The notes under the pieces: generated by a model
The model's input: the letters and a program-made list of their open reading frames with translations, nothing else
Told to the model about the DNA's origin: nothing
Databases searched by the model: none
Part shown: piece after piece, positions 1-64,000 of the stretch
Position numbering within the stretch: position 1 is the first letter of the stretch
How the letters are laid out: each line of letters starts with the position of its first letter
Source of the DNA: Lysobacter sp. K5869
GTDB lineage: Bacteria; Pseudomonadota; Gammaproteobacteria; Xanthomonadales; Xanthomonadaceae
Assembly: GCF_018847975.1 (NCBI RefSeq)
Contig: NZ_CP072597.1
Location: 806,001-870,000, forward strand
Direction: 5' to 3'
Length of the DNA stretch: 64,000 bases
Made by a program: the position numbers and the translations under genes

Positions 1-350
1 AGCGCGAACGCGACCAGCATCAACGCCGCGAACACCGCCAAGGCCTCGCGCCCGCGCAACTCGCCGGTCGCGAGCGGACGGTGCTTGGTGCGCTCCACAT
101 GCGGATCCAGCCAGCGGTCGGCGTAATCGTTGATCACGCAGCCCGCCGCGCGGGTCAGCCAGACCCCGGCCGAGAACACGAACAAGGTCCACAGCGGCGG
201 CACCCCGCCGGCCGCGATCCACAGCCCCCACCACGTCGGCCATAACAGCAGCAGCCACCCGATCGGGCGGTCGCCGCGGGTCAGCTTCCAGTACAGCGAC
301 AGACGCCGCCGCCAATCGGGCGCGGGCAGGTGGGATTGAGCGTGGTCCAT
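1..350 (-). CDS. ubiA: 4-hydroxybenzoate octaprenyltransferase, 5' part (truncated by window edge)
   Basis: The first ~116 codons of a minus-strand gene start at the ATG at 348-350 and run off the left edge. The translation has the UbiA hallmark NDYADRWLD (NDxxDxxxD, the Mg-prenyl-diphosphate site) at about residues 78-86. An N-terminal amphipathic stretch and a Trp-rich first membrane helix ([14 protein letters not shown]) precede it. UbiA prenylates 4-hydroxybenzoate in the inner membrane during ubiquinone synthesis. This is ordinary chromosomal DNA and anchors the left side of the window as host sequence. The 3' part, including the second Asp-rich motif, is not visible. Confidence 0.93.
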
Positions 351-659
351 AGCGGTATAGGGTAACGCGTCGGCACTGGGGCGCCCGCGCGTGAGCGGCG
401 GGTGGAGCGTGCCGGAATTGCCGGAAGGGGCTCGCCCCTGATCGGATTGATTGGGAGGGCCAGACTGGACGGGCCGGACGCGGGACTTGCCGGATCGGCC
501 CGGTCGGCGGGTGCGCGGGCCGGATAGCGCGCCTGTTCTGGCCGCTTGGCTCGGTACGGACGGCCCTCGGCCCCCGCCGCCGGCCGGATTCACCCAAACC
601 GCCGGATTCCGTTATGATGCACGGCCGCACGCCGCCCACCGGCCGTGCGCGATCTCTAA
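351..659. other. Intergenic, ubiA to tRNA-Arg
   Basis: A GC-rich gap separates the divergent ubiA and tRNA-Arg. It must hold the ubiA promoter, but no clear -35/-10 pair is visible on the minus strand. The only convincing signal is the tRNA promoter listed separately. Open frames here have the composition of random GC-rich DNA, so I call no gene. Confidence 0.6.
589..618 (+). promoter_or_regulatory. Probable sigma-70 promoter of tRNA-Arg
   Basis: TTCACC at 589-594 and TATGAT at 613-618 are separated by 18 nt. They lie about 40 nt upstream of the mature tRNA 5' end and are followed by a GC-rich discriminator (GCACGGCCGC). A GC-rich discriminator is typical of stringently controlled tRNA promoters. 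The call is by eye only. Confidence 0.5.
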
Positions 660-736
660 GCGCCTGTAGCTCAGCCGGATAGAGTAGCGGCTTCCGAAGC
701 CGTTGGTCGGGGGTTCGAATCCCTCCAGGCGCGCCA
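660..736 (+). tRNA. tRNA-Arg (anticodon CCG)
   Basis: The 77-nt cloverleaf has acceptor stem GCGCCTG/CAGGCGC, discriminator G, encoded CCA, anticodon loop TTCCGAA (anticodon CCG, reads CGG) and T-loop GGTTCGAATCC. A T-tailed terminator follows at 776-814. A variable gene block starts right after it (Mrr-like nuclease, RHS toxin, prophage). Arg tRNAs are frequent integration targets of islands, but I found no second copy of the tRNA 3' end within the window. Confidence 0.97.
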
Positions 737-775
737 AACACCCCTGTTCGAACCTCTCTATTCCGAGAGCAGCGG

Positions 776-814
776 CCGCCGAAAACGCCTTGTTTTCGGC
801 GGTTTTCGCGTTTT
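776..814 (+). terminator. Rho-independent terminator of tRNA-Arg
   Basis: A perfect 11-bp stem (CCGCCGAAAAC at 776-786, GTTTTCGGCGG at 792-802) with a 5-nt loop is followed by TTTTCGCGTTTT. It lies 40 nt past the tRNA CCA end. Confidence 0.88.
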
Positions 815-888
815 GGCGTTGGACCAAGGCCGGCGCGGTTTCGACCGAAATGGGGCAGATCAACCCAACTTTTCTCTCTCTTTTCTCA

Positions 889-915
889 GGTCGTTGGTTT
901 TTTAGTCCAACGACC
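889..915. repeat. Inverted repeat between tRNA-Arg and the Mrr-like gene
   Basis: GGTCGTTGG at 889-897 is mirrored by CCAACGACC at 907-915 around a T-rich 9-nt loop. The surrounding stretch 815-1081 is AT-richer than its neighbours, contains pyrimidine runs, and has no credible gene. The hairpin could be a relic terminator or an operator of the downstream gene. Confidence 0.5.
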
Positions 916-1081
916 AACTCGCGCGCCCCTTTGTTTTCAATAACTTAGCGTTGGTCAAAAAAGACCGGTTTGATGCCAAAGGTGGGGCCCAAAAAAACGT
1001 TCTAACGTGTGCGGAACTCACGAATTGGGCCAAGAGTAGGAATTAGTATCCTTCCCTCCTTCCGCTGACTCTGCGCAAGAC

Positions 1082-1987
1082 ATGCTGACTCTGATCGAGA
1101 AGCTGGCCGTGGCCGAACTGGGAAAGCTTCTGTACGACTTCCTGCCGGCATCAGGGAACAGGGCCACGTCATTTCCGATTGCCGCCGCACAAGCGGGCAT
1201 TCCTGAAAGCTGGCCAATGGGCTTCAGCAAAGGGCCTGGCATCGAACGGATGCTGGAATGGACTCTCGTCAATAGACGAGACCGCATTGCTCCCCTTCTA
1301 GAGGCGATCGTGGGTCAGTCGATGTCGTATCGCGGCAAAGGCAGTAATCCTCTGACGCGCGAGGAAGTCAGCCAAGTCGTTCTGCTAACAGCCAAACTAG
1401 GCGTTCAACTGGTTGAACTCAGCGACCCTGCATTTCTTGATGGATTGGCTCGCCAAGCAAACCCGTCAGCGCCGGCGTCCCCTAAAGCTGAGTCCGTATC
1501 CGTTGCTGTTTTACAGCAGCTCGAACGTCAGCATATCGATTTAGCCTCGCTAGCACCTCATCCTCGCGGGTACGCCTTCGAGAAGTTCCTCTCGGAGCTC
1601 TTCTCTGTTTATGAGTTGGCACCGCGGGCTAGCTTTCGCATCGTTGGGGAGCAGATCGACGGCAGCTTCAGACTCGACCATGAGACATACCTGCTTGAGG
1701 CCAAATGGGTAAACGCACCCGTCGGCGCACAAGATCTCTATGCTTTCACTGGCAAGGTTCAGAACAAGGCCACGTGGGCACGTGGAGTGTTCATTAGCAA
1801 CTCTGGCTTCTCGAGCGAGGGGCTTATCGCGTACGGAAAGCGCAATCCCGTTGTCTGTATCGACGGTTTCGACCTGAACGAGATGCTTCGCCGCCGCCTA
1901 CCCTTCGACGACGTACTTCGAGCCAAAGTACGCCGCGCAGCAGAGACAGGCGATCCGATGGTCCACGTGCGCAATCTATTCCCCTGA
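1082..1987 (+). CDS. Predicted Mrr-like PD-(D/E)XK restriction endonuclease
   Basis: This 301-residue protein has an N-terminal helical half (1-130) of unknown role. Its C-terminal nuclease-like domain runs from about 155 to 280. The core reads RGYAFEKFL (E167), IDGSF (D193) and LEAKW (E206-A-K208), the expected alpha-beta order of Mrr-type PD-(D/E)XK nucleases. The Mrr family cleaves modified or foreign DNA; activity here is inferred. It stands alone directly downstream of tRNA-Arg, with lower GC than its flanks, as expected for an acquired defence gene. No methyltransferase is adjacent, which fits a type IV-like role, but a different effector function is possible. Confidence 0.72.
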   Translation: MLTLIEKLAVAELGKLLYDFLPASGNRATSFPIAAAQAGIPESWPMGFSKGPGIERMLEWTLVNRRDRIAPLLEAIVGQSMSYRGKGSNPLTREEVSQVVLLTAKLGVQLVELSDPAFLDGLARQANPSAPASPKAESVSVAVLQQLERQHIDLASLAPHPRGYAFEKFLSELFSVYELAPRASFRIVGEQIDGSFRLDHETYLLEAKWVNAPVGAQDLYAFTGKVQNKATWARGVFISNSGFSSEGLIAYGKRNPVVCIDGFDLNEMLRRRLPFDDVLRAKVRRAAETGDPMVHVRNLFP

Positions 1988-2222
1988 GGTGAGCGCGGAG
2001 GACTACGCCGTCCCGAGCCCACCGATTTCGGTTCAAACGCACCACAAAGGGGATAGACGACGATCTTCGTATCGCCGCCGCCACTCGCGGGACAAATGCT
2101 GGAATCACTTACCCAGTTCGGACCAAGCGCTTTACGATCCCTAGTCTTCCAGCCAGTCGGCATACGGCTTCAGATCCTCGATGTATGGAAACAGGTCGCC
2201 AACCTCGCACCTGATCTTTGTA

Positions 2223-2879
2223 TCACCTGGAGCGATCCAAACGGAACGCGCCACCGTCCCCGGCAGGCGGAATCAGCCCGCAGTCCATCGCCAGCCGCGC
2301 CAGCGCGATATCGGTCTGCACGCCCAACTTGAACATCACCTTCGCCCGCACGGTACGGATAGTGGACTCCGTCAGGTCCAACTCCAGCGCAATATCGGCG
2401 TTGCGTTTTCCCTGCACCATGAGCAGCGCGACCTCCAACTGGCGCGGGCTGAGCTGGTCGAACGGCGTAGTCTCGAACAGCACCCGCGCGCCGAGCGCGT
2501 CGTCCAGATAGCGCCGGCCGGCGGCGACCTCGCGCACCGCGCGCACGACCGCGCTGCCGTCGCGGGCCTTCGATACGTAGCCCATTGCGCCGGCCGCCAA
2601 CAGACGGCGCGGCACCGGGCCGCCCTCGACCACCGAGACGATCAGCACCTTCAGATCCGGGTGCTCGACCAGCAATCGGCGGGTGACTTCCAGACCGTCC
2701 ATGTCCGGCAAGTGGAAGTCGCATAGCACCACATCCACGCGGCGGCGTGCGATAGCGGCGAACGCCTCCTTGCCGTTACCGGCTTCGCCCACAACGCGGA
2801 AATCCTTCTGCGTCTCCAGTACCCAATTCATCCCGATGCGCACTAGCGGATGATCGTCGATCACAAACAAGCGAATCAT
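2223..2879 (-). CDS. NarL/FixJ-family two-component response regulator
   Basis: The 218-residue protein has an N-terminal receiver domain: VIDDHP acidic pocket at the start, phospho-acceptor Asp in VVLCDFHLPDMDG, and a Lys in YVSKARDG. The C-terminal LuxR-type HTH reads LSPRQLEVALLMVQGKRNADIALELDLTE-like. It would bind DNA when phosphorylated. I chose the ATG at 2877-2879 because GAGG sits 6 nt upstream; a second ATG 15 nt earlier has no ribosome site. No sensor kinase is adjacent, so it is an orphan. It is transcribed away from the RHS operon. Confidence 0.9.
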   Translation of the reverse strand: MIRLFVIDDHPLVRIGMNWVLETQKDFRVVGEAGNGKEAFAAIARRRVDVVLCDFHLPDMDGLEVTRRLLVEHPDLKVLIVSVVEGGPVPRRLLAAGAMGYVSKARDGSAVVRAVREVAAGRRYLDDALGARVLFETTPFDQLSPRQLEVALLMVQGKRNADIALELDLTESTIRTVRAKVMFKLGVQTDIALARLAMDCGLIPPAGDGGAFRLDRSR

Positions 2880-3116
2880 TTCCGTCCTCGGCATAGCGTT
2901 CCGGGGACGGACTTAACCAACACACTTGCGGCGTCATCAACTCAATCATTTCACTTTTGCTTTTCGCCGAGTCGAATCTCGGCGTAACGCAAAAGATGGA
3001 TAGACGAACGCCGAAACAAGCGCGGCAAACGCGCAAACAAAATCAGAACTTTCCTACGGCGCCGCAGCCCTCGCTTTTGTTAGCGTTTTCCGTCTCCCTG
3101 ATCGCTGGAGCATGCG

Positions 3117-3644
3117 GTGGACGATGCTGACAGTTCGTCGATCATCTACTTCGATGTTGTTCACCTGAATTCAAAGCACTGGCATGTGCACGTAGACGGC
3201 ATACGCCAGCCTGTTCCGTTCACGAGTCGCGATAGCGCCGCAGTGGCGGCACGCGCGCAAGCTCGACATTTCAACTTGCACAGCGGCTTGCCTACACGAG
3301 TGCGTGTCGCCGATGTGCTGGGCGACCTCAAATGTAAGAACTGTTACAAAGAGCTCGACAACACGCTGAACGACCTGCCTTTCGAAGCCCGACGAGCGGT
3401 CTCATACCCCGAGATTCTTGCCAGCGACACTCGGCTGGAGAATGATGCAGCCAACCGCCACATGGACCCCGTGGCCTTGTCCGGCACTGACATGGAAACG
3501 TCCTACTTCGCCCCTCAGTCTTTTCCTCTCGACCGGCCGCCCCTCTGGCGTCGTGTCGCCGCGAGTTTGCTAGGCGCCTCCCAACGATGCAGGCCGCTCC
3601 CCCCTGCGTCGCGCATCACCACGTCAAAAGGAGTTGCATCGTGA
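3117..3644 (+). CDS. Hypothetical protein with DUF2188-like N-terminus
   Basis: This 175-residue protein starts at GTG with GGAG 8 nt upstream. Residues 8-60 (WHVHVDG, then a SRDSAAVAARAQARHF helix) resemble the DUF2188 fold, small proteins of unknown role. The middle holds a CKNC pair and the C-terminal third is low-complexity. It is followed by a 20-codon open frame (3641-3703) and then the RHS gene, all same-strand, so co-expression with the toxin is likely. It could be an adaptor or accessory of the RHS system; nothing in the sequence proves that. Confidence 0.55.
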   Translation: MDDADSSSIIYFDVVHLNSKHWHVHVDGIRQPVPFTSRDSAAVAARAQARHFNLHSGLPTRVRVADVLGDLKCKNCYKELDNTLNDLPFEARRAVSYPEILASDTRLENDAANRHMDPVALSGTDMETSYFAPQSFPLDRPPLWRRVAASLLGASQRCRPLPPASRITTSKGVAS

Positions 3645-3753
3645 AAGCTTCTCGTAAGCGCTTCAAAGATCAGACCGCCTCCCCCAATTCCTCCGGAACC
3701 TGACCATGTTCATAAGGACGTGCAGACAAAGACCTAGAAGCGTCACCCCAGGC

Positions 3754-6700
3754 ATGCATCGAACAAGCACCCTACTGGCGTGCCTGCTCGGCCTGTCCAC
3801 GGTGTTGACCGGCGGACCAGCCAGCGCGCAGGAAACTCAGACCACGTGGACCGTCAGTTCCATGGCCGGGCCCCAGCCTGGAAGCTATGTGACGCAGGAC
3901 GAGGCTGCGGCTGCCATTAAGTCACTGCCCAGCCCGTTCCCGCCGGATGCGCAAATTCCCAACCCGCATCCCTTCATCGACACGATTAAAGAGGCGCAAG
4001 TCGCGCCCGACGGCAAGCTGTCGATTGTGTATTGGATGGGGCTGAAGCCGTCACTAGACCCTGACTGGAAGTACACCGCGGCCGAAGCAGAGAGCCCGCT
4101 CGCCACCGAAGCGCAACTGGTCGCCACCATCCAAGCCAGTTTCAACGCGCAGTACAGCGCCTGCACTACCAATGCCAAGGTCACGTTCTTGGGGCCCTGG
4201 TATACCCAACAGCCGTCGCACGCAGGAAAGATCGAGCTACGCCCGTACAAGGTCGAGTATTTCGATGGATTGAATACCGAGGGATCGCCTTGTGAGCCTG
4301 CGGCTTACGAAAATGAAGCCATGCGATCGCGGCACCAGCAGTGCCCGAACATGTTCATGCAGTGGACCATCGAGCGCCAAGCGTGCGCGAGCGACCTCAC
4401 CGCGAGCATCAGCCCTGGAAAGATCCAGGAATGTGGCGCTGATGCCACCGCCGATGCCGAGCAAGGCAACCCTTGCAACGTCAAGACCGGCGCCAAGATT
4501 GAGCACCAAACCGATATCGACCTGGGTTGGATCGCTCTCGTCCGAAGCTATCACTCAAGCGTGACCACGCAAGCCGGCGGATTCGGCCCGGGTTGGACCC
4601 ATTCGCTTGATCGGCGATTGGTCGTTTCGGGCAACACGCTGAGCCTCAGCGGCGGCAACGGCTATCAGGTCCGATTTACCAAGGTCGGCGACGCGTACCT
4701 AGCCGCCGATAGCAGCGGCGATCGTATCGTCGCCTCGGGTGGTCAGTGGTGGCTCTATCGGGGCGGCGATGTGCTCGTGTTCAACGGCAAAGGCCAGTGG
4801 ATCGAGCAGCGCAACGAAGACGGCACCGGCTTGACCTTCAGCTACACGCCTCTCGGTCAGCTGGATACCGTCACGCATACCACGGGCCGGTCGCTCCGCT
4901 TCGTCTATGCCAGTCAAGCCGCGGATGCGGCGATCAGTTCGGTAACGGCCAATGGGGCGACCCTCGCCAGCTACACCTATACGCCGGGCCGACAGGTCGA
5001 AACGGTGAGCTTTCCCGGAGGTACGCAACGCAAGTACCACTATGAGGACAGCCGTTTCCCGCGCTTTCTGACCGGGGTGACGCATGAGGACAGCCAGCGT
5101 TACAGCACCTTCGCGTACGACGCCAAGGCGCGGGTGATCTCCAGCCAGCACGCGGGCGGCGCCGACGGCATTACCTTGGAGTACCGCCCGCAGGGCGGCA
5201 CCATCGTGACCGATTCGCTCGGGCAGAAAACGACCTATGGCCTGACCAGCGACGCAGGCGCACTGCCCCGTCGTCTCAGCGACATCGTGGATGAGCGCGG
5301 CGCGGTCAGCAGCACGTACCAGACCGAGGCCAGCGACTTGCGCGGTCGTCCGGCTAGCGTGACCAACCGCAAGGGCATCAAGACCGAGTACGCCTACGCC
5401 GAGGCCAACGACTCGGTGACCGGAGCGCTCGCTCGCACCGTGACGACGACCGAGGCTGTGGGCCAACCTGAGCAGCGAATCAGCACCTCGACGACCGATG
5501 TAGCGAGCAATCGCCTGATCCGGTCGGCTGTCGGCAATCAGGAAACCCGCACCACCCGCAATGCACGCCTGCAACCGGTCACCGTGACTGTGCGTGATAC
5601 CGTCACCAATGAGGTTCGCACCACCACGTATGCCTACTGCGAGGCCGCCGATGTGGCCGCTGCCAGCAGCACCTGCCCGATCTTGGGCCTGTTGAAGTCG
5701 GTCGATGGCCCGCGCACGGACGTGAGCGATCTGACCCGGTTCGAGTACTACAGCAGCGACGACAGCGCCTGTGCGACCACGCCGTCGCTTTGCACCTATC
5801 GCAAGGGCGACCTGCGCAAGACCATCGACGCGCTCGGCCGCACCACGGAAGTTCTCGGGTACGACCCGCAGGGCCGGCCGGTGTCCGTCCTCGACGCCAA
5901 TGGCGTGACGACCGATTACGAATACCAGTCGCGCGGTTGGCTGACCGCAACGAAGGTGCGCGGCGCAGACAACGCCATCGAAACCGACGACCGCATCACC
6001 CGCGTCGAGCACTGGCCGACCGGCCTAGTCAAAAAGGTCACCCTTCCTGGCAACGTCGCGACCAGCTACACCTACGACCTCGCGCAGCGCCTGACCGACA
6101 TCACCGATAGCGCGGGCAACACGATCCACTACACGCCCGACCTGGCCGGCAACATCAAGCAGGAGGACATTAAGACTGCCAGCGGCGCCCTCAAGAAGAC
6201 GCTGTCGCGTGTGTTCAACGCCCTGAGCCAGTTGCAGACCCTGAAGGACGCGTCGCAGAACGCCACGGGGTTCACCTATGACAAGAACGGCAATCCCGAG
6301 CAGACGACGGATGCACTGGGCCGGCAAACCCTTCAGTCCTACGATCCGCTCAATCGCCTGAGCCGCACCCTGCAGGATGTGGGCGGCTTGGCGGCGGAAA
6401 CGAAGCTGGAGTACACCGCGCTCGACCAGATCGCGAAGGTCACCGATCCGAATGGCCTGAACACCACGTACGCGTACAACGGTTTCGGCGACCGCACCAA
6501 GCTGACCAGCCCCGACACCGGGATCACCGACTACACGTACAACGCCGCAGGCTTGGTGGCCACCAAGAAGGATGCCAACGACGTCGTCGCGCACCGCTAC
6601 ACCTACGATGCGCTCGGCCGCCCGAAGGCTATCTTCTACACCGCGGCTGGCCCGGCCGACGTCGAGTACGACTACGACACCGTCAACGCCGAATGCACGG

Positions 6701-8523
6701 CTGGCCAGACCTTTGCGCTGGGTCGCCTGACCGCGAGCCGAACCGAAGGCAATGAGCTGAAGTACTGCTACGACCGCTTCGGCCAAGTCGTGCGCAAAGT
6801 GCAGATCGTCGCGGGCAAGAGCTTCACCCTGAAGTACGCCTACACCATCGCCGGCCACCTATACACGGTGACCTATCCCGATAGCACCACGGTCGATTAC
6901 GTCCGCGATGCGCAGGCGCGGATCAAGGAGATCGGTGTTCGCCCCTACGGTGGCACCCGCACGGTGCTGTTGAACAACGCGACCTACGAGCCGTTCGGCC
7001 CGGTGACCGGCTGGACTTACGGCAATGGCCGCGCGCTCAACCGCACTTACGATCAGGACTACCGTCCGAAAACCATCCTGGACAGCGCCAGCGGTGGCTT
7101 GTCGCTGAGCTACGGCTACAACACGGTCGGCGAACTGACCGAACTCAAGGACGGTTTACAAAGCGCGGTCCAGGCCAAGTACGACTACGACACGCTCGGC
7201 CGGCTGACCTTCACTCGGGACGGTCTATCCAACCCGCTGGAGACCTACACCTACGACAAGACAGGCAACCGCAAGAGCCTGACTGACGGCGGCGGCTTGA
7301 AGGCCTACGGTTACAATAGTGCCGGAACGCATCGCCTCACCGACGTAGCTGGCGTCGCCCGTGGTTACGATACGGTTGGCAGCACCATCAGCATCGGCGG
7401 GACTGCCAAGGAGTTCGTCTACAACGCCAACGACCGGCTGAGTCAGTTCAAGCAGAGCGGGGTCATCAAGGCCAACTACCGCTACAACGCCTTCGGCGAG
7501 CGGGTCGCGACTACCGGCGCCACGACCAGCACGATCGACACGTACACGCTGTACGACGAAGACGGTAACTGGATTGGCGATTACGACAGCACGGGGGCCG
7601 CTAAGCAGCAGGCGGTGTGGTTCGGCGACGCACCAGTCGGGTTAGTCGTGGGCAGCGGCGGCACGCAGAAGTTGCACTATGTGCAGCCGGACCACCTGGG
7701 CACGCCACGTGCGGTGATCGATCCGACCCGCAATGTCGCTGTCTGGACTTGGGATGCCAAGAGCGAGGCGTTCGGTAACAGCCCGCCGAACCAAGACCCC
7801 GATCTGGACGGCACCGCGCTCGTGTTCAACATGCGGTTCCCGGGGCAGCGACTCGATGCAGCCAGCGGACTGATCTACAACTACCTCCGTGACTATGATC
7901 CTGCTATTGGGCGCTATGTTCAAAGCGATCCGGTTGGCCTGGATGGCGGTATTTCGACCTATGCATACGTAAGCAATAATCCCGCTCAAGACATCGACCC
8001 ATCAGGCCTTCAAGGAACGTTGGCACGAAACTGGGGCTTCAATCAGGCTGCGCGGGCAGCCGCTGGCGGGAAGAAGGATTGCCCGGCTGGCCCGGTGCCA
8101 CCTCCGCTGACAATGGGTTGGGCGCTCCATCAAGGTGTAACTAGTGCCGTTAGGGCTTACAACCAGCGAGAAGATCAACGCGTTTACGTAACCTACGTTC
8201 TACAAAAGGGTAACGTATGGTACTTCGGGCGCACGAGCGGATTCGGCACTCCGGATCAAATTGCACGAGCGCGATATCGCTATCATGAGCGTCGCCTGAT
8301 GGGCTATCAATTCGTGACCTTCGACCAGGCAGCTTCTGGCGTCACCGGATATGCGGCGATCCGTGGGCGAGAGCAGCAACTGATCGACTCGTGGGGTGGC
8401 GTGGGCGCACCACAAGTCGGTAACGACATTCGAGCTGTGCGCAAAGACAATCCGTCGGGTCGCGTTTATCATGAGGCGGCCAATTACAGGTTCGGAAACA
8501 TCGCTCCATACACTGGAAAATGA
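3754..8523 (+). CDS. RHS/YD-repeat polymorphic toxin with GIY-YIG-like nuclease tip
   Basis: This 1589-residue protein opens with a Sec signal peptide (residues 1-25, cleavage near ASA/Q). A DUF6531-type segment (about 235-300, starting GNPCNVKTG) and long YD repeats forming the RHS shell follow. The conserved RHS core ends near residue 1400 with YDPAIGRYVQSDPVGLDGG. The variable C-terminal ~170 residues carry VYVTYVL then WYFGRTSG, an Arg/His-rich RARYRYHERR and RGREQQLIDSWGG with a Glu, matching the layout of GIY-YIG nucleases in polymorphic toxins. The start at 3754 puts the signal peptide first; the frame is open 16 codons further up. The signal peptide argues for Sec-dependent export rather than VgrG/PAAR loading. 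Its stop overlaps the next gene by ATGA. Confidence 0.9.
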   Translation: MHRTSTLLACLLGLSTVLTGGPASAQETQTTWTVSSMAGPQPGSYVTQDEAAAAIKSLPSPFPPDAQIPNPHPFIDTIKEAQVAPDGKLSIVYWMGLKPSLDPDWKYTAAEAESPLATEAQLVATIQASFNAQYSACTTNAKVTFLGPWYTQQPSHAGKIELRPYKVEYFDGLNTEGSPCEPAAYENEAMRSRHQQCPNMFMQWTIERQACASDLTASISPGKIQECGADATADAEQGNPCNVKTGAKIEHQTDIDLGWIALVRSYHSSVTTQAGGFGPGWTHSLDRRLVVSGNTLSLSGGNGYQVRFTKVGDAYLAADSSGDRIVASGGQWWLYRGGDVLVFNGKGQWIEQRNEDGTGLTFSYTPLGQLDTVTHTTGRSLRFVYASQAADAAISSVTANGATLASYTYTPGRQVETVSFPGGTQRKYHYEDSRFPRFLTGVTHEDSQRYSTFAYDAKARVISSQHAGGADGITLEYRPQGGTIVTDSLGQKTTYGLTSDAGALPRRLSDIVDERGAVSSTYQTEASDLRGRPASVTNRKGIKTEYAYAEANDSVTGALARTVTTTEAVGQPEQRISTSTTDVASNRLIRSAVGNQETRTTRNARLQPVTVTVRDTVTNEVRTTTYAYCEAADVAAASSTCPILGLLKSVDGPRTDVSDLTRFEYYSSDDSACATTPSLCTYRKGDLRKTIDALGRTTEVLGYDPQGRPVSVLDANGVTTDYEYQSRGWLTATKVRGADNAIETDDRITRVEHWPTGLVKKVTLPGNVATSYTYDLAQRLTDITDSAGNTIHYTPDLAGNIKQEDIKTASGALKKTLSRVFNALSQLQTLKDASQNATGFTYDKNGNPEQTTDALGRQTLQSYDPLNRLSRTLQDVGGLAAETKLEYTALDQIAKVTDPNGLNTTYAYNGFGDRTKLTSPDTGITDYTYNAAGLVATKKDANDVVAHRYTYDALGRPKAIFYTAAGPADVEYDYDTVNAECTAGQTFALGRLTASRTEGNELKYCYDRFGQVVRKVQIVAGKSFTLKYAYTIAGHLYTVTYPDSTTVDYVRDAQARIKEIGVRPYGGTRTVLLNNATYEPFGPVTGWTYGNGRALNRTYDQDYRPKTILDSASGGLSLSYGYNTVGELTELKDGLQSAVQAKYDYDTLGRLTFTRDGLSNPLETYTYDKTGNRKSLTDGGGLKAYGYNSAGTHRLTDVAGVARGYDTVGSTISIGGTAKEFVYNANDRLSQFKQSGVIKANYRYNAFGERVATTGATTSTIDTYTLYDEDGNWIGDYDSTGAAKQQAVWFGDAPVGLVVGSGGTQKLHYVQPDHLGTPRAVIDPTRNVAVWTWDAKSEAFGNSPPNQDPDLDGTALVFNMRFPGQRLDAASGLIYNYLRDYDPAIGRYVQSDPVGLDGGISTYAYVSNNPAQDIDPSGLQGTLARNWGFNQAARAAAGGKKDCPAGPVPPPLTMGWALHQGVTSAVRAYNQREDQRVYVTYVLQKGNVWYFGRTSGFGTPDQIARARYRYHERRLMGYQFVTFDQAASGVTGYAAIRGREQQLIDSWGGVGAPQVGNDIRAVRKDNPSGRVYHEAANYRFGNIAPYTGK

Positions 8524-8951
8524 CAATGCGCAAAAGCCTGTATGAGGAAATCGCCGATTGGTGTCTGACCCTGCTGGATATGGCCAGCAAGGATGAAGAC
8601 TCGAAAATTTTGGCGATGTTGCGCGACAACGTTGTTAAAAATAGCGGAAAGAAGTCAATCGTCGAGATTGCTACAGAGCTTTCAATCGCGTTCGAAGGTG
8701 AGCCTAAAAACCGGCTTAAGCTTATCGATGAAACTTTGCTGAAAAAGCACGGGATGACACGCGAGTACTTCTTGCTAAAGCAGAACAAGAAGGTTCGGAA
8801 GATTCTGCAGCAGGGCGCAATAAGGAACGACAAGGAGTACGAAATTGTTCGTAGCTCTTTGCTTGACATGGAGCCACCGCCCCTACTCAAGGAGGCATTG
8901 TTCGAACTCATTGCACAATATGAAAACGCACAAGGCGCAGCCAAAATCTAA
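8520..8951 (+). CDS. Probable immunity protein for the RHS nuclease tip
   Basis: This 143-residue, all-helical, Lys/Glu-rich soluble protein starts inside the stop codon of the RHS gene (ATGA overlap), the classic toxin-immunity arrangement. No family was recognised. It is markedly AT-richer than the RHS shell, as are the last ~500 bases of the toxin. That fits a tip-immunity module swapped in as one unit. Function is inferred from position. Confidence 0.75.
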   Translation: MTMRKSLYEEIADWCLTLLDMASKDEDSKILAMLRDNVVKNSGKKSIVEIATELSIAFEGEPKNRLKLIDETLLKKHGMTREYFLLKQNKKVRKILQQGAIRNDKEYEIVRSSLLDMEPPPLLKEALFELIAQYENAQGAAKI

Positions 8952-8974
8952 TCGACCGACGCAACGAATTAATG

Positions 8975-9365
8975 TTAACGGCGTTGGACGGAGACCTTGA
9001 GAGCGGCCTTTGCAACAAACCTTGAATTGAAGGGCCCCGGCAACGGGGCCTTTCTTTTTGCGCTCGCTACAACGCCGATTGCCGACGCGCCCGCAACTGA
9101 CTGGCTACCGAGCGCCCCTTTTGCATCGCCGAGCGCACCGACCACTTGGCTAGTGCTGATGCCCATACGTCCCAACCTCGCCAGTCCATCCTGTAGGCCA
9201 ATGGCGAAGTCGGCCAAATCGTTCGACTCGGCTACCGGCTCGGCCTGGACGTACGCGCTTCGTCCGCCCGGTGCGACCGGGACCTCGACGGGGCCGAACG
9301 ACTCGACCTCCTGCTCCCAGGTATCCTCGGCCAGCGCGCGGCCGAGCAGCCCCGCCTTTTTTCAT
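8975..9365 (-). CDS. Small phage ORF with apparent frameshift in an A6 run (unknown function)
   Basis: An ATG at 9363-9365 overlaps the stop of the upstream tail-fibre gene (ATGA) and is followed by AAAAAA. Read as it stands, that ATG frame gives an Arg/Gly-rich shadow peptide. Removing one A gives a protein-like frame of about 129 residues (MKKAGLLGRALAEDTWEQEV..., later VAESNDLADFAIGLQDGLARL). That frame is open from 9361 to the TAA at 8975. The last ~27 residues run through the inverted repeat at 9033-9050, so the true C-terminus may be shorter. A sequencing error, a phase-variable tract or programmed frameshifting are all possible. It is the last phage gene before the RHS operon. Confidence 0.45.
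9033..9059 (+). terminator. Terminator downstream of RHS/immunity operon
   Basis: GGCCCCG at 9033-9039, GCAA loop, CGGGGCC at 9044-9050, then TTTCTTTTT. The T-tract is on the plus strand, so it serves the toxin-immunity operon. It probably also insulates it from the converging prophage late operon. Confidence 0.85.
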
Positions 9366-9805
9366 TGATCCGTGCAGTAGGTAATGCTGCCCAGCGTGAG
9401 CCATGCAACCTGGGCACTGGGCGGCAGCCCCACGAATACTTCTCCATTTGCTCGCACATCGATTCGGGTCGGCGCTCCTGCATCGCTCAGCGTCGTCATG
9501 ATCAACTGCGCGGATGGACGAAACGCTGCGGGCAGGACGAACACCACCGTTCCGCCGGCCCCGCCCTTGACCACGCCCCGCAATTGCACACGGTTCCCAT
9601 CCTTTCGGTAGCCTGCCGGAGCAAACACATCTCCGAAGTTCGTCCACGGCGCGTTGAGCGACGGCGCTACCCACGCGCCCTTGCGCGTATCGGCCAGCGC
9701 CGCGGCGGTACTTCGCCGGGTCTGCCCCCCTTGCACCACCGGCACGATTTCATCGCCGGTCAGCGCGCTCGCCGCCGGCAGCTGGGACAGTTTCAGGTTC
9801 GCCAT
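9362..9805 (-). CDS. Phage tail fibre tip / tail protein
   Basis: The 147-residue protein begins MANLKLSQLPAASALTGDEIVPVVQGGQT, the N-terminal pattern of many siphophage tail-fibre proteins. A short beta-rich body follows (VQLRGVVKGGAGGTVVFVLP), as seen at fibre tips. It starts two bases downstream of the end of the J-like gene. It probably sits at the distal tail and contacts the host surface. Its stop overlaps the ATG of the frameshifted small ORF. Confidence 0.72.
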   Translation of the reverse strand: MANLKLSQLPAASALTGDEIVPVVQGGQTRRSTAAALADTRKGAWVAPSLNAPWTNFGDVFAPAGYRKDGNRVQLRGVVKGGAGGTVVFVLPAAFRPSAQLIMTTLSDAGAPTRIDVRANGEVFVGLPPSAQVAWLTLGSITYCTDQ

Positions 9806-9806
9806 A

Positions 9807-12020
9807 TCATTCCATCAGCAGGTAGTCGCCGGCTTCGGTGACCAGCTCGTCGCTGACCTCCGACCGCAGCAGGCCGTTCTTGAAGTCGAAGGTGTGCGTG
9901 GCCTTCTGCCAGCTCGCCAGACCGTCGCGCGTCGAGCCAATCTCGGCTCGTAGGCGGTAGACGCCCTTGAGCGTGGCGGCGTAGCTGGTGCCGGTGATCG
10001 GCGCCGGGCTGTCGAGGACCGTGCCGGCAATGGCGTCCAGCAATCGCAGCACGTAGGCGGTGCCCGCCTCCGGGCCGATCGATCCCTGCCCGTGGTCGAC
10101 CAGTTGATCGCTCTGCAGGCGCCGGTCGCGGTGCGCCCAACTCACCACCAGGTCGCCGTCCACGGCAGCCGGATAGCGAGCGCCGGCCAGTTTCAGATCA
10201 CCCGGCGGGTACGGCCGCGCTTGGCGCTGCGCCAGCCTGACGCTGTCCACCGGCGCCAGCGCCGGGTCCAGCTGCGCGCTGGACGTGCGGGTTAGCAGCT
10301 TGGCCTCGACGGTTTCGCCGACGGCGTAGTCCGTGGGGTCCGCCGCCGCAAAGTCGTCGTAAAACCAAATCCGGGCGCCCTCGGCATGCGGCACAGGCAC
10401 GGTGTCCGCGCAACCGCGCGCCAGCGTCGCGGTCTGCGTCTGCGGATCGATCGCCACCACGCGGACCAGCTCGTCCTCGATCCAGGCCGCGGTCCCAACC
10501 ACCACCTGATCCAGCGCGCGCCCGGTCGTCAGTTGGGCGGCCGTCGTCGTTGCCGACAGCGCGCCGGCCAGGACCGCGGTCGGGCACCAGTCGCCGGTTC
10601 CGGCCTCAACAAAGGCGCCGCCCCCGACCCGGCTCGTCAGGATGTAGTTCAGCGCCAGGCCACCGGGCTGCTCACCCAGCGCCAGCACCAGGCCGGCATC
10701 CGCCGGCAGCGCCGCCAAGGCGGCCGGATCTAGCGTGGTAGCCAGATCCCGATAGCCGGCCTCGAACAATCGACGCGTCGGCGCCGGCTGGGGATTGCGG
10801 TCCGGCGGCGTCCACACCGGCGGCTGCGACTGCACATAGCTCGTAGCAGGCAGACCGAACACGTCCTGTACCGCCGAGACCAGGATCGCCCCTTCCGAGA
10901 GCCGGCCGTCATCGAACGTCCCGGCGCGCAGCACCAGGGTGCCGATCTCGCGGAACGGGTCGCGGATGCAGAACACGCTGCCGGGCGCGAGAGCGTCGCC
11001 GCGGCGATCCAGCCGTACCTTGAACCGCTTCAAGGCCGAGCAAGCGATAGAGAGATCGCGCGTGGCGACTCGGGCCGCCAGCTCGGCGGTCGGCAAACCG
11101 CGGTACTCGGTCGTAGTCGAGGCCACGCCGCCAGTGGCTTGGATGCCGGCCAGATCCTGCACTCGGATCTGCCGTTCCTCGTCGTTGATCGGGTCGTACC
11201 AGGTCACGATGACCTGATTGACCGCGCCGTCCTGCGCGCCGCCCTCGTCCTCCTCGATCGCCAGCAGACCGGACTCGTAGTCGAACACCGGCAGGTCTTC
11301 GACGCGGTAGTCGTCGCGCAGCAGGCGCAGCGTCGAGCGGCCGGTGCTGCGGTCGGTGTACTGCGCGGCACCGATATGGTCGATCACGACCTGCATGAAG
11401 TCGCTGATCGACGTCTGCCGTGCCCAACGCAGGCACAGGCCGAAGCCTTCGGCATGCAACGTGTCGGCGGCGCGCCGGTAGCTCGCCTCGTCCAACAATC
11501 CGCGATCCAGGCCGCGGCCCCAATCGCGGTTCGTCAGGCACTCGACCAAGATGTGCGCTGGGTTCATCGCCCGGATGGCGCCGTTGGCGAGCCAGATCAC
11601 CGCCTTCTCGGGATACCAGGGCGCACCATCCCAACCGACCAGCGCGCGGCGCGCGCGCGACTTCCAAGGCTTGGGGTACGGATTGTTCGCCGCGATCTGA
11701 CCGTCGAAGTACTGGGTCGTGGCGCCGCGGAACGCAGGTGTCGGCGTGCCATGCAGCGCGGACAGGGCCGGCAACACCGCTTGGTCGGCCTCGCCCATGA
11801 GCACGTCGAGCGTGCCCTTGATCCCGCCCTCGCCCTTGTCGCCGCCGAACAGGTCGGGCTTGTTGATGGCGATTCGGCCAGTCTTCATGATCGAGCCCTT
11901 CCAGGCCTCGCGGTCGCCGACTCGAATCTCGACAATCTCGTCCACCGGCCCTCGTGCGAGGCCCATGTGCAATCCGAACAGGTAGCGGTGGCCGACCGTC
12001 TGCTTCTTGCGGCTACCCAC
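9807..12020 (-). CDS. Phage tail tip attachment protein (J-like)
   Basis: This 737-residue protein is the largest of the tail-tip block. I start it at the GTG at 12018-12020, which overlaps the stop of the previous small gene. The longer open frame to 12158 is a shadow of that gene. Residues 1-120 carry the GHRYLFGLHMGLARGPVDEIVEIRVGD block. The middle region (about 130-330, ILVECLTNRDWGRG) is typical of J-like tail tip proteins, and the C-terminal third is beta-rich and fibronectin-like. It should form the tail tip hub and determine host attachment. Confidence 0.82.
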   Translation of the reverse strand: MGSRKKQTVGHRYLFGLHMGLARGPVDEIVEIRVGDREAWKGSIMKTGRIAINKPDLFGGDKGEGGIKGTLDVLMGEADQAVLPALSALHGTPTPAFRGATTQYFDGQIAANNPYPKPWKSRARRALVGWDGAPWYPEKAVIWLANGAIRAMNPAHILVECLTNRDWGRGLDRGLLDEASYRRAADTLHAEGFGLCLRWARQTSISDFMQVVIDHIGAAQYTDRSTGRSTLRLLRDDYRVEDLPVFDYESGLLAIEEDEGGAQDGAVNQVIVTWYDPINDEERQIRVQDLAGIQATGGVASTTTEYRGLPTAELAARVATRDLSIACSALKRFKVRLDRRGDALAPGSVFCIRDPFREIGTLVLRAGTFDDGRLSEGAILVSAVQDVFGLPATSYVQSQPPVWTPPDRNPQPAPTRRLFEAGYRDLATTLDPAALAALPADAGLVLALGEQPGGLALNYILTSRVGGGAFVEAGTGDWCPTAVLAGALSATTTAAQLTTGRALDQVVVGTAAWIEDELVRVVAIDPQTQTATLARGCADTVPVPHAEGARIWFYDDFAAADPTDYAVGETVEAKLLTRTSSAQLDPALAPVDSVRLAQRQARPYPPGDLKLAGARYPAAVDGDLVVSWAHRDRRLQSDQLVDHGQGSIGPEAGTAYVLRLLDAIAGTVLDSPAPITGTSYAATLKGVYRLRAEIGSTRDGLASWQKATHTFDFKNGLLRSEVSDELVTEAGDYLLME

Positions 12021-12228
12021 GCGCTGCCTCCGCGCGCGCGAACGCGACCAGGTGCAGGCCCAGCGCATCGCCGGTCGCCTCGATGACTTCGGCCTCGATG
12101 CCGTCGCGCACAAACGCACTCCAGTCCAAGCCGTAGTAGGCGAACCACTCGCGCCCACCTTGGGCGCAGAACCCCGGCCGCGCGCCGAAGCCCGGCGCGC
12201 GGCGCAGGTGCTCCAAGGTCACGATCAC
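12013..12228 (-). CDS. Small tail-tip assembly protein, unknown family
   Basis: The 71-residue protein (MIVTLEHLRRAPGFGARPGFC) is packed between the 78-residue protein and the J-like gene with overlaps at both ends. It has one Cys-Gly-rich segment and an amphipathic C-terminal helix. This slot often holds a small tail assembly or peptidase-like protein; at 71 residues it is too short for NlpC/P60. The function is unknown, but translational coupling supports a real gene. Confidence 0.68.
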   Translation of the reverse strand: MIVTLEHLRRAPGFGARPGFCAQGGREWFAYYGLDWSAFVRDGIEAEVIEATGDALGLHLVAFARAEAARG

Positions 12229-12461
12229 TTCTTGCCGCCCTTCTGCTTGATCGGCTGTGTGCGGTACTGGCCGACGCCGAGCACCATCCAGTCCGAGATC
12301 CAGACATCGCCGAAGATCACCGCCTGCGGCGTGCCCTCGGTGGCCTGCGGGAACTGGAAATCGCCGAACGCGGCCGGCTTGGGCTGCGGCGGTTTCGGCC
12401 GTGCGGCCGCCGAGACGAAATAGCTGACCAGCCAGATCGCCAACTGGACCCAGACGTTCAT
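12225..12461 (-). CDS. Small membrane-anchored tail-associated protein
   Basis: The 78-residue protein has an N-terminal hydrophobic segment (VWVQLAIWLVSYFVSAAA). It then has a Pro-rich linker and a soluble part containing TPQAVIFGDVWISDWMVLG. That sequence resembles the N-terminal section of J-like proteins in other phages, as if a split-off J head. It overlaps the next gene by 4 nt. Either it is a tail-tip subunit or a relic of a longer J. Confidence 0.62.
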   Translation of the reverse strand: MNVWVQLAIWLVSYFVSAAARPKPPQPKPAAFGDFQFPQATEGTPQAVIFGDVWISDWMVLGVGQYRTQPIKQKGGKK

Positions 12462-12476
12462 GCAGATGTTCCGAAT

Positions 12477-13292
12477 TCAGAAGACGGGCGTGCCGTCGAA
12501 AGGCGATTTACCGGGTAGCCCCGGGGCGCCGCCGTAGTTCGGCGCGTTGGCGAACTTGCTGTGGCAGATCGCGATCGTCCGCGCGCAGCCGGGATAGGCG
12601 ACGACGGCTTGGCCGACACGCAGCCCGTCGCCGGCGCCGAGCAAGATCAGCCGCTCGCCGATGTGGGCGCGAATGCCGCGCCGCTCGATCCCGGCCTCGC
12701 CCAAATCCCAGGCCAGGAAGCCACCGGCCAACCAGCCATCCGGGAGCAGACCGAATGCGCCCGCGGTGACTGCGTTGCCGGCAACCGTCGCCAGCAGCGC
12801 CGGCACCCGATGCGCCTCCGGGTTGACCCGGCAGTTGCGGTCGTAGAGCGTGTGCGGGCAACCGCGCGTCCACGCCAACCGCAGCCCTGGCTGGCCGAGC
12901 GCGGCATCCAGCGACTGGCAGCGGACCTCGGTGGCTTCCAGCTTTGGCCGATTGACCCCGGCGACGCGGCCCACCCAGGACACGCGCGCCTCGGCATCGC
13001 CTTCGTGGATGTCGCGCACGAACACCGCGACCTCGGTCGACGGCGGCAGGCCGCGATACAGGCGAGCAACCTCGAAATCGCCCGGCGCTGTAATCGTCAA
13101 CACGTCGCTGGCGACATGCCCGGACTGGCGGATGCCGTCGTCGCTGATCGCGGTGGCGCGGAAGGTCTGCGTATCGAGTTGGAAGTCGCGGTCGCCGCCG
13201 GTGTATCGCCAACGCTTGCCGCCGCGGACGAACTCGTACAGCCGTCGCGGATTGCCCGCGGCGGTCGAGCGTTCGAATTGGTCGAAGCTCAT
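12477..13292 (-). CDS. BR0599/DUF2163-family tail protein
   Basis: The 271-residue protein begins with the tail-tip signature FVRGGKRWRYTGGDRDF. It ends with the BR0599 C-terminal block: RTIAICHSKFANAPNYGGAPGLPG, here split from the preceding CARTIA by nothing. A Cys pair in TRGCPHTLYDRNCRV is conserved in the family. These proteins replace lambda L/K at the tail tip of many proteobacterial siphophages and GTAs. It overlaps the upstream gene by ATGA. Exact biochemistry is unknown. Confidence 0.85.
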   Translation of the reverse strand: MSFDQFERSTAAGNPRRLYEFVRGGKRWRYTGGDRDFQLDTQTFRATAISDDGIRQSGHVASDVLTITAPGDFEVARLYRGLPPSTEVAVFVRDIHEGDAEARVSWVGRVAGVNRPKLEATEVRCQSLDAALGQPGLRLAWTRGCPHTLYDRNCRVNPEAHRVPALLATVAGNAVTAGAFGLLPDGWLAGGFLAWDLGEAGIERRGIRAHIGERLILLGAGDGLRVGQAVVAYPGCARTIAICHSKFANAPNYGGAPGLPGKSPFDGTPVF

Positions 13293-14992
13293 GCCGGGGT
13301 GGGTCCATCGTTGCTGTCAGGATCGCGCACCGCCCGCAGCACAATGGCCGCGTCGGCGGCGCCGTCGCTGTCGGTGTGGTGCTCGATCTCGGTTTCGTCG
13401 CTGTCGGCGCGGGACAACGCCATGAAACTGATCCGCTTCACGTCGCGCACGCGGACATCTGCACCCAGCGCGGCGTCGAAGGTGATGCGGTCAATGGCGT
13501 CGTCCAGGCTCACCGCGGCGGTGATGCGGCGATGGAAGGCGCGGCCGTCGCGCAGCTCGATCCGAAGGTCGCGGCGACCGGGCCGCAGACCGCCGAACCG
13601 GGCCAGGCCGACATTGGCGATGTCCGCCGCTGTCGCGGTGCCGGCGACGGTAGCCAGCAAAGTCAGGTCGTCGGCATGGGTCGGCCGCCACACGGCACGC
13701 TGGCGGCCTCGCAGGGCGTATAGCCAGGACCGAACCCGCGCCCGTTCCGCCCGGCCGTGCATTCGCCAGGTATGGGATTGCGTCACCGCCGCCCAGTCCG
13801 CCGGGTCCAGCACGAACGGGGCGCCGAACTCGTTGTCCAAGGACAGCAGCGCGCGCTGCCAACCGGCCGACAGCGATTCCGACTCGTCGGGGCGATCGGC
13901 CAGCACCGGATGGCCGCGGTACCTCGGCGCATCCGACAGCGCTGGCCAATCGCAGGGCTCGACCACCTCGAAGCGCATTGCGACCGAGGCTGCCTGATCT
14001 GTCAGGCGGGTGACCTTCGGCGCCTCGGCCAAGCGGGCGGTCCGGACGGGGTACAAGCGGGTGCCGCGCGACCAGGCCCGCGTCGTCGGATGCCGCAGGA
14101 CGATGCGGTCGGCGCTGATCGACTCGATCTCGGCGACCTCGGTGTCGAACGCGGTCGGGCCGCGTAGCAGCACCAGACCGCCCGGCCGGAAGTCGCGATA
14201 GGCCGGATCGCAGGCCAGGACACGGACGCCGAGCGCATACTCGGCGCCTAGCCATTGCCCGTCCGGCCAGACCGGCAGCGCCCACGTGCGCCCGCCCCAG
14301 CCGAACACGGCCAGATCCAGCAACACCCGCTCGCGGCCGTCCACGGTCAGCGTCGCTTCGAACGAGCGCCGCGGCGTCGAGCGCAGGCCGCGCCGCTGCT
14401 CAACCTGCAGCGGGCTGGTCAGGATGTCGGTGCGCCACGCCAGCCGCTCCAGCACGCCGCGAGACCAATCCGGTACAAAGGCGAACGCGACGATGCGCTG
14501 GCCGGTGATGACGACCGGCTGCACAGGGAAACCGTCAAACCGGAACGCCAGCGTGGCGCCGATCACCGGCGGGCCATCGGTTCCGACCGCGACCTGCCAC
14601 GTCCGCTCCGACAGCGGTGCGAACGGCAGCGGCGGCGCGCCGGGCGCGGTCAGGACGATGCCCTCGCCGCCCGACAGCGTCGCTTCGGTCAACGTCAGCG
14701 CCTGGCTGCGGAACGCATTCCAGACCCACACCGCCCGGCGCTGCACGCTGCTGACGTTGCCGAGGTTCAGCACCCGCGGCTCGACGTGGATGCGGTCGAA
14801 GAAATCGTCGCCGAACAGCGGCTGCATCACGCCGCGGCGTCGGTCGCCGATGTGCTGGGGCAGCACTACGGTGCGTTGCCCATACGTCGGCTCCGATCCG
14901 AGCGCCCCGGACGCGCGGCCATCCCAGAACGGCGGAGATCGGAAGTAATCGCCCTGACCGCTGAAGGTCAGCGGCCACAGGCCATGCCACAT
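13289..14992 (-). CDS. Phage distal tail protein, unknown family
   Basis: This 567-residue beta-rich protein lies between the 311-residue structural protein and the BR0599 protein. It has repeated short strands and many Trp/Arg residues (RTWALPVWPDGQWLG) and no transmembrane segment. Its position suggests a distal tail or hub component. The ATG at 14990-14992 has no strong ribosome site; the next in-frame ATG is about 55 codons in (VMQPLFGDDFF). The function is not proven. Confidence 0.7.
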   Translation of the reverse strand: MWHGLWPLTFSGQGDYFRSPPFWDGRASGALGSEPTYGQRTVVLPQHIGDRRRGVMQPLFGDDFFDRIHVEPRVLNLGNVSSVQRRAVWVWNAFRSQALTLTEATLSGGEGIVLTAPGAPPLPFAPLSERTWQVAVGTDGPPVIGATLAFRFDGFPVQPVVITGQRIVAFAFVPDWSRGVLERLAWRTDILTSPLQVEQRRGLRSTPRRSFEATLTVDGRERVLLDLAVFGWGGRTWALPVWPDGQWLGAEYALGVRVLACDPAYRDFRPGGLVLLRGPTAFDTEVAEIESISADRIVLRHPTTRAWSRGTRLYPVRTARLAEAPKVTRLTDQAASVAMRFEVVEPCDWPALSDAPRYRGHPVLADRPDESESLSAGWQRALLSLDNEFGAPFVLDPADWAAVTQSHTWRMHGRAERARVRSWLYALRGRQRAVWRPTHADDLTLLATVAGTATAADIANVGLARFGGLRPGRRDLRIELRDGRAFHRRITAAVSLDDAIDRITFDAALGADVRVRDVKRISFMALSRADSDETEIEHHTDSDGAADAAIVLRAVRDPDSNDGPTPA

Positions 14993-15006
14993 ACGATGTC
15001 CGCTAG

Positions 15007-15942
15007 TTACTCGGTGATGCGATAGGCATATCCGTAGACCCCGCTATTCGGGGTGCCGGCCGGGCCATTCTTGCGATGGACCGGGAACACCTTCCAGCGG
15101 TCGCTGCCCAGCACCAGCTCCTCACCGGGGGCGTAGCTGTCCAGGCGGATGAAGCGAAGGTCCGGCGGGTGGCCGACGCCGGTGTTCAGGTCGCCGCCGC
15201 GGGGCACCGAACACCACAGCGGCTGGCCCGGCGCGCGACCGGTCAGTGTGCTGTGTCCGATCTCCTTCAGTAGATTGATCGGCGCCCCTCGCCGACGCCA
15301 GCCGCAGGACAGTGCGCGGCTATCGCCGCCGGTGTCCGAGACCCCATGCCAGCGTGGCGAAACGCCATCGAAATCACAGCGCACGCGCGTCACGGCCGAC
15401 ATGTAGTTGGCCCAATAGTCATCGAATGCCACTGCATGGCGAACGTCGTCTGGACTGCTGATGTAGCTCGGATCGTAGTACCACTGACTGCCGTAGACAT
15501 ACTGCGCGGTGTTGACCAACCCGGCGGTCACTAGCCTCCCGGTGCCGAAATGCTTAAACGTGCCGGCCTGAGTCTCCAGCACGATATGCAGGTACGGCTG
15601 CGGCGCTGTTGCGCTGAAGAAGTGGACGGCGCTATACGGACCTTGGACGTAGTTCGTCCAGACCTGCGCGCTGGCGTCGGTCTGGACATCCGCGTTGGCA
15701 TTTGCCGCGTAACCCGTATGGCCGAACGCGCCCACGAACGGCGGCGGCCGAGAACTGTCGCCACCGCTCAGTTCGGTCAGAAACGTCGCATACAGAGAAC
15801 CCGCATGAACGCTCAGCGCTTTGCCGACGCGCACCGTGCGGTCGCGCCAGCCATCCACGGCCCAGCCGTTGCCTTGGGCAAACACGCGCAGCTTGTCGAG
15901 CAGCTCGTTGGGGTCGTTCGCTGCGGACGTCGCGTAGGCCAT
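15007..15942 (-). CDS. Phage virion protein, unknown function
   Basis: The 311-residue soluble protein begins with an ordered helical segment (ANDPNELLDKLRVFAQGNGW) and is then beta/aromatic-rich. It overlaps the end of the discoidin-containing gene by one base. Proteins opening with a short helical 'NELLDKL..FA..NGW' module occur in tail operons of related prophages. I cannot name a family with confidence. Confidence 0.62.
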   Translation of the reverse strand: MAYATSAANDPNELLDKLRVFAQGNGWAVDGWRDRTVRVGKALSVHAGSLYATFLTELSGGDSSRPPPFVGAFGHTGYAANANADVQTDASAQVWTNYVQGPYSAVHFFSATAPQPYLHIVLETQAGTFKHFGTGRLVTAGLVNTAQYVYGSQWYYDPSYISSPDDVRHAVAFDDYWANYMSAVTRVRCDFDGVSPRWHGVSDTGGDSRALSCGWRRRGAPINLLKEIGHSTLTGRAPGQPLWCSVPRGGDLNTGVGHPPDLRFIRLDSYAPGEELVLGSDRWKVFPVHRKNGPAGTPNSGVYGYAYRITE

Positions 15943-17519
15943 CAGTCGAGCTTCAACGCGAAGTAGTTGTCGGGAGAGATCCGAAAAGCGTTCTGGAACG
16001 CCATCCAGCCCGCGCCCTCATGGTCAATCCGCGACTCCGAGGCGGTATTGAAGCCAGTCGTCCAGCCGCAGCCGTCGAACTCACCCAGCGTGTGCCGCGG
16101 CGAGGTGCTTCCCAGAACCAGCGGCAGCATGGGCGAGGTGCCGTCCAGGTTCTCGCGGAGATTGGCGCGATCGCCCCAAGTCGACATCGCGCTCGGATAC
16201 ACCTTCCCAGGCGTCTCGGTATCGCCGATATCGCTCGATCCTGACGCAGAACGATTGACATGCAGACGCCAGACATTGTCTGGGTAGTTCACCGCGAGCG
16301 CGTAGCGTCCGGGGTCGAAGAAGCAACGGAAATTGGCGTCTGTAGCATCGGGCGTCAGGGTCTCGGCAGATCCGCATGCGCCAATAGCGAGCGGGTACTC
16401 GTGAATCGACGGCGGCTCGTAGGCGTTGATGAAGCCCAGGTAGGCGCTGAGGTACACCGTGCCCACTCGCGCGACAATTACGACGCGCTGGCCGTTGATC
16501 GCCAGCCAGTAGGCGAATGGACCGTTGCGCAGCGGCAATCCCCGCACGCCGCTGACGTTGGTCTGCGACCGCACGCCGCGTAGCGGATTGTGCGAGCGGA
16601 AACCGTACCAATTGAGGTTGTACGCGGCACGCGCCGCATCCTCGTACAACTCGGCGCCGATGAAGATCGCCTTCTGTCCATCCAGGCCAGGTGCCTGCAC
16701 CACCCACTGCGCCCGGTCTTCGAGCTCGAAGTCGGCGTCGAGGTCGGTATGGAAGCTTATGTCGTTGACTTCGAGCGGGTCGGCGCCGGCCGTGCCCGTG
16801 ATCAGCAAGCGCCAGAACCGGGCAGCGGCAGGAACAACGGTGATCGGGTAGGTCCGGCGCATGCGCGCGCTCGGCCAGACCTGGCCACTCCAGGTTTGCA
16901 CCCGCGACCAGGCCGAGCCGTCGTCGGAGCGCTGCAGTTCGAAAGCCGCCGGGCCGCGCGCGCCGTTATCGCCGATACCCACCGTCATTGCCTTGACCAC
17001 GGCCGGACCGATCATCTCGATACTGGCGTGCGCCGGCAGACCGGCAACGGGCAGGCTGGACCAGGTGTCGGTTCGGTTGTCGAATACCGAGGCCGGATTG
17101 GTCAGGTTCGTCGTGCGAAAACCTGCATTGCGGCAGCCGTAGCGGCGAACCAGCGTCCAGGCAGGCGAAGTGTTGAGGGTGAAGCGGTCGCCCGGCACGA
17201 ATGGCGTCGCCCCCGCATTGATCCGGAACCGTAGCCGCTCGGACTCGAAGGGCTGGCCCACCCAGGCGATGCCTAGATCGCCCGCAAGCGCGCCGATCAC
17301 TTGGAACCGATCCGCATCCAGCGCGGTCAGGGTGAAGCCCTCGGCGACGCTGATGCGGCCGCCGCGGTACCCGCCGGCAGCGCCGTCCGGTCCGGTCAGC
17401 GTGCCGTTGCCGGTACCCGCATACAGCAAACCCCAGGCGTGGCCTTCGGTACAGAGCGCAGATTCCAGCCGGCCGAGGAAGTCGTAGTAATCGGCAGCAA
17501 CGCCGGCACGAAGAGTCAT
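15942..17519 (-). CDS. Phage tail protein with discoidin-like (F5/8 type C) domain
   Basis: The 525-residue protein starts at the ATG at 17517-17519, immediately after the terminator; the longer frame to 17585 crosses it. Residues ~135-260 look like an F5/8 type C fold: VFDNRTDTWSSLP, FELQRSDDGSAWSRV, ARFWRLLITG. The rest is unassigned beta structure. Discoidin-like domains bind sugars, so this is a good candidate for surface polysaccharide recognition by the tail. It begins the distal tail gene block. Confidence 0.7.
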   Translation of the reverse strand: MTLRAGVAADYYDFLGRLESALCTEGHAWGLLYAGTGNGTLTGPDGAAGGYRGGRISVAEGFTLTALDADRFQVIGALAGDLGIAWVGQPFESERLRFRINAGATPFVPGDRFTLNTSPAWTLVRRYGCRNAGFRTTNLTNPASVFDNRTDTWSSLPVAGLPAHASIEMIGPAVVKAMTVGIGDNGARGPAAFELQRSDDGSAWSRVQTWSGQVWPSARMRRTYPITVVPAAARFWRLLITGTAGADPLEVNDISFHTDLDADFELEDRAQWVVQAPGLDGQKAIFIGAELYEDAARAAYNLNWYGFRSHNPLRGVRSQTNVSGVRGLPLRNGPFAYWLAINGQRVVIVARVGTVYLSAYLGFINAYEPPSIHEYPLAIGACGSAETLTPDATDANFRCFFDPGRYALAVNYPDNVWRLHVNRSASGSSDIGDTETPGKVYPSAMSTWGDRANLRENLDGTSPMLPLVLGSTSPRHTLGEFDGCGWTTGFNTASESRIDHEGAGWMAFQNAFRISPDNYFALKLD

Positions 17520-17523
17520 GGGC

Positions 17524-17557
17524 AAAAGAAAGCGCGCCCGGAGGGGGCCGGGCGCGC
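17524..17557 (-). terminator. Terminator/attenuator just before the discoidin tail gene
   Basis: On the minus strand the hairpin GCGCGCCCGG / CCGGGCGCGC (arms 17548-17557 and 17532-17541) is followed by TTTCTTTT. It ends 4 nt before the ATG of the downstream tail gene. It would stop transcription from the tape-measure side, so tail-tip expression must depend on antitermination or another promoter. Confidence 0.8.
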
Positions 17558-17632
17558 GATAGCGGTTGAGGAACTGGGGGCTCAAACCGCCGGACTCAGT
17601 GTCGCCACCGACGGTTGCACACGCTGCGATGG

Positions 17633-17740
17633 CTAGCTCGAGTCCTGACGCACGGTAGGAGCAATGGCGCGGATTGTGAGCAAGATCACTTGGCGCGCCC
17701 GACTTGGATGCATATCACGGCCACGATCTCGCGCGGTTTG
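17633..17740 (-). pseudogene. Decayed second copy of the tape-measure gene 3' end
   Basis: About 95 bases match the last bases of the intact tape-measure gene (18508-18610) at roughly 70 percent with a small gap. The intact end codes REIVNVMGTQAGRQVILSTIRANAPTVRQ. The copy codes REIVAVI, shifts frame, and resumes as ARQVILLTIRAIAPTVRQDSS before a stop. The copy and the intact end flank the inserted lectin-like gene, so it marks the junction of the cargo insertion. Confidence 0.82.
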
Positions 17741-17852
17741 AGACAACACATTCGGATAATTCCCGTGGGCACCACGCTCGGCGCGAAGCAGCTTCGATTG
17801 GCGCCCGGACATGCAGAACATCCACCGTTTTCTCACTATGGAGAGTAAGAAA

Positions 17853-18413
17853 ATGCACGCATGGATCAGTTCCACCCACAAGCGATTCGCCTTCGTTCTC
17901 GCAGCAACGCTCGCGTTGCTCCCGTTCACCGCCAGTGCCCAGTTCGACCCTCCCACGCCCGTCCAAGGCATGTATCTCCAGATCGCCTCGCGCTGCGTAA
18001 CGCCAACCTCAACCGGAGGCGTTGTTCTCGGCCCCTGCTACACGAACGACCAGAAGTGGAAGTTCTATGGCGTCCGAAAGAACTGGCGGGGGTTCTGGGA
18101 CGTTTTCATGATTCGAAACGACGCGCTCGGCATGTGCTTGGCCATCAAGGGGACCGATTGGCGAGACAACGCCCCCCTTGAGCCAAGGGCATGCTCTGCG
18201 ACAACCGTTCCTGTCGCGGACATGCTGTGGTTCCGCGAAGATGCCATCGAACCCGATGGCTGGAATCTGGCCAGCCAGACCAAGTGGCGCAACATCTATA
18301 GCACCAAGTGTATGGATGCAGGCGACCGACACCTCGGCATTCAACTAACCCAGTGGACCTGTGCGGGAAGCAGTTGGGGCCCGCAAGACTTCACCGGGTA
18401 CTTCTACTACTGA
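17853..18413 (+). CDS. Secreted ricin B lectin-like protein (phage cargo, moron)
   Basis: The 186-residue protein is on the strand opposite to all surrounding tail genes. The start at 17853 has GGAG about 9 nt upstream; upstream ATGs at 17811 and 17838 have weaker sites. Residues 1-25 are a Sec signal peptide (ASA/Q cleavage). The mature part has ricin-type repeats with paired Cys: YLQIASRCV, MCLAIKGTDW, STKCMDAGDRHLGIQLTQWTC. It probably binds carbohydrate outside the cytoplasm in the lysogen. It carries its own terminator and sits between two copies of the tape-measure 3' end. Confidence 0.75.
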   Translation: MHAWISSTHKRFAFVLAATLALLPFTASAQFDPPTPVQGMYLQIASRCVTPTSTGGVVLGPCYTNDQKWKFYGVRKNWRGFWDVFMIRNDALGMCLAIKGTDWRDNAPLEPRACSATTVPVADMLWFREDAIEPDGWNLASQTKWRNIYSTKCMDAGDRHLGIQLTQWTCAGSSWGPQDFTGYFYY

Positions 18414-18445
18414 CCAGCCAACGGCCTGCCTATTGCAGTCGTTTC

Positions 18446-18482
18446 CGCACCGCTCTCTGCAGTATCTGTAGAGAGCGGTGCG
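18446..18482 (+). terminator. Terminator-like hairpin of the lectin-like gene
   Basis: A 13-bp perfect inverted repeat (CGCACCGCTCTCT at 18446-18458, AGAGAGCGGTGCG at 18470-18482) with an 11-nt loop lies 33 nt after the stop. No good T-tract follows. It faces the oppositely transcribed tape-measure gene and may work in both directions. Confidence 0.6.
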
Positions 18483-18507
18483 TTCCGAGCAATTCGATCT
18501 CAGCTCG

Positions 18508-21192
18508 CTACCCTAGATCCTGCCGGACAGTCGGAGCATTGGCCCTGATCGTGGAAAGGATCACCTGTCGTCCCGCTTGCGTGCCCATCACATTCACGAT
18601 CTCACGCGGGTCCAGGTACAGGACATTCGTGATCTGCGAGGAGCGCGGCTCGGCGGCACTGGCGGCGGATCGCTCCGACACCGACCGGTGTGCGACGGAG
18701 GGCGCGGTCGGAGCCGGCGACACAAAGCCCCCTCCGGCGTACCCGCGCAGCCCGTCCAATGCGGCCATACCGATACGGTTGAACCGCTCCAAGAACGACC
18801 GCGCACCTGGCTGGCGCACGACTTCCCGGCGATTGACGAACTCGCCGCGGTGGACGATGCCAGCCGGCGCGTACTTCGGGCCGATGCCGGTAAATCCGCC
18901 GGATGCGAAGAAGCCACTCGCGCCCTTGGTCGCATTGGCGGCCAGCAGGGTGGCCGCGGCCGTCTGCATCGCAGTGGCCGCCTTCATCACCACCCCACCG
19001 GCCACGCCCAACGCTACCGAAGCTCCGGTGATCGGGGTGGCATAGGCGGCGCCGGCGGCCGCGGCTTGGACCGGGTCTGGCTGCGCGAGATCGGGCGTTT
19101 TGCCCCCTCCCGCGATCTTGCCTACAACCGACATCAGCTTCGCCGTCGCGAAGGCGGCCAGTTGCTGCGACGCCAACTGCGCCAAGGACCGGGCCATGTC
19201 CTGCACCAATCCCGTCAGTGCTTGCCGCAACGTCAACGTACCGGTAGCGAGCCCTTCCAACGCATTGCCAAGGCCCGTCTCGAAACCATTGGTCAGCGTT
19301 ACCACCAACTCATTCGACTGCGTCTTCAGCGCAGCGACCTGTGCCGTCAGATTCTTGACCCGCTCGATCGCTTCGGGTGAAGCGGTCTTCGCGGCCAGGG
19401 CATCCATCTTGGGCAGCAGCTGATCGACTTCGGCCGCGGTGCGGCCATGCAGATCCAGCAGTTCACGGCGCGCGCCGATCTCAGTCAGCAGGCCCGCCTG
19501 TTGACGGGTCTGGATCGACTGCTCCTGACGCGACTGATCGCCAAAGACGCGCTCGATCCGCGCTTCCAGTTCCTGCAGTTCCGCCTGTGCGGACTCGGTG
19601 TCGATGTGTAGTCGCAGCGTCGATTCACCGACGACGCCCAGACGCTTCATGTCCGCGATCAGTGGCGCGTATTGCGCCGTTAGCTCACGCTCGCGTGCGT
19701 CCTTCTCTTTGCCTTGAATACGAAGCAAGGCGTTCTGCGCGGAGGTGACTGCATCGGCTAATTCTTGCCGTCGTGCCTTGTCTTTGCGCTCCTGCTCGTC
19801 GCGCTCCTTATCTTGCTTCGACTTCTGGGAGCCGCTTTTGTCCTTGCCCTTCTTGTCGCCGACCTTTCCAGCCGCATCCGCGATGGTCTTGGCGTTCGCG
19901 GCAAAGTCGCGCGCCGGCTCGGCGTCTGCGCTGGTCTTCCACAGCAGTTCGATCTGCTGATTGGCCTTGTCGATCTCCTCGGACATGTCGCCGCCGGCTG
20001 CACGCCACGCCTCAGCGGTCTGGCGCGCGAGCCCCTTAGCGTCGTTCAATGCCTGCTGTTGAACCTGGAAGAACTGCGATGGTCCCGAGAAATCGAACTG
20101 CGCTACCTTCTTGACCGACTCGACGTAAGCAACGATCACCCGCCCGTTGAGCGCGAGGTACTGGCCGAGGTTCTCGATGCTCACCAATAGGGCCGCGATG
20201 ACGCGGCCGACGATCTGAAATCCTAGTTTCAGACCGATGAGCGCAGTACCGACCACCCGGACGATCGATACCAGCGCGTTGAGCTTCTGCCCCGCGGTGT
20301 CCGTCGTGCCGCCCGCGGTGACCAGGGCGGCGTTGTAGTTAGAGATGAAGGTCGCAAGCGACGACAACTCCGTGGAGAAGGCGCCGGCCGCGCCGGTCGC
20401 GCGCTCTGTATCGCCGATGGTGATGGTGAATGCATTACTCAGCTGCGTCAGTGCGCCACCGATGGTCAGGGGAAGCTTCGCGAACTCCTCGGAGATCGAC
20501 TTGCCCTGGCTCTGGATCGCCCGAAGCACCACCGCCGTGGTCAGCTTGCCCTCGGCCGCGAGCTTCTTGAGATTGTCCGCGCCTTCGACGCCCAGGTCTT
20601 TCAGGCCCGCCTTCAGCGCCTCGGCCAATCGCGGCGTCTGTTCGAGGACCGAATTCAGTTCTTCGCCGCCCAGCCGCCCCGTCGACAAGCCCTGACCCAA
20701 CTGCATCAATGCGGCCTCGCCGGAGGCTGCGGAGGTGAAGCTCAGCGCTACCGCTTGGGAGATCGTCTGCGTCAGGCCGAGCAGTTGATCCTGGCTCAGC
20801 TTGAGCGCTTGCGTGCTGCGCTCGACGCGGGCATAGAGGTCGACGGTCGCCGCCAACGGCTGGCGAGTCGCCTGCGCGATCTGCTGGACGCCGCTGTACG
20901 CGGTGTTGAATTCCTCCTGACTCTTGGTCGCCAGCTTCAGGCGGCCTTGCAGGGTGACCGCTTCGTCGGCGACGCGCGCGAGCGCCTGTACCGATCGCAG
21001 CGACAAATAGCCAGCGGCGATTCCCCGAATTTCGGACTGCAAGCCCGTCAGGCTGGCCTGCGCCTTGCGCCCGGCAGCCTGCGACTCGTTCGCGAACGAG
21101 CGCACGCGGGCGCCGGCTTGCTGGAGCGCAGCATTCAGCGCCGCTGCGTTGCCTCGCAGCAACAGCGTGATCGTAGTATCGCGATTGGCCAT
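18508..21192 (-). CDS. Phage tail tape measure protein
   Basis: This 894-residue protein starts at ATG 21190-21192 (MANRDTTITLLLRGNAAALN). It shows the tape-measure pattern: N-terminal helical TMP domain (about 60-260, with SGEAALMQLGQGLSTGRLGGEELNSVLEQTPRLAEAL), hydrophobic middle, Lys/Glu coiled coil around 460-560, and a Gly/Ala-rich C-terminus. The length is compatible with a siphophage tail of ordinary length. It is required for tail length control and DNA ejection. It follows the chaperone and lysis genes, and its 3' end is partly duplicated at 17633-17740. Confidence 0.93.
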   Translation of the reverse strand: MANRDTTITLLLRGNAAALNAALQQAGARVRSFANESQAAGRKAQASLTGLQSEIRGIAAGYLSLRSVQALARVADEAVTLQGRLKLATKSQEEFNTAYSGVQQIAQATRQPLAATVDLYARVERSTQALKLSQDQLLGLTQTISQAVALSFTSAASGEAALMQLGQGLSTGRLGGEELNSVLEQTPRLAEALKAGLKDLGVEGADNLKKLAAEGKLTTAVVLRAIQSQGKSISEEFAKLPLTIGGALTQLSNAFTITIGDTERATGAAGAFSTELSSLATFISNYNAALVTAGGTTDTAGQKLNALVSIVRVVGTALIGLKLGFQIVGRVIAALLVSIENLGQYLALNGRVIVAYVESVKKVAQFDFSGPSQFFQVQQQALNDAKGLARQTAEAWRAAGGDMSEEIDKANQQIELLWKTSADAEPARDFAANAKTIADAAGKVGDKKGKDKSGSQKSKQDKERDEQERKDKARRQELADAVTSAQNALLRIQGKEKDARERELTAQYAPLIADMKRLGVVGESTLRLHIDTESAQAELQELEARIERVFGDQSRQEQSIQTRQQAGLLTEIGARRELLDLHGRTAAEVDQLLPKMDALAAKTASPEAIERVKNLTAQVAALKTQSNELVVTLTNGFETGLGNALEGLATGTLTLRQALTGLVQDMARSLAQLASQQLAAFATAKLMSVVGKIAGGGKTPDLAQPDPVQAAAAGAAYATPITGASVALGVAGGVVMKAATAMQTAAATLLAANATKGASGFFASGGFTGIGPKYAPAGIVHRGEFVNRREVVRQPGARSFLERFNRIGMAALDGLRGYAGGGFVSPAPTAPSVAHRSVSERSAASAAEPRSSQITNVLYLDPREIVNVMGTQAGRQVILSTIRANAPTVRQDLG

Positions 21193-21360
21193 TCGGAACG
21201 CGCAGGGCAGCGCCGGCCCTGCCGCAATGCGGCTGAGCAATCAGGCTGGAAAGGTGGGGATGGGCGGCGCGGGCCGCAGAAAGCACCTCCGCCTATGCGG
21301 CGGAGGGGTGCCGAGTCACCGAACGGTTCGGCAGAACGAGGAAGAGATCGAGCAGCGCGG

Positions 21361-21495
21361 TCAGACCGACAAGTGGCTGGGAGCCGACGCGGTCGGCGCC
21401 TTCGCCGTGTCGCCCGGGGGCAGCAAATTGGGCGGCTTGCAGCCGGCGCAGGCGAGCAGAACCAGGGCCAGAACGATGGTGGCGCGAGCTTTCAT
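21361..21495 (-). CDS. Small lipoprotein, possibly an Rz1-like spanin
   Basis: The 44-residue protein has a Lys-Arg start, a hydrophobic segment and a lipobox (LACAGC), so the mature protein begins at Cys19. The ~26-residue tail is Pro-rich (PPNLLPPGDTAKAP), as in outer-membrane spanin subunits. It lies near the lysis genes, separated from the endolysin by the cyclase gene. No Rz partner was found, so an Rz1 role is only inferred. Confidence 0.6.
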   Translation of the reverse strand: MKARATIVLALVLLACAGCKPPNLLPPGDTAKAPTASAPSHLSV

Positions 21496-21620
21496 GACGG
21501 AATCCTCTGTTGGGCGACATGCGGTCCCGGCCTGCCCGGCCTTGGGCTGGCCACCGCATCCCAATGTAGCCCCGCCGGGCTAACCCGCTTTAGAGGACGG
21601 AGCGGAGAGCTTGATCCCAC

Positions 21621-23309
21621 TCACAGATCGAGCTGGCCGACCCCTTCGATGTGCCGTTCGCCACCGTAGCCGGTGACCCTGGCCCGGCCTTCGGCTTTGC
21701 TTCGGTAGAGCGCCTCGTCGGCCCGCCGCAGCAGGGTTTCGGAGGAGTCCCCCGGTCGAAGGTCCGCGACACCCATCGACAATCCCAGCGGCACGGTGGC
21801 CCCGTCGATGGCCAGCGGATTCCGGCTGACTGTCTCGCGGAGCGCACCCGCCAAGACCAACGCCTCGGACTGATGCAGTCCGATCAGCACCAACAGCATT
21901 TCATCGCCACCATAGCGCGCGACCAAATGGCCCGTGGGCAGCCAGTTGCGTATCCGGAGCGCCACGATGCGCAGTGCTTCATCGCCCGCGGAATGTCCGT
22001 ACAGATCGTTGATGGATTTGAAGTGGTCGATGTCGACAAACACTACCGACAACGGCGAGCCGGCGGCGTGCGCCTTCTCGATGTTGATCCGTAGCATGTC
22101 CTCGACCGCGTCGCGCGTGATCACGCCGGTGAGCTTGTCGTAGGTCCACCGGCGCTGAGCGGCATCCCGGTCTACACGAAGCTGCTCCAGCCGCGCGGTG
22201 AGGCCGAGCATCAAGCCCAAGCCGCTCGCTGCCAAGCCAATCGGGAACCCATCGATGGCCCAACCGGGCATCGCCCACCAGTTCTGGTAGCCGCCGACCA
22301 TCGCCACCAAAACCACCATGACCGGCGCCCATGCGAGCAACAGATACATCGCGTCCAATTGCCGGCGGCGTAGCGCCCGAAAGATCGCAACCGCGATCCC
22401 GCCGAAGGCGACGAGCATGACGGTATTTCCGAAGTAAGCACTAAACGTCGTTACATGAATCACCGAGATCAGCAACAGGCCGCCCAGCAGCGCGCTGCAC
22501 ACATTCAGCAGTCGTGCGACACGGGGCTGCTGAACCTGCAGTTGCAGAAAGAACATCAGGAAGCGAATGCCCGTTAGGACCGCCGCTGTGTTGATGACGA
22601 TATTGGTTCGCCGGTCCATCGCGAACTCGGCCAGCGCGGGGAATACGCGGATCTCGCCGCCTTCGATCATCAGGTTGGCGAGCTGGGCCAGCAACGTGAT
22701 GCCCAGATAGGCATACCCATGCTCGCGCAACGCGGCGAAGTAGCCGAACGAGATCAGCGCGACAATGAAAAGGGCAACCAGTACGGAGGCGCGGAACTGT
22801 GCGTACTGGACATCGCCAGCATGCACCGTCGCCATCGGCTCCACCGACAACTCCGAGGCGATCAAATTCGGCGAGGTAATCCGCAGGTACAGCACGTCGC
22901 CGGGCTTGAGGCCCGCGTTTAACGGCACCACCAGCGCGCGCGCGGAGTGCAGCAACTCGGACTCGGGGCCGAAGGCGGTACGGTTCGCTGGAACGCGTTC
23001 GCCGGGCTGCCACACTTCCAAGCGCTTCTGATTCGGCGGCGACAGGACGAGTTGGGGTAGCGCCCGATCTGCGGGCAGGTCGCCCAGGACTACCCGCCAC
23101 CACTGGGGCGCCGGGCGCGGGATCACGATGCTGGTGCCGTCGACCTTGCGGAACTCCTGATCGTAGGCACCGGCCAGCACTTCGTCCGGCTGCGCGCCCT
23201 GGCGATCCAACCGTTCTAGTCGCAGCGACGCCGCATGAGCACTGCCGACGAGCAGCGCCAGTAGCAGGAGCAGCAGGCTGGCCCAGCATCGGGACGCAAA
23301 GGTCCGCAT
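21621..23309 (-). CDS. Membrane diguanylate cyclase (7TM-DISM type sensor + GGDEF)
   Basis: This 562-residue protein starts at ATG 23307-23309 behind AGGGAGGGAG. It has a signal peptide (1-24, SAHA) and a periplasmic DISM-like beta domain to about 180. Seven hydrophobic helices span roughly 190-370 and a GGDEF domain lies at about 400-555. The active-site loop is GGDEM (about 466-470), with Met for Phe, and the preceding RxxD inhibitory site is absent. VFVDIDHFKSINDLYGHSAGDEALR is well conserved, so cyclase activity is likely. It lies between the endolysin and the tape measure inside the phage late operon. It resembles host genes, so it is probably captured cargo that could raise c-di-GMP in the lysogen. 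Confidence 0.88.
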   Translation of the reverse strand: MRTFASRCWASLLLLLLALLVGSAHAASLRLERLDRQGAQPDEVLAGAYDQEFRKVDGTSIVIPRPAPQWWRVVLGDLPADRALPQLVLSPPNQKRLEVWQPGERVPANRTAFGPESELLHSARALVVPLNAGLKPGDVLYLRITSPNLIASELSVEPMATVHAGDVQYAQFRASVLVALFIVALISFGYFAALREHGYAYLGITLLAQLANLMIEGGEIRVFPALAEFAMDRRTNIVINTAAVLTGIRFLMFFLQLQVQQPRVARLLNVCSALLGGLLLISVIHVTTFSAYFGNTVMLVAFGGIAVAIFRALRRRQLDAMYLLLAWAPVMVVLVAMVGGYQNWWAMPGWAIDGFPIGLAASGLGLMLGLTARLEQLRVDRDAAQRRWTYDKLTGVITRDAVEDMLRINIEKAHAAGSPLSVVFVDIDHFKSINDLYGHSAGDEALRIVALRIRNWLPTGHLVARYGGDEMLLVLIGLHQSEALVLAGALRETVSRNPLAIDGATVPLGLSMGVADLRPGDSSETLLRRADEALYRSKAEGRARVTGYGGERHIEGVGQLDL

Positions 23310-23471
23310 CGAACTCCCTCCCTGAGGGTTTCGCGAGAATAGCGACGCCACGGGGAGGGCTAGGTGCGCCGGGTCACGGTTCCTCGTCGGGCCAAGAAGA
23401 AAACGGCGTTGACTAGCGAATGCCGTCACTTTCTTCGATTTTTCGAAGACGTTTCGCCAGCCAGACCACCA

Positions 23472-23948
23472 TCATGCGACTTGGCCGCCTGCCTTTTGGT
23501 AGACCGCCAGCAACGCTTCCAGCGGCAGTTCCCGCTGGCCGTAGCCGGCGTTCGGCAGCGACGCCCAGGTCTTGCGGGACTTTCGGACCGCCGAGCTGAT
23601 CCAGCCCTTCTTGATGTCGGCCAGCGACCCGTTCTCGCGCAACAGTTCGATGGCGGCGCGGTCCTGCGACGCCGGACCGAAGTCCGGCAGTTTCAGCCGG
23701 ATTTGAAGGCTGTTCCAGGTCCGCCACAGGAACTGATAACGGCCGGCGGCGGTGGAGTGAATCCGGTACTTCGGCAGCCAGACCTTGATGCGTGGATGGT
23801 GGGCGAAGTCCGTGAACCGATCACCGCCCACCAGCACGTCGTACCCACCGATAACGCTGAACCGCTCGACGCCCTCGGCGTGCGCGATCATGTCCAGGAA
23901 CGCCACGACATTCTGGCCACCCGCCTGCTCAGCGATCAGACGTGCCAT
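23472..23948 (-). CDS. Endolysin, lambda R-type transglycosylase
   Basis: The 158-residue protein starts at ATG 23946-23948. It aligns by eye with lambda R: FLDMIAHAEG with catalytic Glu25, GYDVLVGGDRFTDFAHHPR, STAAGRYQFL, NAGYGQRELPLEALLAVYQKAGG. It cleaves the glycan strands of peptidoglycan to release the phage. The start overlaps the end of the holin by 20 nt. No signal peptide, so release depends on the holin. Confidence 0.93.
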   Translation of the reverse strand: MARLIAEQAGGQNVVAFLDMIAHAEGVERFSVIGGYDVLVGGDRFTDFAHHPRIKVWLPKYRIHSTAAGRYQFLWRTWNSLQIRLKLPDFGPASQDRAAIELLRENGSLADIKKGWISSAVRKSRKTWASLPNAGYGQRELPLEALLAVYQKAGGQVA

Positions 23949-24150
23949 CGGCGCCTCGCTGCTGGAACAGACGGCCAAACAAACCCAGCACCAGAACGCC
24001 TGCGGTGATGTACGTGGCAACCCGATCCGGCACATGCACGCGCAGATCGTCGGGGATGTTCAGCCAGACGCCTTGCACCGCCAGCGCCAGGCTCATCGCC
24101 TGCACGCTCAGAAAGCGCCACGCATGGCGCCAGTTCTCGATCAACTTCAT
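23929..24150 (-). CDS. Holin (DUF7940-like)
   Basis: The 73-residue protein has two hydrophobic segments (FLSVQAMSLALAVQGVWL and ATYITAGVLVLGLFGRLF) and a short charged C-terminus. This pattern is typical of small two-helix holins. The N-terminal MKLIENWRHAWRF is common in holins of related phages. It overlaps both the GT frame upstream and the endolysin downstream, forming a tight lysis pair. Confidence 0.82.
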   Translation of the reverse strand: MKLIENWRHAWRFLSVQAMSLALAVQGVWLNIPDDLRVHVPDRVATYITAGVLVLGLFGRLFQQRGADGTSDR

Positions 24151-24763
24151 AGGGGTTCCCGAAGGGAGTGGATAAGGGCAGCGACGTCGGCTCCGCCAGC
24201 GAAGCCGGCGTTCACGTCTTCAATGCGCTCGGCACGCAGCGCGCGCGCGCGCTGGATCGCAGCGCGGTAGAACAAGGCGAGCTGGCGCGCGGTCGCGCAC
24301 TCGATCCACGGCCAGTCGTGGCCGTGATCGATCAGCGTGGCGAGGACACTGGGCCAGTCGCTACCGGGGCCGCCCGCCGCAGTTCCACCGCCGCCAGCAC
24401 GCGCTGCAGAAAAAAATCTGCATTGACTGCCCAGAACGTCAGCAGCAACAGATCGCCTTGTGCACCGGGCAGTGCATGGACCCACTCGGCCGACTGATCG
24501 CAGGCTTGGGCGAGCAGGGCAATCGTGGCGGCCGGATGTGCCGCGCAGACCCGATGCAGACGGCCCAGGTCGACGTTGCCGTCCTCCGTCTGCTCGACCA
24601 GGTCGGCGACCAGCGCCGCAATTTCGGCATGCAATCGCAGGCTTTCGAAGAAGCCAATTTCGCGCACGGTTACGCTGCGCCCACCGATGGGCAGCGTGCG
24701 GTTCGGCTCCAAGATGGTCAGGTCGTCGGCCGGGGGAGCCCGGCGCTTTACCTTGCGCGCCAT
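24147..24763 (-). CDS. Tail assembly chaperone GT (-1 frameshift product)
   Basis: Slipping -1 at the T7 run (24410-24416) after residue 118 of the G protein joins it to a second frame that stops at 24147. The resulting GT-like fusion is 205 residues. The T-specific part (87 residues, SAARAGGGGTAAGGPGSDWP...) has a helical body (WIECATARQLALFYRAAIQR). In lambda, GT made by -1 frameshifting links tail tube protein to the tape measure. The T frame has no credible start of its own, which supports frameshifting. Confidence 0.85.
24332..24763 (-). CDS. Tail assembly chaperone G
   Basis: This 143-residue acidic/helical protein (MARKVKRRAPPADDLTILEPNRTLPIGG) stops at 24332 when no frameshift occurs. 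The body (VTVREIGFFESLRLHAEIAALVADL) fits the phage G-chaperone class rather than an enzyme. Its start overlaps the stop of the major tail protein. It shares its first 118 residues with GT. Confidence 0.85.
   Translation of the reverse strand: MARKVKRRAPPADDLTILEPNRTLPIGGRSVTVREIGFFESLRLHAEIAALVADLVEQTEDGNVDLGRLHRVCAAHPAATIALLAQACDQSAEWVHALPGAQGDLLLLTFWAVNADFFLQRVLAAVELRRAAPVATGPVSSPR
24410..24416 (-). promoter_or_regulatory. Slippery heptamer T TTT TTT for -1 frameshifting
   Basis: On the minus strand the G frame reads GAT TTT TTT CTG (D116 F117 F118), so a tRNA pair can slip back one base on seven T residues. The G frame stops 26 codons later, while the -1 frame stays open to 24147. The same organisation is known in lambda G-GT and in many siphophages. 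Confidence 0.85.
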
Positions 24764-25521
24764 CAGCCGGTCACGAGCTCGATCCGGCCGAAACCACCCA
24801 ACTCGGGGTCCAACGCGCGGGATTCATCGAACAGCGCGGCACCGGAGAGTTGCAAGCTGCCCCACTCCTCCGAGATCAGCGCCAGCTGCTCAATGGGATT
24901 GAATGTCAGGCGGTACAGCGTCACCTTGGCGCGCTGGCCGGTGACGGTATTGATGCCGTCGAGGAACAACATCCGCTCCGGCGGCGGGGTCGTGAACAGC
25001 GCGATGTTGACCGTCTCGCCGTACTGGTAGGTCGCCTTGTAGGGCTGGGTGAATCCATCGACCTTCCGTAGCCCGACCACGCCGGCCGTGGGCGATTCGG
25101 TCCACCAATTCGCCGCGGGAATCGTCACCGGCGGATTGGCGCTGTCGGTCAACGATAGTTCGCTGATGTGGCCGCGGTCGAGCGCGACCAGGTCGCCCGC
25201 CTTGAGGCCGGCCGGCAGCAGTTCATTGCTGACCGCGCCGGCAGGCACGGTCGCCGGCAACGCGTACAAGCCCTCGGCCAAGTTCTCCGCGGTGGCTTCG
25301 TCCAGCGTCAGATTGACGTTCGCGGTCTTGGATTGGACGAGCCGGCCATACAGCAAGCGATTGCCGCTGAAGGATTCGAACTTGTCCGAATTTTGGACTT
25401 CCAGGGCGAGTTCCAGCTGCGGCGCATTGCCGACCCAGCGCAGCGGACCGGGCTTGCCCGTGGACTGGCGCTGGGCGAGGTAAACCTTACCCTGGAACGA
25501 AAACAGATTCGGCGCGGCCAT
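24763..25521 (-). CDS. Major tail (tube) protein, V-like
   Basis: The 252-residue protein starts MAAPNLFSFQGKVYLAQR and has the beta-rich composition of tail tube proteins. It has a typical LFSFQGKVYLA start and TANVNLTLDEAT and SLQLSGAAL strands. The gene order is minor tail protein - this - chaperone G/GT, as in lambda (Z-U-V-G-T). It polymerises into the tail tube. Its stop overlaps the G start. Confidence 0.88.
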   Translation of the reverse strand: MAAPNLFSFQGKVYLAQRQSTGKPGPLRWVGNAPQLELALEVQNSDKFESFSGNRLLYGRLVQSKTANVNLTLDEATAENLAEGLYALPATVPAGAVSNELLPAGLKAGDLVALDRGHISELSLTDSANPPVTIPAANWWTESPTAGVVGLRKVDGFTQPYKATYQYGETVNIALFTTPPPERMLFLDGINTVTGQRAKVTLYRLTFNPIEQLALISEEWGSLQLSGAALFDESRALDPELGGFGRIELVTG

Positions 25522-25575
25522 CGGGTCGCGTGCTCCTATATATAAGGTGTCGAGGGCCGCCGGCTGGCGGCCTGT

Positions 25576-26133
25576 TCAGCGGCGCAGGGAGCGCAGGAGT
25601 TGCCGATCCAGCTCGGCGGTGATGACGTCCAGGCCGGCTTGGGCCATGCGGGCCGGGCGGTCGCCCTTGCGCAGCATCTGGGCCAGCGACGGGCCGAATA
25701 GGGGTTCGATGGGGTAGCGCGGCACCCGCCGCGTGCCGCCGCTGCCGGCCAGGGGCGCGCGCTCCCAGGCTTTGGCGATGCCCTGCCCTCGCCGGCTGCG
25801 GATGAAGCCGTGCGGTTCGTGGCCAGGCCGGTTGCGGAAGATGCGGTAACGCAGGCCAGTCGGTGTCCCGCGCCCGGCAAAGTTCAGCAGGCCGATACCC
25901 CGCACCCGGCCTACCAGCTCAATGCCATCGCGCGTGATCCGCACGCTCAAGCCGTCGCGAATCCGTGCCGCCGAGATGGCGTACTCGGTTTGGATGTCGC
26001 GGCGCGCGATGACCGGCCAGCGGCGACGCAGCGTGCCCAGCGCTCGGCGTTGAACCAGCAACACTTTCGCCGGTAGCGCGCTGATGGCCTTTGCGGCGTC
26101 CAGGGCACCATCGGCATCGATGGAAATCCGCAT
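25576..26133 (-). CDS. Minor tail protein Z-like
   Basis: The 185-residue basic protein starts at ATG 26131-26133, overlapping the previous stop (ATGA). It shows the lambda-Z pattern: N-terminal helix (GALDAAKAISALPAKV), RRALGTLRRRWPVIARRDIQ, VRGIGLLNFAG, FIRSRRGQGIAKAWER and basic C-terminus. It takes part in head-tail joining or tail completion. The longer frame to 26253 is a shadow. Confidence 0.82.
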   Translation of the reverse strand: MRISIDADGALDAAKAISALPAKVLLVQRRALGTLRRRWPVIARRDIQTEYAISAARIRDGLSVRITRDGIELVGRVRGIGLLNFAGRGTPTGLRYRIFRNRPGHEPHGFIRSRRGQGIAKAWERAPLAGSGGTRRVPRYPIEPLFGPSLAQMLRKGDRPARMAQAGLDVITAELDRQLLRSLRR

Positions 26134-26561
26134 CAACGGCGATACCGGACCGTCAGGGTCAGCTGCACCGCGACCACCGCCAAGCCCTCGGGTCGGTCGA
26201 GGAACACGATGTCCTCGACTTGCAGCGGCAGCGCTTGTGGCAACGGAATCCACGCATCGAGTGCGTCTTCAACATCCGCGGCGATTGCGTGCGCGCGTGC
26301 GTGCGCGTCGTTGAGATGGGCCGGCAGAGTGGCTTCGACCATCGCCTGCAGCAGCCGGTGCTGGCCGTGCGGCTTTTGGGTGTCGCGCTGTACGCCCAGC
26401 GCGGCCAGCGTCAGCCCCGGCACGTCGGGATCGGCGTGCTGGGCCGGCTCCAGCGCCACATCGGCGCCGATATCGGTTCGATAGCCACCATCCGTTCGAA
26501 TCTCGGCCAAGCGGACTGCGATGCGCTCCAGCAGCGTCCAGGTCGGTGCCGGCTCAGCCAT
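26133..26561 (-). CDS. Tail terminator / minor tail protein U-like
   Basis: The 142-residue protein starts MAEPAPTWTLLERIAVRLAEIRTDGGYRTDIG. It resembles tail terminators, with a conserved R-I-x-T-D-G-G-Y-R-T block and LDRPEGLAVVAVQLTLTVRYRR at the end. It caps the tail tube at the head side. Its start lies 8 nt inside the upstream connector gene. Confidence 0.8.
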   Translation of the reverse strand: MAEPAPTWTLLERIAVRLAEIRTDGGYRTDIGADVALEPAQHADPDVPGLTLAALGVQRDTQKPHGQHRLLQAMVEATLPAHLNDAHARAHAIAADVEDALDAWIPLPQALPLQVEDIVFLDRPEGLAVVAVQLTLTVRYRR

Positions 26562-26844
26562 AGAGCGCGGCCTCGTTGACCAAGCCGTCGTCGCCGACAA
26601 TCGCCTCGACCGCCTGAGTCCGACCGTCCACGATGACTTCGTCGCCGCGGCGAAAGATCCAGTCGGCATTCCGAGCCAGTACATGGCGCGCGCGGCCGAT
26701 CACCTGCTGAAACTCGCCCAGGCGCTCGACGCCGTCGCGCACTACAACGCGAACCGACGCCAAGTGCGCGGGACCGCGCCGTACCTGAGCGATGGTTCCG
26801 AGCACGTCGAACGCGGCCGCATCGGCCGTTCGGAACACGTCCAC
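26554..26844 (-). CDS. Head-tail connector, FII-like
   Basis: The 96-residue protein (MDVFRTADAAAFDVLGTIAQVRR) has a short beta barrel pattern with a FRRGDEVIVDGRTQAVEAIVGDDG strand repeat. It lies between the capsid protein and the tail terminator, the FII position. It would form the head-tail joining interface. Confidence 0.75.
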   Translation of the reverse strand: MDVFRTADAAAFDVLGTIAQVRRGPAHLASVRVVVRDGVERLGEFQQVIGRARHVLARNADWIFRRGDEVIVDGRTQAVEAIVGDDGLVNEAALYG

Positions 26845-26847
26845 CGC

Positions 26848-27855
26848 TTAAGCCTTCAGCTTCACGAGCAGCGCCGGGCGATGGCACATCGGCAGCGGGT
26901 TCGATTGCGTATGCAAGTCGGTGCCGCGGTCGAACTTGCGCGGCGCTTGCTTGCTGTAGAGCAACTGGCCGAGGGTGTTCACCGTCTCGTTGAAGTCGGC
27001 CGGGGCCACGTAGGTGGCGAAGGTATCGAGAGTGCCTAGTGGGAACGCGTGGCCCTCGCCAGGTTCGATGAACTTGCGCACGTTCGCATCGCCATCACTC
27101 GCCTCGCCCGTGTACTCCTCGAAGCGGATGCCGGCGAACCGGAAGTCCGTGCGCATGTCCTCGCGGAGCGCGGCGCCTTCTTGCCAGCGGTTGTAGGCAT
27201 CCTGAACCTTCTTGTGACCCGTGAGCGCGTCGAAGAAGTCCGACGACACCAGCACGTGAATCGCGCTCATGCGCTCGCCCAGCAGCGCCTTGCTCATGTA
27301 CCGCTTCAGGTCGAGGCACTTCTTCCGGACATCGGTGTCCGGATTGCCGAGCTGGAAATCGAACGTTTGCGGGCGAATACCGAAGATGTCGAACAGGTTC
27401 GCGATCTCGGTGCCGTCGGAATCCAGGATCACGCCCTTCAAGGCGCCCATGCGGAGGTGTTCGAGCGTGATCGCGTGCTTGTTGCGCATGGTCTGCAGGT
27501 GATCGGCCATGACGCCAGCGATGCTCTCGAGCTCGGTCTCGGTGCCGAAGGCGCGAACCCCTACGACCTCTTCCGGCAACACGACGTCATCGTGCGGGAT
27601 ATGCGGGATCACAAACGCTCGCGCGGTGCGCTTGCCGCGCTTACCCACGGTTCCCGGCGAACCGACCGGCTGCGTCGGCAGCAGGGACAGCACGCCGTTC
27701 TTCTCTTCGATGGTGACCTGCCGCGTGCGAACGGGTTTGACCGGAAACAGGTTCAGTTCGTCCAGGCGTCCGTACTGATTCGGCAGAAGATTGATCGCCG
27801 CAGTCAGGGCGCTGACCGAGAACGCGGGGTTATGGAACGGGTTGTTCATCGACAT
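26848..27855 (-). CDS. Major capsid protein E (lambda E-type, Phage_cap_E)
   Basis: The 335-residue protein has the E-family layout: NLLPNQYGRLDELNLFP near the N-terminus, VFPIP-like central strands (AFVIPHIPHDDVVLPEEVVGVR), and DALTGHKKVQDAYNRWQ and FIEPGEGHAFPLGT near the C-terminus. It forms the icosahedral shell with the adjacent decoration protein. The order protease-scaffold - D - E is exactly that of lambda. Confidence 0.95.
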   Translation of the reverse strand: MSMNNPFHNPAFSVSALTAAINLLPNQYGRLDELNLFPVKPVRTRQVTIEEKNGVLSLLPTQPVGSPGTVGKRGKRTARAFVIPHIPHDDVVLPEEVVGVRAFGTETELESIAGVMADHLQTMRNKHAITLEHLRMGALKGVILDSDGTEIANLFDIFGIRPQTFDFQLGNPDTDVRKKCLDLKRYMSKALLGERMSAIHVLVSSDFFDALTGHKKVQDAYNRWQEGAALREDMRTDFRFAGIRFEEYTGEASDGDANVRKFIEPGEGHAFPLGTLDTFATYVAPADFNETVNTLGQLLYSKQAPRKFDRGTDLHTQSNPLPMCHRPALLVKLKA

Positions 27856-27858
27856 GGA

Positions 27859-28251
27859 TCAGATTCCTTGACGCACGAGCACGCCGGCAGCCCGCAGTTG
27901 CTGGATGCAGGCCGAGCGCTGTTCGGGGGTAATGGCTTTCGGCCAGACCAGGGCGTGGTCAGCTACGGTCGCGTGGCGCGCGACGATCAGGCCGTCCGGG
28001 CTTGGCGCGTCGGCGGTCAGGATTGGCACGATCACGACGCCGACGGCCTGCTCGCGGCCATCGGTGGCGGCCGGGTCGAGCGCCGCCACTTCGCCGGTCG
28101 CGGTGACGCGCCCCACCACATGACCCAGTTGCAACGCTTGCTGCGCTGCCACGGTCACCCGATCGCGCGAGTACAGGTTGTCGGCTTCGAACTTGAGCAG
28201 GTCGCCCAGGTTGTGCGGCTCGGATTGGGGCGGATAGACGGTAATGCCCAT
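27859..28251 (-). CDS. Head decoration protein D
   Basis: The 130-residue protein shows the D-family pattern: GDLLKFEADNLYSRDRVTV, then a beta-rich body (GHVVGRVTATGEVAALDP) and an AVGVVIVPIL strand. Trimers of D cement the expanded capsid. It sits between the S49 protease/scaffold gene and the capsid gene. Confidence 0.9.
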   Translation of the reverse strand: MGITVYPPQSEPHNLGDLLKFEADNLYSRDRVTVAAQQALQLGHVVGRVTATGEVAALDPAATDGREQAVGVVIVPILTADAPSPDGLIVARHATVADHALVWPKAITPEQRSACIQQLRAAGVLVRQGI

Positions 28252-28252
28252 C

Positions 28253-28567
28253 TCAGCGCTCCTTCTTCGTGCGCGCAGCCCGCGCCTTGACGGCGTGGAT
28301 CAACGGGTTGTCATCCAGCGACTGCGAAGCAGCCGCCCGCGCCGCAGTCGGCGACAGGTGGCTGGTGATCTCGGGCGATTCGGCACGCAAGCCGAGCAGC
28401 TTTCGACGAGCGTCGGCGGTGCTCAGGCCTTCGCCCAGGAACACCGCGGTCAGATCGGGACGACCCGCGAGCGTGCACAGCTCGGCGATCGCCAGGGCGT
28501 CACCGTGCGCTTGCGCGCGCACGGCATCAAACTCGACGGCGGACGCCGTCGATTCGGAGTTGGACAT
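28253..28567 (-). CDS. Nested scaffolding protein (Nu3-like), internal start
   Basis: An in-frame internal ATG at 28565-28567 (MSNSESTASAVEFDAV) is preceded by GGAG 9 nt upstream. It would yield a 104-residue Ala/Leu-rich helical protein identical to the C-terminus of the S49 protease. This is the lambda C/Nu3 arrangement. The start is inferred from the ribosome site and the domain break. Confidence 0.75.
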   Translation of the reverse strand: MSNSESTASAVEFDAVRAQAHGDALAIAELCTLAGRPDLTAVFLGEGLSTADARRKLLGLRAESPEITSHLSPTAARAAASQSLDDNPLIHAVKARAARTKKER

Positions 28568-29428
28568 CGTGGGGAACTCCAAGGAAAGGGGACGCGCGGC
28601 GGCGTCCAATTCGGTATGCATCTGCTGCACGGCGTCGCCGAGCGTGCCCAAGTGATCGGCCAGCCCCGCGTCGATCGCGTCTTGGCCGAAGAACAAACCG
28701 GCCTCGGTCTGGCGGACGGCGTCGACGGACAGACCGCGGTGATGGGCGACCGTCAGCACAAACAGTTCGTAGAGACGGTTGACCTCGGTCTGGATCGACG
28801 CTCGGGCTTCAGGTGTCAACGGCTCATGCGGGTTACCGTCGTTCTTGCGCGCGCCGGCCAGAATGGGCGTGTAGTTGAGCCCCTGTTTCGCGTCGCGTTG
28901 GGATTGATCTACATGGAGCGCGATCACGCCGATTGACCCGAGGCCGGCCGTACGGGTCACAAACACCCGCTCGGCCGCACTCGTCAGCGCATAGGCCGCC
29001 GAGAACGCCGCGTCGTTGGCGACCGCCCAGATCCGTTTTTGGTCGCGGCCGGCACGAATGCGGTCGGCCAGGTCGAACACGCCTGCGGCTTCGCCGCCCG
29101 CGCTATCGATATCCAGCAAAATCCCGCGCACGGACCGATCCGCCAGCGCCGCGTCCAGGCGCGCCGCGATGCTCTCGTAGCTGACCAGCCCCGACATCGC
29201 ATCGAGACCGCCGGTCCGTTGCACCAGCGTGCCGTGGATCGGCAGGATGGCGATGCCCTGCGCGTCGCCCCGTTGCGGCGCGAGCTGGGGCGGGCCCATC
29301 TGCGGGGGCGGCACCGTCTGCAGTTCGAACTTAGGTGCGAGTACGCTCAGAATCACGTCCAGCTTGACGCGCTGGATCAGCAGCGGCGTGTTGAACACGC
29401 GCGCCGCCAGGTAAGGCAGTCCGGTCAT
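28253..29428 (-). CDS. Capsid maturation protease, S49 (SppA/ClpP-like), with scaffold domain
   Basis: The 391-residue protein has an S49 peptidase domain at about 55-265. IPIHGTL starts the fold, DIDSAGGEAAG comes before the nucleophile region, the candidate Ser lies in NDAAFSAAYALTSAA, and LGSIGV carries the general-base Lys/Arg region. The last ~105 residues (after MSNSEST) are a helical scaffold-like domain. In lambda the C protease and Nu3 scaffold are nested in the same way. It cleaves scaffold and portal during head maturation. Confidence 0.9.
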   Translation of the reverse strand: MTGLPYLAARVFNTPLLIQRVKLDVILSVLAPKFELQTVPPPQMGPPQLAPQRGDAQGIAILPIHGTLVQRTGGLDAMSGLVSYESIAARLDAALADRSVRGILLDIDSAGGEAAGVFDLADRIRAGRDQKRIWAVANDAAFSAAYALTSAAERVFVTRTAGLGSIGVIALHVDQSQRDAKQGLNYTPILAGARKNDGNPHEPLTPEARASIQTEVNRLYELFVLTVAHHRGLSVDAVRQTEAGLFFGQDAIDAGLADHLGTLGDAVQQMHTELDAAARPLSLEFPTMSNSESTASAVEFDAVRAQAHGDALAIAELCTLAGRPDLTAVFLGEGLSTADARRKLLGLRAESPEITSHLSPTAARAAASQSLDDNPLIHAVKARAARTKKER

Positions 29429-30918
29429 GCGGGAAGGTCGGTCTCAGACGGCGCCGGCTCGGCCGGCACGGATTGGAAGGCACCGTTGCGGGCGACGCGA
29501 CGCGGGTCGGTGTCGAACACCAGACCCAGGTCGTCGGCGCGGGCGGCATCGGCCGCAATCTCGCGATCGATGGTCTCCGCGTCGTAGCCGGAACTGGCGA
29601 TGGCTTCCGCGCGCGAGAGCAGGCCAGCGCGGATCGCCAGGATCATCGCGTTGAACTCTTTCTCCGGGTCCACCCAGTTCCAGCCCTGCGGCACCCATTT
29701 GCAGGCGCGGTACTGGCGCTTGCGGCGGCGATAGCCGGGAAGCTCGACGGCGCCGGCGAGGACCGCGGCGTCCACGAACGCGTTCCAGATCGGTCGGCAC
29801 AGCTGGAACACCAGCACCGTGTGCTGGATCTGCTCGCAGCGGCGCCGGAACTCCAGCAGCCCGGCGCGGATGGACGAATAGTTGACGCCGGTCAGGTCGC
29901 CGGTCAGTTGCTCGTAGGTGATGCCCATCGCCGCGGCAACGGCGCGGAACTGCGAGCGCAAGAACGCTTCGTAGCTCGCGCCGACGTCGGCGGGTTGGGC
30001 GAAGGCGACGTTCTCGCCCGGCTCCAGGATCTGCAGGCTGCCTGGCTCCAGGCCCAACGGCGCATTGCCGTGCTCGTCCGCCGGGGCGTCACCCGGCAAC
30101 GGGTCGTCCGGGCCATCGCGGGTAATGAAACCGGCAAACATCGCCGCTGTCTTCTTGCGGACCAGCTCGGCGTCGTCGTATTGGTCCAGCTCATTGAGCT
30201 TGACGAGCGCGCGCGCTAGCCACGGCTCGCCGCGAATCTGTCCCGGGCGCAGCGGACGGAAGATGTGCAGGATCTCGGCCGCGCGCACCCGCACCGTGTC
30301 CAACCCGCCCTGCCGCGTCATCGGCGCCATGGCGCCGTCCTGCGGGTGCGAGAGGTAAAGGTGGTACGCCACGCGCCGGCCGAGCCGGTCGAACTCGATG
30401 CCGGCGCGGATGACGTTGCCGTTCGGCTCCTCCCGGTTCAGATGCAGCGGCAGGTGTTCGGGCTCCAGTACCTGAAGTTGCAACGGCACCGCGAGCCCGT
30501 CCTCTGGCCGTCGCGGGCGCAAGCGCACCAGGCACTCACCACCTTCCACCAGCGCGCGGCAGGCCAGCGCCTGCAAGCCGTAGAGATCGGTCAAACCGGC
30601 CGCGTCGGCTTCGTCCACGAAGTCGCCCCAGAGCGTATGCAGCGCTTCGCGTTGGGCGGTGTCGGCGATCAGCGACTGCGGCTTGATGCCGGTGCCGACC
30701 GCGTTTGCGACGAAGGCTTCCACCGCCGCGTTGGCCCAGGCGTTGCGCCGGACCAGGTCCCGGGACCGCACACGCAGCGCATCGCCGGCGGCCAGCAGCG
30801 CGGCGACCGCGCCCGGGTTGCTGGGCTGCCAAGCCGCCGAGCGTCGACCTTGCCCGGCCACTTCGTGCACGGGCGCGCCGCCGAGCATCGCGGCGCGCAG
30901 CCGTCCCCACCAGCCCAC
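29425..30918 (-). CDS. Phage portal protein, lambda B-type
   Basis: The 497-residue protein begins at GTG 30916-30918. It carries the lambda-type portal core: ANAAVEAFVANAVGTGIKP, a VLEPEHLPLHLN block, RPGQIRGEPWLARALVKLNELDQYDDAELVRKK, and GLLEFRRRCEQIQHTVLVFQL. Dodecamers form the DNA entry vertex. The order W - B - protease matches lambda. Confidence 0.95.
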   Translation of the reverse strand: MGWWGRLRAAMLGGAPVHEVAGQGRRSAAWQPSNPGAVAALLAAGDALRVRSRDLVRRNAWANAAVEAFVANAVGTGIKPQSLIADTAQREALHTLWGDFVDEADAAGLTDLYGLQALACRALVEGGECLVRLRPRRPEDGLAVPLQLQVLEPEHLPLHLNREEPNGNVIRAGIEFDRLGRRVAYHLYLSHPQDGAMAPMTRQGGLDTVRVRAAEILHIFRPLRPGQIRGEPWLARALVKLNELDQYDDAELVRKKTAAMFAGFITRDGPDDPLPGDAPADEHGNAPLGLEPGSLQILEPGENVAFAQPADVGASYEAFLRSQFRAVAAAMGITYEQLTGDLTGVNYSSIRAGLLEFRRRCEQIQHTVLVFQLCRPIWNAFVDAAVLAGAVELPGYRRRKRQYRACKWVPQGWNWVDPEKEFNAMILAIRAGLLSRAEAIASSGYDAETIDREIAADAARADDLGLVFDTDPRRVARNGAFQSVPAEPAPSETDLPA

Positions 30919-30920
30919 GA

Positions 30921-31139
30921 TCAGAAACCCTTAGCGGTGGTAGTCAGCAGGCGACGGACCCGGCGCGGTCGGCCTTCGGTACCGGCGAGCGCGGCCTCGA
31001 TCTCGCGGATCGCCGCCAGCAGCTCGTCCACGGAGCGATACTCGACCAGGCGATCGCCGAAGCTGACGCGGCGTTCTCCGCGCGCGAGCGCATTGCGCAG
31101 CGCCTGCAGTTGTTCGTGGGTGTACGGAAGATCGCTCAT
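30921..31139 (-). CDS. Head-tail joining protein gpW
   Basis: The 72-residue protein starts at ATG 31137-31139 (MSDLPYTHEQLQALRNALARGERRVSFGDRLVEYRS). This is the gpW family signature: helix, beta hairpin with FGDR.VEYRSV, helix. It attaches to the portal to allow tail joining. The ATG overlaps the terminase stop (ATGA). The longer frame to 31355 is a shadow. Confidence 0.93.
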   Translation of the reverse strand: MSDLPYTHEQLQALRNALARGERRVSFGDRLVEYRSVDELLAAIREIEAALAGTEGRPRRVRRLLTTTAKGF

Positions 31140-33073
31140 CGCATGAAACGGCTCGAAATCACCCGGCGCCGAGCGCGCGGGCCTGAAACAGAAAGGCCGC
31201 CCGATGGGGCGGCCGTGGGCATGGGTAGCGCCGCGGGCGCCGGAGGCGCGGTCGATGTCGGCACGCCCAGCGCGCGCTCCATCTCGCGCCAATGCCGCTC
31301 TTCGAAGCGATCGACGCCGGCCTGCATCGCCGCGGCGCGCGCCATGACGTAGCAATCGAGGGCCTCGTTGCGGTCGCGGCGCTTCTCCCAGACGCGCTGC
31401 GGATAGCCGTGGCGGTCGCGCCGAGTGATCAGGTGTTCGGCGGTCAGCTGCTGCAGGAACTCGCCATCGATCTTCGGCAGGTGGACGTAGCCCGCTGGGA
31501 ACGTCGGCTGACCATCTGGACCGATCTCGATCGACAGGCGCAGCGCGTTGTACAGCTCCAGCTTGGCGATGCCACCGGCCACGGCGAATAGCTTCAGGCC
31601 GCGCCGCAACCGCTTGCCCGGCACGCTGACATCGACCGCGGTCGGGATACCGATCAAGGCGGCGCCGCTACCAACACCCTTCATCGGCAGCAGCCGCGGA
31701 TCGTGCGCGTCGCGCGCGAACGCGTAGGCCTCCTGCGTCGCGTAGCCGGTGTCCAGACCAAGACGTACCAGCGGCAGCAACGCGCCCGAGGCGTGGGTCC
31801 ATTGCTCGCGGAGCAGGCCGGCAAGTTCAGCCCAGACCGCACCGCGGGCGGTGTCGCCTATGAGCACCCGGTGTTCGATCAACCAGGTCTCGCGTTCGCG
31901 GCCGAACGCCCAGACCGAAACCTCGATCCGGTCCTTCTGCACATCGGCGCCGCCGGCCAGCACGAGGCCGCCGGCCGGCACGGTGCCGATCCGGTAGTCC
32001 TCTCGCCGTTCCAGCAGGCGTTCCCAGTCGGGGGCTTCGCCTTCCTCTTCCCAGGTCTCGCCCAACTCGGTGTTCTTGAACGCCTTGAGCGCCGTGGCGG
32101 AGCCCTGCGCCGCTTCCCAGGCAGCGGCGATGTCGGCCCAGCTGCGCCAGCCAACCGGCGAGTACAGCGAAGACAGGTGGTAGCCGGCGGTCTTGCCGCG
32201 GTTCTGCGGCGCCGTCGCAACCCACTGGCCGGCTGCCAGCATCGCGGTCTTGTGGTGCTCGCCGATGGGTTGCTCGCAGGACTCGCAGATGTAGCGGGTC
32301 GAACGCGGGTCGCCCCAGGTCCAGCGCAGTTGCTCGAACCGCAACCATTGCTCGTGGGCGCAGTGCGGACACGGCACGAAGAAGCGGCGCTGATCCGACG
32401 CCAGATACTCGCGCTCGATGGTGCTGGCGCCGGCAATCGTCGGCGTGGAGACCAGCAGGATCTTGCGGCGGGTGAAGGTCCGGGTGCGTGCCTCGGCGAG
32501 AGCGACCGCATCGCCCTCGCCCTCCACGTCGCGCGGATAGCCGTCCACTTCGTCCAGGAACAGGTAGCGCACCGGCATCGACCGCAGGCCGACTGCGCTG
32601 TTGGCGCCCGTCAGAACCAGAACGCCGCCGCGGAACTCCTTGGCGAGGATCGTGTTGCCCGAGTCCCGCGCGCGCGAGGGCGCGATGCGCTCGCGCAGCG
32701 ACGGCGACTCCTCGATCAGCGGATCGACGCGCTGCTTCGAGTTGCGCTTGGCCATCTCGACCGTGGGCGCCACCGCCATCATCGGCCCCGGCGCGCACGC
32801 GATCACGTAGCCGATCCAGTTGTTCCCGCACTCGGTCCCGCCGACCTGCGCGCCCTTCATGAACACAACGCGCTCGGTCGCCGAGGCCGGCGACAGGTCG
32901 TTCATGATGTCTCGCAGGTACGGCGTGCGCGCGGTGCGCCAGCGGCCGGGCTCAGACGACGACGTACTCGACAGCACCCGGTCGCGGTCCGCCCACTCGG
33001 ACACATCCAAGAAGGGATCGGGCGTCAAGCCGTCGCGCCAGGCGCGCGCGACGTCGTCAAAGCCGTCGTACAA
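31136..33073 (-). CDS. Terminase large subunit (lambda gpA family)
   Basis: The 645-residue protein starts MYDGFDDVARAWRDGLTPDPF. ATPase part: adenine/Walker A region near residue 70 (FMKGAQVGGTECGNNW) and Walker B YLFLDEVDGYP at about 170. A zinc-like CPHC...CESC is at about 230-265. The nuclease part is C-terminal (LDTGYATQEAYAFAR). It packages DNA into procapsids and cuts at cos. The C-terminus ends in a basic Arg-rich tail. Confidence 0.96.
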   Translation of the reverse strand: MYDGFDDVARAWRDGLTPDPFLDVSEWADRDRVLSSTSSSEPGRWRTARTPYLRDIMNDLSPASATERVVFMKGAQVGGTECGNNWIGYVIACAPGPMMAVAPTVEMAKRNSKQRVDPLIEESPSLRERIAPSRARDSGNTILAKEFRGGVLVLTGANSAVGLRSMPVRYLFLDEVDGYPRDVEGEGDAVALAEARTRTFTRRKILLVSTPTIAGASTIEREYLASDQRRFFVPCPHCAHEQWLRFEQLRWTWGDPRSTRYICESCEQPIGEHHKTAMLAAGQWVATAPQNRGKTAGYHLSSLYSPVGWRSWADIAAAWEAAQGSATALKAFKNTELGETWEEEGEAPDWERLLERREDYRIGTVPAGGLVLAGGADVQKDRIEVSVWAFGRERETWLIEHRVLIGDTARGAVWAELAGLLREQWTHASGALLPLVRLGLDTGYATQEAYAFARDAHDPRLLPMKGVGSGAALIGIPTAVDVSVPGKRLRRGLKLFAVAGGIAKLELYNALRLSIEIGPDGQPTFPAGYVHLPKIDGEFLQQLTAEHLITRRDRHGYPQRVWEKRRDRNEALDCYVMARAAAMQAGVDRFEERHWREMERALGVPTSTAPPAPAALPMPTAAPSGGLSVSGPRARRRVISSRFMR

Positions 33074-33076
33074 CGA

Positions 33077-33610
33077 TTACTCCAGGCGGGCGACAAAGTC
33101 TCCCAATTCGGACAAGTGCTGCCGTACCTCGCGCTCGAGCGCGACGTGCATGGCATGTGGATCGATGCCCAACTCGGCCGCGAGCATCGAACTGATGCGC
33201 GCCGGCCAGTTCAACCACGCGTCGCGCTCGGCGCGGGCCAAGGCGAAGACCTGGCCGACCGCCTGCTGGCGGTCGATCAGTTCGCCGCGCAGCTGCGCGA
33301 TGCGCAGCTTGTGGTGCTGGGCCTTGAGGACTTCGTTGGCGGTGCGCGCCTGCGCGTAGCTGTTGCCGGCGGGCGCACCGGCCGGGGCCGACAACGTCTC
33401 CTCCTGCGCTACGGCGCGCGGCCGCGCCGGTCGCGGCGCACGCGCGGGCGCGTCCGCCGAAGTCGTGTTGGCCGCCCACTCGGCATCGGCGCGCGCCGGG
33501 TCGATGGTGCCATCCGACAGCGCGGTAATCCGACCGGTGGCGATGGCTTTACGAACGGCGGTGTCCGAGACGCCGCGATGGCGCCCGTAGGCGCGGATGC
33601 TGATTCCCAC
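33077..33610 (-). CDS. Terminase small subunit (Nu1-like)
   Basis: The 177-residue protein has an N-terminal winged-HTH pattern (RAYGRHRGVSDTAVRKAIATGRI) that would bind the packaging site. It has an Ala/Pro linker and a helical C-terminal part (HKLRIAQLRGELIDRQQAVGQVF). It starts at the head of the late operon, 4 nt before the large subunit, as Nu1 does in lambda. The cos site is expected just upstream but cannot be identified by eye. Confidence 0.85.
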   Translation of the reverse strand: MGISIRAYGRHRGVSDTAVRKAIATGRITALSDGTIDPARADAEWAANTTSADAPARAPRPARPRAVAQEETLSAPAGAPAGNSYAQARTANEVLKAQHHKLRIAQLRGELIDRQQAVGQVFALARAERDAWLNWPARISSMLAAELGIDPHAMHVALEREVRQHLSELGDFVARLE

Positions 33611-33674
33611 AGGCGGTCACTGGCAGGTTCGGGCCTCCGCGACCGCCGGCCATCGGCGCAGAACAGGGTGAATT

Positions 33675-33713
33675 GGAAGAGGGAACACCCCAGCCCCCGT
33701 TAGGGGCTGGGGT
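33675..33713 (-). terminator. Repeated cassette terminator, copy 1
   Basis: Stem ACCCCAGCCCC (33687-33697) / GGGGCTGGGGT (33703-33713), followed on the minus strand by GTTCCCTCTTC. It lies 15 nt past the stop of the 175-residue cassette gene. Two close relatives sit at 34384-34421 and 34862-34898, each at the same distance after a cassette gene. Confidence 0.78.
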
Positions 33714-33728
33714 ATGCGCTCTCCGGGG

Positions 33729-34256
33729 TCAGTTACGCGGCGCGCACATGGCCGCGAGGATCGCGTTCTCCAACTGGCGGATCGCCTTGCGCAGACTTGG
33801 AGCGTAGTTCGCATCTGCCACGTCCCACACCAGCATCAAACGGGCCTCGCGAACGGCGCGGTCCAGTTGGTGGACCGGCAGGGCTGCGAACTCCGGCTCC
33901 AGCCCGTCGAAGTACCGCTGCAGGCCGGCGAGCAGCCACCGCATCGTCATCTCGTCCTCGTTGATCTCGCTCGGCACCTCGCGCTTGCCGGACCAGCCCT
34001 TCGCCTGATCGATAGCGCGCTCGACGGGTGCCAGTTCCTCACGGCACTCCACGACCAGCCGCTCAACGAGCGAGGGCGCCAGCGCGCGGGTACGGAAGGT
34101 GACCGTGCAATCGGCAAGGGTGCTGGCGAGACGGTGACAGGCAAACAGCGTCAAACCATCCGCCTCGGGCACCGGCGCGCTGGACAGTAGTATCCGCTCC
34201 ACGGTGTCGCGCAAGCTGCGCAATTCCGTCCGGGCCATCATGAGTTCGTCGTCCAT
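33729..34256 (-). CDS. Hypothetical cassette protein (175 aa)
   Basis: This 175-residue helical, soluble protein has no family I recognise (MDDELMMARTELRSLRDTVERILLSS; later QLDRAVREARLMLVWDVADANYAPSLRKAIRQLENAILAAM). It has its own upstream leader (34257-34367) and downstream terminator, so it is a self-contained transcription unit between the terminase and the rest of the cassette array. It is probably a phage accessory protein of unknown role. Confidence 0.7.
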   Translation of the reverse strand: MDDELMMARTELRSLRDTVERILLSSAPVPEADGLTLFACHRLASTLADCTVTFRTRALAPSLVERLVVECREELAPVERAIDQAKGWSGKREVPSEINEDEMTMRWLLAGLQRYFDGLEPEFAALPVHQLDRAVREARLMLVWDVADANYAPSLRKAIRQLENAILAAMCAPRN

Positions 34257-34367
34257 CGGTTCGTCCTAGTAACGCCGCTTCGATGCGGCGCGACCATGAA
34301 CGCTTCACCGCGCGCGCATCGCAAGCCACTTCAGCGCCTCGTGCGCTCGCAGACAGCAAACGGACAG
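34257..34367 (-). promoter_or_regulatory. Shared cassette leader, copy L0
   Basis: Read on the minus strand: CTGTCCG-TTTG-CTGTCTG (34350-34367), ~44 nt, then GCTT...GAAGC hairpin ending in GAAGCGTTCATG (34295-34306). Next comes a GCCGC/GCGGC hairpin and the gene ATG at 34256. A short leader frame starts at the ATG of GTTCATG and overlaps the gene start out of frame. Confidence 0.75.
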
Positions 34368-34383
34368 GAAGGCTGCTACGCCG

Positions 34384-34421
34384 GAAGAGGGAACACCCCA
34401 GCGCCTCTCGGGCGCTGGGGT
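34384..34421 (-). terminator. Repeated cassette terminator, copy 2
   Basis: Stem ACCCCAGCGCC (34395-34405) / GGCGCTGGGGT (34411-34421), followed on the minus strand by GTTCCCTCTTC. It ends the 100-residue cassette gene and is nearly the same as copies 1 and 3. Confidence 0.8.
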
Positions 34422-34436
34422 CTGACCTCTCCCAGT

Positions 34437-34739
34437 TCAGTCCGCGTCGTGCGGCATCCAGAGCGCGTCCATCAGCGCGCCAGGAGACTCCTGATCATCT
34501 CGCCAAAGCTTGCCCATCAGTTCGTTGGGATCGCCTTGCGTCCCCATCGTCATCCGCGCGCTGTCACAGAGCATCCATACTAGGTCGTAGCAGTGCTGCG
34601 CAATCTCCCGCGCCGCCTGCATCTCTTCTGGGCACAGCGGCGTCGTCGGCTTTCCATCCGCCAAGTCTTTTACTAACTGGTGGCAGTCGCTAAGCATCGC
34701 AGCGGTGTTGCGGAACCTACGCACGGAAACCTTGAGCAT
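34437..34739 (-). CDS. Hypothetical cassette protein, paralogue A
   Basis: The 100-residue protein starts at ATG 34737-34739, with AAGAAGGGAA just upstream (an in-frame ATG at 34754 abuts the leader hairpin). It matches the neighbour at 34915-35178: FRNTAAMLSDCHQLVKDLADG against FHNTLIDLTDCRNTIEEMVTG, then EEMQAAREIAQHCYDLVWMLC against EEARAAENLAEQCFDILTLLC. The pair belongs to the small phage family that begins with a '...F.NT..DL.DC' motif; role unknown. Confidence 0.78.
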   Translation of the reverse strand: MLKVSVRRFRNTAAMLSDCHQLVKDLADGKPTTPLCPEEMQAAREIAQHCYDLVWMLCDSARMTMGTQGDPNELMGKLWRDDQESPGALMDALWMPHDAD

Positions 34740-34853
34740 TTCCCTTCTTCCCATAGTCGCCGCGTCGTTGCGGCGACGACATGAACGCTTCGTCCTGCCA
34801 GAACATCAAGCGCTGAATTGCTCAGTTCAGAGGGTGGACGGCGGCGAGACAGG
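34740..34853 (-). promoter_or_regulatory. Shared cassette leader, copy L1
   Basis: Minus-strand order: CTGTCTC-GCCG-CCGTCCA (34836-34853), then GAAGCGTTCATG (34780-34791), then an 8-bp hairpin CGCCGC-AACGAC-GCGGCG. The 38 bases at 34754-34791 are identical to 35192-35229 in the L2 leader. The second tandem half is degenerate. Confidence 0.78.
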
Positions 34854-34861
34854 AATGTTGA

Positions 34862-34898
34862 AGAGGGAATACCCCAGCGCCCGCCTAGGCGCTGGGGT
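34862..34898 (-). terminator. Repeated cassette terminator, copy 3
   Basis: Stem ACCCCAGCGCC (34871-34881) / GGCGCTGGGGT (34888-34898), followed on the minus strand by ATTCCCTCTTC. It ends the 87-residue cassette gene. Copies 2 and 3 share the stem exactly. Confidence 0.8.
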
Positions 34899-34914
34899 AC
34901 GTCCTCTCCAGATT

Positions 34915-35178
34915 TCAGCGGCGGGGTAGGCTTGCGATTACGCTCCGCATCAGTTCTCGCGCGTCCAGGTGTTGGTCCAGATCGATTCCCGCGTGTTCGC
35001 ACAGCAGCGTCAGGATGTCGAAACATTGCTCGGCCAGATTCTCGGCGGCCCGCGCCTCTTCATGGCTGAGGGAAAATGTCTCGTCCTCATCTCCCGTAAC
35101 CATCTCTTCGATGGTGTTCCTGCAGTCGGTGAGGTCGATCAGCGTGTTGTGGAACTTGCAGTAGGACATATTGGGCAT
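34915..35178 (-). CDS. Hypothetical cassette protein, paralogue B
   Basis: The 87-residue protein starts MPNMSYCKFHNTLIDLTDCRNTIEEM. MSYC(K/R)F.NT..DL.DC is a recurring opening in small proteins of proteobacterial phages. It shares about a third of its residues with paralogue A, so the array grew partly by duplication. The frame is open to the upstream GTTCATG, so a longer N-terminus (starting MSSPQRRGDY) is possible. Confidence 0.8.
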   Translation of the reverse strand: MPNMSYCKFHNTLIDLTDCRNTIEEMVTGDEDETFSLSHEEARAAENLAEQCFDILTLLCEHAGIDLDQHLDARELMRSVIASLPRR

Positions 35179-35290
35179 GTCTGTATTCCGGTAGTCGCCG
35201 CGTCGTTGCGGCGACGACATGAACGCTTCTTTCCGCATGGAAGCCAAGCAGAACGAGCGCTGTTCGCGTTCGCAGACAGAGTTCTGACAG
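35179..35290 (-). promoter_or_regulatory. Shared cassette leader, copy L2
   Basis: Minus strand: CTGTCAG-AACT-CTGTCTG (35273-35290), a GAAC...GTTC dyad, a GCTTC...GAAGC hairpin ending in GAAGCGTTCATG (35218-35229), and the CGCCGC-AACGAC-GCGGCG hairpin. The ATG of GTTCATG is in frame with the gene. Confidence 0.8.
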
Positions 35291-35308
35291 CTTCGGCTGA
35301 GGCCGCGC

Positions 35309-35815
35309 CTACTCCGGCAGTTGTCCGAGCGCTTGCTCCAATCCGCTGACTGCGAAGCTGATGCCGTGCTGGTACTCGGCGTCGCGCGGCCGGAACACGT
35401 ACAAACGCTCGACCAGATCCCGGGCCTGCTCCACCCACTGACGCGGCGTCAGCGTTGGCCGGCACGCGAGATAGGCTTCAATTTGGCCGGCCGCACCGGT
35501 GAACGCGGCGCTGACGACCTCGTTTCTCCGCTTTGCCCGCCGCCCTCTAAAGCCGCCCCGCACACGCCGCTCCCACGCATGCAGTTCTTCGTCCGCAGCG
35601 CGAACCCTGCCGCAAAGCTCAGGTGGTTCAACACGCCGCGCGCGGTCCAACCGCGACCACGGCACCAGAAATCGCGCCAGCGCCTCGCAAGCTTGCGTAG
35701 TGCAGGTGCCGTACTCCCACACCGGCTCCAGATCGGTCGGCGCGTCTTCGACCAACCATCGAATCCGTTTTGGCAGCGTGCCCAGAGTAAATATTGCGTC
35801 CTGTACCTCTTGCAC
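35309..35815 (-). CDS. Hypothetical cassette protein (168 aa)
   Basis: I start this at GTG 35813-35815, since GAGGA lies 8 nt upstream; an ATG at 35848 belongs to the leader box. The protein is helical and Arg-rich (FTLGTLPKRIRWLVEDAPTDLEPVWEYGTCTTQACEALARFLVPW, later TPRQWVEQARDLVERLYVF). No family was recognised. It is the first of the leftward units and is divergent from the DUF6900 unit. Confidence 0.68.
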   Translation of the reverse strand: MQEVQDAIFTLGTLPKRIRWLVEDAPTDLEPVWEYGTCTTQACEALARFLVPWSRLDRARRVEPPELCGRVRAADEELHAWERRVRGGFRGRRAKRRNEVVSAAFTGAAGQIEAYLACRPTLTPRQWVEQARDLVERLYVFRPRDAEYQHGISFAVSGLEQALGQLPE

Positions 35816-35915
35816 TTTGCGTCCTCTTGTCACCGCCTCTTGCGGCACGGCATGAACGCTTCAATTTCGGCAGAAGCCAAGCACCGCCGACATCATTTGG
35901 ACAGGCACCAGACAT
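35816..35915 (-). promoter_or_regulatory. Shared cassette leader, copy L3
   Basis: Minus strand: ATGTCTG-GTGC-CTGTCCA (35898-35915), then GCTTGGCTTC hairpin to GAAGCGTTCATG (35851-35862) and a CCGC/GCGG hairpin. The leader frame is only MPCRKRR before a stop. The tandem-to-box gap is 36 nt, shorter than in L0-L2. Confidence 0.75.
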
Positions 35916-35927
35916 CTTCGCTGTGAG

Positions 35928-36041
35928 CTGTCCGTTAGCTGTCCGGCAGCACCTGGAAGCCGAGCCTTCCGAGAGAAGCGCTTGGCTTCTGCCCAAATGG
36001 AAGCGTTCATGCGTCCACCCAACGCGGCCAAGGAGGCCATC
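35928..36041 (+). promoter_or_regulatory. Shared cassette leader, copy L4
   Basis: CTGTCCG-TTAG-CTGTCCG (35928-35945), a GGAAG...CTTCC dyad, GCTTGGCTTC...GGAAGCGTTCATG (box 36000-36011), a GGCC/GGCC hairpin, AAGGAGG and the gene ATG. The leader ATG is in frame with the gene. The tandem-to-box gap is 55 nt, one helical turn longer than L0-L2. L3 and L4 lie back to back. Confidence 0.82.
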
Positions 36042-36428
36042 ATGAACGACGCACTATTCGCGGAAATCGCCCTGGAACATATCGGGATTACCACGCTGGA
36101 AAGTCGTAAGCGCGACGATCTGGACTTCTACAGCGTCGCGGTCTGGGAAGTTCGCGACGTCATGCGGTCCGCGTATCTGGCCGGATACGCCGCCGCGCTA
36201 CGCGCAGCGCAGGGAGCCGGACCAGCATTGCCCACAGAGCGCCACACCTTGACGGGCGAAGCATGGCTGGGCGCGGGCGAAGCGAGCGACTACGGCGACG
36301 ATCCGAACGCCTACACGGTAACCACGCTACCTATTCCCGAGGTGGAGCTGCTGAGTTACCGATGGCAGGAGCGACGCGCTTGCGATGTGCTGATCCCACG
36401 CGCCATCCAGCAACGCCGCATCGACTAA
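36042..36428 (+). CDS. DUF6900-type phage protein
   Basis: The 128-residue protein starts MNDALFAEIALEHIGITTLESRKRDDLDFYSVAVWEVRDVMRSAYLAGYAA. This is the DUF6900 pattern, (L/F)xxIAxExxGIxTLExRxxDxLDFxxVAVWxxxxAxxxAYxAG. The function of the family is unknown. AAGGAGG lies 6 nt upstream of the ATG. A strong terminator follows. Confidence 0.8.
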   Translation: MNDALFAEIALEHIGITTLESRKRDDLDFYSVAVWEVRDVMRSAYLAGYAAALRAAQGAGPALPTERHTLTGEAWLGAGEASDYGDDPNAYTVTTLPIPEVELLSYRWQERRACDVLIPRAIQQRRID

Positions 36429-36446
36429 GGCGCATCGCCGCTAAAG

Positions 36447-36470
36447 CCCCCGCCCGCGCGGGGGTTTTTT
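36447..36470 (+). terminator. Terminator of the DUF6900 unit
   Basis: CCCCCGC (36447-36453), CCGC loop, GCGGGGG (36458-36464), then TTTTTT. It lies 18 nt after the stop and ends the first rightward unit, 17 nt before the next tandem repeat. Confidence 0.9.
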
Positions 36471-36486
36471 GTTCCGCGCCAAGAAG

Positions 36487-36605
36487 CTGTCCGACACCTG
36501 TCCGTGAATGAGAACGGTCGTTCTTCATCGTAGAAACCGCTTGGCTTCCTTGGCGAAGGAAGCGTTCATGCGTCCACACCAACGCGGCCACGGAGGCCAA
36601 ACGCA
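36487..36605 (+). promoter_or_regulatory. Shared cassette leader, copy L5
   Basis: CTGTCCG-ACAC-CTGTCCG (36487-36504), GAAC-GGTC-GTTC dyad, perfect hairpin GCTTCCTT-GGCG-AAGGAAGC ending in GAAGCGTTCATG (36559-36570). The leader frame MRPHQRGHGGQTQ stops inside the gene start (AATGA), the clearest case of stop-start coupling in the set. Confidence 0.85.
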
Positions 36606-36830
36606 ATGACCACCAAAGACGAACTGAACGACATCTTGCGCGGCATGCCTGCGCATGAGCGCGCCATCTTGGCAGCACTGGATGGGCGCACCCCCTGGGA
36701 GCTTGCATGCGCCGAACAGAAGCGGCGCGCGGCCATGACGCTCCACAGGTTCAGCAGCGAAATGATCAACGAAATCGTCAGCGGGCGAATCGACTTGCCC
36801 AAGGCCGCGCGCGATGCCGGCGGCGAGTAA
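36606..36830 (+). CDS. Hypothetical cassette protein (74 aa)
   Basis: This 74-residue soluble helical protein (MTTKDELNDILRGMPAHERAILAALDGRTPWELACAEQKRRA) has no recognised family. GGAGG lies 12 nt upstream of the ATG. Its 3' end overlaps the next gene by 17 nt. Confidence 0.72.
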   Translation: MTTKDELNDILRGMPAHERAILAALDGRTPWELACAEQKRRAAMTLHRFSSEMINEIVSGRIDLPKAARDAGGE

Positions 36831-37053
36831 GGGGCACACCCGCCCGGTAGATGCCGAGCGTCCCAACCCCGAAGACCTCTGGTTCTTGAAGGCAACGGCG
36901 GCGACGGTTCTCGTCGCCGCCGCCAACGGAACCCTCGACCTCAACCAACTGGCGCGCGACGAACTGATCCGTCGCGGGCTGGACCCCAGCGGCGAATGGG
37001 TTGGTCCCCGCCGCGCTCAAGAACTGCACCACTCCACCCAACAAGGAGCTTGA
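36814..37053 (+). CDS. Small phage protein (79 aa), unknown role
   Basis: The 79-residue protein overlaps the previous gene and is separated from the DUF3489 gene by 2 nt, so it belongs to a three-gene unit. The segment NGTLDLNQLARDELIRRGLDPSGEWVG is a recurring motif in phage proteins (..LDLN.LAR.EL..RGLD..G.WVG). Function unknown. Confidence 0.72.
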   Translation: MPAASKGHTRPVDAERPNPEDLWFLKATAATVLVAAANGTLDLNQLARDELIRRGLDPSGEWVGPRRAQELHHSTQQGA

Positions 37054-37055
37054 CC

Positions 37056-37652
37056 ATGACCACCATCGAACTCTCCGGCAACCAGCGCACCGTCCTCGAA
37101 ATGGCCCGCGATACCGGCGGCTACATCGAGCACTACCCCACCGGCTTGCTGGGCGGCGCCCGCACCAGCGTCGTGCGCGCTCTGCTGCGCAACGAACTGG
37201 TCGAAGCCCACGATGCCGGCTACCGGATCACGACGGCCGGCTACGCGGCCATCGGCGTCGAGCCCCCGATGGATGCCGACACCACCGGAACAGAGGCGCC
37301 CGCCACGCAGAACCTCAGCGAACCGAGCGCTCCCGGCCTCCCGGAGGAGACCGCGAGCAGCGCACCGGTCGCGCCGAGCAAGCGCGAGCGCGCCGCGCGC
37401 GGCGACACCAAGCTGACCACGGTCGTCGGCCTGCTGATGCGCCCCGAAGGCGCCACCATCGCGCAGATCATGGCCGCGACGGATTGGCAGCAACACTCGG
37501 TACGCGGGTTCCTTGCCGGCACCGTCAAGAAGAAGGGTTACACGCTGACCAACAGCAAGGAAGGCGACGGTGAGCGGGTGTATCGCATTGCGACCGAGGA
37601 GGCGCTGGGCGCACCCGCCGACGTCACCGCGCACGGCGACGAGGAAGAGTAA
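37056..37652 (+). CDS. DUF3489-domain phage protein
   Basis: The 198-residue protein starts at ATG 37056 behind AAGGAG. Residues 1-65 look like a winged-helix (NQRTVLEMARDTGGYIEHY, YRITTAGYAAIG). A linker follows, then the DUF3489 block at ~130-190 (TKLTTVVGLLMRPEGATIAQIMAATDWQQHSVRGFLAGTVKKK). Such proteins are thought to bind DNA; the role is unknown. It ends the three-gene unit and is followed by a 13-bp hairpin at 37660-37687. Confidence 0.83.
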   Translation: MTTIELSGNQRTVLEMARDTGGYIEHYPTGLLGGARTSVVRALLRNELVEAHDAGYRITTAGYAAIGVEPPMDADTTGTEAPATQNLSEPSAPGLPEETASSAPVAPSKRERAARGDTKLTTVVGLLMRPEGATIAQIMAATDWQQHSVRGFLAGTVKKKGYTLTNSKEGDGERVYRIATEEALGAPADVTAHGDEEE

Positions 37653-37659
37653 GGACCGC

Positions 37660-37687
37660 AGCGAGCCGGACAAGTGTCCGGCTCGCT
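37660..37687 (+). terminator. Hairpin after the DUF3489 gene
   Basis: AGCGAGCCGGACA (37660-37672), AG, TGTCCGGCTCGCT (37675-37687): a perfect 13-bp stem 7 nt after the stop, with no T-tract. It could terminate the unit. It also overlaps the first tandem half of the next leader, so transcription stop and regulator binding may be linked here. Confidence 0.6.
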
Positions 37688-37792
37688 GTCTAGTAGCAGT
37701 CTCACAACTAAGATCATCGAGAATGCTGCGCGCATCGCTTGATGTTCTTTCGAATTGAAGCGTTCATGTCCTCCCAACCACGGAGTACCACG
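37674..37792 (+). promoter_or_regulatory. Shared cassette leader, copy L6
   Basis: GTGTCCG then GCTGTCT in the same orientation (spacing 12 rather than 11 bp), ~65 nt, a CGCTTG...GAAGCG hairpin ending in GAAGCGTTCATG (37757-37768), GGAG and the gene ATG. The leader ATG is in frame with the gene. The tandem is the weakest part of this copy. Confidence 0.7.
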
Positions 37793-38077
37793 ATGATTAA
37801 CGTTACCCCGCAGACCGGACCGGATGAACTGCTCGCAGTGCTTGACGCTCGCATCCTCGATGCGGTCGAAGATACGTTGTCTAACGACGAGGACTCGACG
37901 GACGCGGAAGTGGGTCAGTACCTGATGGACCTCGGACTGAGCGAGATGCAAGCCAAGCGCGCGCTGTGTTACCGCACGCTGTACAGCCTCAACCTTTGGG
38001 TCGGCGATTGCACACCGATTCGGTCCAGCACCCGCTTACGCTACGACGGCGAGAGCGGTCAGTTTGTAATCGCCTGA
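37793..38077 (+). CDS. Hypothetical cassette protein (94 aa)
   Basis: The 94-residue acidic protein (MINVTPQTGPDELLAVLDARILDAVEDTL, then LSEMQAKRALCYRTLYSLNLWVGDCTPIRSSTRLRYDG) has no recognised family. GGAG lies 11 nt upstream of the start. It is a single-gene unit between L6 and L7. Confidence 0.7.
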   Translation: MINVTPQTGPDELLAVLDARILDAVEDTLSNDEDSTDAEVGQYLMDLGLSEMQAKRALCYRTLYSLNLWVGDCTPIRSSTRLRYDGESGQFVIA

Positions 38078-38111
38078 TTACCTCGCTGCCGCGCCTTGCG
38101 CGGCGGCCTTC

Positions 38112-38209
38112 CTGTCCGACCGCTTAGCGCGTGAGGACGCACCGCGCTAACACCCTTGGATTCCGCCCCGAAGGAAGCGCTCATGGGCCTCCTAACACAA
38201 GAGGCCACC
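38112..38209 (+). promoter_or_regulatory. Shared cassette leader, copy L7
   Basis: CTGTCCG (38112-38118) with a degenerate second half, then TTCC...GGAA hairpin, GAAGCGCTCATG (38174-38185), and a GGCCTC...GAGGCC hairpin directly before ACC-ATG. The leader ATG is in frame with the gene. It has one base change in the box (GCTCATG for GTTCATG). Confidence 0.68.
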
Positions 38210-38533
38210 ATGACCAGCCGAATCCTTCCGCCCTACCAGCTGCAGATACGATTCAGCCATAACCCTCGCAACGCCAGAGCGATGATGCGTGAGTTGAGCG
38301 CCTACTACATCGAACCCGAGTTGGCGTGGGTCATCGAGCAAAAGACGATGACGCAGACCGAGTACCGGGGCTTTGAGCGCGACTTTACCCAGCCCCAGTA
38401 TTGGATTACGCCGCTCAACAGCCGACCGACCCACTGCATCATGGTCGTGGCGCCTCGTATGCCGACGCTCTACGTCAGGGCCGAAGGCGCCAACTACGCG
38501 CGCCTCGTTGGGCTCGCTGTCGAGGAAGGCTGA
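38210..38533 (+). CDS. Hypothetical cassette protein (107 aa)
   Basis: The 107-residue protein (MTSRILPPYQLQIRFSHNPRNARAMMRELSAYYIEPELAWVIEQKT, later RFYVRAEGANYARLVGLAVEEG-like end) has no recognised family. AGAGG lies 6 nt upstream of the ATG. It is the last of the rightward cassettes and converges on the dcm-type gene 31 nt away. Confidence 0.68.
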   Translation: MTSRILPPYQLQIRFSHNPRNARAMMRELSAYYIEPELAWVIEQKTMTQTEYRGFERDFTQPQYWITPLNSRPTHCIMVVAPRMPTLYVRAEGANYARLVGLAVEEG

Positions 38534-38564
38534 GCGCCGCCCCGGCGCCGCGCGCTGCGCGGCG

Positions 38565-39476
38565 TCAGGGCCGCAACGCTCTCAGAATCTCGGCGGCAAC
38601 TTGCGGGACGATCGCATTGCCGGCGGCGCGCAGGCGAGGTATTCGGGCGGGTATCCCATGAGCCAGAAGACGAATTCCGGGTTGAGGAATCCGCCGACCG
38701 GCGAGGGTTCGACCTGTCGCCCAAGCATCCCATTGACCGGCGCGCTGCCAACGCTCGACGCATCCTTGTGATCCCGCGTCGTCGGCGTCGCCCAAACCGC
38801 CTGCGCCGGCAGCGGGCGGGTCGCCCCGCTGCCGAAGCTCTGGTTCGGCCCGCCCTTTTCCCCGTCGCTCGCGCGCGGCGTGCTCCACACCGCTTTCGCC
38901 ACTCCCGGAAGGCCATTGCGCCGCTCGGCCGCAAAGTCCCCGCGTTTCTCCGCATCGTTCGCCGTCGCGGTCGGCCAGACGGCGCCCCACGATCCAGACG
39001 CGGTCGCGGCGATGCGGGGCGTTGACGGCGCAAGCTGGAACAACAACCGCCCGGCTGGCGTAGCCTTCGCCTTCCAGGTCAGCGAGAACTCCGTCGAGCC
39101 CCAGCGGGATGAGGCCAGCAACGTTCTCGCCCAGGAATACAGCGGGTCGCGCTTGTGCAATAAGGCGATGCAACTCCGGCCAGAGGTGGCGGTCGTCGGC
39201 ATGCGCGCGCTGGTTGCCGGCGACGCTGAACGGCTGGCAGGGGAATCCGCCGGTCCACAGCGGCGCGTCGCCCGGCCAGCCCGCGAGCCGGGCGGCGTAG
39301 GCGAATCCGCCGACGCCGGCGAAGAAGTGGCATTGGGCGTAGCTGCGGAGATCGGCTGCGGAAACAGATCGAATGTCGCGGTCATCGACGTCGCCGGCCG
39401 GAATTAACCCGGCCGCCATCAGGTTCTTGAGCCATTGGCACAGGTACGGGTCGATCTCGTTGTAGTAGACCGCCAT
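38565..39476 (-). CDS. DNA (cytosine-5) methyltransferase, phage-borne
   Basis: This 303-residue protein starts at ATG 39474-39476, overlapping the previous stop. C5-methyltransferase motifs: I HFFAGVGGFAYAARLAGW (50-67), IV GGFPCQPFS with catalytic Cys80, VI GENVAGL, VIII RRDRVWIVGRR, X RAAGNAIVPQVAAEIL. The variable target-recognition region is short and Gly/Arg-rich. The N-terminal extension before motif I (~48 residues) is unusual. It would methylate phage or host DNA against restriction. A second open frame (38582-39385) is a shadow. Confidence 0.9.
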   Translation of the reverse strand: MAVYYNEIDPYLCQWLKNLMAAGLIPAGDVDDRDIRSVSAADLRSYAQCHFFAGVGGFAYAARLAGWPGDAPLWTGGFPCQPFSVAGNQRAHADDRHLWPELHRLIAQARPAVFLGENVAGLIPLGLDGVLADLEGEGYASRAVVVPACAVNAPHRRDRVWIVGRRLADRDGERCGETRGLCGRAAQWPSGSGESGVEHAARERRGKGRAEPELRQRGDPPAAGAGGLGDADDAGSQGCVERWQRAGQWDAWATGRTLAGRRIPQPGIRLLAHGIPARIPRLRAAGNAIVPQVAAEILRALRP

Positions 39477-40720
39477 TAGGCGGCGTCCTCGACCGCCGCA
39501 TCCGCGGTGAGGAACGCGACGCCGTCCGACGCCCGCGTCGCCTGCTGGCCGGTGAAATCCTGCCAGCGCCGGACAATGACATCGACGTACTTGGGGTCCA
39601 GTTCGAGCAGCCGCGCGCGGCGCCCGGCCTTCTCGCAGGCGATCATGGTCGTGCCCGAGCCACCGAACGGGTCGAGTACCAGGTCGCGGCTCTTGCTGCT
39701 GTTGCGGATCGCGCGCTCGACCAGCGCCACCGGCTTCATGGTCGGATGCAGCTCGCTCTTGCGCGGGCGGTCGATGAACCACACGTCGCCCTGATCGCGC
39801 GCGCCGCACCAGAAGCGGTCGTTGCCTTCGCGCCAGCCGTAGAGGATGGGCTCGTACTGGCGCTGGTAGTCAGCCCGTCCCATCACGAACTGGTTCTTCG
39901 CCCAGATGATGAAATCGGACCAGCGGCCGCCCGCGGCGCGGAAAGCGACCTGCAGGCGATCCAACTCGGACGACGACATGGCGATGTAGACCGCGCCCTT
40001 GGTAACGTCGAGAATCCGGCGGCACGCGCTTTCGAGGAAGGCGCCGAAGTCGGTGCCTAGGTTGTCGTTGAGAATCTCGCGCTGCGTCCCCCGGATCTTG
40101 TCGCGCGGGTTGTTGCCGTAGTCCACGTTGTAGGGCGGATCGGTGAACGCCATGTCAATCAGCTCGTCGCCGAGCAGCGCCGCGTAATCGTCCGCCGCCG
40201 TTGCGTCACCGCAGATCACGCGGTGGTTGCCGCAAATCCAGACGTCGCCCCGCTTGGATACTGGGTCGGGCTTTGGTTCGGGCGCGGCATCCTCGTCGGT
40301 CAGGCCCGCATCGTCGCCAGCCCCCAGCAACTCATCGATCTCCTCATCTGAGAAGCCGAGCAGGTCCAGGTCGAAGTCGGCGTCGCGTAGTTCCGCCAGT
40401 TCCAACGCCAGCAGCTCATCGTCCCAGCCCGCATTCTCAGCCAGGCGGTTGTCCGCCAGGATGTAAGCGCGCTTCTGAGCAGGGCTCAGATGAGCGAGCT
40501 CGATCACCGGCACAGTGTCCAGGCCCAGTTGGCGCGCGGCAAGCAGCCGGCCGTGACCGGCGATCACGCCGTTGGCGCCGTCGACCAGGATCGGATTCGT
40601 CCAGCCGAACTCCACGATGCTTGCGGCGATCTGCGCGACTTGCGCGTCGGAGTGCGTGCGCGCGTTGCGCGCATACGGAATGAGCACGCCGATGGCGCGC
40701 TGCTCGATCTGGAGGGTCAC
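39476..40720 (-). CDS. ParB-domain / DNA methyltransferase fusion
   Basis: The 414-residue protein has a ParB/Srx-like N-terminal domain: IPYARNARTHSDAQVAQIAASI (14-36) and GVIAGHGRLLAA (51-62). The C-terminal N6-adenine or N4-cytosine methyltransferase has DPPY (194-197) and SAM motif I DPFGGSGTTM near residue 365. Both domains are common fused in phages. It would methylate DNA bases, and target specificity cannot be read from sequence. A perfect palindrome sits 22 nt upstream of its start. It is coupled to the dcm-type gene. Confidence 0.93.
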   Translation of the reverse strand: MTLQIEQRAIGVLIPYARNARTHSDAQVAQIAASIVEFGWTNPILVDGANGVIAGHGRLLAARQLGLDTVPVIELAHLSPAQKRAYILADNRLAENAGWDDELLALELAELRDADFDLDLLGFSDEEIDELLGAGDDAGLTDEDAAPEPKPDPVSKRGDVWICGNHRVICGDATAADDYAALLGDELIDMAFTDPPYNVDYGNNPRDKIRGTQREILNDNLGTDFGAFLESACRRILDVTKGAVYIAMSSSELDRLQVAFRAAGGRWSDFIIWAKNQFVMGRADYQRQYEPILYGWREGNDRFWCGARDQGDVWFIDRPRKSELHPTMKPVALVERAIRNSSKSRDLVLDPFGGSGTTMIACEKAGRRARLLELDPKYVDVIVRRWQDFTGQQATRASDGVAFLTADAAVEDAA

Positions 40721-40741
40721 ATTGAATACCGATGCGAACCG

Positions 40742-40764
40742 CGGTTTGCAGCGACTGCAAACCG
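40742..40764. promoter_or_regulatory. Perfect 10+3+10 palindrome upstream of the ParB-methyltransferase
   Basis: CGGTTTGCAG (40742-40751), CGA, CTGCAAACCG (40755-40764). It lies 22 bp before the ATG of the methyltransferase gene and 233 bp before the divergent HEPN gene. It looks like a dimeric repressor site, perhaps autoregulatory. No T-tract follows, so it is not a terminator. Confidence 0.7.
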
Positions 40765-40996
40765 GGATAAAGGATTTGACACTAGCGGGGTTTTGCGGCT
40801 ACGCCCCCCGCTCGGGAGAGCCTCTGGGAAGGACCCTGGCGAATTTTTGACCACCAGTCAGATCGGTCGGGCGGTGCCCCAAGCGCTCTCTCTGGCCATG
40901 CCGTCATCATCTGGCCGCCGATGCCACCAAGACGGCAATAGAGCACCAGCGCTATGCTATCCAGTGACCAAGCCCGACTAACAAAATCGACAAGCC

Positions 40997-41794
40997 ATGG
41001 ATGCAGAACAGTCATTGAAAGATCTGGAAAACTCGCTTCGGGATTTCGCTGAGTTCATATTGCGCCGAAAATACGGCCACTCCTGGATTAGCAGTCTCAA
41101 GATTTCACCTGAAAGACTGAGGAGCTGGCAGGAGCGAAAGTCAGTTGAGGCAAAGAGATTGCCCGGTGAAGCACTTGAAGACCGGCTCCTCTACTATGCC
41201 GACTTCTATGACTTAAGGACCATAGTCACGAAGCACTGGGAGGATGGATTCTCCGAAGCGTTTCCTGAGAAGAGATGGGTCGAGGTACTACTAGCGGAAA
41301 TGGAGAGGCTCCGGGACCCGAGCGCGCATAGCCGTGAACTAACGGACTACCAGAAGCATCTCGTCTGTGGGATTTCCGGCCTGATCAGAACAAGAATTAT
41401 GAAGTTCCGTGGAGCCAGAGACGACATGCACAGCTTCTTCCCGGTCATTGAACACGTCACTGACAGCCTCGGCAATCAAATGGCAAATCCGGCGTATGCC
41501 ACCATGATTGTCGCTAAGGATCCCGTGCGAGTCGGGGATACCGTAGAGATCAGAGTGAGCTCCATCGATCCACAAGGAGAGCCACTTCTCTATAAATTCC
41601 GCCGCGTGAATGTACCACTGCTTGGCGACTGGGTAGATTCGAACTCTATGACGATTACTTTCGCGGAATCCGACATTGGCAAAGCGTGCGACATCAATGT
41701 GATGGTCAAGACGCGTCGCAGCTATCACGCATACGGTGAGTTTGATGACTACGTGGCAATAAGGTACGTGGTCCTTCCAGCAACATCCTCTTGA
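40997..41794 (+). CDS. HEPN-domain protein (Swt1-like) with Ig-like C-terminus
   Basis: The 265-residue protein is transcribed against all its neighbours and is clearly AT-richer. The helical N-terminal half ends in LRDPSAHSRELTDYQ, with R106 and H111 in an R-x4-H motif as in HEPN ribonucleases and Swt1_HEPN proteins. The C-terminal ~95 residues are beta-rich (VRVGDTVEIRVSSIDPQGEPLLYKFRRV), Ig-like. HEPN proteins of this kind act as toxins or in phage exclusion. The location between methyltransferase and replication genes fits a lysogenic-conversion gene. The toxin role is inferred; no antitoxin is adjacent. Confidence 0.68.
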   Translation: MDAEQSLKDLENSLRDFAEFILRRKYGHSWISSLKISPERLRSWQERKSVEAKRLPGEALEDRLLYYADFYDLRTIVTKHWEDGFSEAFPEKRWVEVLLAEMERLRDPSAHSRELTDYQKHLVCGISGLIRTRIMKFRGARDDMHSFFPVIEHVTDSLGNQMANPAYATMIVAKDPVRVGDTVEIRVSSIDPQGEPLLYKFRRVNVPLLGDWVDSNSMTITFAESDIGKACDINVMVKTRRSYHAYGEFDDYVAIRYVVLPATSS

Positions 41795-41805
41795 TTTGGT
41801 AAAGC

Positions 41806-41853
41806 GGGCCAGCCCGGAGCGGAGGAGGTGACGGAGGCACTCCGAGCTGGCCC
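41806..41853 (+). terminator. Imperfect hairpin after the HEPN gene
   Basis: GGGCCAGC at 41806-41813 pairs with GCTGGCCC at 41846-41853, with an additional inner CCGGAG/CTCCG match. It lies 12 nt after the HEPN stop, with no T-tract. Weak terminator call. Confidence 0.5.
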
Positions 41854-41955
41854 TAGCGATCGCGCTGCTTCATGGCACAGCGCGCTCAGCATGGGGATCA
41901 GACTAGGCCAAAGATCAGCTTTTTGGGACAGCGATATTTGTAGCCCGAACTCTGA

Positions 41956-42396
41956 TTACCCGCGTTTAGCCGTGCCTGCCGAAAACATGTTCTCCGTTGC
42001 AGGCGAAACGATGCGCGGGAGCGCACCGTTGAGATGGACGGTGACCAGGTTGAGCGCATGTTGCCACCGACGCCATGCGGTCTTTCTGATCAGGCCGGTA
42101 CGCGAACAGACCTCGCGCCACGGAACGTACTGCGCGCGCAACCAGATCAGCCGGCGCTGTTCTTCGTCTAGCCACTGCAGCCAGCGCACGGTTTCGCCAA
42201 AGCGATCGATCGCACCGGGCGACGCCGCAAAGCGCAACACGACCCGTTCGTCCGCATAGCCCTCCCAGGCTTGGCGGTTGATGTCCGGCCAGAACGCGGC
42301 ATAGCCCTGTACCCGAGCCGGCGGCAGTCGGCGCGCGGTAACAGCCGCCTCGTGGAAACGGTCCGTCACACGCTCAACAGTCCAGGGCTCGCTCAT
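41956..42396 (-). CDS. DUF6362-like phage protein
   Basis: The 146-residue protein starts at ATG 42394-42396 (MSEPWTVERVTDRFHEAAVTARRLPP). The pattern WPDINRQAWEGYADERVVLRFAASPGAIDRFGETVRWLQWLDEEQRRLIWLRA is that of the DUF6362 family. A late HTH-like segment (LDEEQRRLIWLRAQYVPWREVCSRTGLIRKTAWRRW) suggests DNA binding, similar to sigma-70-type late regulators (phage antitermination/late activator). That makes it a candidate activator for late or cassette promoters; this is inference. It overlaps the RuvC-like gene by 4 nt. Confidence 0.72.
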   Translation of the reverse strand: MSEPWTVERVTDRFHEAAVTARRLPPARVQGYAAFWPDINRQAWEGYADERVVLRFAASPGAIDRFGETVRWLQWLDEEQRRLIWLRAQYVPWREVCSRTGLIRKTAWRRWQHALNLVTVHLNGALPRIVSPATENMFSAGTAKRG

Positions 42397-42854
42397 GCTT
42401 CCGGTCCTTGTGCCAACGCCCAGTGCAGCAGCGCGAGCGCATCGGCCTCGTTGTCGTCGGCCGGTGCGTGGCCGCGCCGCTCCATCGCGGCGATCATGGC
42501 AACCTTCTTGGCGTTTCCCTTGCCCGTGGCGTGTCGCTTGATCGTGGTGACCGGAACGCCTTGGTACGGAATCCTGTGCTGCTCGCACCAGGCCGTCAAC
42601 TGACCCAGAAAGCCGCCGTAAGCATGTGCGGCGTCCACGCCCAAGTGCCGCCGTACCTCCTCGAAGTAGACGACCTCGATCTTGCCGACAAAGCCATGCG
42701 CTTCGTCCAACCACCGCCCGAAACGCAGATACCGCATGCCACCGCCCTCGAAGCGGCTTGGTCGGAACGTCTGGATGCCGCTGGTGATCTGACCAGGGCG
42801 GGCCAACGCCCAGCCCATCGTCGTGCCAAGGTCGAGTGCCAGAATCGTGCTCAT
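42393..42854 (-). CDS. RuvC-like Holliday junction resolvase
   Basis: The 153-residue protein starts at ATG 42852-42854 with MSTILALDLGTTMGWALA, the RuvC/RNase-H opening with the first acidic residue Asp8. VYFEEV supplies Glu69, and DDNEADALAL supplies the acidic C-terminal pair. It would resolve recombination or replication branches before packaging. It is between the primase and the DUF6362 gene, overlapping neighbours by 4 nt. Confidence 0.83.
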   Translation of the reverse strand: MSTILALDLGTTMGWALARPGQITSGIQTFRPSRFEGGGMRYLRFGRWLDEAHGFVGKIEVVYFEEVRRHLGVDAAHAYGGFLGQLTAWCEQHRIPYQGVPVTTIKRHATGKGNAKKVAMIAAMERRGHAPADDNEADALALLHWALAQGPEA

Positions 42855-43111
42855 GCGCGCTCTCCATTGCGCGGAGGCTCGTAGCCGAGATAGACGAAGC
42901 AAAGCGACCCGTCCGGATTGCGGCACGGGAGATAGCCCTCTTCCGCCAGGTGCATACCGAACAGGCGCATGTCGCCGCTGCCGTTCCCGTTTCGATCCGA
43001 CCATCTCCGAAATTCCGCGAACAGCTTTTCCGGGCACGCGACGTTGGGCAGTCGGCCGAACTCTTCCTCGAAATCAGCCACGATTTTTTCTAGTTCTCGA
43101 TTCAGGTCCAT
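42851..43111 (-). CDS. Hypothetical phage protein (86 aa)
   Basis: I start it at ATG 43109-43111 behind AGGAAAGG; the frame is open further up. The 86-residue protein (MDLNRELEKIVADFEEEFGRLPNVACPEKLFAEFRRWSD) is acidic with no recognised family. It is followed by the RuvC-like gene with a 4-nt overlap. Confidence 0.65.
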   Translation of the reverse strand: MDLNRELEKIVADFEEEFGRLPNVACPEKLFAEFRRWSDRNGNGSGDMRLFGMHLAEEGYLPCRNPDGSLCFVYLGYEPPRNGERA

Positions 43112-43130
43112 GATCCTTTCCTGGTGGGCT

Positions 43131-43221
43131 GACACATCTGACGCGGCTTCCGGTTGTTCTCTATATGTGCGTGTGCGCGCGCACGTGTGGGGGGTAACTA
43201 GCAACCGTGTCAGATGTGACA
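43131..43221. repeat. Inverted repeat around a 28-nt alternating purine-pyrimidine tract
   Basis: GACACATCTGAC at 43131-43142 is matched in reverse by GTCAGATGTGAC at 43209-43220 (11 of 12). Between them, 43162-43189 is a perfect 28-nt alternation of pyrimidine and purine (starting TATATGTGCGTGTG and ending in CGTGTG), a sequence able to form Z-DNA. The second arm contains its own dyad TGTCA-GATG-TGACA. It lies in the gap after the primase-helicase stop. An origin or regulatory site is possible. Confidence 0.6.
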
Positions 43222-43247
43222 AGTCGTTGATTTTTCAAAGCACGAGT

Positions 43248-45545
43248 TCAGATGCGCGGCGTCCTGCGCGGCAGCAGACGAAAGCCGATCAGGCCGCGTT
43301 GGCCCGTAGAGTTGCGATGCGGCTTGAGGCCACGGACGGCCAACGCAGCGATCAGCCGCTTGATCGATCCGACGTATTCGCCGTTCTCCTCCGCCCAAAC
43401 CTTCCAGCTTCCGTACAGATCGCTGCTGAGCGCGAAGGCGTTTGGATCGAGGGCGCCTGCCACGGCCATCCACTGGCCGTGTGCGTCCTCGTCTTCGAAG
43501 TAGTCCTGCGTGGCGTCGCTGACGCTCGCGGGCGGTTCCAGGCCATGCTGTTGCCAATCCAGGCAGCCGTCGACCGCCCATCGCAAGATGCCGTCGCGCT
43601 CCCCCAACAGCTTCTGCGCCAGTTCGGGGTCGCGGCGTGCCGGCGGCACGGTCACCGTGAACGGGATCAGGTGCAGGCGACGCTTCATCGCCTCGTCCAC
43701 GTTGCGGATGGTCGGTTTGTGGTTGCCGGCGATGACGAGCTTGAACTGCGGGATGTACTCGAAGAAGTCTTGGCGCATGAAGCGCGCCATGATCTTGTCG
43801 CCGCCGGTGATGGCCTTCAGCTTGGATTCGTTCCAGCGTCGCCCCTCCTCCGTCTCCACGGCGGACACGAAGCGCGCGCCGCGCAGTCCGGCCAGTTCGG
43901 TCGGATGGCGCTCGCCACGACTTTCCATGAACGTGTCCATCGGCGCGCTCGTGGCGTAGTCGCCGAGGATCGAAGTCAGCGTGTTGACGAACACGGACTT
44001 GCCGTTGGCGCCGGTGCCGTACAGAAAGAACAGCGCGTGCTCGGTCGTAACGCCGGTCAGGCAATAGCCGGCCATCCGCTGCAGGTAAGTCTGCATCTGC
44101 GCATCGCCGCCGGTGACGTCGGCGAGGAAGCGGCGCCACAACGGGCTGTCGCGCCCCATGCCCGCCGTCGCCATCCGGGTCAGTCGATCCGCGCGCGCGT
44201 GCCGGCGCATCGCACCGGTGCGCAGATCCACCGTGCCGATGGGCGTGTTGAGCGCCCACACGTCGCTATCCCACTCCTGCGCCGACGACGAGTGACGCGG
44301 GTCGCTGCGCGCCAGGCGCTCGACGCCCGCCACGGTCGAGGACGAGGCCAGCTTGGATCGCTGCGACGGCCGCTCGGCCAGCGCGGAGGCTGCGCGGCAG
44401 ACGCCGCGCACCAAGTGCTGCACGACCAGCGTGCGGTCGGGGTTCCATCGCGAACCGGTCCAGCTCAGCCACTGACCCCACTCTGCGCAGTAGCGCCAGT
44501 CCTCGGCGTAGCGGCGGCTGAAGGCCAAGCCCAGTCCATCGTCGCTCGTCCAGTCGAGTCCTTCGAAGTCGACGGATGGCGGTGAATCGTCGGTGCCCGC
44601 CGACAGGAAGGTTCGCTCGCCGGCGCGGATGAATCCCTCGATGTCGAACCCCTCTGCGGCGGCGTCGGCGGCGTCCCAGCCCTGCGGTTTGTCCTCCGGC
44701 AGATGCAGCACGGCGACCGAGTCGGCGCCGGCTCGGAACGCTGCTTGCGCCGCCTGCATGGCGTACTCCCAGCCTGGCCGATCCTTGTCCGGCCAGATCA
44801 GGACGTGCTTGCCGGCCAGCGGCAGCCAATCGGTTTTCTCGATCGGCGCGTTGGCGCCGTTCATCGCGCTCGTTGCGCAGAGGCCGCGCTCGATTAGCGC
44901 GTCGGCGGACTTCTCGCCCTCTACAAGGATGGCTTCGACGGCGGAGGCAAGTCCGGGCTGGTTGTAGAGCGGCCGCGGCGTGGGCGCCTGGTGCTTGCGG
45001 CGCTTGGCATCCCACGGGCGATATTGCTTTCCCTCCGGCGGGTCGTAGCGGTAAACGCAGGCGATCAACTCGCCCTCGGCGTCGAGATAGTCCCAGCGCG
45101 CGGTCGCCGGCCCCAGCTCGTCCATCGCCGGTTCGGCGCGACGGCGTTGCCGCGTTGCCGGCGCCGACAGCGAGACACGCCCCAGAAGTTGGGCGGCGCG
45201 GTTCAGGACGGTAGGAAAGTCACGCCGAGCGTCCAGGCCGAAATGCTGCGCCACCAGGTCGAACACGTCCCCGCCTTCGCCGGTGGCATGATCGTTCCAC
45301 AGCCCGGCCTTGTCGCCGGTCAGCGCTACTTCGAGGCTGTCCCCGATTGCGCCGTGGATGTCGCCGATCGTGAACTTGCCGCGGTGGGCCTTACCTTTCG
45401 GATACAGGTCTTGCAGCACACCCTGTAAGCGCAGCAGCAGTTCGCTGCGCACGGCGTCGCGCTGCGATACGGGTGGTGTCGGCGCCGATGCGGCCTCAGC
45501 GTCGTTGAAGTCGTTCCAAGTGCTCAATGAGACAGGCTCCAGCAT
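43248..45545 (-). CDS. P4/D5-type phage primase-helicase
   Basis: This 765-residue protein starts at ATG 45543-45545 with MLEPVSLSTWNDFNDAEAAS; the longer open frame to 46133 is a shadow of the exonuclease gene. Toprim-like primase part at about 200-275: ILVEGEKSADAL with catalytic Glu, and HVLIWPDKDRPGWEY. D5/SF3 helicase with Walker A FLYGTGANGKSVFVNTL near residue 505 and a KAITGGDKIMARFMRQ motif. It opens DNA and primes phage replication. Its first residues share the WNxFNDAE peptide with the SSB-like protein. Confidence 0.93.
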   Translation of the reverse strand: MLEPVSLSTWNDFNDAEAASAPTPPVSQRDAVRSELLLRLQGVLQDLYPKGKAHRGKFTIGDIHGAIGDSLEVALTGDKAGLWNDHATGEGGDVFDLVAQHFGLDARRDFPTVLNRAAQLLGRVSLSAPATRQRRRAEPAMDELGPATARWDYLDAEGELIACVYRYDPPEGKQYRPWDAKRRKHQAPTPRPLYNQPGLASAVEAILVEGEKSADALIERGLCATSAMNGANAPIEKTDWLPLAGKHVLIWPDKDRPGWEYAMQAAQAAFRAGADSVAVLHLPEDKPQGWDAADAAAEGFDIEGFIRAGERTFLSAGTDDSPPSVDFEGLDWTSDDGLGLAFSRRYAEDWRYCAEWGQWLSWTGSRWNPDRTLVVQHLVRGVCRAASALAERPSQRSKLASSSTVAGVERLARSDPRHSSSAQEWDSDVWALNTPIGTVDLRTGAMRRHARADRLTRMATAGMGRDSPLWRRFLADVTGGDAQMQTYLQRMAGYCLTGVTTEHALFFLYGTGANGKSVFVNTLTSILGDYATSAPMDTFMESRGERHPTELAGLRGARFVSAVETEEGRRWNESKLKAITGGDKIMARFMRQDFFEYIPQFKLVIAGNHKPTIRNVDEAMKRRLHLIPFTVTVPPARRDPELAQKLLGERDGILRWAVDGCLDWQQHGLEPPASVSDATQDYFEDEDAHGQWMAVAGALDPNAFALSSDLYGSWKVWAEENGEYVGSIKRLIAALAVRGLKPHRNSTGQRGLIGFRLLPRRTPRI

Positions 45546-46258
45546 CGGTCCTGCCAGGGGCAGGATCGGCAGGTGTAGTGGGTGGGGGTCGTGCTGATGC
45601 GCGGGAGCGCCTCGCCGGCATCGCAGGCACGCAAGATCTCGACGGCGCGGTCGGACGCGCGCTGCGCCAGCCCCCGGTCGAAGACCACGCGCTCTGCGTA
45701 GATGGACATGTCGTCGGCGCAGACCGCGGTGAAAAGCGCCGGGTGTTCGTGCAGGTCCAGATACGCTTGGTATAGCGCGACCTGCGCAGCGTAGACCGGA
45801 CGGCTCGCGGCCAGCCGTTTCTTTTGCAGGTCGCGGAACGTCTTGGTGCCGACCGCCTTGTTCTCCCAGAGCATGGGATAGCGGAAGCTGTCGGGGCCGG
45901 CCACGATGATGCCGTCCGCGTGACCGGCTACCCGCCCATCGGCGGCTTTGAATCCGAACTGGCCCCCGGCTTCGGTGTGCGTTCGCAGTTCGAAGCCGGC
46001 CAGGCGCAACCATTCGGCCATCCAGTCTTCCATGCGGTGTCCGCGCTTGAAGACGCGAAGAACACGACCGGGGATATGCCGCCCAATGTCCTTGGGCGTG
46101 TCGAAAAATTGGAACTGCAGGCGGCGAGAACACTCCTCGCCCAAACTGGAAGCGCCCAGGTATGGACGCGCTGGCTCCGTGGCGGCGCTACGCTCCAGCG
46201 CCACGTCGATCAGCGATCCCAGGTGCTCGGACACGTCGTGGGAGTTGAAATCGAGCAT
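45524..46258 (-). CDS. Cas4/RecB-like PD-(D/E)XK exonuclease
   Basis: The 244-residue protein has the motifs LGASSLGEECSRRLQFQFFD (Cys1), HADGIIVAGPDSFRYPMLWENKAVG (catalytic D-x-E-N-K) and QVALYQAYLDL. It ends in a CRSCPWQDRCW cluster. Cys at four positions (C-x..C-x2-C-x5-C) suggests an iron-sulphur cluster, as in Cas4 and AddB. It makes single-stranded ends for recombination with the Sak4-like partner. It overlaps the primase start by 22 nt. Confidence 0.85.
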   Translation of the reverse strand: MLDFNSHDVSEHLGSLIDVALERSAATEPARPYLGASSLGEECSRRLQFQFFDTPKDIGRHIPGRVLRVFKRGHRMEDWMAEWLRLAGFELRTHTEAGGQFGFKAADGRVAGHADGIIVAGPDSFRYPMLWENKAVGTKTFRDLQKKRLAASRPVYAAQVALYQAYLDLHEHPALFTAVCADDMSIYAERVVFDRGLAQRASDRAVEILRACDAGEALPRISTTPTHYTCRSCPWQDRCWSLSH

Positions 46259-46272
46259 GGCGCTGACGTGGT

Positions 46273-46686
46273 CTAGAAGGGGATCGGGTCGTCGAACGGA
46301 GCGTCGTCGGAGACGCGCGGGTTGGAGCGCTGGCGTATCGACGCTTCATACGCGCAGGTGACCGCTTCGATCACTTGGGTTGCCTGCGCTTGCGTGTACT
46401 GGGCCAGCGGGACATCGAACCCCACGCGGTCGGCAACCGACGCCAGCGCTTGCAGGCAGGCGCGCTGTGCCTGGTGGGATAACGGCTGAGTCACGGGCAA
46501 AAGATCCTCCACCGACGCCGGATCGCTCCGGTATCGAGATGAGTAGAGTTGGTGGAACGCGTTCTGGCAGGTCGCCGAACAGAATGCCCAGCGATATGGC
46601 GCGCGCTTCGGATCAGCAATGGGGCGGCGAAGATCCAGATGGCCGAACCCGCGTGCGGGTCGGCCACAGCCCCAGCATGGCCTCAT
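46273..46686 (-). CDS. DUF6511-like zinc-ribbon protein
   Basis: The 137-residue protein opens MRPCWGCGRPARGFGHLDLRRPIADPKRAPYRWAFCSATCQNAF: two CxxC-like pairs (CWGC, CSATC), a zinc-ribbon characteristic of the DUF6511 family. The C-terminus is acidic. Role in the phage replication operon is unknown. It is coupled to the next gene by an overlap. Confidence 0.8.
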   Translation of the reverse strand: MRPCWGCGRPARGFGHLDLRRPIADPKRAPYRWAFCSATCQNAFHQLYSSRYRSDPASVEDLLPVTQPLSHQAQRACLQALASVADRVGFDVPLAQYTQAQATQVIEAVTCAYEASIRQRSNPRVSDDAPFDDPIPF

Positions 46687-46880
46687 CGGCCATGACGCGA
46701 CTTATCGAACACCCGGTCGCGGTACGCGATCAGGGCTTGAACGTGCTCCTCGTGCTGCACTGCCAGTTCCTGAAGCACCCGGATCTGCGCGTCCAAGTCG
46801 GCCGCGGTCAGTTCCCGCAGTTTCGTGTAGATGCCGTCGCGATTCGGGTATCGGTCTTGCAAGATGATTCGTCGTCGCAT
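46683..46880 (-). CDS. Hypothetical protein (65 aa)
   Basis: This 65-residue helical protein (MRRRIILQDRYPNRDGIYTKLRELTAADLDAQIRVLQELAVQHEEHVQAL) overlaps the zinc-ribbon gene by 4 nt. It is compatible with a small coiled-coil partner. No family recognised. Confidence 0.6.
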   Translation of the reverse strand: MRRRIILQDRYPNRDGIYTKLRELTAADLDAQIRVLQELAVQHEEHVQALIAYRDRVFDKSRHGR

Positions 46881-46892
46881 GGTGCGCTCCTA

Positions 46893-47489
46893 CTACTGCG
46901 CCCATGCCGGACGACCGGATGGCGTCGCCGCTGCGGTCGCCGCCTGAGCGATGTGCGCGGGCATGTCGCGACTGACGGCTGGAGACTCCCCGCTCATGCA
47001 TTCTCGATACTGCGGGTGGTCCGGCATGATCGGAATCTTGATCACCGCCTTGTCTTCGCCGTAGCTATCCTTCTCCCAATCCACCTTGCCGGCGAACACG
47101 ATGCCATCGAGGTCGCCGAAGCTCTCGATGCATCGGCCCTGCTGCGCCGCAGTACTCATGTCGTCCGGATGCAGCGCGTGCGCGGAGTTGAGGACGCCCT
47201 TGATGAAGCTGCGGCCCATCTGGCCCCAGGTCGGGCCTTTCGGGCTGTGCAGCCCGATCAGGGTCCACAGCTTGCGGCGCGCGTACTTGCCTTCCAGCAC
47301 GACGAACTCGGCATTGAGATAGACCGCGCCGGTGTCGCCGCGCGTCGCCCATCCATGCATCCAGCCGTTGGCCGGGTCGTTGTAACCGCCCGGCTTGATG
47401 GTCATGCGGACCTTGACCAGCGTTCCCTTCGGGATGAGCGCAAAGGCCGGGCTCTCGGCGTCGTTGAAATTGTTCCAAGCGGAGGACAT
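46893..47489 (-). CDS. SSB-like phage recombination protein
   Basis: The 198-residue protein starts MSSAWNNFNDAESPAFALIPKGTLVKVRMTIKPGG. It has an OB-fold-like pattern (VYLNAEFVVLEGKYARRKLWTLIGL) and then WGQMGRSFIKGVLNSAHAL. It sits between Cas4-like exonuclease and Sak4-like ATPase, the usual place for a phage ssDNA-binding protein. Its N-terminal WNNFNDAES is nearly the same as the primase N-terminus. Family assignment is moderately uncertain. Confidence 0.72.
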   Translation of the reverse strand: MSSAWNNFNDAESPAFALIPKGTLVKVRMTIKPGGYNDPANGWMHGWATRGDTGAVYLNAEFVVLEGKYARRKLWTLIGLHSPKGPTWGQMGRSFIKGVLNSAHALHPDDMSTAAQQGRCIESFGDLDGIVFAGKVDWEKDSYGEDKAVIKIPIMPDHPQYRECMSGESPAVSRDMPAHIAQAATAAATPSGRPAWAQ

Positions 47490-47502
47490 CGTTGACCTTC
47501 TT

Positions 47503-48330
47503 CTAGTGAGTGGACGACGGGCTCGGCGCCGCAGCCTCGGGCGCGCCGAGCTTGGTCATGAGCTGGCCCAGGTTCGGCGGCTCAACGACGTCCAGGCGAC
47601 CGGATCGGTCTTTGGCGGGGAAGCCCCAGGGATTTGCGGTTTGGCAGACGAACGCGCGATAGGGCTTGCCTTCGGCCGCCGGGATCTCAGCCAGCGTGAT
47701 CACCTCATCGACAATGCCGGGCAGTTCCAGCCCGGTCTTGGAGCCGTCGATCTGAAGTTCGTAGTACCGGCGATTGAAGTCGTCGGTACGCTCATCGAGG
47801 ATGCCGACGAACCACACATGGCGACCGCGGGCATGTTGGATGTGCGTCAGCCAAGCGACCATCTCCTGACCGAGCAGGCCGTAGGCGCCGCGCATGTCCG
47901 GCTTGTTGGTTCGCTCGGAGAACGCTTGGGGCTGCCCTTTGCACCACTGCAGGCACAGGCGTCCCGCGACGGTGATCGAGTCGATAAACAAGGTGCGGTA
48001 GCGATCGAGCACCTGTGGATCGCCGTACTTCACACACGCCTGGTCGTAATGCCATTGGCTGAAGTATTGCCCGTCACGCAAAGCCGGGTTCGGGCCGCCG
48101 AGGAAGACCGCCAGGTCGCGGCAGTCATCCCAGGTGCGCGGACGCAAGCTGTCGCCCGGCCAGTTCTTGACGGCCAGGTCGCCGGCCTCGATGTCCACGA
48201 ACAAGGTCGTCGCCGGGTCGAGCGTCCACAGTTGGTACGTCTTGCCCAGCCCCCAGCGCCCGACCAGCACGCCCTTGACGCCGCGCGCCTCGGAGAGGCG
48301 TTGATCCGCGGTGATGATGGGCAAGCTCAT
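47503..48330 (-). CDS. Sak4-like RecA-family ATPase (single-strand annealing)
   Basis: The 275-residue protein has Walker A GRWGLGKT at 24-31, FVDIEAGD at 44-51, Walker B RTLFIDSITV at about 108-117, and an HVWFVGIL strand. It is typical of the phage Sak4 recombinase class. With the exonuclease and SSB-like protein it forms a complete phage recombination set. The 3' end is close to the SSB-like start. Confidence 0.85.
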   Translation of the reverse strand: MSLPIITADQRLSEARGVKGVLVGRWGLGKTYQLWTLDPATTLFVDIEAGDLAVKNWPGDSLRPRTWDDCRDLAVFLGGPNPALRDGQYFSQWHYDQACVKYGDPQVLDRYRTLFIDSITVAGRLCLQWCKGQPQAFSERTNKPDMRGAYGLLGQEMVAWLTHIQHARGRHVWFVGILDERTDDFNRRYYELQIDGSKTGLELPGIVDEVITLAEIPAAEGKPYRAFVCQTANPWGFPAKDRSGRLDVVEPPNLGQLMTKLGAPEAAAPSPSSTH

Positions 48331-48539
48331 CAGCGTCCTCCCAAAAGGGCGCGCAGCATTTCATCCCAAGGATCAGCGTCGCTGGTCGGCTTGATCGGCT
48401 TGGTGGTCATCGCCCGGCTCGGTGCTGGTGCTGCCTTCGGCGGCGCCGCGCGCTGGATGAGCCAGGACTCCAGGCCGGTGGCGGTCTCGATGGACATCAG
48501 AATCCAGCCGCCACAACTCAAAATTGTGATTTCCATCAC
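48330..48539 (-). CDS. Hypothetical protein (69 aa)
   Basis: The 69-residue protein (MMEITILSCGGWILMSIETATGLESWLIQ...) is Pro-rich in the middle and ends in DPWDEMLRALLGGR. It sits between two real genes with overlaps of one and four nt, which argues for translation. Possible start at the second Met. No function assigned. Confidence 0.52.
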   Translation of the reverse strand: MMEITILSCGGWILMSIETATGLESWLIQRAAPPKAAPAPSRAMTTKPIKPTSDADPWDEMLRALLGGR

Positions 48540-49006
48540 GCTCCACCTTCCGTCATCGAGAGGCGGAAGGCGGGCTTGCCGGTCTTGAGCGTCCGAGCCG
48601 GATCGAAGGACGCGCGCATCGGCGTCGGCCAGGAGTTGTACTTCGTCTCGCTGACCCGGTAGCTGATCTCCACGAACTCGGTCGGGTCATCTCCGGCTGC
48701 CCGGATACGCTCCACGATCCGGCGCAGCTTGCCTTGGTCCCACTCGACCTTCTTCGGCAGTTCGCAGGAGATGCGAACAACGCCGTCGTTGAAGGAGACA
48801 GTCCCCGCGTCCTTGCCCGCGGCTACGCGATGCACGGCGGCGACGCGGCTGTACCGCAAGTCGAGCGCACGGTCGACCAGTTCCACGTTCGCTTTTGCGC
48901 GTGCGAGCGCGTCGTTCGCCTGCTTCTTCAGGTCGAGCAACTGGTCCGGCGGGTAAGCGGCCAGTTCCGACGCGGGACGACCGACGCAACGTTCCAATAG
49001 GGTCAT
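48536..49006 (-). CDS. Hypothetical early protein (156 aa)
   Basis: Start at ATG 49004-49006 (MTLLERCVGRPASELAAYPPDQLLDLKKQANDALARAK). A helical coiled-coil N-terminus of ~65 residues is followed by beta/alpha (VRISCELPKKVEWDQGKLRRIVERIRAAGDDP, FVEISYRVSETKYNSWP). The C-terminal half resembles phage proteins in the same slot but has no name. It overlaps the HTH gene upstream. Confidence 0.68.
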   Translation of the reverse strand: MTLLERCVGRPASELAAYPPDQLLDLKKQANDALARAKANVELVDRALDLRYSRVAAVHRVAAGKDAGTVSFNDGVVRISCELPKKVEWDQGKLRRIVERIRAAGDDPTEFVEISYRVSETKYNSWPTPMRASFDPARTLKTGKPAFRLSMTEGGA

Positions 49007-49215
49007 GCTGCCACCTCGGCGGTGACCGCGTTCGTCGGACTCGGTCGCAGCGACCGATTCTCGTAAGCTACGATGTCCTCCAGACGGTAGCGGATGCGCC
49101 GCTCCACCTTGAAGAATCGCGGGCCGACCTTCTCGCAGCGCCACCGCTGCAGGGTGTCCGGCTTGATGTCCCAGCGCTCGGCGAGCTGCTCAGGGGTCAG
49201 GTTGTTGCTGCTCAC
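49003..49215 (-). CDS. AlpA/excisionase-like HTH protein (first early gene)
   Basis: The 70-residue protein starts at GTG 49213-49215 behind AGGAGAG. One MerR/AlpA-type HTH: LTPEQLAERWDIKPDTLQRWRCEKVGPRFFKVERRIRYRLEDIVAYE. It is the first gene of the leftward early operon, just inside the operator cluster at 49278-49365. It is a paralogue of 52447-52662. It may regulate its own operon or excision. Confidence 0.8.
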   Translation of the reverse strand: MSSNNLTPEQLAERWDIKPDTLQRWRCEKVGPRFFKVERRIRYRLEDIVAYENRSLRPSPTNAVTAEVAA

Positions 49216-49277
49216 TCCAGACTCTCCTCTCGTCCACGGCATCGATGCCGGTGGAGAGAGCGTCCTCGGAAGTCCGC

Positions 49278-49365
49278 TAGAACTTAAAGCCAAGCTAGCT
49301 ACAAGGTTGATAGAAGTTCGCTCTGCCCCTGATAGAACTTTTCGGCGAAAAATTCGCCAGTTCTA
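49278..49365. promoter_or_regulatory. Operator cluster upstream of the early operon (TAGAACT/AGTTCTA sites)
   Basis: TAGAACTT at 49278-49285, TAGAAGTT at 49311-49318, TAGAACTT at 49333-49340 and reverse AGTTCTA at 49359-49365. The starts are 33 and 22 bp apart (three and two helical turns). An inner palindrome GGCGAA-AAA-TTCGCC is at 49344-49358. The region is AT-rich and lies between the first early gene and the divergent regulator gene, so a lysis-lysogeny or early operator is likely. The regulator is not identified. Confidence 0.72.
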
Positions 49366-49640
49366 ACGAAAGATGAATATTTTTGGCCCTAGGGCGTCGA
49401 TCTCAAGCAAAAGTCAAGGTCTCATCTTGCGGCGCGTTCATTGCGTGATATAGGCTGCGGCGAAATCAAGCACCACCTGAAGTGGTCATTCGTGGAATGT
49501 CTATGAACAGCAAAGGATTGTTGCACCACTCGCAGCGCGGCAGCGCACGTCGCCGCGCAACTGCACCGCCACCGCACTCAGCGTCGATACGCATCGACGA
49601 CTGCCGCCGGCATGTGCATCGCCTAGCCCATGCTGGGTAC

Positions 49641-49664
49641 CGCAGAGATCCTCAGATCTCTGCG
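49641..49664 (+). terminator. 9-bp hairpin in the early control region
   Basis: CGCAGAGAT (49641-49649), CCTCAG, ATCTCTGCG (49656-49664), followed by TTGTAACTGCTCCCCCC. It lies 96 nt before the Zn-ribbon gene. It could be an attenuator or end a short transcript from the operator region. 49366-49640 has no other clear gene; a 62-codon frame at 49482-49670 crosses the hairpin and is not called. Confidence 0.5.
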
Positions 49665-49760
49665 TTGTAACTGCTCCCCCCATCGGTGAATAGCTTTACT
49701 CGGGCTTACGGAGGCCCGATAGGAGTCGTTCGTCCCGAGATTCACCAAGGATGTATTGGC

Positions 49761-50693
49761 GTGCTCAAACTGTACTTGCGCTGGTTCGATCGAGAGCCGG
49801 TCGGCGCTCTGTTGCCTGCGAAAAGCAGTCGCGAGTTGATCGATCTCGATGCGCTGGGTGCGTTCACCGCTCCCCGCCGAACGCGAAGATATCGCTGCGT
49901 CGACTGCGGCCTCCTCGAAACCGTCCATGTCTATCCGGCGGGCGATCATCTATTGCAATGCCAGCAGTGCGGTAGCCGCAGCGTCGACCTCCAAGGACCG
50001 CCCTTCCTGACGGTGCAGGTGCGACACGACTGGCTGCCCGGCGTGCTGAGCCGGCTGATGGTCGGCGAGTCTGCGTCGCCGGCGATGCTGGTACACAACC
50101 GCGTTTGGCACCTCGCCGACATCGACACGCCACGTGGCCAGGTCGCGGTCATGCTCGTACGCAGCGGCTGGCAGTGCGACTACACCGAAGTCGCCGCGGT
50201 GCTGCGCAAGTTCGGCAGGCCGCGACAGATCGTGCTGACGACGAGTCGCATCGAGCAGGAGGAGTTGAACAGCGCTGGGCGCGTCGTCATCCCGCTGGTC
50301 TCGGTCGCCAAACTCGACGCACAAGGACTCTGGCTGGAGCGCGAGACGCTGATAGAGCACTACCTACGCGGCGTCAATCAAGCTCGCAAGCTGCTGCTGC
50401 ACCCCACGCTCAAGTCCGACCAGCAGCTTTGGTTCGAACTCGGGCCGGACAACGCATGGGTGCGCGTCAACAACCGCACGGTGCGACTGTGGGGCAAACA
50501 GCGACTGTTCGTGGCGTCGATCGCCCGAGCGCATGTGCGCAACCAGCCGCATCGGCGCCTTGCCGACGCGGTCAACGATGCGGGCTACGAAGGCGACGTT
50601 CGCAGCCTGCACCAGATCTGCTCACGCCGAGACTTCCGCGAGGTGATCGGCATTGCCGATGGCTTCGTATGGATTCGCGACGACGTGCAGTAA
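49761..50693 (+). CDS. Zn-ribbon protein, unknown function (310 aa)
   Basis: I start it at GTG 49761; the frame is open to a GTG at 49686. The protein has a zinc ribbon CVDCGLLETVHVYPAGDHLLQCQQCGS near residues 45-75. It then has a mixed alpha-beta body (RKLLLHPTLKSDQQLWFELGPDNAWVRVNNRTVRLWGKQRLF). I recognise no family. It begins the rightward regulator unit opposite the early operon and may be a regulator or nuclease. It has no Walker motifs. Confidence 0.68.
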   Translation: MLKLYLRWFDREPVGALLPAKSSRELIDLDALGAFTAPRRTRRYRCVDCGLLETVHVYPAGDHLLQCQQCGSRSVDLQGPPFLTVQVRHDWLPGVLSRLMVGESASPAMLVHNRVWHLADIDTPRGQVAVMLVRSGWQCDYTEVAAVLRKFGRPRQIVLTTSRIEQEELNSAGRVVIPLVSVAKLDAQGLWLERETLIEHYLRGVNQARKLLLHPTLKSDQQLWFELGPDNAWVRVNNRTVRLWGKQRLFVASIARAHVRNQPHRRLADAVNDAGYEGDVRSLHQICSRRDFREVIGIADGFVWIRDDVQ

Positions 50694-50797
50694 CCCGGCA
50701 CAGCCGCCCTGCCATCACGAGGCTGCGAACGCCGACCACCATCCACCGGACCGATGGAAAACCGCTCCCCACTACCCCTGCAAGAGAAGGCTCAATC

Positions 50798-51244
50798 ATG
50801 GAAACCAAGCTGAGGCAAGACGTCACCCGAATCGCTCGCCACGAAGCGCGCCTGATGGTTGCACCGCTGATGAAGCGGATCAGGTCGTACAAGAAGGAAT
50901 TGGCTTCGCTTAAGGCAACAGCGCGGGCAACGCGCTCGGCACCGCCGAAGAAGCCGTCGGCAGCGACGGCCCCGCCTTCAAGGATCAACCAGCCGGCGCA
51001 GGTCAGCGGCGAAGAGGCGCAGGCCTGGTACTCCACCCAGAACCTGATCGAACTTCGCGCGAAATTCGACTTGTCCGCCGCCGGAATGGCCGACCTGGTC
51101 GGCGTCCGTCCGTGGTCGATCTATCGGTGGGAATCGGGCGAGAAGCCGAGCCTCACGTCGATGATCAAGGTCGCGTCCCTGCGCAAGGTCAGCCGCAAGC
51201 GCGCGTTGCGTATGCTGGAAGAACTGCGAAGCGCTGAAGAGTAA
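50798..51244 (+). CDS. XRE-type HTH regulator
   Basis: The 148-residue protein starts at ATG 50798 behind AAGAGAAGG. A basic N-terminal helix and Ala/Pro linker are followed by an XRE HTH at about 85-148: SAAGMADLVGVRPWSIYRWESGEKPSLTSMIKVASL. The DNA-binding C-terminal position is unusual for a Cro/CI repressor. It probably controls the operators of the early region. It is followed by a terminator hairpin. Confidence 0.78.
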   Translation: METKLRQDVTRIARHEARLMVAPLMKRIRSYKKELASLKATARATRSAPPKKPSAATAPPSRINQPAQVSGEEAQAWYSTQNLIELRAKFDLSAAGMADLVGVRPWSIYRWESGEKPSLTSMIKVASLRKVSRKRALRMLEELRSAEE

Positions 51245-51256
51245 GTGGGACAACTA

Positions 51257-51285
51257 CTCCTCGACCGGCTGCACCGGTCGAGGAG
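51257..51285. terminator. Bidirectional terminator-like hairpin
   Basis: CTCCTCGACCGG (51257-51268), CTGCA, CCGGTCGAGGAG (51274-51285): a perfect 12-bp stem between two convergent genes, the XRE regulator and the YfbU-like gene. No T-tract on either side. Confidence 0.65.
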
Positions 51286-51292
51286 CTCAACC

Positions 51293-51841
51293 TCAAGGCT
51301 GGGCCTTGAGTAGGCGCACGATCTGATTGGCCGACAGCATGTGGCCTGGCGCCGCCTGCCCGACTTCTTCCCGATAGATCTCGGACATCGCCTCATACTG
51401 AGGCAGCATCCTGCGTCCTGAATTGAAATCGGATCGGTCCGCGAAGTTCGGATACTCCTTTAGGTATTGAATAAGATACCTTGTGGCCACTAAAAAACGC
51501 TGCTCCTCTCGGCCGTCATACCCCGGGAAGCGCGGCGGGCAGGCGCTCGCGCCTACTTGTTCCAAGACCTCGGCGCGCTCGGCGCGCGGTAGGGCCTCAT
51601 AGCTTTCTTCCAGCGCCGACCACATCTGCATGTGCAGCCGGATAGCTGCGATGAGCGGCGGTGTGGGTTCGGTCTGGAACAATCCTGCGTAGCGCTCAAT
51701 CAGCGCCCACTCCTGACCGTGGTAGAGGGCCGATGTAACAAAGTCCGGATCGACTTCGTCGTCATGCTCTCCAATACCTAGCTTCCGCTGGATGCTGGCG
51801 AGCATCGCTACGACCAGCCGTTCGTTGTTTGTTAGTTTCAT
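51293..51841 (-). CDS. YfbU-family protein
   Basis: The 182-residue protein starts at ATG 51839-51841 behind GGGAG. YfbU-type pattern: MKLTNNERLVVAMLASIQRKLG, FPGYDGREEQRFLVATRYLIQYLKEYPNF and LSANQIVRLLKA at the end. The family is of unknown function in E. coli. Here it is a stand-alone minus-strand gene in the regulatory region of the prophage, so a lysogenic gene is possible. Confidence 0.82.
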   Translation of the reverse strand: MKLTNNERLVVAMLASIQRKLGIGEHDDEVDPDFVTSALYHGQEWALIERYAGLFQTEPTPPLIAAIRLHMQMWSALEESYEALPRAERAEVLEQVGASACPPRFPGYDGREEQRFLVATRYLIQYLKEYPNFADRSDFNSGRRMLPQYEAMSEIYREEVGQAAPGHMLSANQIVRLLKAQP

Positions 51842-52006
51842 TCAACTCCCCTGTACTCTTGCTTTGTCCATTAACGCGCGCGCGGGCGCAGCTTTCCACT
51901 GGCGAACGATATAGAAGGCGTCCCCGCGCCTCCGTTATTCATGATTAGCTAACTTTCGCGGCAAAGGAAGCTTTGTCGCGTTCTTTGCGACGAGCGAAGT
52001 TTAGGT

Positions 52007-52345
52007 TTGTCCCATGAACCCACTCTCAACTCCCGCCGATGTCCATCTTCCCAGGGTTTTCATTGGGAGCAGCAGGGTCTCGGTCCGGCGCAGCACCACA
52101 TTGCCGTACCTGACCTGGCCCCGGAGGTATGGCTAGCTTCTATCGGAAAAAATGTGCACGGCTGCACAGCTACCATCCGGCGCCATCAAGCGCGGGCATT
52201 CCAGATCGATCGTCCCTTCCGCAACGAGGCCGCGGCCGCCGGCTGGGTGGCCCGTTGGCTCGACCGGCAGGGCCATCTGATACAAGCCGAACTGCAAGAA
52301 CGCCCGGCTCTACCCTGTGGCCGACCTGTACCTAGCACCGTCTAG
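52007..52345 (+). CDS. Doubtful small protein (up to 112 aa)
   Basis: An open frame with a TTG start and no good ribosome site. Its later part reads like a protein: PEVWLASIGKNVHGCTATIRRHQARAFQIDRPF...AAGWVARWLDRQGHLIQAELQE. Composition is consistent with a small phage protein, but the start is unclear and no neighbour overlap supports it. The rest of 51842-52446 shows no gene. Confidence 0.38.
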   Translation: MSHEPTLNSRRCPSSQGFHWEQQGLGPAQHHIAVPDLAPEVWLASIGKNVHGCTATIRRHQARAFQIDRPFRNEAAAAGWVARWLDRQGHLIQAELQERPALPCGRPVPSTV

Positions 52346-52446
52346 CTCCGGTTGCCCTCGATTAGCCGCGATTAACGAAATCTGTCCTTAGACGTGGCCC
52401 TCGGCCATGCATAGCGTTGCGCGCATGTTCCTTTTGGAGGATTCGT

Positions 52447-52662
52447 GTGCCCACGTCGACCATCCCGCCCCTCGCGTCCGAGAGGCTATTGCGCTCGTCT
52501 GAACTCGCAGACCGTTGGCAGCTGACCGAATGTACCGTCCGCAAATGGCGGAGCAAGAACATCGGGCCCGAGTACGTCAAGGTCGGCGGAAGCATCCGGT
52601 ACCGCCTCGATGAGGTGCTGCGGTACGAACAAAACTGGGGCGGGCGGCGGGCAGATTCATGA
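52447..52662 (+). CDS. AlpA/excisionase-like HTH protein
   Basis: The 71-residue protein starts at GTG 52447 behind GGAGG. HTH: LLRSSELADRWQLTECTVRKWRSKNIGPEYVKVGGSIRYRLDEVLRYE. It is closely similar to the early HTH at 49003-49215. It is the first gene of the recombinase operon, overlapping the next gene by ATGA. It is a good candidate for the recombination directionality factor. Confidence 0.78.
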   Translation: MPTSTIPPLASERLLRSSELADRWQLTECTVRKWRSKNIGPEYVKVGGSIRYRLDEVLRYEQNWGGRRADS

Positions 52663-52856
52663 GCGCACCAGCTCCGCTTTCCTCGGCTCCTTCTGCTGAA
52701 GCGCGGCGAGTCGAGATCGCTCGCCTTCTCGCGCTCGCGATCACGCGCTGCCGGCGCGACGAGAAACCCGCTGGCTGGACGCAGAAGGGGGTTGCTAACC
52801 CGCGCGTGGGAAGCGTCCATGTCCGTCCCTTCAAACCGGGTCCAACCCCACGATGA
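52659..52856 (+). CDS. Small protein of the recombinase operon (65 aa)
   Basis: A 65-residue Arg/Ala-rich protein (MSAPAPLSSAPSAEARRVEIARLLALAITRCRRDEKPAGWTQKG) with ATGA overlaps on both sides. The slot between HTH and DUF2924 is often filled by a short unknown protein in such modules. No function assigned. Confidence 0.65.
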   Translation: MSAPAPLSSAPSAEARRVEIARLLALAITRCRRDEKPAGWTQKGVANPRVGSVHVRPFKPGPTPR

Positions 52857-53335
52857 AAAAAGACATGCCTGCAATGCCCGCGGCAACAGTCGCACGCGTC
52901 GTCGCACTTCGTAATATGACTATGCGCGAGCTGAAGGCGCAATGGTCAGAACTGTTCGAGAACGCGCCACCGGTCGACCAGCGTCGCTTCCTGGAGCGGC
53001 GCATCGCGTATCGACTTCAAGAGCTCGCCTGGTCGAAGCATCATGCGGCTGAGCTCGATGCAAACCGCGCACGGATCGACCTGCTGGTGGACAAGGGCAA
53101 GCTCCCTCCGCGCGTGCGCAATGGAAAGCCGATGCCCGGCTCGGTGCTGATCCGGCATTTCGGCGGACAGGACCATGTCGTAACGGTGAGGGCCGACGGC
53201 GATTTCGACTATCGCGGCCAGAGCTTCTCTAGCCTCTCGGCGCTCGCCAAGCACATCACCGGCACACCGTGGTCTGGACCGGTGTTCTTCGGCCTGCGCA
53301 GCGCCAGTGCCAAGACGAATGGAGGCCCGCGATGA
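52853..53335 (+). CDS. DUF2924 protein of the integration module
   Basis: The 160-residue protein shows the DUF2924 pattern: MTMRELKAQWSELFENAPP, RRFLERRIAYRLQELAW and PGSVLIRHFGGQDHVVTVRADGDFDYRGQSFSSLSALAKHITGTPWSGPVFFGL. The family almost always precedes a large serine recombinase in phages and islands; its function is unknown. It overlaps the recombinase start (ATGA). Confidence 0.88.
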   Translation: MKKDMPAMPAATVARVVALRNMTMRELKAQWSELFENAPPVDQRRFLERRIAYRLQELAWSKHHAAELDANRARIDLLVDKGKLPPRVRNGKPMPGSVLIRHFGGQDHVVTVRADGDFDYRGQSFSSLSALAKHITGTPWSGPVFFGLRSASAKTNGGPR

Positions 53336-54681
53336 GCGCCCCTGACATTTCGCGCCGTCTGCGTTGCGCCGTGTACGCGCGAAAATCAACGGAGGAGGGG
53401 CTGGAACGCGAGTACAACAGCATCGAAGCCCAGCGCGACGCCGGCCAAGCCTTTATCGCCAGCCGCCGCGCCGAGGGGTGGATTCCTGTCGCAGACGACT
53501 ACGACGACCCAGGTTACTCGGCGGCTACGCTGGTGCGCCCTGCGTTGGAGCGCCTGCTGGACGACATCCGCGCCGGCAAAATCGACATCGTCGTCACCTA
53601 CAAGGTTGATCGACTTTCCCGAAGCCTACGAGACTTTCATCGACTGTGGGAGCACATGACTGCATACGGGGTCGAGTTCGTCGCTGTGACCCAGCAGTTC
53701 AACACGACCGATGCGATGGGACGGTTGATGCTCAACATCCTTCTCTCGTTCGCCGAGTTCGACCGCGAACTGGACGTCGAGCGCGCTCGGGACAAGATGA
53801 TCGCAAGCAAGAAGAAGGGGTTGTGGATGCACGGCGTTCCGCCGCTCGGCTACGACCTCCAGAACCGCCGGCTCGTGGTCGACCCGAAGGAGGCGCCGCT
53901 GGTGCGCTGGATCTTTCAGCAGGTCGCGGCGGGCATGCCAACGGCGCCGCTCGTTGCCGCGCTGCGCGCACGCGGCGCGACCTCCAAGGTCTGGACTACC
54001 CGGAACGGACGCCAGATCCTCGGCAAGCCTATCGATAAGTCCCTGGTCTACAAAATGCTCGGCAACCGCACTTACCTTGGGGAGCTTCGCCACGGCGCGC
54101 AGTGGTTCACCGAATCGCACGAAGCCATAATCGAGCCGGAACTTTGGGCCGAGGCGCAGGCGGCTATCTCTACCCGGCCGCGCGCCCTGCCGTCGTCGGA
54201 CAGTTCGAAGATTCCCTTCCCCTTGCGCGGGCTGGTCTTCGCGGCGGATGGCCGCGCCATGACGCCGTGGCATACCACCAAGCGCAATGGTCGAACCTAC
54301 CGATATTACGTCCACACCCGCGCGCTGCACGAAAGCGCCAAGCTACTAAAGCTTCCGCGCGTCCCCGCCGGAGAATTGGAGGCTGCCATCATCGAGCAGC
54401 TGCGCAGCGTGCTTCGGGCCCCGGAGTTGATTTCGGCGATTTTGGCGCAGGCAGCTGCACTTGACCCCGACCTGGACGAGCCGCAGATCATGATCGCCAT
54501 GCTACGCCTGCATGAGATCTGGGAGTACCTCGCCGGGCACGAGCAAGAACAGATGCTCCAACTGCTGATTGAGCGAATCGTCGTCCACGAAGATCGCGCC
54601 GAGTTGCGGCTGCGCCCACTGGGCCTGACCAGCTTTGTCCGCGAACTGGAGCAACACGAAGCCGTCGAGGTATCCGCATGA
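53332..54681 (+). CDS. Large serine recombinase (probable phage integrase)
   Basis: The 449-residue protein starts at ATG 53332, overlapping the DUF2924 stop; the frame is open further up. N-terminal resolvase domain: YARKS with nucleophile Ser19, SLEREYNSIEAQ-like block, DDIRAGKIDIVVTYKVDRLSRSLRDF. A recombinase domain then zinc-ribbon-like region (LPLRGLVFAADGRAMTPWHTTK, although Cys residues are lacking) and a coiled-coil C-terminus. It is one of the larger serine recombinases and should integrate the phage. It lacks a canonical CxxC ribbon. Confidence 0.9.
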   Translation: MSAPDISRRLRCAVYARKSTEEGLEREYNSIEAQRDAGQAFIASRRAEGWIPVADDYDDPGYSAATLVRPALERLLDDIRAGKIDIVVTYKVDRLSRSLRDFHRLWEHMTAYGVEFVAVTQQFNTTDAMGRLMLNILLSFAEFDRELDVERARDKMIASKKKGLWMHGVPPLGYDLQNRRLVVDPKEAPLVRWIFQQVAAGMPTAPLVAALRARGATSKVWTTRNGRQILGKPIDKSLVYKMLGNRTYLGELRHGAQWFTESHEAIIEPELWAEAQAAISTRPRALPSSDSSKIPFPLRGLVFAADGRAMTPWHTTKRNGRTYRYYVHTRALHESAKLLKLPRVPAGELEAAIIEQLRSVLRAPELISAILAQAAALDPDLDEPQIMIAMLRLHEIWEYLAGHEQEQMLQLLIERIVVHEDRAELRLRPLGLTSFVRELEQHEAVEVSA

Positions 54682-55109
54682 GCAAATTCAAGGTCGAGAT
54701 AGCCACAGGCAGCGATGGCTCTATCAGCTTTGATGTTCCGCTGCGGATCACAAAGCGCGGCTACCGCAAGCTCGTCCAGCTCACCGGGCCGGAGGCCGCC
54801 GAGCGGCCTTGGGACGCCCGGCCGACCGCGCTGCAGCGTGCGCTGGGCCGTGCGGAGCGCTGGCGCCGGATGCTGGAATCCGGCGAGGCCATGTCCATCA
54901 ACGATCTGGCTGCGAAGGAGAGAACGGACTTCAGCTACGTCGCTCGCCTGCTCAATCTAACGACATTGGCGCCGCAGCTGGTAGCAGCGATCTTGGACGA
55001 CACCCTTCCCAGTGGCACGACCGTCAATGACCTGGCGATCAACCCGCCTCTGCTATGGTCCGGGCAGATCGAGCAACTGCAGCGCAAGCGCGGTCCGTTA
55101 CGCAGGTAG
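54678..55109 (+). CDS. HTH protein downstream of the recombinase
   Basis: The 143-residue protein overlaps the recombinase stop by ATGA. N-terminal beta part (FKVEIATGSDGSISFDVPLRI), Arg-rich middle, and a KorB/ParB-like HTH: SINDLAAKERTDFSYVARLLNLTTLAPQLVAAIL. It often travels with DUF2924-recombinase pairs. It may regulate or assist recombination; the role is unproven. Confidence 0.75.
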   Translation: MSKFKVEIATGSDGSISFDVPLRITKRGYRKLVQLTGPEAAERPWDARPTALQRALGRAERWRRMLESGEAMSINDLAAKERTDFSYVARLLNLTTLAPQLVAAILDDTLPSGTTVNDLAINPPLLWSGQIEQLQRKRGPLRR

Positions 55110-55541
55110 GCGCTTGTCTTGGAATAGGCGGACAAATCGTGCACCGACACTCGATCAGCTGCCCCGCTCCCCGCAGATTGCCGGAACGTGTCGGCCGCGC
55201 ATTGCGCCCCACGGTCTATTTTCCAAGATCGGAGGAAACATCCTGGCTCGCACCTGAGAATCTATCGGGATTGGTAGGCCACCAAGGAGACGAGCCTTGA
55301 ACCTAATTGATTAATAGCTTGGGCAACTTTGCTATTCAATCAATGACTTAAGCCTTACCAATTTCCCGGAAGCGCCCACCTGCGACACCGGCAGGTCAGC
55401 ATCCTGCCAGCCATTTCCGCGGTGTCCGCTATCGGCCAGGAGCGAACACTTAGTGGAGCGAGCCGTCAAGATTAGAGTTGATCTCGGCTTCATGGAAATT
55501 CACCATATAACTGGACAGTTGAACTTTACCAAAGGCACCAC
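55110..55541. other. Prophage right boundary / intergenic, attR candidate region
   Basis: 432 bases with no credible gene; AT-richer from 55290 on, with TTGATTAATAG and CAATCAATGAC dyad-like stretches. It lies between the integration module and the STAND ATPase, so the attR core should be near. I found no shared word with the left end (8952-9360). It must also hold the promoter of the ATPase. Confidence 0.5.
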
Positions 55542-58500
55542 ATGAGCGTCGCGGCTAGAAGATCCCATCGTGGGGACGAGTACCAACTCGCCGTCGCCGT
55601 GCACTGGCTAGTTCGACTGCTTTCTGATCCGAACATCGTATCTATCCAAGTAGACGCCGTCTCACTCCCAGCATCGCCAGAAGCCGTCGATGTGGACGAC
55701 ATCGTCATAACTTACGGCAATGACACTACCCGACACGTACAGGCCAAGAAGAACCAGCCGAACCAAAGTTGCTGGAAAATATCGGATTCGGATCTTAAGG
55801 ACGAGTTGATCAAGGCGCATCGGCAGTTACAGAAAGCCCCCGATGCGATCATCGAGTTCTGTTCGCACACTCCGTTCGGCGACCTGGCGGCGCTGGCCGA
55901 GAGCACCCGTGATTACGTCGATTACGACGTATTCCAGGCGCAGGCCAGTTCTAAACTCAGAACGGCCCTTGCCAAGCTGGAACGCATCCTGGGCTGCGCT
56001 GGCGATATCGCCTTCAATTTGGTCAGGCACATCGAAATCGGCAGCGCCCACAATTTCGACGGCTGGGAAGCCGTCAATCTCTCGGCGCTGCAATCCCAAG
56101 TCGACGATCCCGAGACAGCTGTCGACGTACTCACCAGGATGGCACGTGGCAACCAGAGCGGGCTGCGACTGCCACCTGGCCCGCTGCAACGCGACCAGAT
56201 CGTGCAGGCGCTAAGCGAACGCGGCGTGGGAATAATCAGCAACCTCGTTCCGCTGGATCCGACCCAAGTGTCCCGCAGCTTTGCCGCGGCGTCAGCCGAC
56301 CTCGCCGACTGGAAGACGACGCTGCCCAACGACGACTGGCTGGAACGCCCCGAACTGGACGTGCTTTGCGAACGAATCGCCAACGAGCCCGCCTCGCTGA
56401 CGCTCGTGCTCGGCGAGCCGGGCTGCGGCAAATCCGCACTGCTGGCCATGCTGGCGCGGAGGCAGGTCGCGCTCGGCATACCCGTCCTCGCGATCAAGGC
56501 GGACTACCTGTCCGAGACAGTCGTCGATACTCCCTCGCTGGGCGATCACCTGAACCTGCCCGCCGACCCGGTCGATTGTGTGGTTGCGCTGGCCAAGTCC
56601 ACGAAGGTACTAGTCCTTGTCGATCAACTGGATGCGCTTGCGGACCTAGTCGTCCAGCACTCCACGCGATTGCGCGCGCCCATGGACCTGATTCGCGGGC
56701 TTTCCGGCGTACAGAACATTCATGTCGTGGCCTCATGCCGGTTGTTCGAGCACCGGCACGACACTCGGTTGCGGAATCTTGATGCCGAGACCATGACCCT
56801 CGATTTTCCGTCTTGGGACAACGTCCAGGCGACCCTCAGGAAGTCTGGCATCCATGCCGGAGGATGGAACGCCTCGATTCGTGAAGACCTGCGGTCGCCC
56901 CAGACCCTGAACTTATTTCTACAGTTGATCAGAACCACCGACGAAGCAGATTTGCTGCTCGGATATCAACACATGCTCGGCGAACTGTGGAAGCAACAGG
57001 TTCTGTCGGATGCGAGCGGGCGCGCTCGTGAGGCGCTGTACGCCATCACGAAGCGCATGGCAGAGAGGGAAGTGCTCTGGCTGCCGGAAGCGCTGTTCGA
57101 AGCCTTCCATTTCGAACTGCAGCGACTCTCGCGGTCCGGCATCTTGCTATGCGAGGGCGGCCGCGTCGGCTTCCGCCACCAGACGCTGTACGAGTACATC
57201 CGCGCACGAAGCTTCCTCGACGTACCCGGCCAGCTGACCGATGCCGTGCTGGCGCGCCAGCACAGCCTGCGAGTCAGACCACTGTTATGGCACTCGCTTG
57301 CCTACATGCGTGCGGTCGACCGTCCGACCTACGCTCATGAGATCGAACGACTCTGGCACGCCAATCTTCGCCCGCACCTGAAGATGCTACTCATCGAGTT
57401 TCTCGGCCAGTTGCAGGACCCTAGCCCCAGCGAGACGGCCCTGGTCGCGGAGAAATGGGATGACGCCTGGTACCGACGCCGCATCCTCGCTACGGCGCCC
57501 GGTAGTCCGGGTTGGTTCGACTGGCTGGCGCATGATCACCTAGCGGAGATCATGCGACTGCCGGTCGAGGAAGCCCGGGGCGCGCTGCCTGTGCTGTCGC
57601 GCGCGTTGCCGAGCCGCCGGTCCCGTGTTCTTGACCTGATCAGGAGTCACTGGCAACCCATAGCGGAAAAGGACCCCCTAACTTGGTTCGTGCTGGAACA
57701 GTTGCCGACGTGGGATACGGACTGCATTAACCTGGGCCGACAGATCCTCTCCAGGACAGGGATTGCGGGTTGGCAGGCCAACCACATGGTCAGCATCGTC
57801 AGTGCTGTGGATCCCAGCCAGGCACCATTGCTGCTCGATGCTTGGCTACTGCAGAAGACCGCCGATGTGCAGCACCCAGCTGAGGAGGCGGCACGCATTG
57901 CCAAAATTCTCAACGAGCAAGAGCTACACGACTTGCCGGCAATCGCCGAAGCCGCCCCGCGAGAGTTCGTAACGGCGATCTGGCCTTGGGTGTTGAAGGC
58001 AATGCATCTTCTGGCGCTGGACGAGCATGATTTCGTCGTCGGATACCGAAACGTCGACATGCGATTTCCCGATCTCGATGTCGAAGATTTGCACCGCGAG
58101 AAACCTTTCATCGCTGCCGTAGTCGTCGGGGTCAGATTGCTGGCAGAACGGCACCCTGAGGATTTTCTTGCTTTTCTGAAATCCAATCGGCAGGCCGATC
58201 TGATGCCCGTTCAGCGGCTGCTTGCATTGGGCCTCCGGCAAGTGGCTGCGCAGTACCCTGCCGATGCGCTCGCGTTCCTGCTTGAGGATCCCCGGCGCCT
58301 GGTGGTCGGCACCTATCGCGACACGCATGCCGATTCGAATCGCCTCATCCGCGCCGTCTCGCCGCATCTGGATGAAGAACAGGTCCAGCGACTGGAACGG
58401 ACCATCCGCGAATGGAACCGGTACGCCCACCTCCCCGACGACGATGCAAGGACACGCCTTCATCGTCTGCAGTGGACGCGCCAGCATCGTTTGCGCGTAC

Positions 58501-60155
58501 TGCGGGCCATTCCCCAGGAATACATGAGCGCGGCCTGTCGCCGTCATGTCGCAGAGGAGGAGCGGGCATTCCCAGGTCTGGACGACGCCGACGTCCGGTT
58601 TTCGGGCCTTAGGGAGATCGGCAGCCCCATGGATGCCTCGCACATGCAGCGGGCAACGGAGGAGGACATCCTCAGCCTGTTCGCCGAACTCACCGATCAG
58701 ACGCAATGGGATCACCCCAGACATCGGATGCGCGGCGGCGTGATCCAAGCGAGCCGCCAACTGGCCGAGCTCGCCAAGACCACGCCGGACAAGGCTATCC
58801 GCCTAATCCGCCGGATGAGCCCGGGCAGCAACGAGATCGCGGTCGGCGCCGTGTTGCGGGCCCTTGGGGAAAGCAAATACGACGCCGCCGCGCTGCATTC
58901 ACTTGTATTGGAGCTAGACCAGATCGGATTCAATAGTGCGGAATTCCGTGGCGACGCAGCGGATGCTGCCACTGCGGTTGCAGATACCGATTCACCATTG
59001 CCACAGAATCTTTTCGATCTGCTGGTGAGTTGGTTGCGAGATGATCCCGACGATGCCGAGCCCGACGACACCGCCGAGAACAAAGACCTGTCGGACAGCA
59101 TCCTATGGAGCCATAGCGGATTCGTTATTGTACCCCATGGCAACTACCCGTTTCTTTCGGCACTGACCCGTGCCTGCCTTTCTCAGGAGCCGCCGCGTAC
59201 CGATGAGTGGCTGTCCATACTCGAAGCGCATCTGGGCCGGAAGGAGCAATTGAAAGTCTGGGGGGCCTTGGCCTATGACCTGAGATGGCTGACATGCGCC
59301 GATCACGGTCGCGCGCAGCGCTTCCTGCTGGATCTGTTCGAGGCCTACCCCGGGCTCTGCAGCTCCAAGACCGGCGTAATACTTCTCGCACATAGCCAGC
59401 ACTGGATTTCGTCCGCGACAGCCAGCACGCTGCTAGACAGACTGTTCGCCACGGGAACAGGCTTTTCTGCCCAAGCCGCCGGCGAGATCCTCATGCTGCG
59501 GTATGCCCTACAGAGTGAAGAAGAGTCGAGCCTGCAAGATCTTCTGGAGCAACTCCTGGTGGATACGGATGAAGATTCTTTCCCGGTTCAGTGCCGCATC
59601 GGGCTCGCCTATGCTGCTGCCGAACTATGGTCGGAGGCGGACTTCCGCGCCCGCCTCCACCCCCATTTGCTGCGCCTTCTGGATCTGGGTGACGAGAAAG
59701 TGACCGCCGCCGCGGCCCGGGTATTCGCCCAGCGTCACCTGAAGCCTGACACTGCCAGCCGTGAATTGCTCGACCACTTGCAGGCGCGTCCCGAGCTGCT
59801 CAAGCAGATCGCCGATAACGATCTCGGCGAGTGTTTAGTTTCAATGCTGGAAGCGGCACCGCTAGTCGTCGCAAAAGTCGTGCACTCTCTTCTGAACGCG
59901 TCCGGAGACGAGTTCTTTAACGGTACGTCGTCGCGCTACTTCCTAGTGGAGAATCTTCTAACCATCTCCTTGCGCTTACAGGAAATGGGAGCCCCATTTC
60001 AGGAGCTCGGTGCGCACGTGTTCGAACGCCTGCTTGAGTTCAATACGTCCGAAGCCCGCAACGTTGCCTTAGACCTCGACAAACGAACGACCAATGTGCC
60101 TAACACCCGTTCTCCAAGAAGACGCAGAAGAAGTACAACCGCTAGCGCAAATTAG
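55542..60155 (+). CDS. STAND/NACHT ATPase with Cap4/DUF4297-like nuclease domain (candidate anti-phage protein)
   Basis: This single gene codes for 1537 residues. Residues ~1-120 resemble a PD-(D/E)XK dsDNA nuclease of the Cap4/DUF4297 type: RGDEYQ (10-15), acidic D52-D53 in VDVDDIVITYG, and Q67-A-K69 in HVQAKKN. A STAND/NACHT ATPase follows: Walker A GEPGCGKS (291-298), Walker B VLVLVDQLDAL (356-366), sensor HVVASCR (394-400). Residues ~450-1537 form a long helical repeat array (ARM/HEAT/TPR-like), the expected sensor. The layout matches Avs-type bacterial NLR immune proteins. It is just outside the recombinase module. Assignment to a specific Avs type cannot be made from sequence alone. Confidence 0.8.
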   Translation: MSVAARRSHRGDEYQLAVAVHWLVRLLSDPNIVSIQVDAVSLPASPEAVDVDDIVITYGNDTTRHVQAKKNQPNQSCWKISDSDLKDELIKAHRQLQKAPDAIIEFCSHTPFGDLAALAESTRDYVDYDVFQAQASSKLRTALAKLERILGCAGDIAFNLVRHIEIGSAHNFDGWEAVNLSALQSQVDDPETAVDVLTRMARGNQSGLRLPPGPLQRDQIVQALSERGVGIISNLVPLDPTQVSRSFAAASADLADWKTTLPNDDWLERPELDVLCERIANEPASLTLVLGEPGCGKSALLAMLARRQVALGIPVLAIKADYLSETVVDTPSLGDHLNLPADPVDCVVALAKSTKVLVLVDQLDALADLVVQHSTRLRAPMDLIRGLSGVQNIHVVASCRLFEHRHDTRLRNLDAETMTLDFPSWDNVQATLRKSGIHAGGWNASIREDLRSPQTLNLFLQLIRTTDEADLLLGYQHMLGELWKQQVLSDASGRAREALYAITKRMAEREVLWLPEALFEAFHFELQRLSRSGILLCEGGRVGFRHQTLYEYIRARSFLDVPGQLTDAVLARQHSLRVRPLLWHSLAYMRAVDRPTYAHEIERLWHANLRPHLKMLLIEFLGQLQDPSPSETALVAEKWDDAWYRRRILATAPGSPGWFDWLAHDHLAEIMRLPVEEARGALPVLSRALPSRRSRVLDLIRSHWQPIAEKDPLTWFVLEQLPTWDTDCINLGRQILSRTGIAGWQANHMVSIVSAVDPSQAPLLLDAWLLQKTADVQHPAEEAARIAKILNEQELHDLPAIAEAAPREFVTAIWPWVLKAMHLLALDEHDFVVGYRNVDMRFPDLDVEDLHREKPFIAAVVVGVRLLAERHPEDFLAFLKSNRQADLMPVQRLLALGLRQVAAQYPADALAFLLEDPRRLVVGTYRDTHADSNRLIRAVSPHLDEEQVQRLERTIREWNRYAHLPDDDARTRLHRLQWTRQHRLRVLRAIPQEYMSAACRRHVAEEERAFPGLDDADVRFSGLREIGSPMDASHMQRATEEDILSLFAELTDQTQWDHPRHRMRGGVIQASRQLAELAKTTPDKAIRLIRRMSPGSNEIAVGAVLRALGESKYDAAALHSLVLELDQIGFNSAEFRGDAADAATAVADTDSPLPQNLFDLLVSWLRDDPDDAEPDDTAENKDLSDSILWSHSGFVIVPHGNYPFLSALTRACLSQEPPRTDEWLSILEAHLGRKEQLKVWGALAYDLRWLTCADHGRAQRFLLDLFEAYPGLCSSKTGVILLAHSQHWISSATASTLLDRLFATGTGFSAQAAGEILMLRYALQSEEESSLQDLLEQLLVDTDEDSFPVQCRIGLAYAAAELWSEADFRARLHPHLLRLLDLGDEKVTAAAARVFAQRHLKPDTASRELLDHLQARPELLKQIADNDLGECLVSMLEAAPLVVAKVVHSLLNASGDEFFNGTSSRYFLVENLLTISLRLQEMGAPFQELGAHVFERLLEFNTSEARNVALDLDKRTTNVPNTRSPRRRRRSTTASAN

Positions 60156-60478
60156 AACGCCTTCAAATTCTGTCTTGAGTACCGCTCGCACATGAAGTCG
60201 ATCAGACTCTAGTCTTGCAACTGCGAAACCTCGTGATCGTGGTCAACAAATTAGTAATGTCCGCTTTGGATCGAAAGCTGCCCTGCCCTAACCCCCATCT
60301 AATTCCTGCCCTCCGTTACGGGTTTCAGGTAGGCTCACCCAATAGGTTGCCCCACTACTCCGCCAGGCGCAGCTACCCTACAAGTGGCGATCATCGGCGT
60401 GGTTGGCTGGTGAGCTACTACGCCGAGGTCAGTAGAGTTATGGGCGGGATTCGGCCACTGATGCAGATCGACGACTAA
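60156..60478. other. Intergenic after the STAND ATPase
   Basis: 323 bases between convergent genes. An 87-codon plus-strand frame (60215-60478) has no ribosome site and no protein-like pattern; I do not call it. No clear terminator was seen for the ATPase gene. Confidence 0.5.
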
Positions 60479-61138
60479 CTAGCAACCTACCGACTTCTCG
60501 AATATCCGGCGACGCCGGATCCGGACCTGATCCCGCTCGAGCTCAATCAGCAGAAGCGCCCCACCAAATCCGCCACCAAGCGAGTCACCCTTCGCCTTGG
60601 CGGCGTCGAACTGTGCACGCGCTACGCGCTCCATCGCAGCAACGCTAGAAACCGGCTCGCGCAGAGATGGGGCGATGATGTCACCAGGTGCAATTATTCC
60701 GGTAGCCGAGATTGGCTCAACACCGACGTCGCCGGCTTCACCTTGCTTGGTGAACAAAATGCCTCGCATTCGTCCTGCACTTTTCGACCAGCCGACTAAG
60801 CCGACTTGAATACTGTGACAGTGGGGAGACGAGAGCACTTCCGGAGGGGCGCCTTGAGCAATTCGCTGCTGGTGGCGAGTCTCGAGAGTTTCCACGATGA
60901 GGCGGGGCATCTCGGGCTCTATCACATCGAAATCGATGTAACACTGAGCGGCAAGGCACTCCGCAAAGAGAATGGCGCCCGCCGCAGTATCTCCACGCCA
61001 GCCGATGAAAAGTCCCGACTCCGACAACACTCCGAACTTGTTCGCTTCGAAGCTCTGTCCCCCCTGACTGTTGACAACGGCGGTGTCCATTCCGATCAAC
61101 GCTCGATCGGGTCGCACGAAGATGTTGAGGATCGTCAA
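60479..61138 (-). CDS. Proteasome-like (Ntn-hydrolase) protein, unknown function
   Basis: I start it at TTG 61136-61138, 6 nt after AGGAG. The 219-residue protein resembles the HslV/proteasome fold: MTILNIFVRPDRALIGMDTAVV (strands S1-S2) and KFGVLSESGLFIGWRGDTAAGAILFA (compare HslV's VIAGFAGGTADAF). The later LVGWSKSAGRMRGILFTK and APGDIIAPSL segments fit the family. The N-terminal Thr2 would be exposed only after removal of Met1. Substrate and activity are unknown. It is convergent with the STAND ATPase. Confidence 0.68.
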   Translation of the reverse strand: MTILNIFVRPDRALIGMDTAVVNSQGGQSFEANKFGVLSESGLFIGWRGDTAAGAILFAECLAAQCYIDFDVIEPEMPRLIVETLETRHQQRIAQGAPPEVLSSPHCHSIQVGLVGWSKSAGRMRGILFTKQGEAGDVGVEPISATGIIAPGDIIAPSLREPVSSVAAMERVARAQFDAAKAKGDSLGGGFGGALLLIELERDQVRIRRRRIFEKSVGC

Positions 61139-61525
61139 AATCACTCTCCTGGCGGGCTCGCCGTCTGAGGAAAGGTTACCCCGCTTTCCCTGTAGCACCA
61201 GATCCAAATGCGTCCGTTTTAGGTCGAAAGCGGATGTTAGCGCCGCTACCACACGTCGACCAGCTGTTGGCCAGCGACGGCGGCGACGGCCGCGATCGCC
61301 ACGCATCTGCCGGCGGGTGGCCCGTGGCGCCGGGAACGCCAGCCAACGATCAGCCGGCGCCGAACCACCTGGCCAGGTCTACGAGATCTTGGAAGACCAC
61401 GAGCGCCCCTACTACGCCCATGCTGTCGCTAAAGGGTGGGGAACGGCGACTGACGGTCTCGCTTGTCGGCCCCCGATAACGCGCTTAGCGCCTCCCGAAC
61501 CACCCCGTGTAGGGAACCCGCGTCG
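61139..61525. other. Remnant DNA between the Ntn-hydrolase gene and the ParC-like fragment
   Basis: 387 GC-rich bases with no supported gene. Plus-strand frames here are Arg/Pro-rich shadows. The 15 bases just before 61526 resemble the bases just before the intact gene at 63721, so the duplicated segment starts slightly upstream of the coding region. Confidence 0.5.
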
Positions 61526-61639
61526 ATGAAAGCGCTGTCCCAAGCCACGGTGATCGAACTCGCCCGCGTCGGCGCCGTGCGCGGCGACACCCTGCACGGT
61601 CGCGCCGACGGCTCCATGCGATGCAGACGCAGAAATTGA
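61526..61639 (+). pseudogene. Truncated ParC-like partition-associated gene
   Basis: ATG at 61526 opens MKALSQATVIELARVGAVRGDTLHGRADG, matching the start of the gene at 63721 (MKALSQASLAVLSRAGVGAVRGYSLRGHADG) in about 21 of the first 30 positions. It then breaks into MRCRRRN and stops after 37 codons, where the intact copy runs 87. It is a broken duplicate. Confidence 0.75.
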
Positions 61640-62035
61640 GTCACCCATTGTCGTTGAGGGATGTCCACGAAACCCTGTGCGATTCACTTTGTAAACGACC
61701 GCCAGCCATTTAGTACGCGCGCATGCCATCAACGCGCCGCGTTAACGCCATCGAGCGTGGATCCCCGGAGGTGGGCCTGGCCAAACTTCGGATACTGTTG
61801 CTGGCTTCGTACCAGCCTCCGCAGGAGTGCCTGTCGGGGTTTCCGCATGGTGCACGCCCAGTCACGGCATCGGTGTCGCGGCCAGAGAGCGTCTGCAATG
61901 AGTGTACTCTGCGCGCCCGAGGCGGCCGCCTGCGCCTTAGAGTTCACCACTACGCAACGACTGGCTGACATCTTATCTATTGTCAAACTGGACTATTCAT
62001 GGGCAACTGGCGACTCACTCCTAGAAGGCTGAGTC
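61640..62035. other. Remnant DNA, no gene called
   Basis: 396 bases between the broken ParC-like copy and the 78-residue gene. Frames on both strands (for example plus 61661-62032 and minus 61729-61986) are Arg/Ser-rich and lack ribosome sites. Probably degraded mobile DNA. Confidence 0.5.
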
Positions 62036-62272
62036 GTGGAAACCAGAGAGTTCCCTTCAAGCCTTCGAGCCGTAAGAGATGACGGCACTGTTGTCACGCT
62101 CATACGTATACTGACGATGTCCAGAGCCAACGACTTGGACGAGCACTGGCGCTTTGACCATATCGTGGTGCTGGATATAAGCGGCGTAACGCTACAGATC
62201 ACGGCACAGGGGGAGTACCTCAACACCGAGAGCGGTGTCAGGTACAAATCCTCCCAAAGGGGAGCGCCTTGA
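62036..62272 (+). CDS. Hypothetical protein (78 aa)
   Basis: A 78-residue protein with GTG start and AGAAGG 8-10 nt upstream. The sequence reads METREFPSSLRAVRDDGTVVTLIRILTMSRANDLDEHWRFDHIVVLDISGVTLQITAQGEYLNTESGVRY: a short beta-rich small protein. No family recognised. Lower GC than its flanks. Confidence 0.58.
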   Translation: METREFPSSLRAVRDDGTVVTLIRILTMSRANDLDEHWRFDHIVVLDISGVTLQITAQGEYLNTESGVRYKSSQRGAP

Positions 62273-62327
62273 GGTCACCTGTGTCGCCGAGAGCTCGTTG
62301 CGCAATGAAGAACCAACTCGCCTAGGG

Positions 62328-62702
62328 CTAGCTGCGCCGCATTCTGCTAAGGCGCCGCTCCGCCCAATTCAGTCTCGGGGCGGGGTTCAACACCTCAGGC
62401 TCGGTATTAGCGGCAAGCGCTTTAAGGCGGATAGACGCGTAGCAACCATTCCCAAGCAAGTCGAAGCGACCGGAAGGGTTTTTCATGATCGCTTCCCTAC
62501 TAACAAAAGTCTCCCGCCCTGCCAATGGAGGGCGCAGCGAACTGCAGAGCGCAACGGCCAGCTTCAACTTACTGGTGCCACTCCTACACCAAGGATGCCC
62601 TGGAACCAAGCGACTCACCATCGCCGTGTCCAGCTCAACGACGACTTCCGTTTCACTCACGGATTCGCAGCGCCCGATAGCAATGTCGAAGCTCTTTTGC
62701 AT
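62328..62702 (-). CDS. Unknown two-gene operon, second gene (124 aa)
   Basis: The 124-residue protein starts at ATG 62700-62702, 7 nt after the previous stop with a GAGGG site across the join. It reads MQKSFDIAIGRCESVSETEVVVELDTAMVSRLVPGHPWCRSGTSKLKLAVALCSSL, mixed alpha-beta with three Cys. No family recognised. It forms a unit with 62710-62979. Confidence 0.55.
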   Translation of the reverse strand: MQKSFDIAIGRCESVSETEVVVELDTAMVSRLVPGHPWCRSGTSKLKLAVALCSSLRPPLAGRETFVSREAIMKNPSGRFDLLGNGCYASIRLKALAANTEPEVLNPAPRLNWAERRLSRMRRS

Positions 62703-62709
62703 GAAACCC

Positions 62710-62979
62710 TCAGCGGGCTATCGCGGAAATCTTGCTGTTCAATCGCGCCTCTAACATCAAATGGCGCAGCCGTGACTCGACCAACGGGAGCCCCGCGAGG
62801 CGTGGCGATGCGCGCAAGGAATAGACGGGTGTCCTCTGCCCAAGAACGGTTCGACTGCTGCGCTGAACCGAAACATTCGTTGAACCACAGGCGCGCATCC
62901 ACAGTGCGCGCAGCGCTTCCGGGCCGATGGTTTGATCGATCGGAAGAGTGAACTGGAACCATTCGACATGATGTTCCAT
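62710..62979 (-). CDS. Unknown two-gene operon, first gene (89 aa)
   Basis: The 89-residue protein starts at ATG 62977-62979 behind GGAG (MEHHVEWFQFTLPIDQTIGPEALRALWMRACGSTNVSVQRSSRTVLG). It has a basic C-terminal half. No family recognised. A functional role with its partner in exclusion or toxin-antitoxin is possible, but nothing in the sequence shows it. Confidence 0.57.
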   Translation of the reverse strand: MEHHVEWFQFTLPIDQTIGPEALRALWMRACGSTNVSVQRSSRTVLGQRTPVYSLRASPRLAGLPLVESRLRHLMLEARLNSKISAIAR

Positions 62980-63720
62980 GGCGCTCCACCATCTTTGTTG
63001 AGCACTCAGTATGCACGGCAACGTTCGAATTCACTTAAAAACAACTAATAAATAAAAAGCTGGCTTAGCTCCGACATTGCGCGTAGGGTGAACGAGCAAA
63101 CATCTGATCGATACCTCTTCGCCCTCGCAGCGCCTGCCGTCCGTCGGCCACCCAACTCATTTCGCGATATCCGACCATATAGGGCGGCGCATTGGCGCAG
63201 ACTCGGGCTTCGTCGACTTTCCCTATGGCATTCAAACATGCACTCGCCTCCCTGCGCTCGAAGTCGCGGCGGTCTGACGTACTGGGCACTGCATTTCCGA
63301 GAGGCATGCTTCTATAGCCCGGGCCTGCGCTTCAGCGATTACGCGCCGGCGATCTATGTGGGCATCTCTGAATTCATCGCATCACCAACCACCCCATTCG
63401 AGCACTCGCTACCGCGGTTGCGCGCGAGGTATCGGAGTGTACGGGGGAATTCCCCACTGGCCTGGGAAGGCGCCATCCCCGTGATTTGGGCCGCTTGGGA
63501 GCGCGCCAGCAGAATCGAGACTCGCTGCCTCCACTAATCATTCAGCGCATGCGAACGAATGGCTGGTGCGAACCTGTTTCGGCTGAACGGTTTATGCCGC
63601 CATTGAGACCCGCGCGTCGCCACGACGGAACGTAGCGCCAGCATCGTCAAACCGCGCTTGCCGGCACCCGAGATTGCGCGTAGCGTCCACCAGATCCACA
63701 TGTTTCGGGCGCCCGCATCG
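62980..63720. other. Mostly gene-free stretch with one doubtful frame
   Basis: 741 bases. A plus-strand frame (63088-63537, 149 codons) is Arg/Ser/Pro-rich; its second half (TYWALHFREACFYSPGLRFSDYAPAIYVGISEF) is more protein-like, but no ribosome site fits. It is AT-rich at 63035-63070. No repeats or RNA genes seen. Confidence 0.45.
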
Positions 63721-63984
63721 ATGAAAGCGCTGTCCCAGGCCAGCTTGGCCGTGCTTTCTCGCGCCGGCGTCGGCGCCGTGCGCGGCTACAGCTTGCGGGG
63801 TCACGCTGATGGCTATGTCCTCTCGGTACAGGACGGCCTGCCCGAAGCCGTGCAAAGCGCCAAACACAGCGGCGGCCGCCAATTTGCCCGCCTGGACGCC
63901 GCCCTCGCGCTGCTACGGATCCTACGCGTGGCAGCGGTCGAGGTACGCGTGATGGAAGCCACCGGGCCGTCTCCATGGCCCTAG
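63721..63984 (+). CDS. ParC-like partition-associated protein of plasmid/ICE origin
   Basis: The 87-residue protein reads MKALSQASLAVLSRAGVGAVRGYSLRGHADGYVLSVQDGLPEAVQSAKHSGGRQFARLDAALALLRILRVAAVEVRV. The fold pattern (helix, beta hairpin, FARLDAALALLR helix) resembles ParC-family partition-associated proteins of ICEs. It is shorter than the usual ~100-115 residues. A broken copy lies 2.2 kb upstream. Its presence suggests an old integrative or plasmid element on this side. Confidence 0.55.
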   Translation: MKALSQASLAVLSRAGVGAVRGYSLRGHADGYVLSVQDGLPEAVQSAKHSGGRQFARLDAALALLRILRVAAVEVRVMEATGPSPWP

Positions 63985-64000
63985 CGCCGCGGACGCCAGT

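Follow-up and report, generated by a model that had tools for sequence, protein, structure and literature searches.

Eight small accessory gene units, four on each strand, lie side by side in a prophage of Lysobacter sp. K5869, and the question raised by this locus was whether they are placed under common control by the sequences preceding them. In the 64,000-nt stretch of DNA analysed here (the window), the initial annotation had described these units as sharing a single leader composed of an 11-bp tandem repeat, a hairpin, and a box. The GAAGCGTTCATG boxes were located at 34306, 34791, 35229, and 35862 on the minus strand, and those of the GAAGCGTTCATG type at 36000, 36559, 37757, and 38174 on the plus strand; seven were exact and one contained a single mismatch. 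In all eight leaders, including that with the variant box, CTTG was found at a constant distance of 15 nt on the 5' side of the box. This fixed spacing, as well as a ninth copy of the element before the integrase operon, had been overlooked in the initial annotation.

The cores defined by box search and position matrix were assigned to their genes as follows. On the minus strand, core 1 (CTTG-N15-GAAGCGTTCATG, 34295..34325) and core 2 (34780..34810) precede genes for which no family was found (33729..34256 and 34437..34754, respectively), core 3 (35218..35248) precedes a phrog_8760 gene (34915..35178), and core 4 (35851..35881) precedes an ORF at 35309..35848, the true start of which is probably an internal GTG. 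On the plus strand, core 5 (35981..36011) is followed by a DUF6900 gene (36042..36428), core 6 (36540..36570) by three ORFs (36606..37652), the last being DUF3489, core 7 (37738..37768) by a gene without a family found (37793..38077), and core 8 (38155..38185, box GAAGCGCTCATG) by a gene with a weak match to phrog_21303 (38210..38533). The four minus-strand cores face the late genes, with a hairpin in between.

Allowing two mismatches, GAAGCGTTCATG matched 16 times in the whole window against 6.6 expected, a number reached in none of 100 shuffles. On a position matrix for which these eight cores were part of the training sites, they scored 22–47 bits, the ninth copy 5.8, and the next window position 1.6, while the best reversed or complemented control scored -0.9 bits. 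In the 5.97-Mb host genome, all seven matches to the core pattern fell inside the prophage; three more exact boxes elsewhere had no CTTG at the fixed distance and were taken as chance. The proposal of one leader for eight units was thus borne out as a shared, phage-specific regulatory leader, and its element was also conserved in independent phages, beyond what duplication would give.

Across phages, 247 non-redundant, pattern-selected sites defined the general core as a bipartite element, CTTG-N3-TTC followed by GCGTTCAT, in which GTTCAT is located 17 nt after TTGNNN. The T content fell from 20.9% at -60..-26 to 11.2% at +13..+42, the T-poor leader beginning at the box. A strict ribosome-binding site with ATG was found downstream of 189 sites (3 in the reversed, 7 in the upstream, and 12 in the shuffled controls), and a laxer ribosome-binding-site/start pattern was found at 222 of the 247, with a median of 34 nt from box to start codon. 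From this geometry we infer that the leader core behaves as a bipartite DNA promoter with the start codon about 34 nt downstream. The GTTCAT block by itself makes a poor -10, and no enrichment of TATAAT was seen elsewhere around the 247 sites. Since several cores, e.g., those at 35862 and 37757, contain an in-frame TGA, the idea that the core is coding sequence (an LGFxxEQRVH frame, as in AcaML1 gp29/gp30/gp5) was rejected.

The resemblance of TTGNNN-17-GTTCAT to sigma70 spacing would also suit an ordinary host-sigma promoter type that phages carry without any factor of their own. This explanation appeared very improbable in view of the confinement of the pattern to the prophage, and of the same sequence recurring unchanged in high-scoring named loci of Lysobacter, Hahella, Nitrosomonas, Dechloromonas, Ferriphaselus, and other gamma- and betaproteobacteria. 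Three Pseudomonas loci were discounted, as they reached only 22 bits, approximately the minimum that the search pattern itself guarantees. DNA searches for similar phages gave short matches only, and Epa5 had no core.

The hairpins, regarded in the initial annotation as part of the leader, fared less well. The GCTT and AAGC letters are present in the window leaders, but as a structure they are not conserved: all five pairs of hairpin 1 were formed in only 58 of the 247 sites, and its folding z-scores equalled those of the upstream control. The search pattern fixed position +4 as C; opposite it stood G in 168, A in 56, C in 17, and T in 6 sites, and compensation is invisible at such pattern-fixed positions. 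A freer matrix scan (30 variants) gave five sites with a changed +4, consisting of three wobbles and two mismatches, and a Watson–Crick pair was restored in none. At the inner TTC/GAA dyad, covariation exceeded independence hardly or not at all (observed 153 against 140 expected; 129 against 113; others equal). Rfam returned no match at E≤1 for 33001-39000 and a single tRNA overall. An RNA leader or riboregulator, in which the second of two hairpins hides or presents the ribosome-binding site, could draw on those letters, on a second hairpin GCCGC-N-GCGGC in 33 of the 247 sites, and on a mean folding z of -0.68 in the GAAGCG-group leaders; it was rejected by the pair counting and the folding z-scores, and we give it hardly any credence.

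The tandem proved to be a more restricted element than the core. On the minus strand, it was found as CTGTCCG-N4-CTGTCTG in the leader of core 1 (34350..34367), in a degenerate form, CTGTCTC-N4-CCGTCCA, in that of core 2 (34835..34852), as CTGTCAG-N4-CTGTCTG in that of core 3 (35273..35290), and as ATGTCTG-N4-CTGTCCA in that of core 4 (35898..35915), ending 44, 44, 44, and 36 nt before the respective boxes. On the plus strand, the corresponding distances were 55, 55, 54, and 45 nt for two exact copies of CTGTCCG-N4-CTGTCCG (core 5, 35928..35945; core 6, 36487..36504), a degenerate CTGTCTA-N4-CAGTCTC (core 7, 37686..37703), and a half tandem (core 8, 38112..38129). The second half was indeed lost in the 38174 leader, as had been noted, and was additionally weak at 34791; the spacing of 12 bp claimed for the 37757 leader was corrected to 11 bp, the second half carrying one mismatch. 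Searched alone and loosely in the window (up to three mismatches), the tandem was not enriched (21 against 16.7 ± 4.7), and it is its place relative to the box that makes it credible.

Among the cross-phage sites, the tandem accompanied 25 of 130 of the GAAGCG subtype (reversed control, 4) and none of 114 of the AGMGCG subtype, and the named loci possessing it were all Lysobacter (six of six). The general feature of the leaders is therefore the CTTG/GCGTTCAT core and not the tandem, which had been put forward as their common denominator. The tandem-to-core distances formed two narrow main classes 10–11 nt apart, about one helical turn, with one exception, the window leader with the tandem at 36 nt, 8 nt off the next class. 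The suggestion of same-face direct repeats was upheld by these classes, the halves lying one turn apart and in face with the core; distance classes of this kind would be meaningless in RNA, a further point against an RNA leader. The restriction to the GAAGCG subtype and the two distances together indicated that the tandem is probably an added activator site. When a host regulator for it was sought, the exact tandem occurred in two genomes (three copies and one), always within prophage, and was absent from two relatives. An inverted half-site, GAAGCCAAG, near -37 (13 of 247 sites; control, 0) was set aside. The statement that no described family has such a layout needs amending, as a parallel exists in the PhoP box, a direct repeat of two hexamers separated by 5 nt (PMC3335776).

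The ninth core (GTTG-N15-GAAGCGTCCATG, 52791..52821, plus strand) is diverged and stands before the integrase operon, which comprises, on the same strand, a DUF2924 gene (52853..53335; PF11149, 2.7e-39), a large serine recombinase (53269..54681; PF00239, 4.3e-36; phrog_95 integrase, 3.5e-98), and a small protein annotated as phrog_14161 'recombinase' (54678..55109). In each of the 25 records examined that have DUF2924, a core-like element preceded the DUF2924/integrase operon; eleven of these copies, from related phages, were weak, at -5.8 to 9.1 bits against -6.6 for the best reversed control. The core appears to be a widespread and apparently undescribed phage promoter type that is also used before integrase genes, and no earlier description of it was found in the open-licence literature.

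As a candidate trans-acting factor, the DUF6362 protein (146 aa; 41956..42396, minus strand, replication operon), which the initial annotation had listed among possible regulators of the leaders, was retained. Of 25 motif-bearing virus records, chosen by the analyst out of 53 contigs, 23 contained DUF6362, against a background of 12 in 50,697 phage records (tblastn). Conversely, among DUF6362 loci fetched without using the motif, the core was found in all 26 with at least 7 kb downstream (22 lineages at <90%, 13 at <80%, and 8 at <70% identity), in 10 of 12 with 4–7 kb, and in 2 of the 34 shorter loci; the matches, 82 in all, lay without exception on the strand opposite to DUF6362, and the control gave no match above 12 bits in 971 kb. 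In host genomes, the core pattern occurred in 10 of 10 with DUF6362 (3–11 matches each) and in 0 of 4 without it, and the reversed control pattern matched nine times in these 14 genomes, so that single genome matches can be chance. The GAAGCG subtype exceeded the cut-off in none of 289 genomes without DUF6362.

Two core-bearing records, AcaML1 and G324, lack DUF6362 and encode an unrelated gp20-type protein in its usual neighbourhood. No remote kinship between gp20 and DUF6362 was detected (hhalign probability 0.1), and the gp20-type protein may save the slot but not the universality of DUF6362. In RcSwan, which encodes a DUF6362-like protein (36% identical), the accessory genes are not preceded by a core, and the single match above 12 bits (14.8) lies inside a coding gene. 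With the adjacent RuvC-like gene controlled for, motif distance followed DUF6362 (0.45, p 0.001; reverse, -0.08). Its correlation with the terminase small subunit (partial 0.41, p 0.002) was as strong as that with DUF6362 (0.39). The former correlation, perhaps due to linkage, and the position of the clusters next to the terminase small subunit gene would agree with sites that are not promoters and that bind another phage protein, such as this subunit for packaging or a recombinase. Copies about 14–18 kb away from the clusters, before the integrase operon, the ribosome-binding site and start codon found downstream far above control, and the T-poor leader starting at the box all argue against such sites, which we consider improbable. 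We kept DUF6362, a small protein of unknown function and a near-constant companion of the core, as probably its regulator.

The protein itself was consistent with this role. DUF6362 contains a helix-turn-helix (HTH) like that of sigma region 4, Sigma70_r4_2 being matched by 19 of the 49 members (E≤1), and no region-2 model was among the Pfam matches listed; residues 36-54 of its model lie below pLDDT 50. The best fold match of the model was the antiterminator Q21, along most of its length (VIA-align). Among the families that these members matched at that threshold (25 of 26 families listed), the Q21-type family PF06530 was absent; weak matches were found to RinA (3 of 49, best 0.022) and DUF1492 (2 of 49, 0.027), and searching PDB sequences with a profile of DUF6362 gave nothing below E 0.15. 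Relatives are encoded on at least 570 virus stretches, and no paper mentioning the name DUF6362 was found in the open-licence literature. In an alternative that we regard as unlikely, DUF6362 would be a Q21-like antiterminator that loads at the core: bound at the promoter, it would join paused RNA polymerase and carry it through the terminators at the unit ends, initiation being left to an ordinary host sigma factor. Searches by consensus gave no sigma70 promoter (0.6 expected) and one terminator-like site (3.1 expected).

On the whole, we moderately favour the reading of the core as a phage promoter recognised by DUF6362, which would recruit host RNA polymerase. The -35-like block CTTG-N3-TTC and the -10-side block GCGTTCAT would act at constant spacing, with transcription predicted to start just downstream of the box; DUF6362 would most likely contact the CTTG block and bring the polymerase to the integrase and accessory genes. 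Thus, expression of the early replication genes would be followed by joint transcription of the integrase operon and the accessory units. A second protein, probably phage-encoded, may assist in phages of the Lysobacter type as a class I-like activator, bound to the tandem on the helical phase of the core. More tentatively, and with considerable doubt, DUF6362 could be a region-4-only sigma substitute with the Q21 fold, whose private promoters fire the integrase and exchangeable accessory cassettes at the start of replication, a CII-like lysogeny switch built on an antiterminator fold in a large group of temperate phages, most of them uncultivated.

This analysis proposes a testable function for DUF6362 and provides a sequence signature by which integrase and accessory genes can be located in Lysobacter, Hahella, and betaproteobacterial prophages. 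The accessory genes that temperate phages carry usually come to light singly, and a common promoter would make them predictable as a regulon, which any gene landing behind the core would enter if DUF6362 indeed confers promoter specificity. The linkage to the integrase bears on the integration decision of these phages, and a Q21-like regulator acting at initiation would, if confirmed, link antiterminators to sigma factors.

Among known systems, T4 MotA promoters have a TTGCTT-like upstream box and are served by a phage factor together with host RNA polymerase, and the -10 block of the core differs from theirs. Lambda CII, an activator from the replication side, turns on the integrase promoter through direct repeats straddling the -35; for the core, no site was noticed at a repressor gene, and its -10 is not sigma70-like. 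Ltr/RinA, late regulators of Gram-positive phages, control packaging and lysis, in which they would differ from DUF6362, whose matches to RinA and DUF1492 were only weak. In the Caulobacter gene transfer agent (GTA), GafY activates about 18 dispersed accessory-gene promoters, and GafZ, a sigma-like HTH protein, has one target and is proposed to bind between -35 and -10 (PMC11150451). In contrast to the core and DUF6362, this system uses other proteins and other sites, works with two factors, depends on IHF, and serves a GTA instead of an integrase. A further likeness is to phage 21 Q (21Q), which is encoded after the replication genes. The DUF6362 model has a similar fold along most of its length, with an HTH like sigma region 4, whereas no sequence-family match to 21Q was found and no pause element was identified for the core. 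21Q acts at a promoter-embedded DNA site, QBE (PMC6606751). QBE serves a late promoter, whereas the core would work at many promoters, those of the integrase and of the accessory genes.

Seven exact copies of GAAGCGTTCATG and one of GAAGCGCTCATG were found in the window, four per strand, in good agreement with the eight shared boxes described in the initial annotation. Each of the eight was preceded by CTTG exactly 15 nt upstream, a feature absent from that annotation, and the GCTT/AAGC "hairpin" reported there is therefore a bipartite element of fixed spacing, here called the core. The accompanying direct repeat CTGTCYG-N4-CTGTCYG (the tandem), likewise described for the eight units, was retained in part: it was clear in five leaders (exact in three), degenerate in two (34791 and 37757) and halved in one (38174), and a loose search of the window for the tandem alone recovered it no more often than chance. 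The tandem-to-box distance in the window leaders was 36, 44–45 or 54–55 nt. Between tandem and core, a near-palindrome AGAACGNTCGTTCT (36509–36524), also found in leaders of loci L001, L018, L025 and L062, looks like a repressor operator. Three near-identical GC-rich hairpins (33688–33712, 34396–34420 and 34872–34897; CCCCAGCSCC..GGSGCTGGGG inside GAGAGG arms) close minus-strand units and are terminator-like with a weak T tract, the first immediately preceding the terminase small gene.

The shared feature is real and extends beyond the window. The pattern CTTGNNNTN11GAAGCGTTCATG matched 63 stretches in 53 virus contigs, many with 2–6 copies, and 84 stretches in one-per-species bacterial genomes (chance expectation about 30, estimated from 17 specified bases); conservation in other phages, the lack of which would have counted against the initial annotation, was observed. 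With a broad matrix, named loci above 30 bits came from Lysobacter, Hahella, Nitrosomonas and other Nitrosomonadales, Dechloromonas, Propionivibrio, Sterolibacterium, Ferriphaselus, Nitrotoga, Marinobacterium, Marinobacter and some MAGs; three Pseudomonas loci scored only 22 bits and may be chance matches. A weight matrix gave 304 matches above 14 bits in 1.19 Mb of pattern-fetched, overlapping loci versus 1 in the reversed/complemented control, including variants whose box is no longer a start codon (GAAGCGTTCATA/C/T, GTTACT and GTTAAT) or whose hairpin is broken (AGCGCG and AGAGCG). The deposited ORFs gp5, gp29 and gp30 of phage AcaML1 (L149; 2985–3176, 20407–20787 and 20791–21153) run through promoter cores, and thus parts of these annotated genes are probably untranslated.

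All loci together yielded 469 unique and 247 non-redundant cores, both sets selected with CTTG, T at −12, GCGTT and any of four endings fixed in the search pattern; conservation at these positions is by construction, and at the remaining positions it is not. The description of the shared feature as a hairpin-bearing RNA leader was not borne out by pair counts and folding z-scores. Of the 247 sites, 58 can form every one of the five outer pairs in the hairpin proposed. The partner (−20) of the fixed C at +4 was G in 168, A in 56, C in 17 and T in 6 sites, and that (+2) of the fixed T at −18 was A in 139 and C in 108, pattern-fixed positions being unable to reveal compensatory changes. In a freer matrix scan, +4 was changed in 5 of 30 listed variants, with a Watson–Crick pair restored in none of the five (3 wobbles and 2 mismatches). 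Folding z-scores of the first hairpin against simple shuffles (−0.24 and −0.07 in the two subtypes of 130 and 114 sites) were level with the upstream control (−0.13 and −0.10), and for the second hairpin some signal was confined to the GAAGCG group (−0.68 versus −0.19).

The core very probably represents a phage promoter class, a prediction based on the following properties: its two blocks keep a constant distance, and the sequence is A/T-rich at −25 to −23 and A-rich at −37 to −35; TTGNNN is followed by GTTCAT after 17 nt; the T content of the leader drops directly after the box (20.9% to 11.2%); a strict ribosome-binding site plus ATG lies downstream in 189/247 sites (controls: 3 reversed, 7 upstream and 12 shuffled), 180 of these ATGs being 20–45 nt after the box; and TATAAT is not enriched elsewhere. 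A laxer ribosome-binding-site pattern was matched in 222/247 (median 34 nt; controls 21, 54 and 41). The CTTGGCTTC half-site recurred in inverted form (GAAGCCAAG) near −37 in 13/247 sites (control 0), as in the DUF6362 loci L186, L200 and L252.

The end of the tandem, a proposed added activator site, lay 17 nt (2 sites), 25–26 nt (22) or 35–37 nt (33) from CTTG in 57 tandem-bearing unique sites, and 1, 11 and 11 of the 23 sites less than 60% identical over −80 to −20 fell at these respective distances (Rayleigh p about 3e-9, optimistic as sites were treated as independent). Since R stayed near 0.9 for all periods tried, from 9.5 to 11.5, these data showed two narrow classes separated by 10–11 nt and do not amount to a measured period; sites at 17 nt, few in number, fit less well, and a slightly different set of 66 tandem sites left the classes unchanged. 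The tandem accompanied 25/130 GAAGCG cores (reversed control 4) and 0/114 AGMGCG cores, and all six named loci holding it were from Lysobacter. Exact tandems, three in the window's genome and one in a relative, with none in two further relatives' genomes, were all inside prophage, and their binder is therefore probably phage-encoded.

Given this promoter class, the DUF6362 protein of the replication operon (41956–42396, minus strand) is a likely candidate for its factor; the two claims taken jointly are somewhat less secure, albeit still favored. DUF6362 was present in the window's genome and in 23 of the 25 virus records with the motif picked from the 53 contigs, mostly longer ones (it was missing from one of 23 kb and one of 31 kb), and was not found in AcaML1 or Epa5; tblastn detected a relative in 12 of 50,697 phage records, none above 37% identity. 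Conversely, when 80 loci were fetched by the protein alone and 8 already-known ones dropped, a core above 12 bits was found in 26/26 loci with at least 7 kb downstream, 5/6 with 5–7 kb, 5/6 with 4–5 kb, 0/6 with 3–4 kb, 2/8 with 2–3 kb and 0/20 below 2 kb. All 82 core matches were opposite in strand to DUF6362 and 2.0–6.6 kb downstream, the control giving 0 matches above 12 bits in 971 kb. The 26 positive loci represent 22, 13 or 8 lineages at <90, <80 or <70% DUF6362 identity, and replacing the matrix with a strict pattern retained the core in 25 of them, as did a looser pattern (reversed control 3).

The DUF6362 cut-off was exceeded in 10 of 299 genomes of the order, and 41 more had weak sub-cut-off matches. 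The exact GAAGCG subtype occurred in 2/10 of the former versus 0/289 others, and a broader pattern in 10/10 versus 0/4 relatives without DUF6362, with 3–11 matches in each positive genome and 9 over the 14 genomes in its reversed control. Of 12 stretches retrieved from these genomes around DUF6362, 9 had a core nearby and the other 3 end within about 4.1 kb downstream. Of 29 terminase loci whose upstream sequence was long enough, 25 had both DUF6362 and core; L358 had DUF6362 and a variant core, two had a core with DUF6362 beyond the flank (present in their records, G002 and G009), and L360 had variant cores without DUF6362. In the window, the longest ORF (41956–42867, minus strand) extends too far beyond the DUF6362 gene, with an N-terminal half that overlaps the RuvC-like gene in another frame. 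A HEPN_Swt1-domain protein (40997–41794; 3.7e-8), a possible defence gene, is encoded on the plus strand, opposite to DUF6362, between the latter and the methyltransferases.

As for neighboring genes, motif distance correlated with DUF6362 distance when the RuvC-like gene was controlled (0.45, p 0.001; reverse −0.08, p 0.8; 63 loci) and when the AAA protein was (0.57; reverse 0.15, p 0.05; 29 loci). This test sets aside both, and not terminase small, which adjoins the sites and whose correlation is as good as that of DUF6362 (0.41 versus 0.39; 38 loci).

Whole-record scans identified core sites in 27/28 records (control 0), some far from the accessory cluster. Of 10 distal sites fetched, seven stand ahead of a DUF2924-like gene with a large serine recombinase, two more are followed by a conserved 96-aa protein, and the last falls in a mosaic region; the 96-aa protein, behind cores in L373 and L378, reads M..RxKxAxIDDVTSRN. 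In the window, the ninth copy (52791–52821) precedes DUF2924, the serine integrase and a recombinase-associated protein. DUF2924 was present in 25/28 records, with a core-like element before it in 25/25 (8 by position in the whole-record scans, 17 from scored upstream sequences), although this linkage is not an independent sample, nearly all records having been picked for carrying cores. The 17 scored upstreams and the window all ranked above the top reversed control (−6.6), with −5.8 as the lowest value, and 11 of the 17 were below 10 bits. Most window accessory genes are without a named family, the Pfam matches being DUF6900 and DUF3489. The window's DUF3489 gene has a DNA match (at 37401–37535) in AcaML1 gp32 (L149, 21337–21933; 75.6%), and a protein similar to its product, as judged by eye, is encoded at 8231–9082 in the L360 accessory cluster; the DUF3489 protein is perhaps a second regulator common to the group.

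Phage RcSwan encodes a DUF6362-like protein (36% identical), its accessory genes being without an upstream core and its one 14.8-bit core match lying inside a coding gene. AcaML1 (four cores) and G324, the record of L360 (two cores), are without DUF6362 anywhere. One possible reading of these exceptions is that the regulator is a protein other than DUF6362. Both carry next to the RuvC-like gene, DUF6362's place elsewhere, a gp20-type protein, directly after that gene in L360 and separated from it by one small gene (gp19) in AcaML1; in overlapping loci holding both DUF6362 and the RuvC-like gene, 167/167 DUF6362 ORFs shared the strand of the latter and lay at most 1.2 kb from it. A third gp20-type locus, L121, holds the ORF and a core, with no RuvC-like ORF within its 8 kb. 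The gp20-type protein and DUF6362 occurred together in none of 3 gp20 and 186 DUF6362 loci and share no profile similarity. With DUF6362 as the candidate factor elsewhere, the gp20-type protein of AcaML1 and L360 is read as a replacement for that regulator in its slot.
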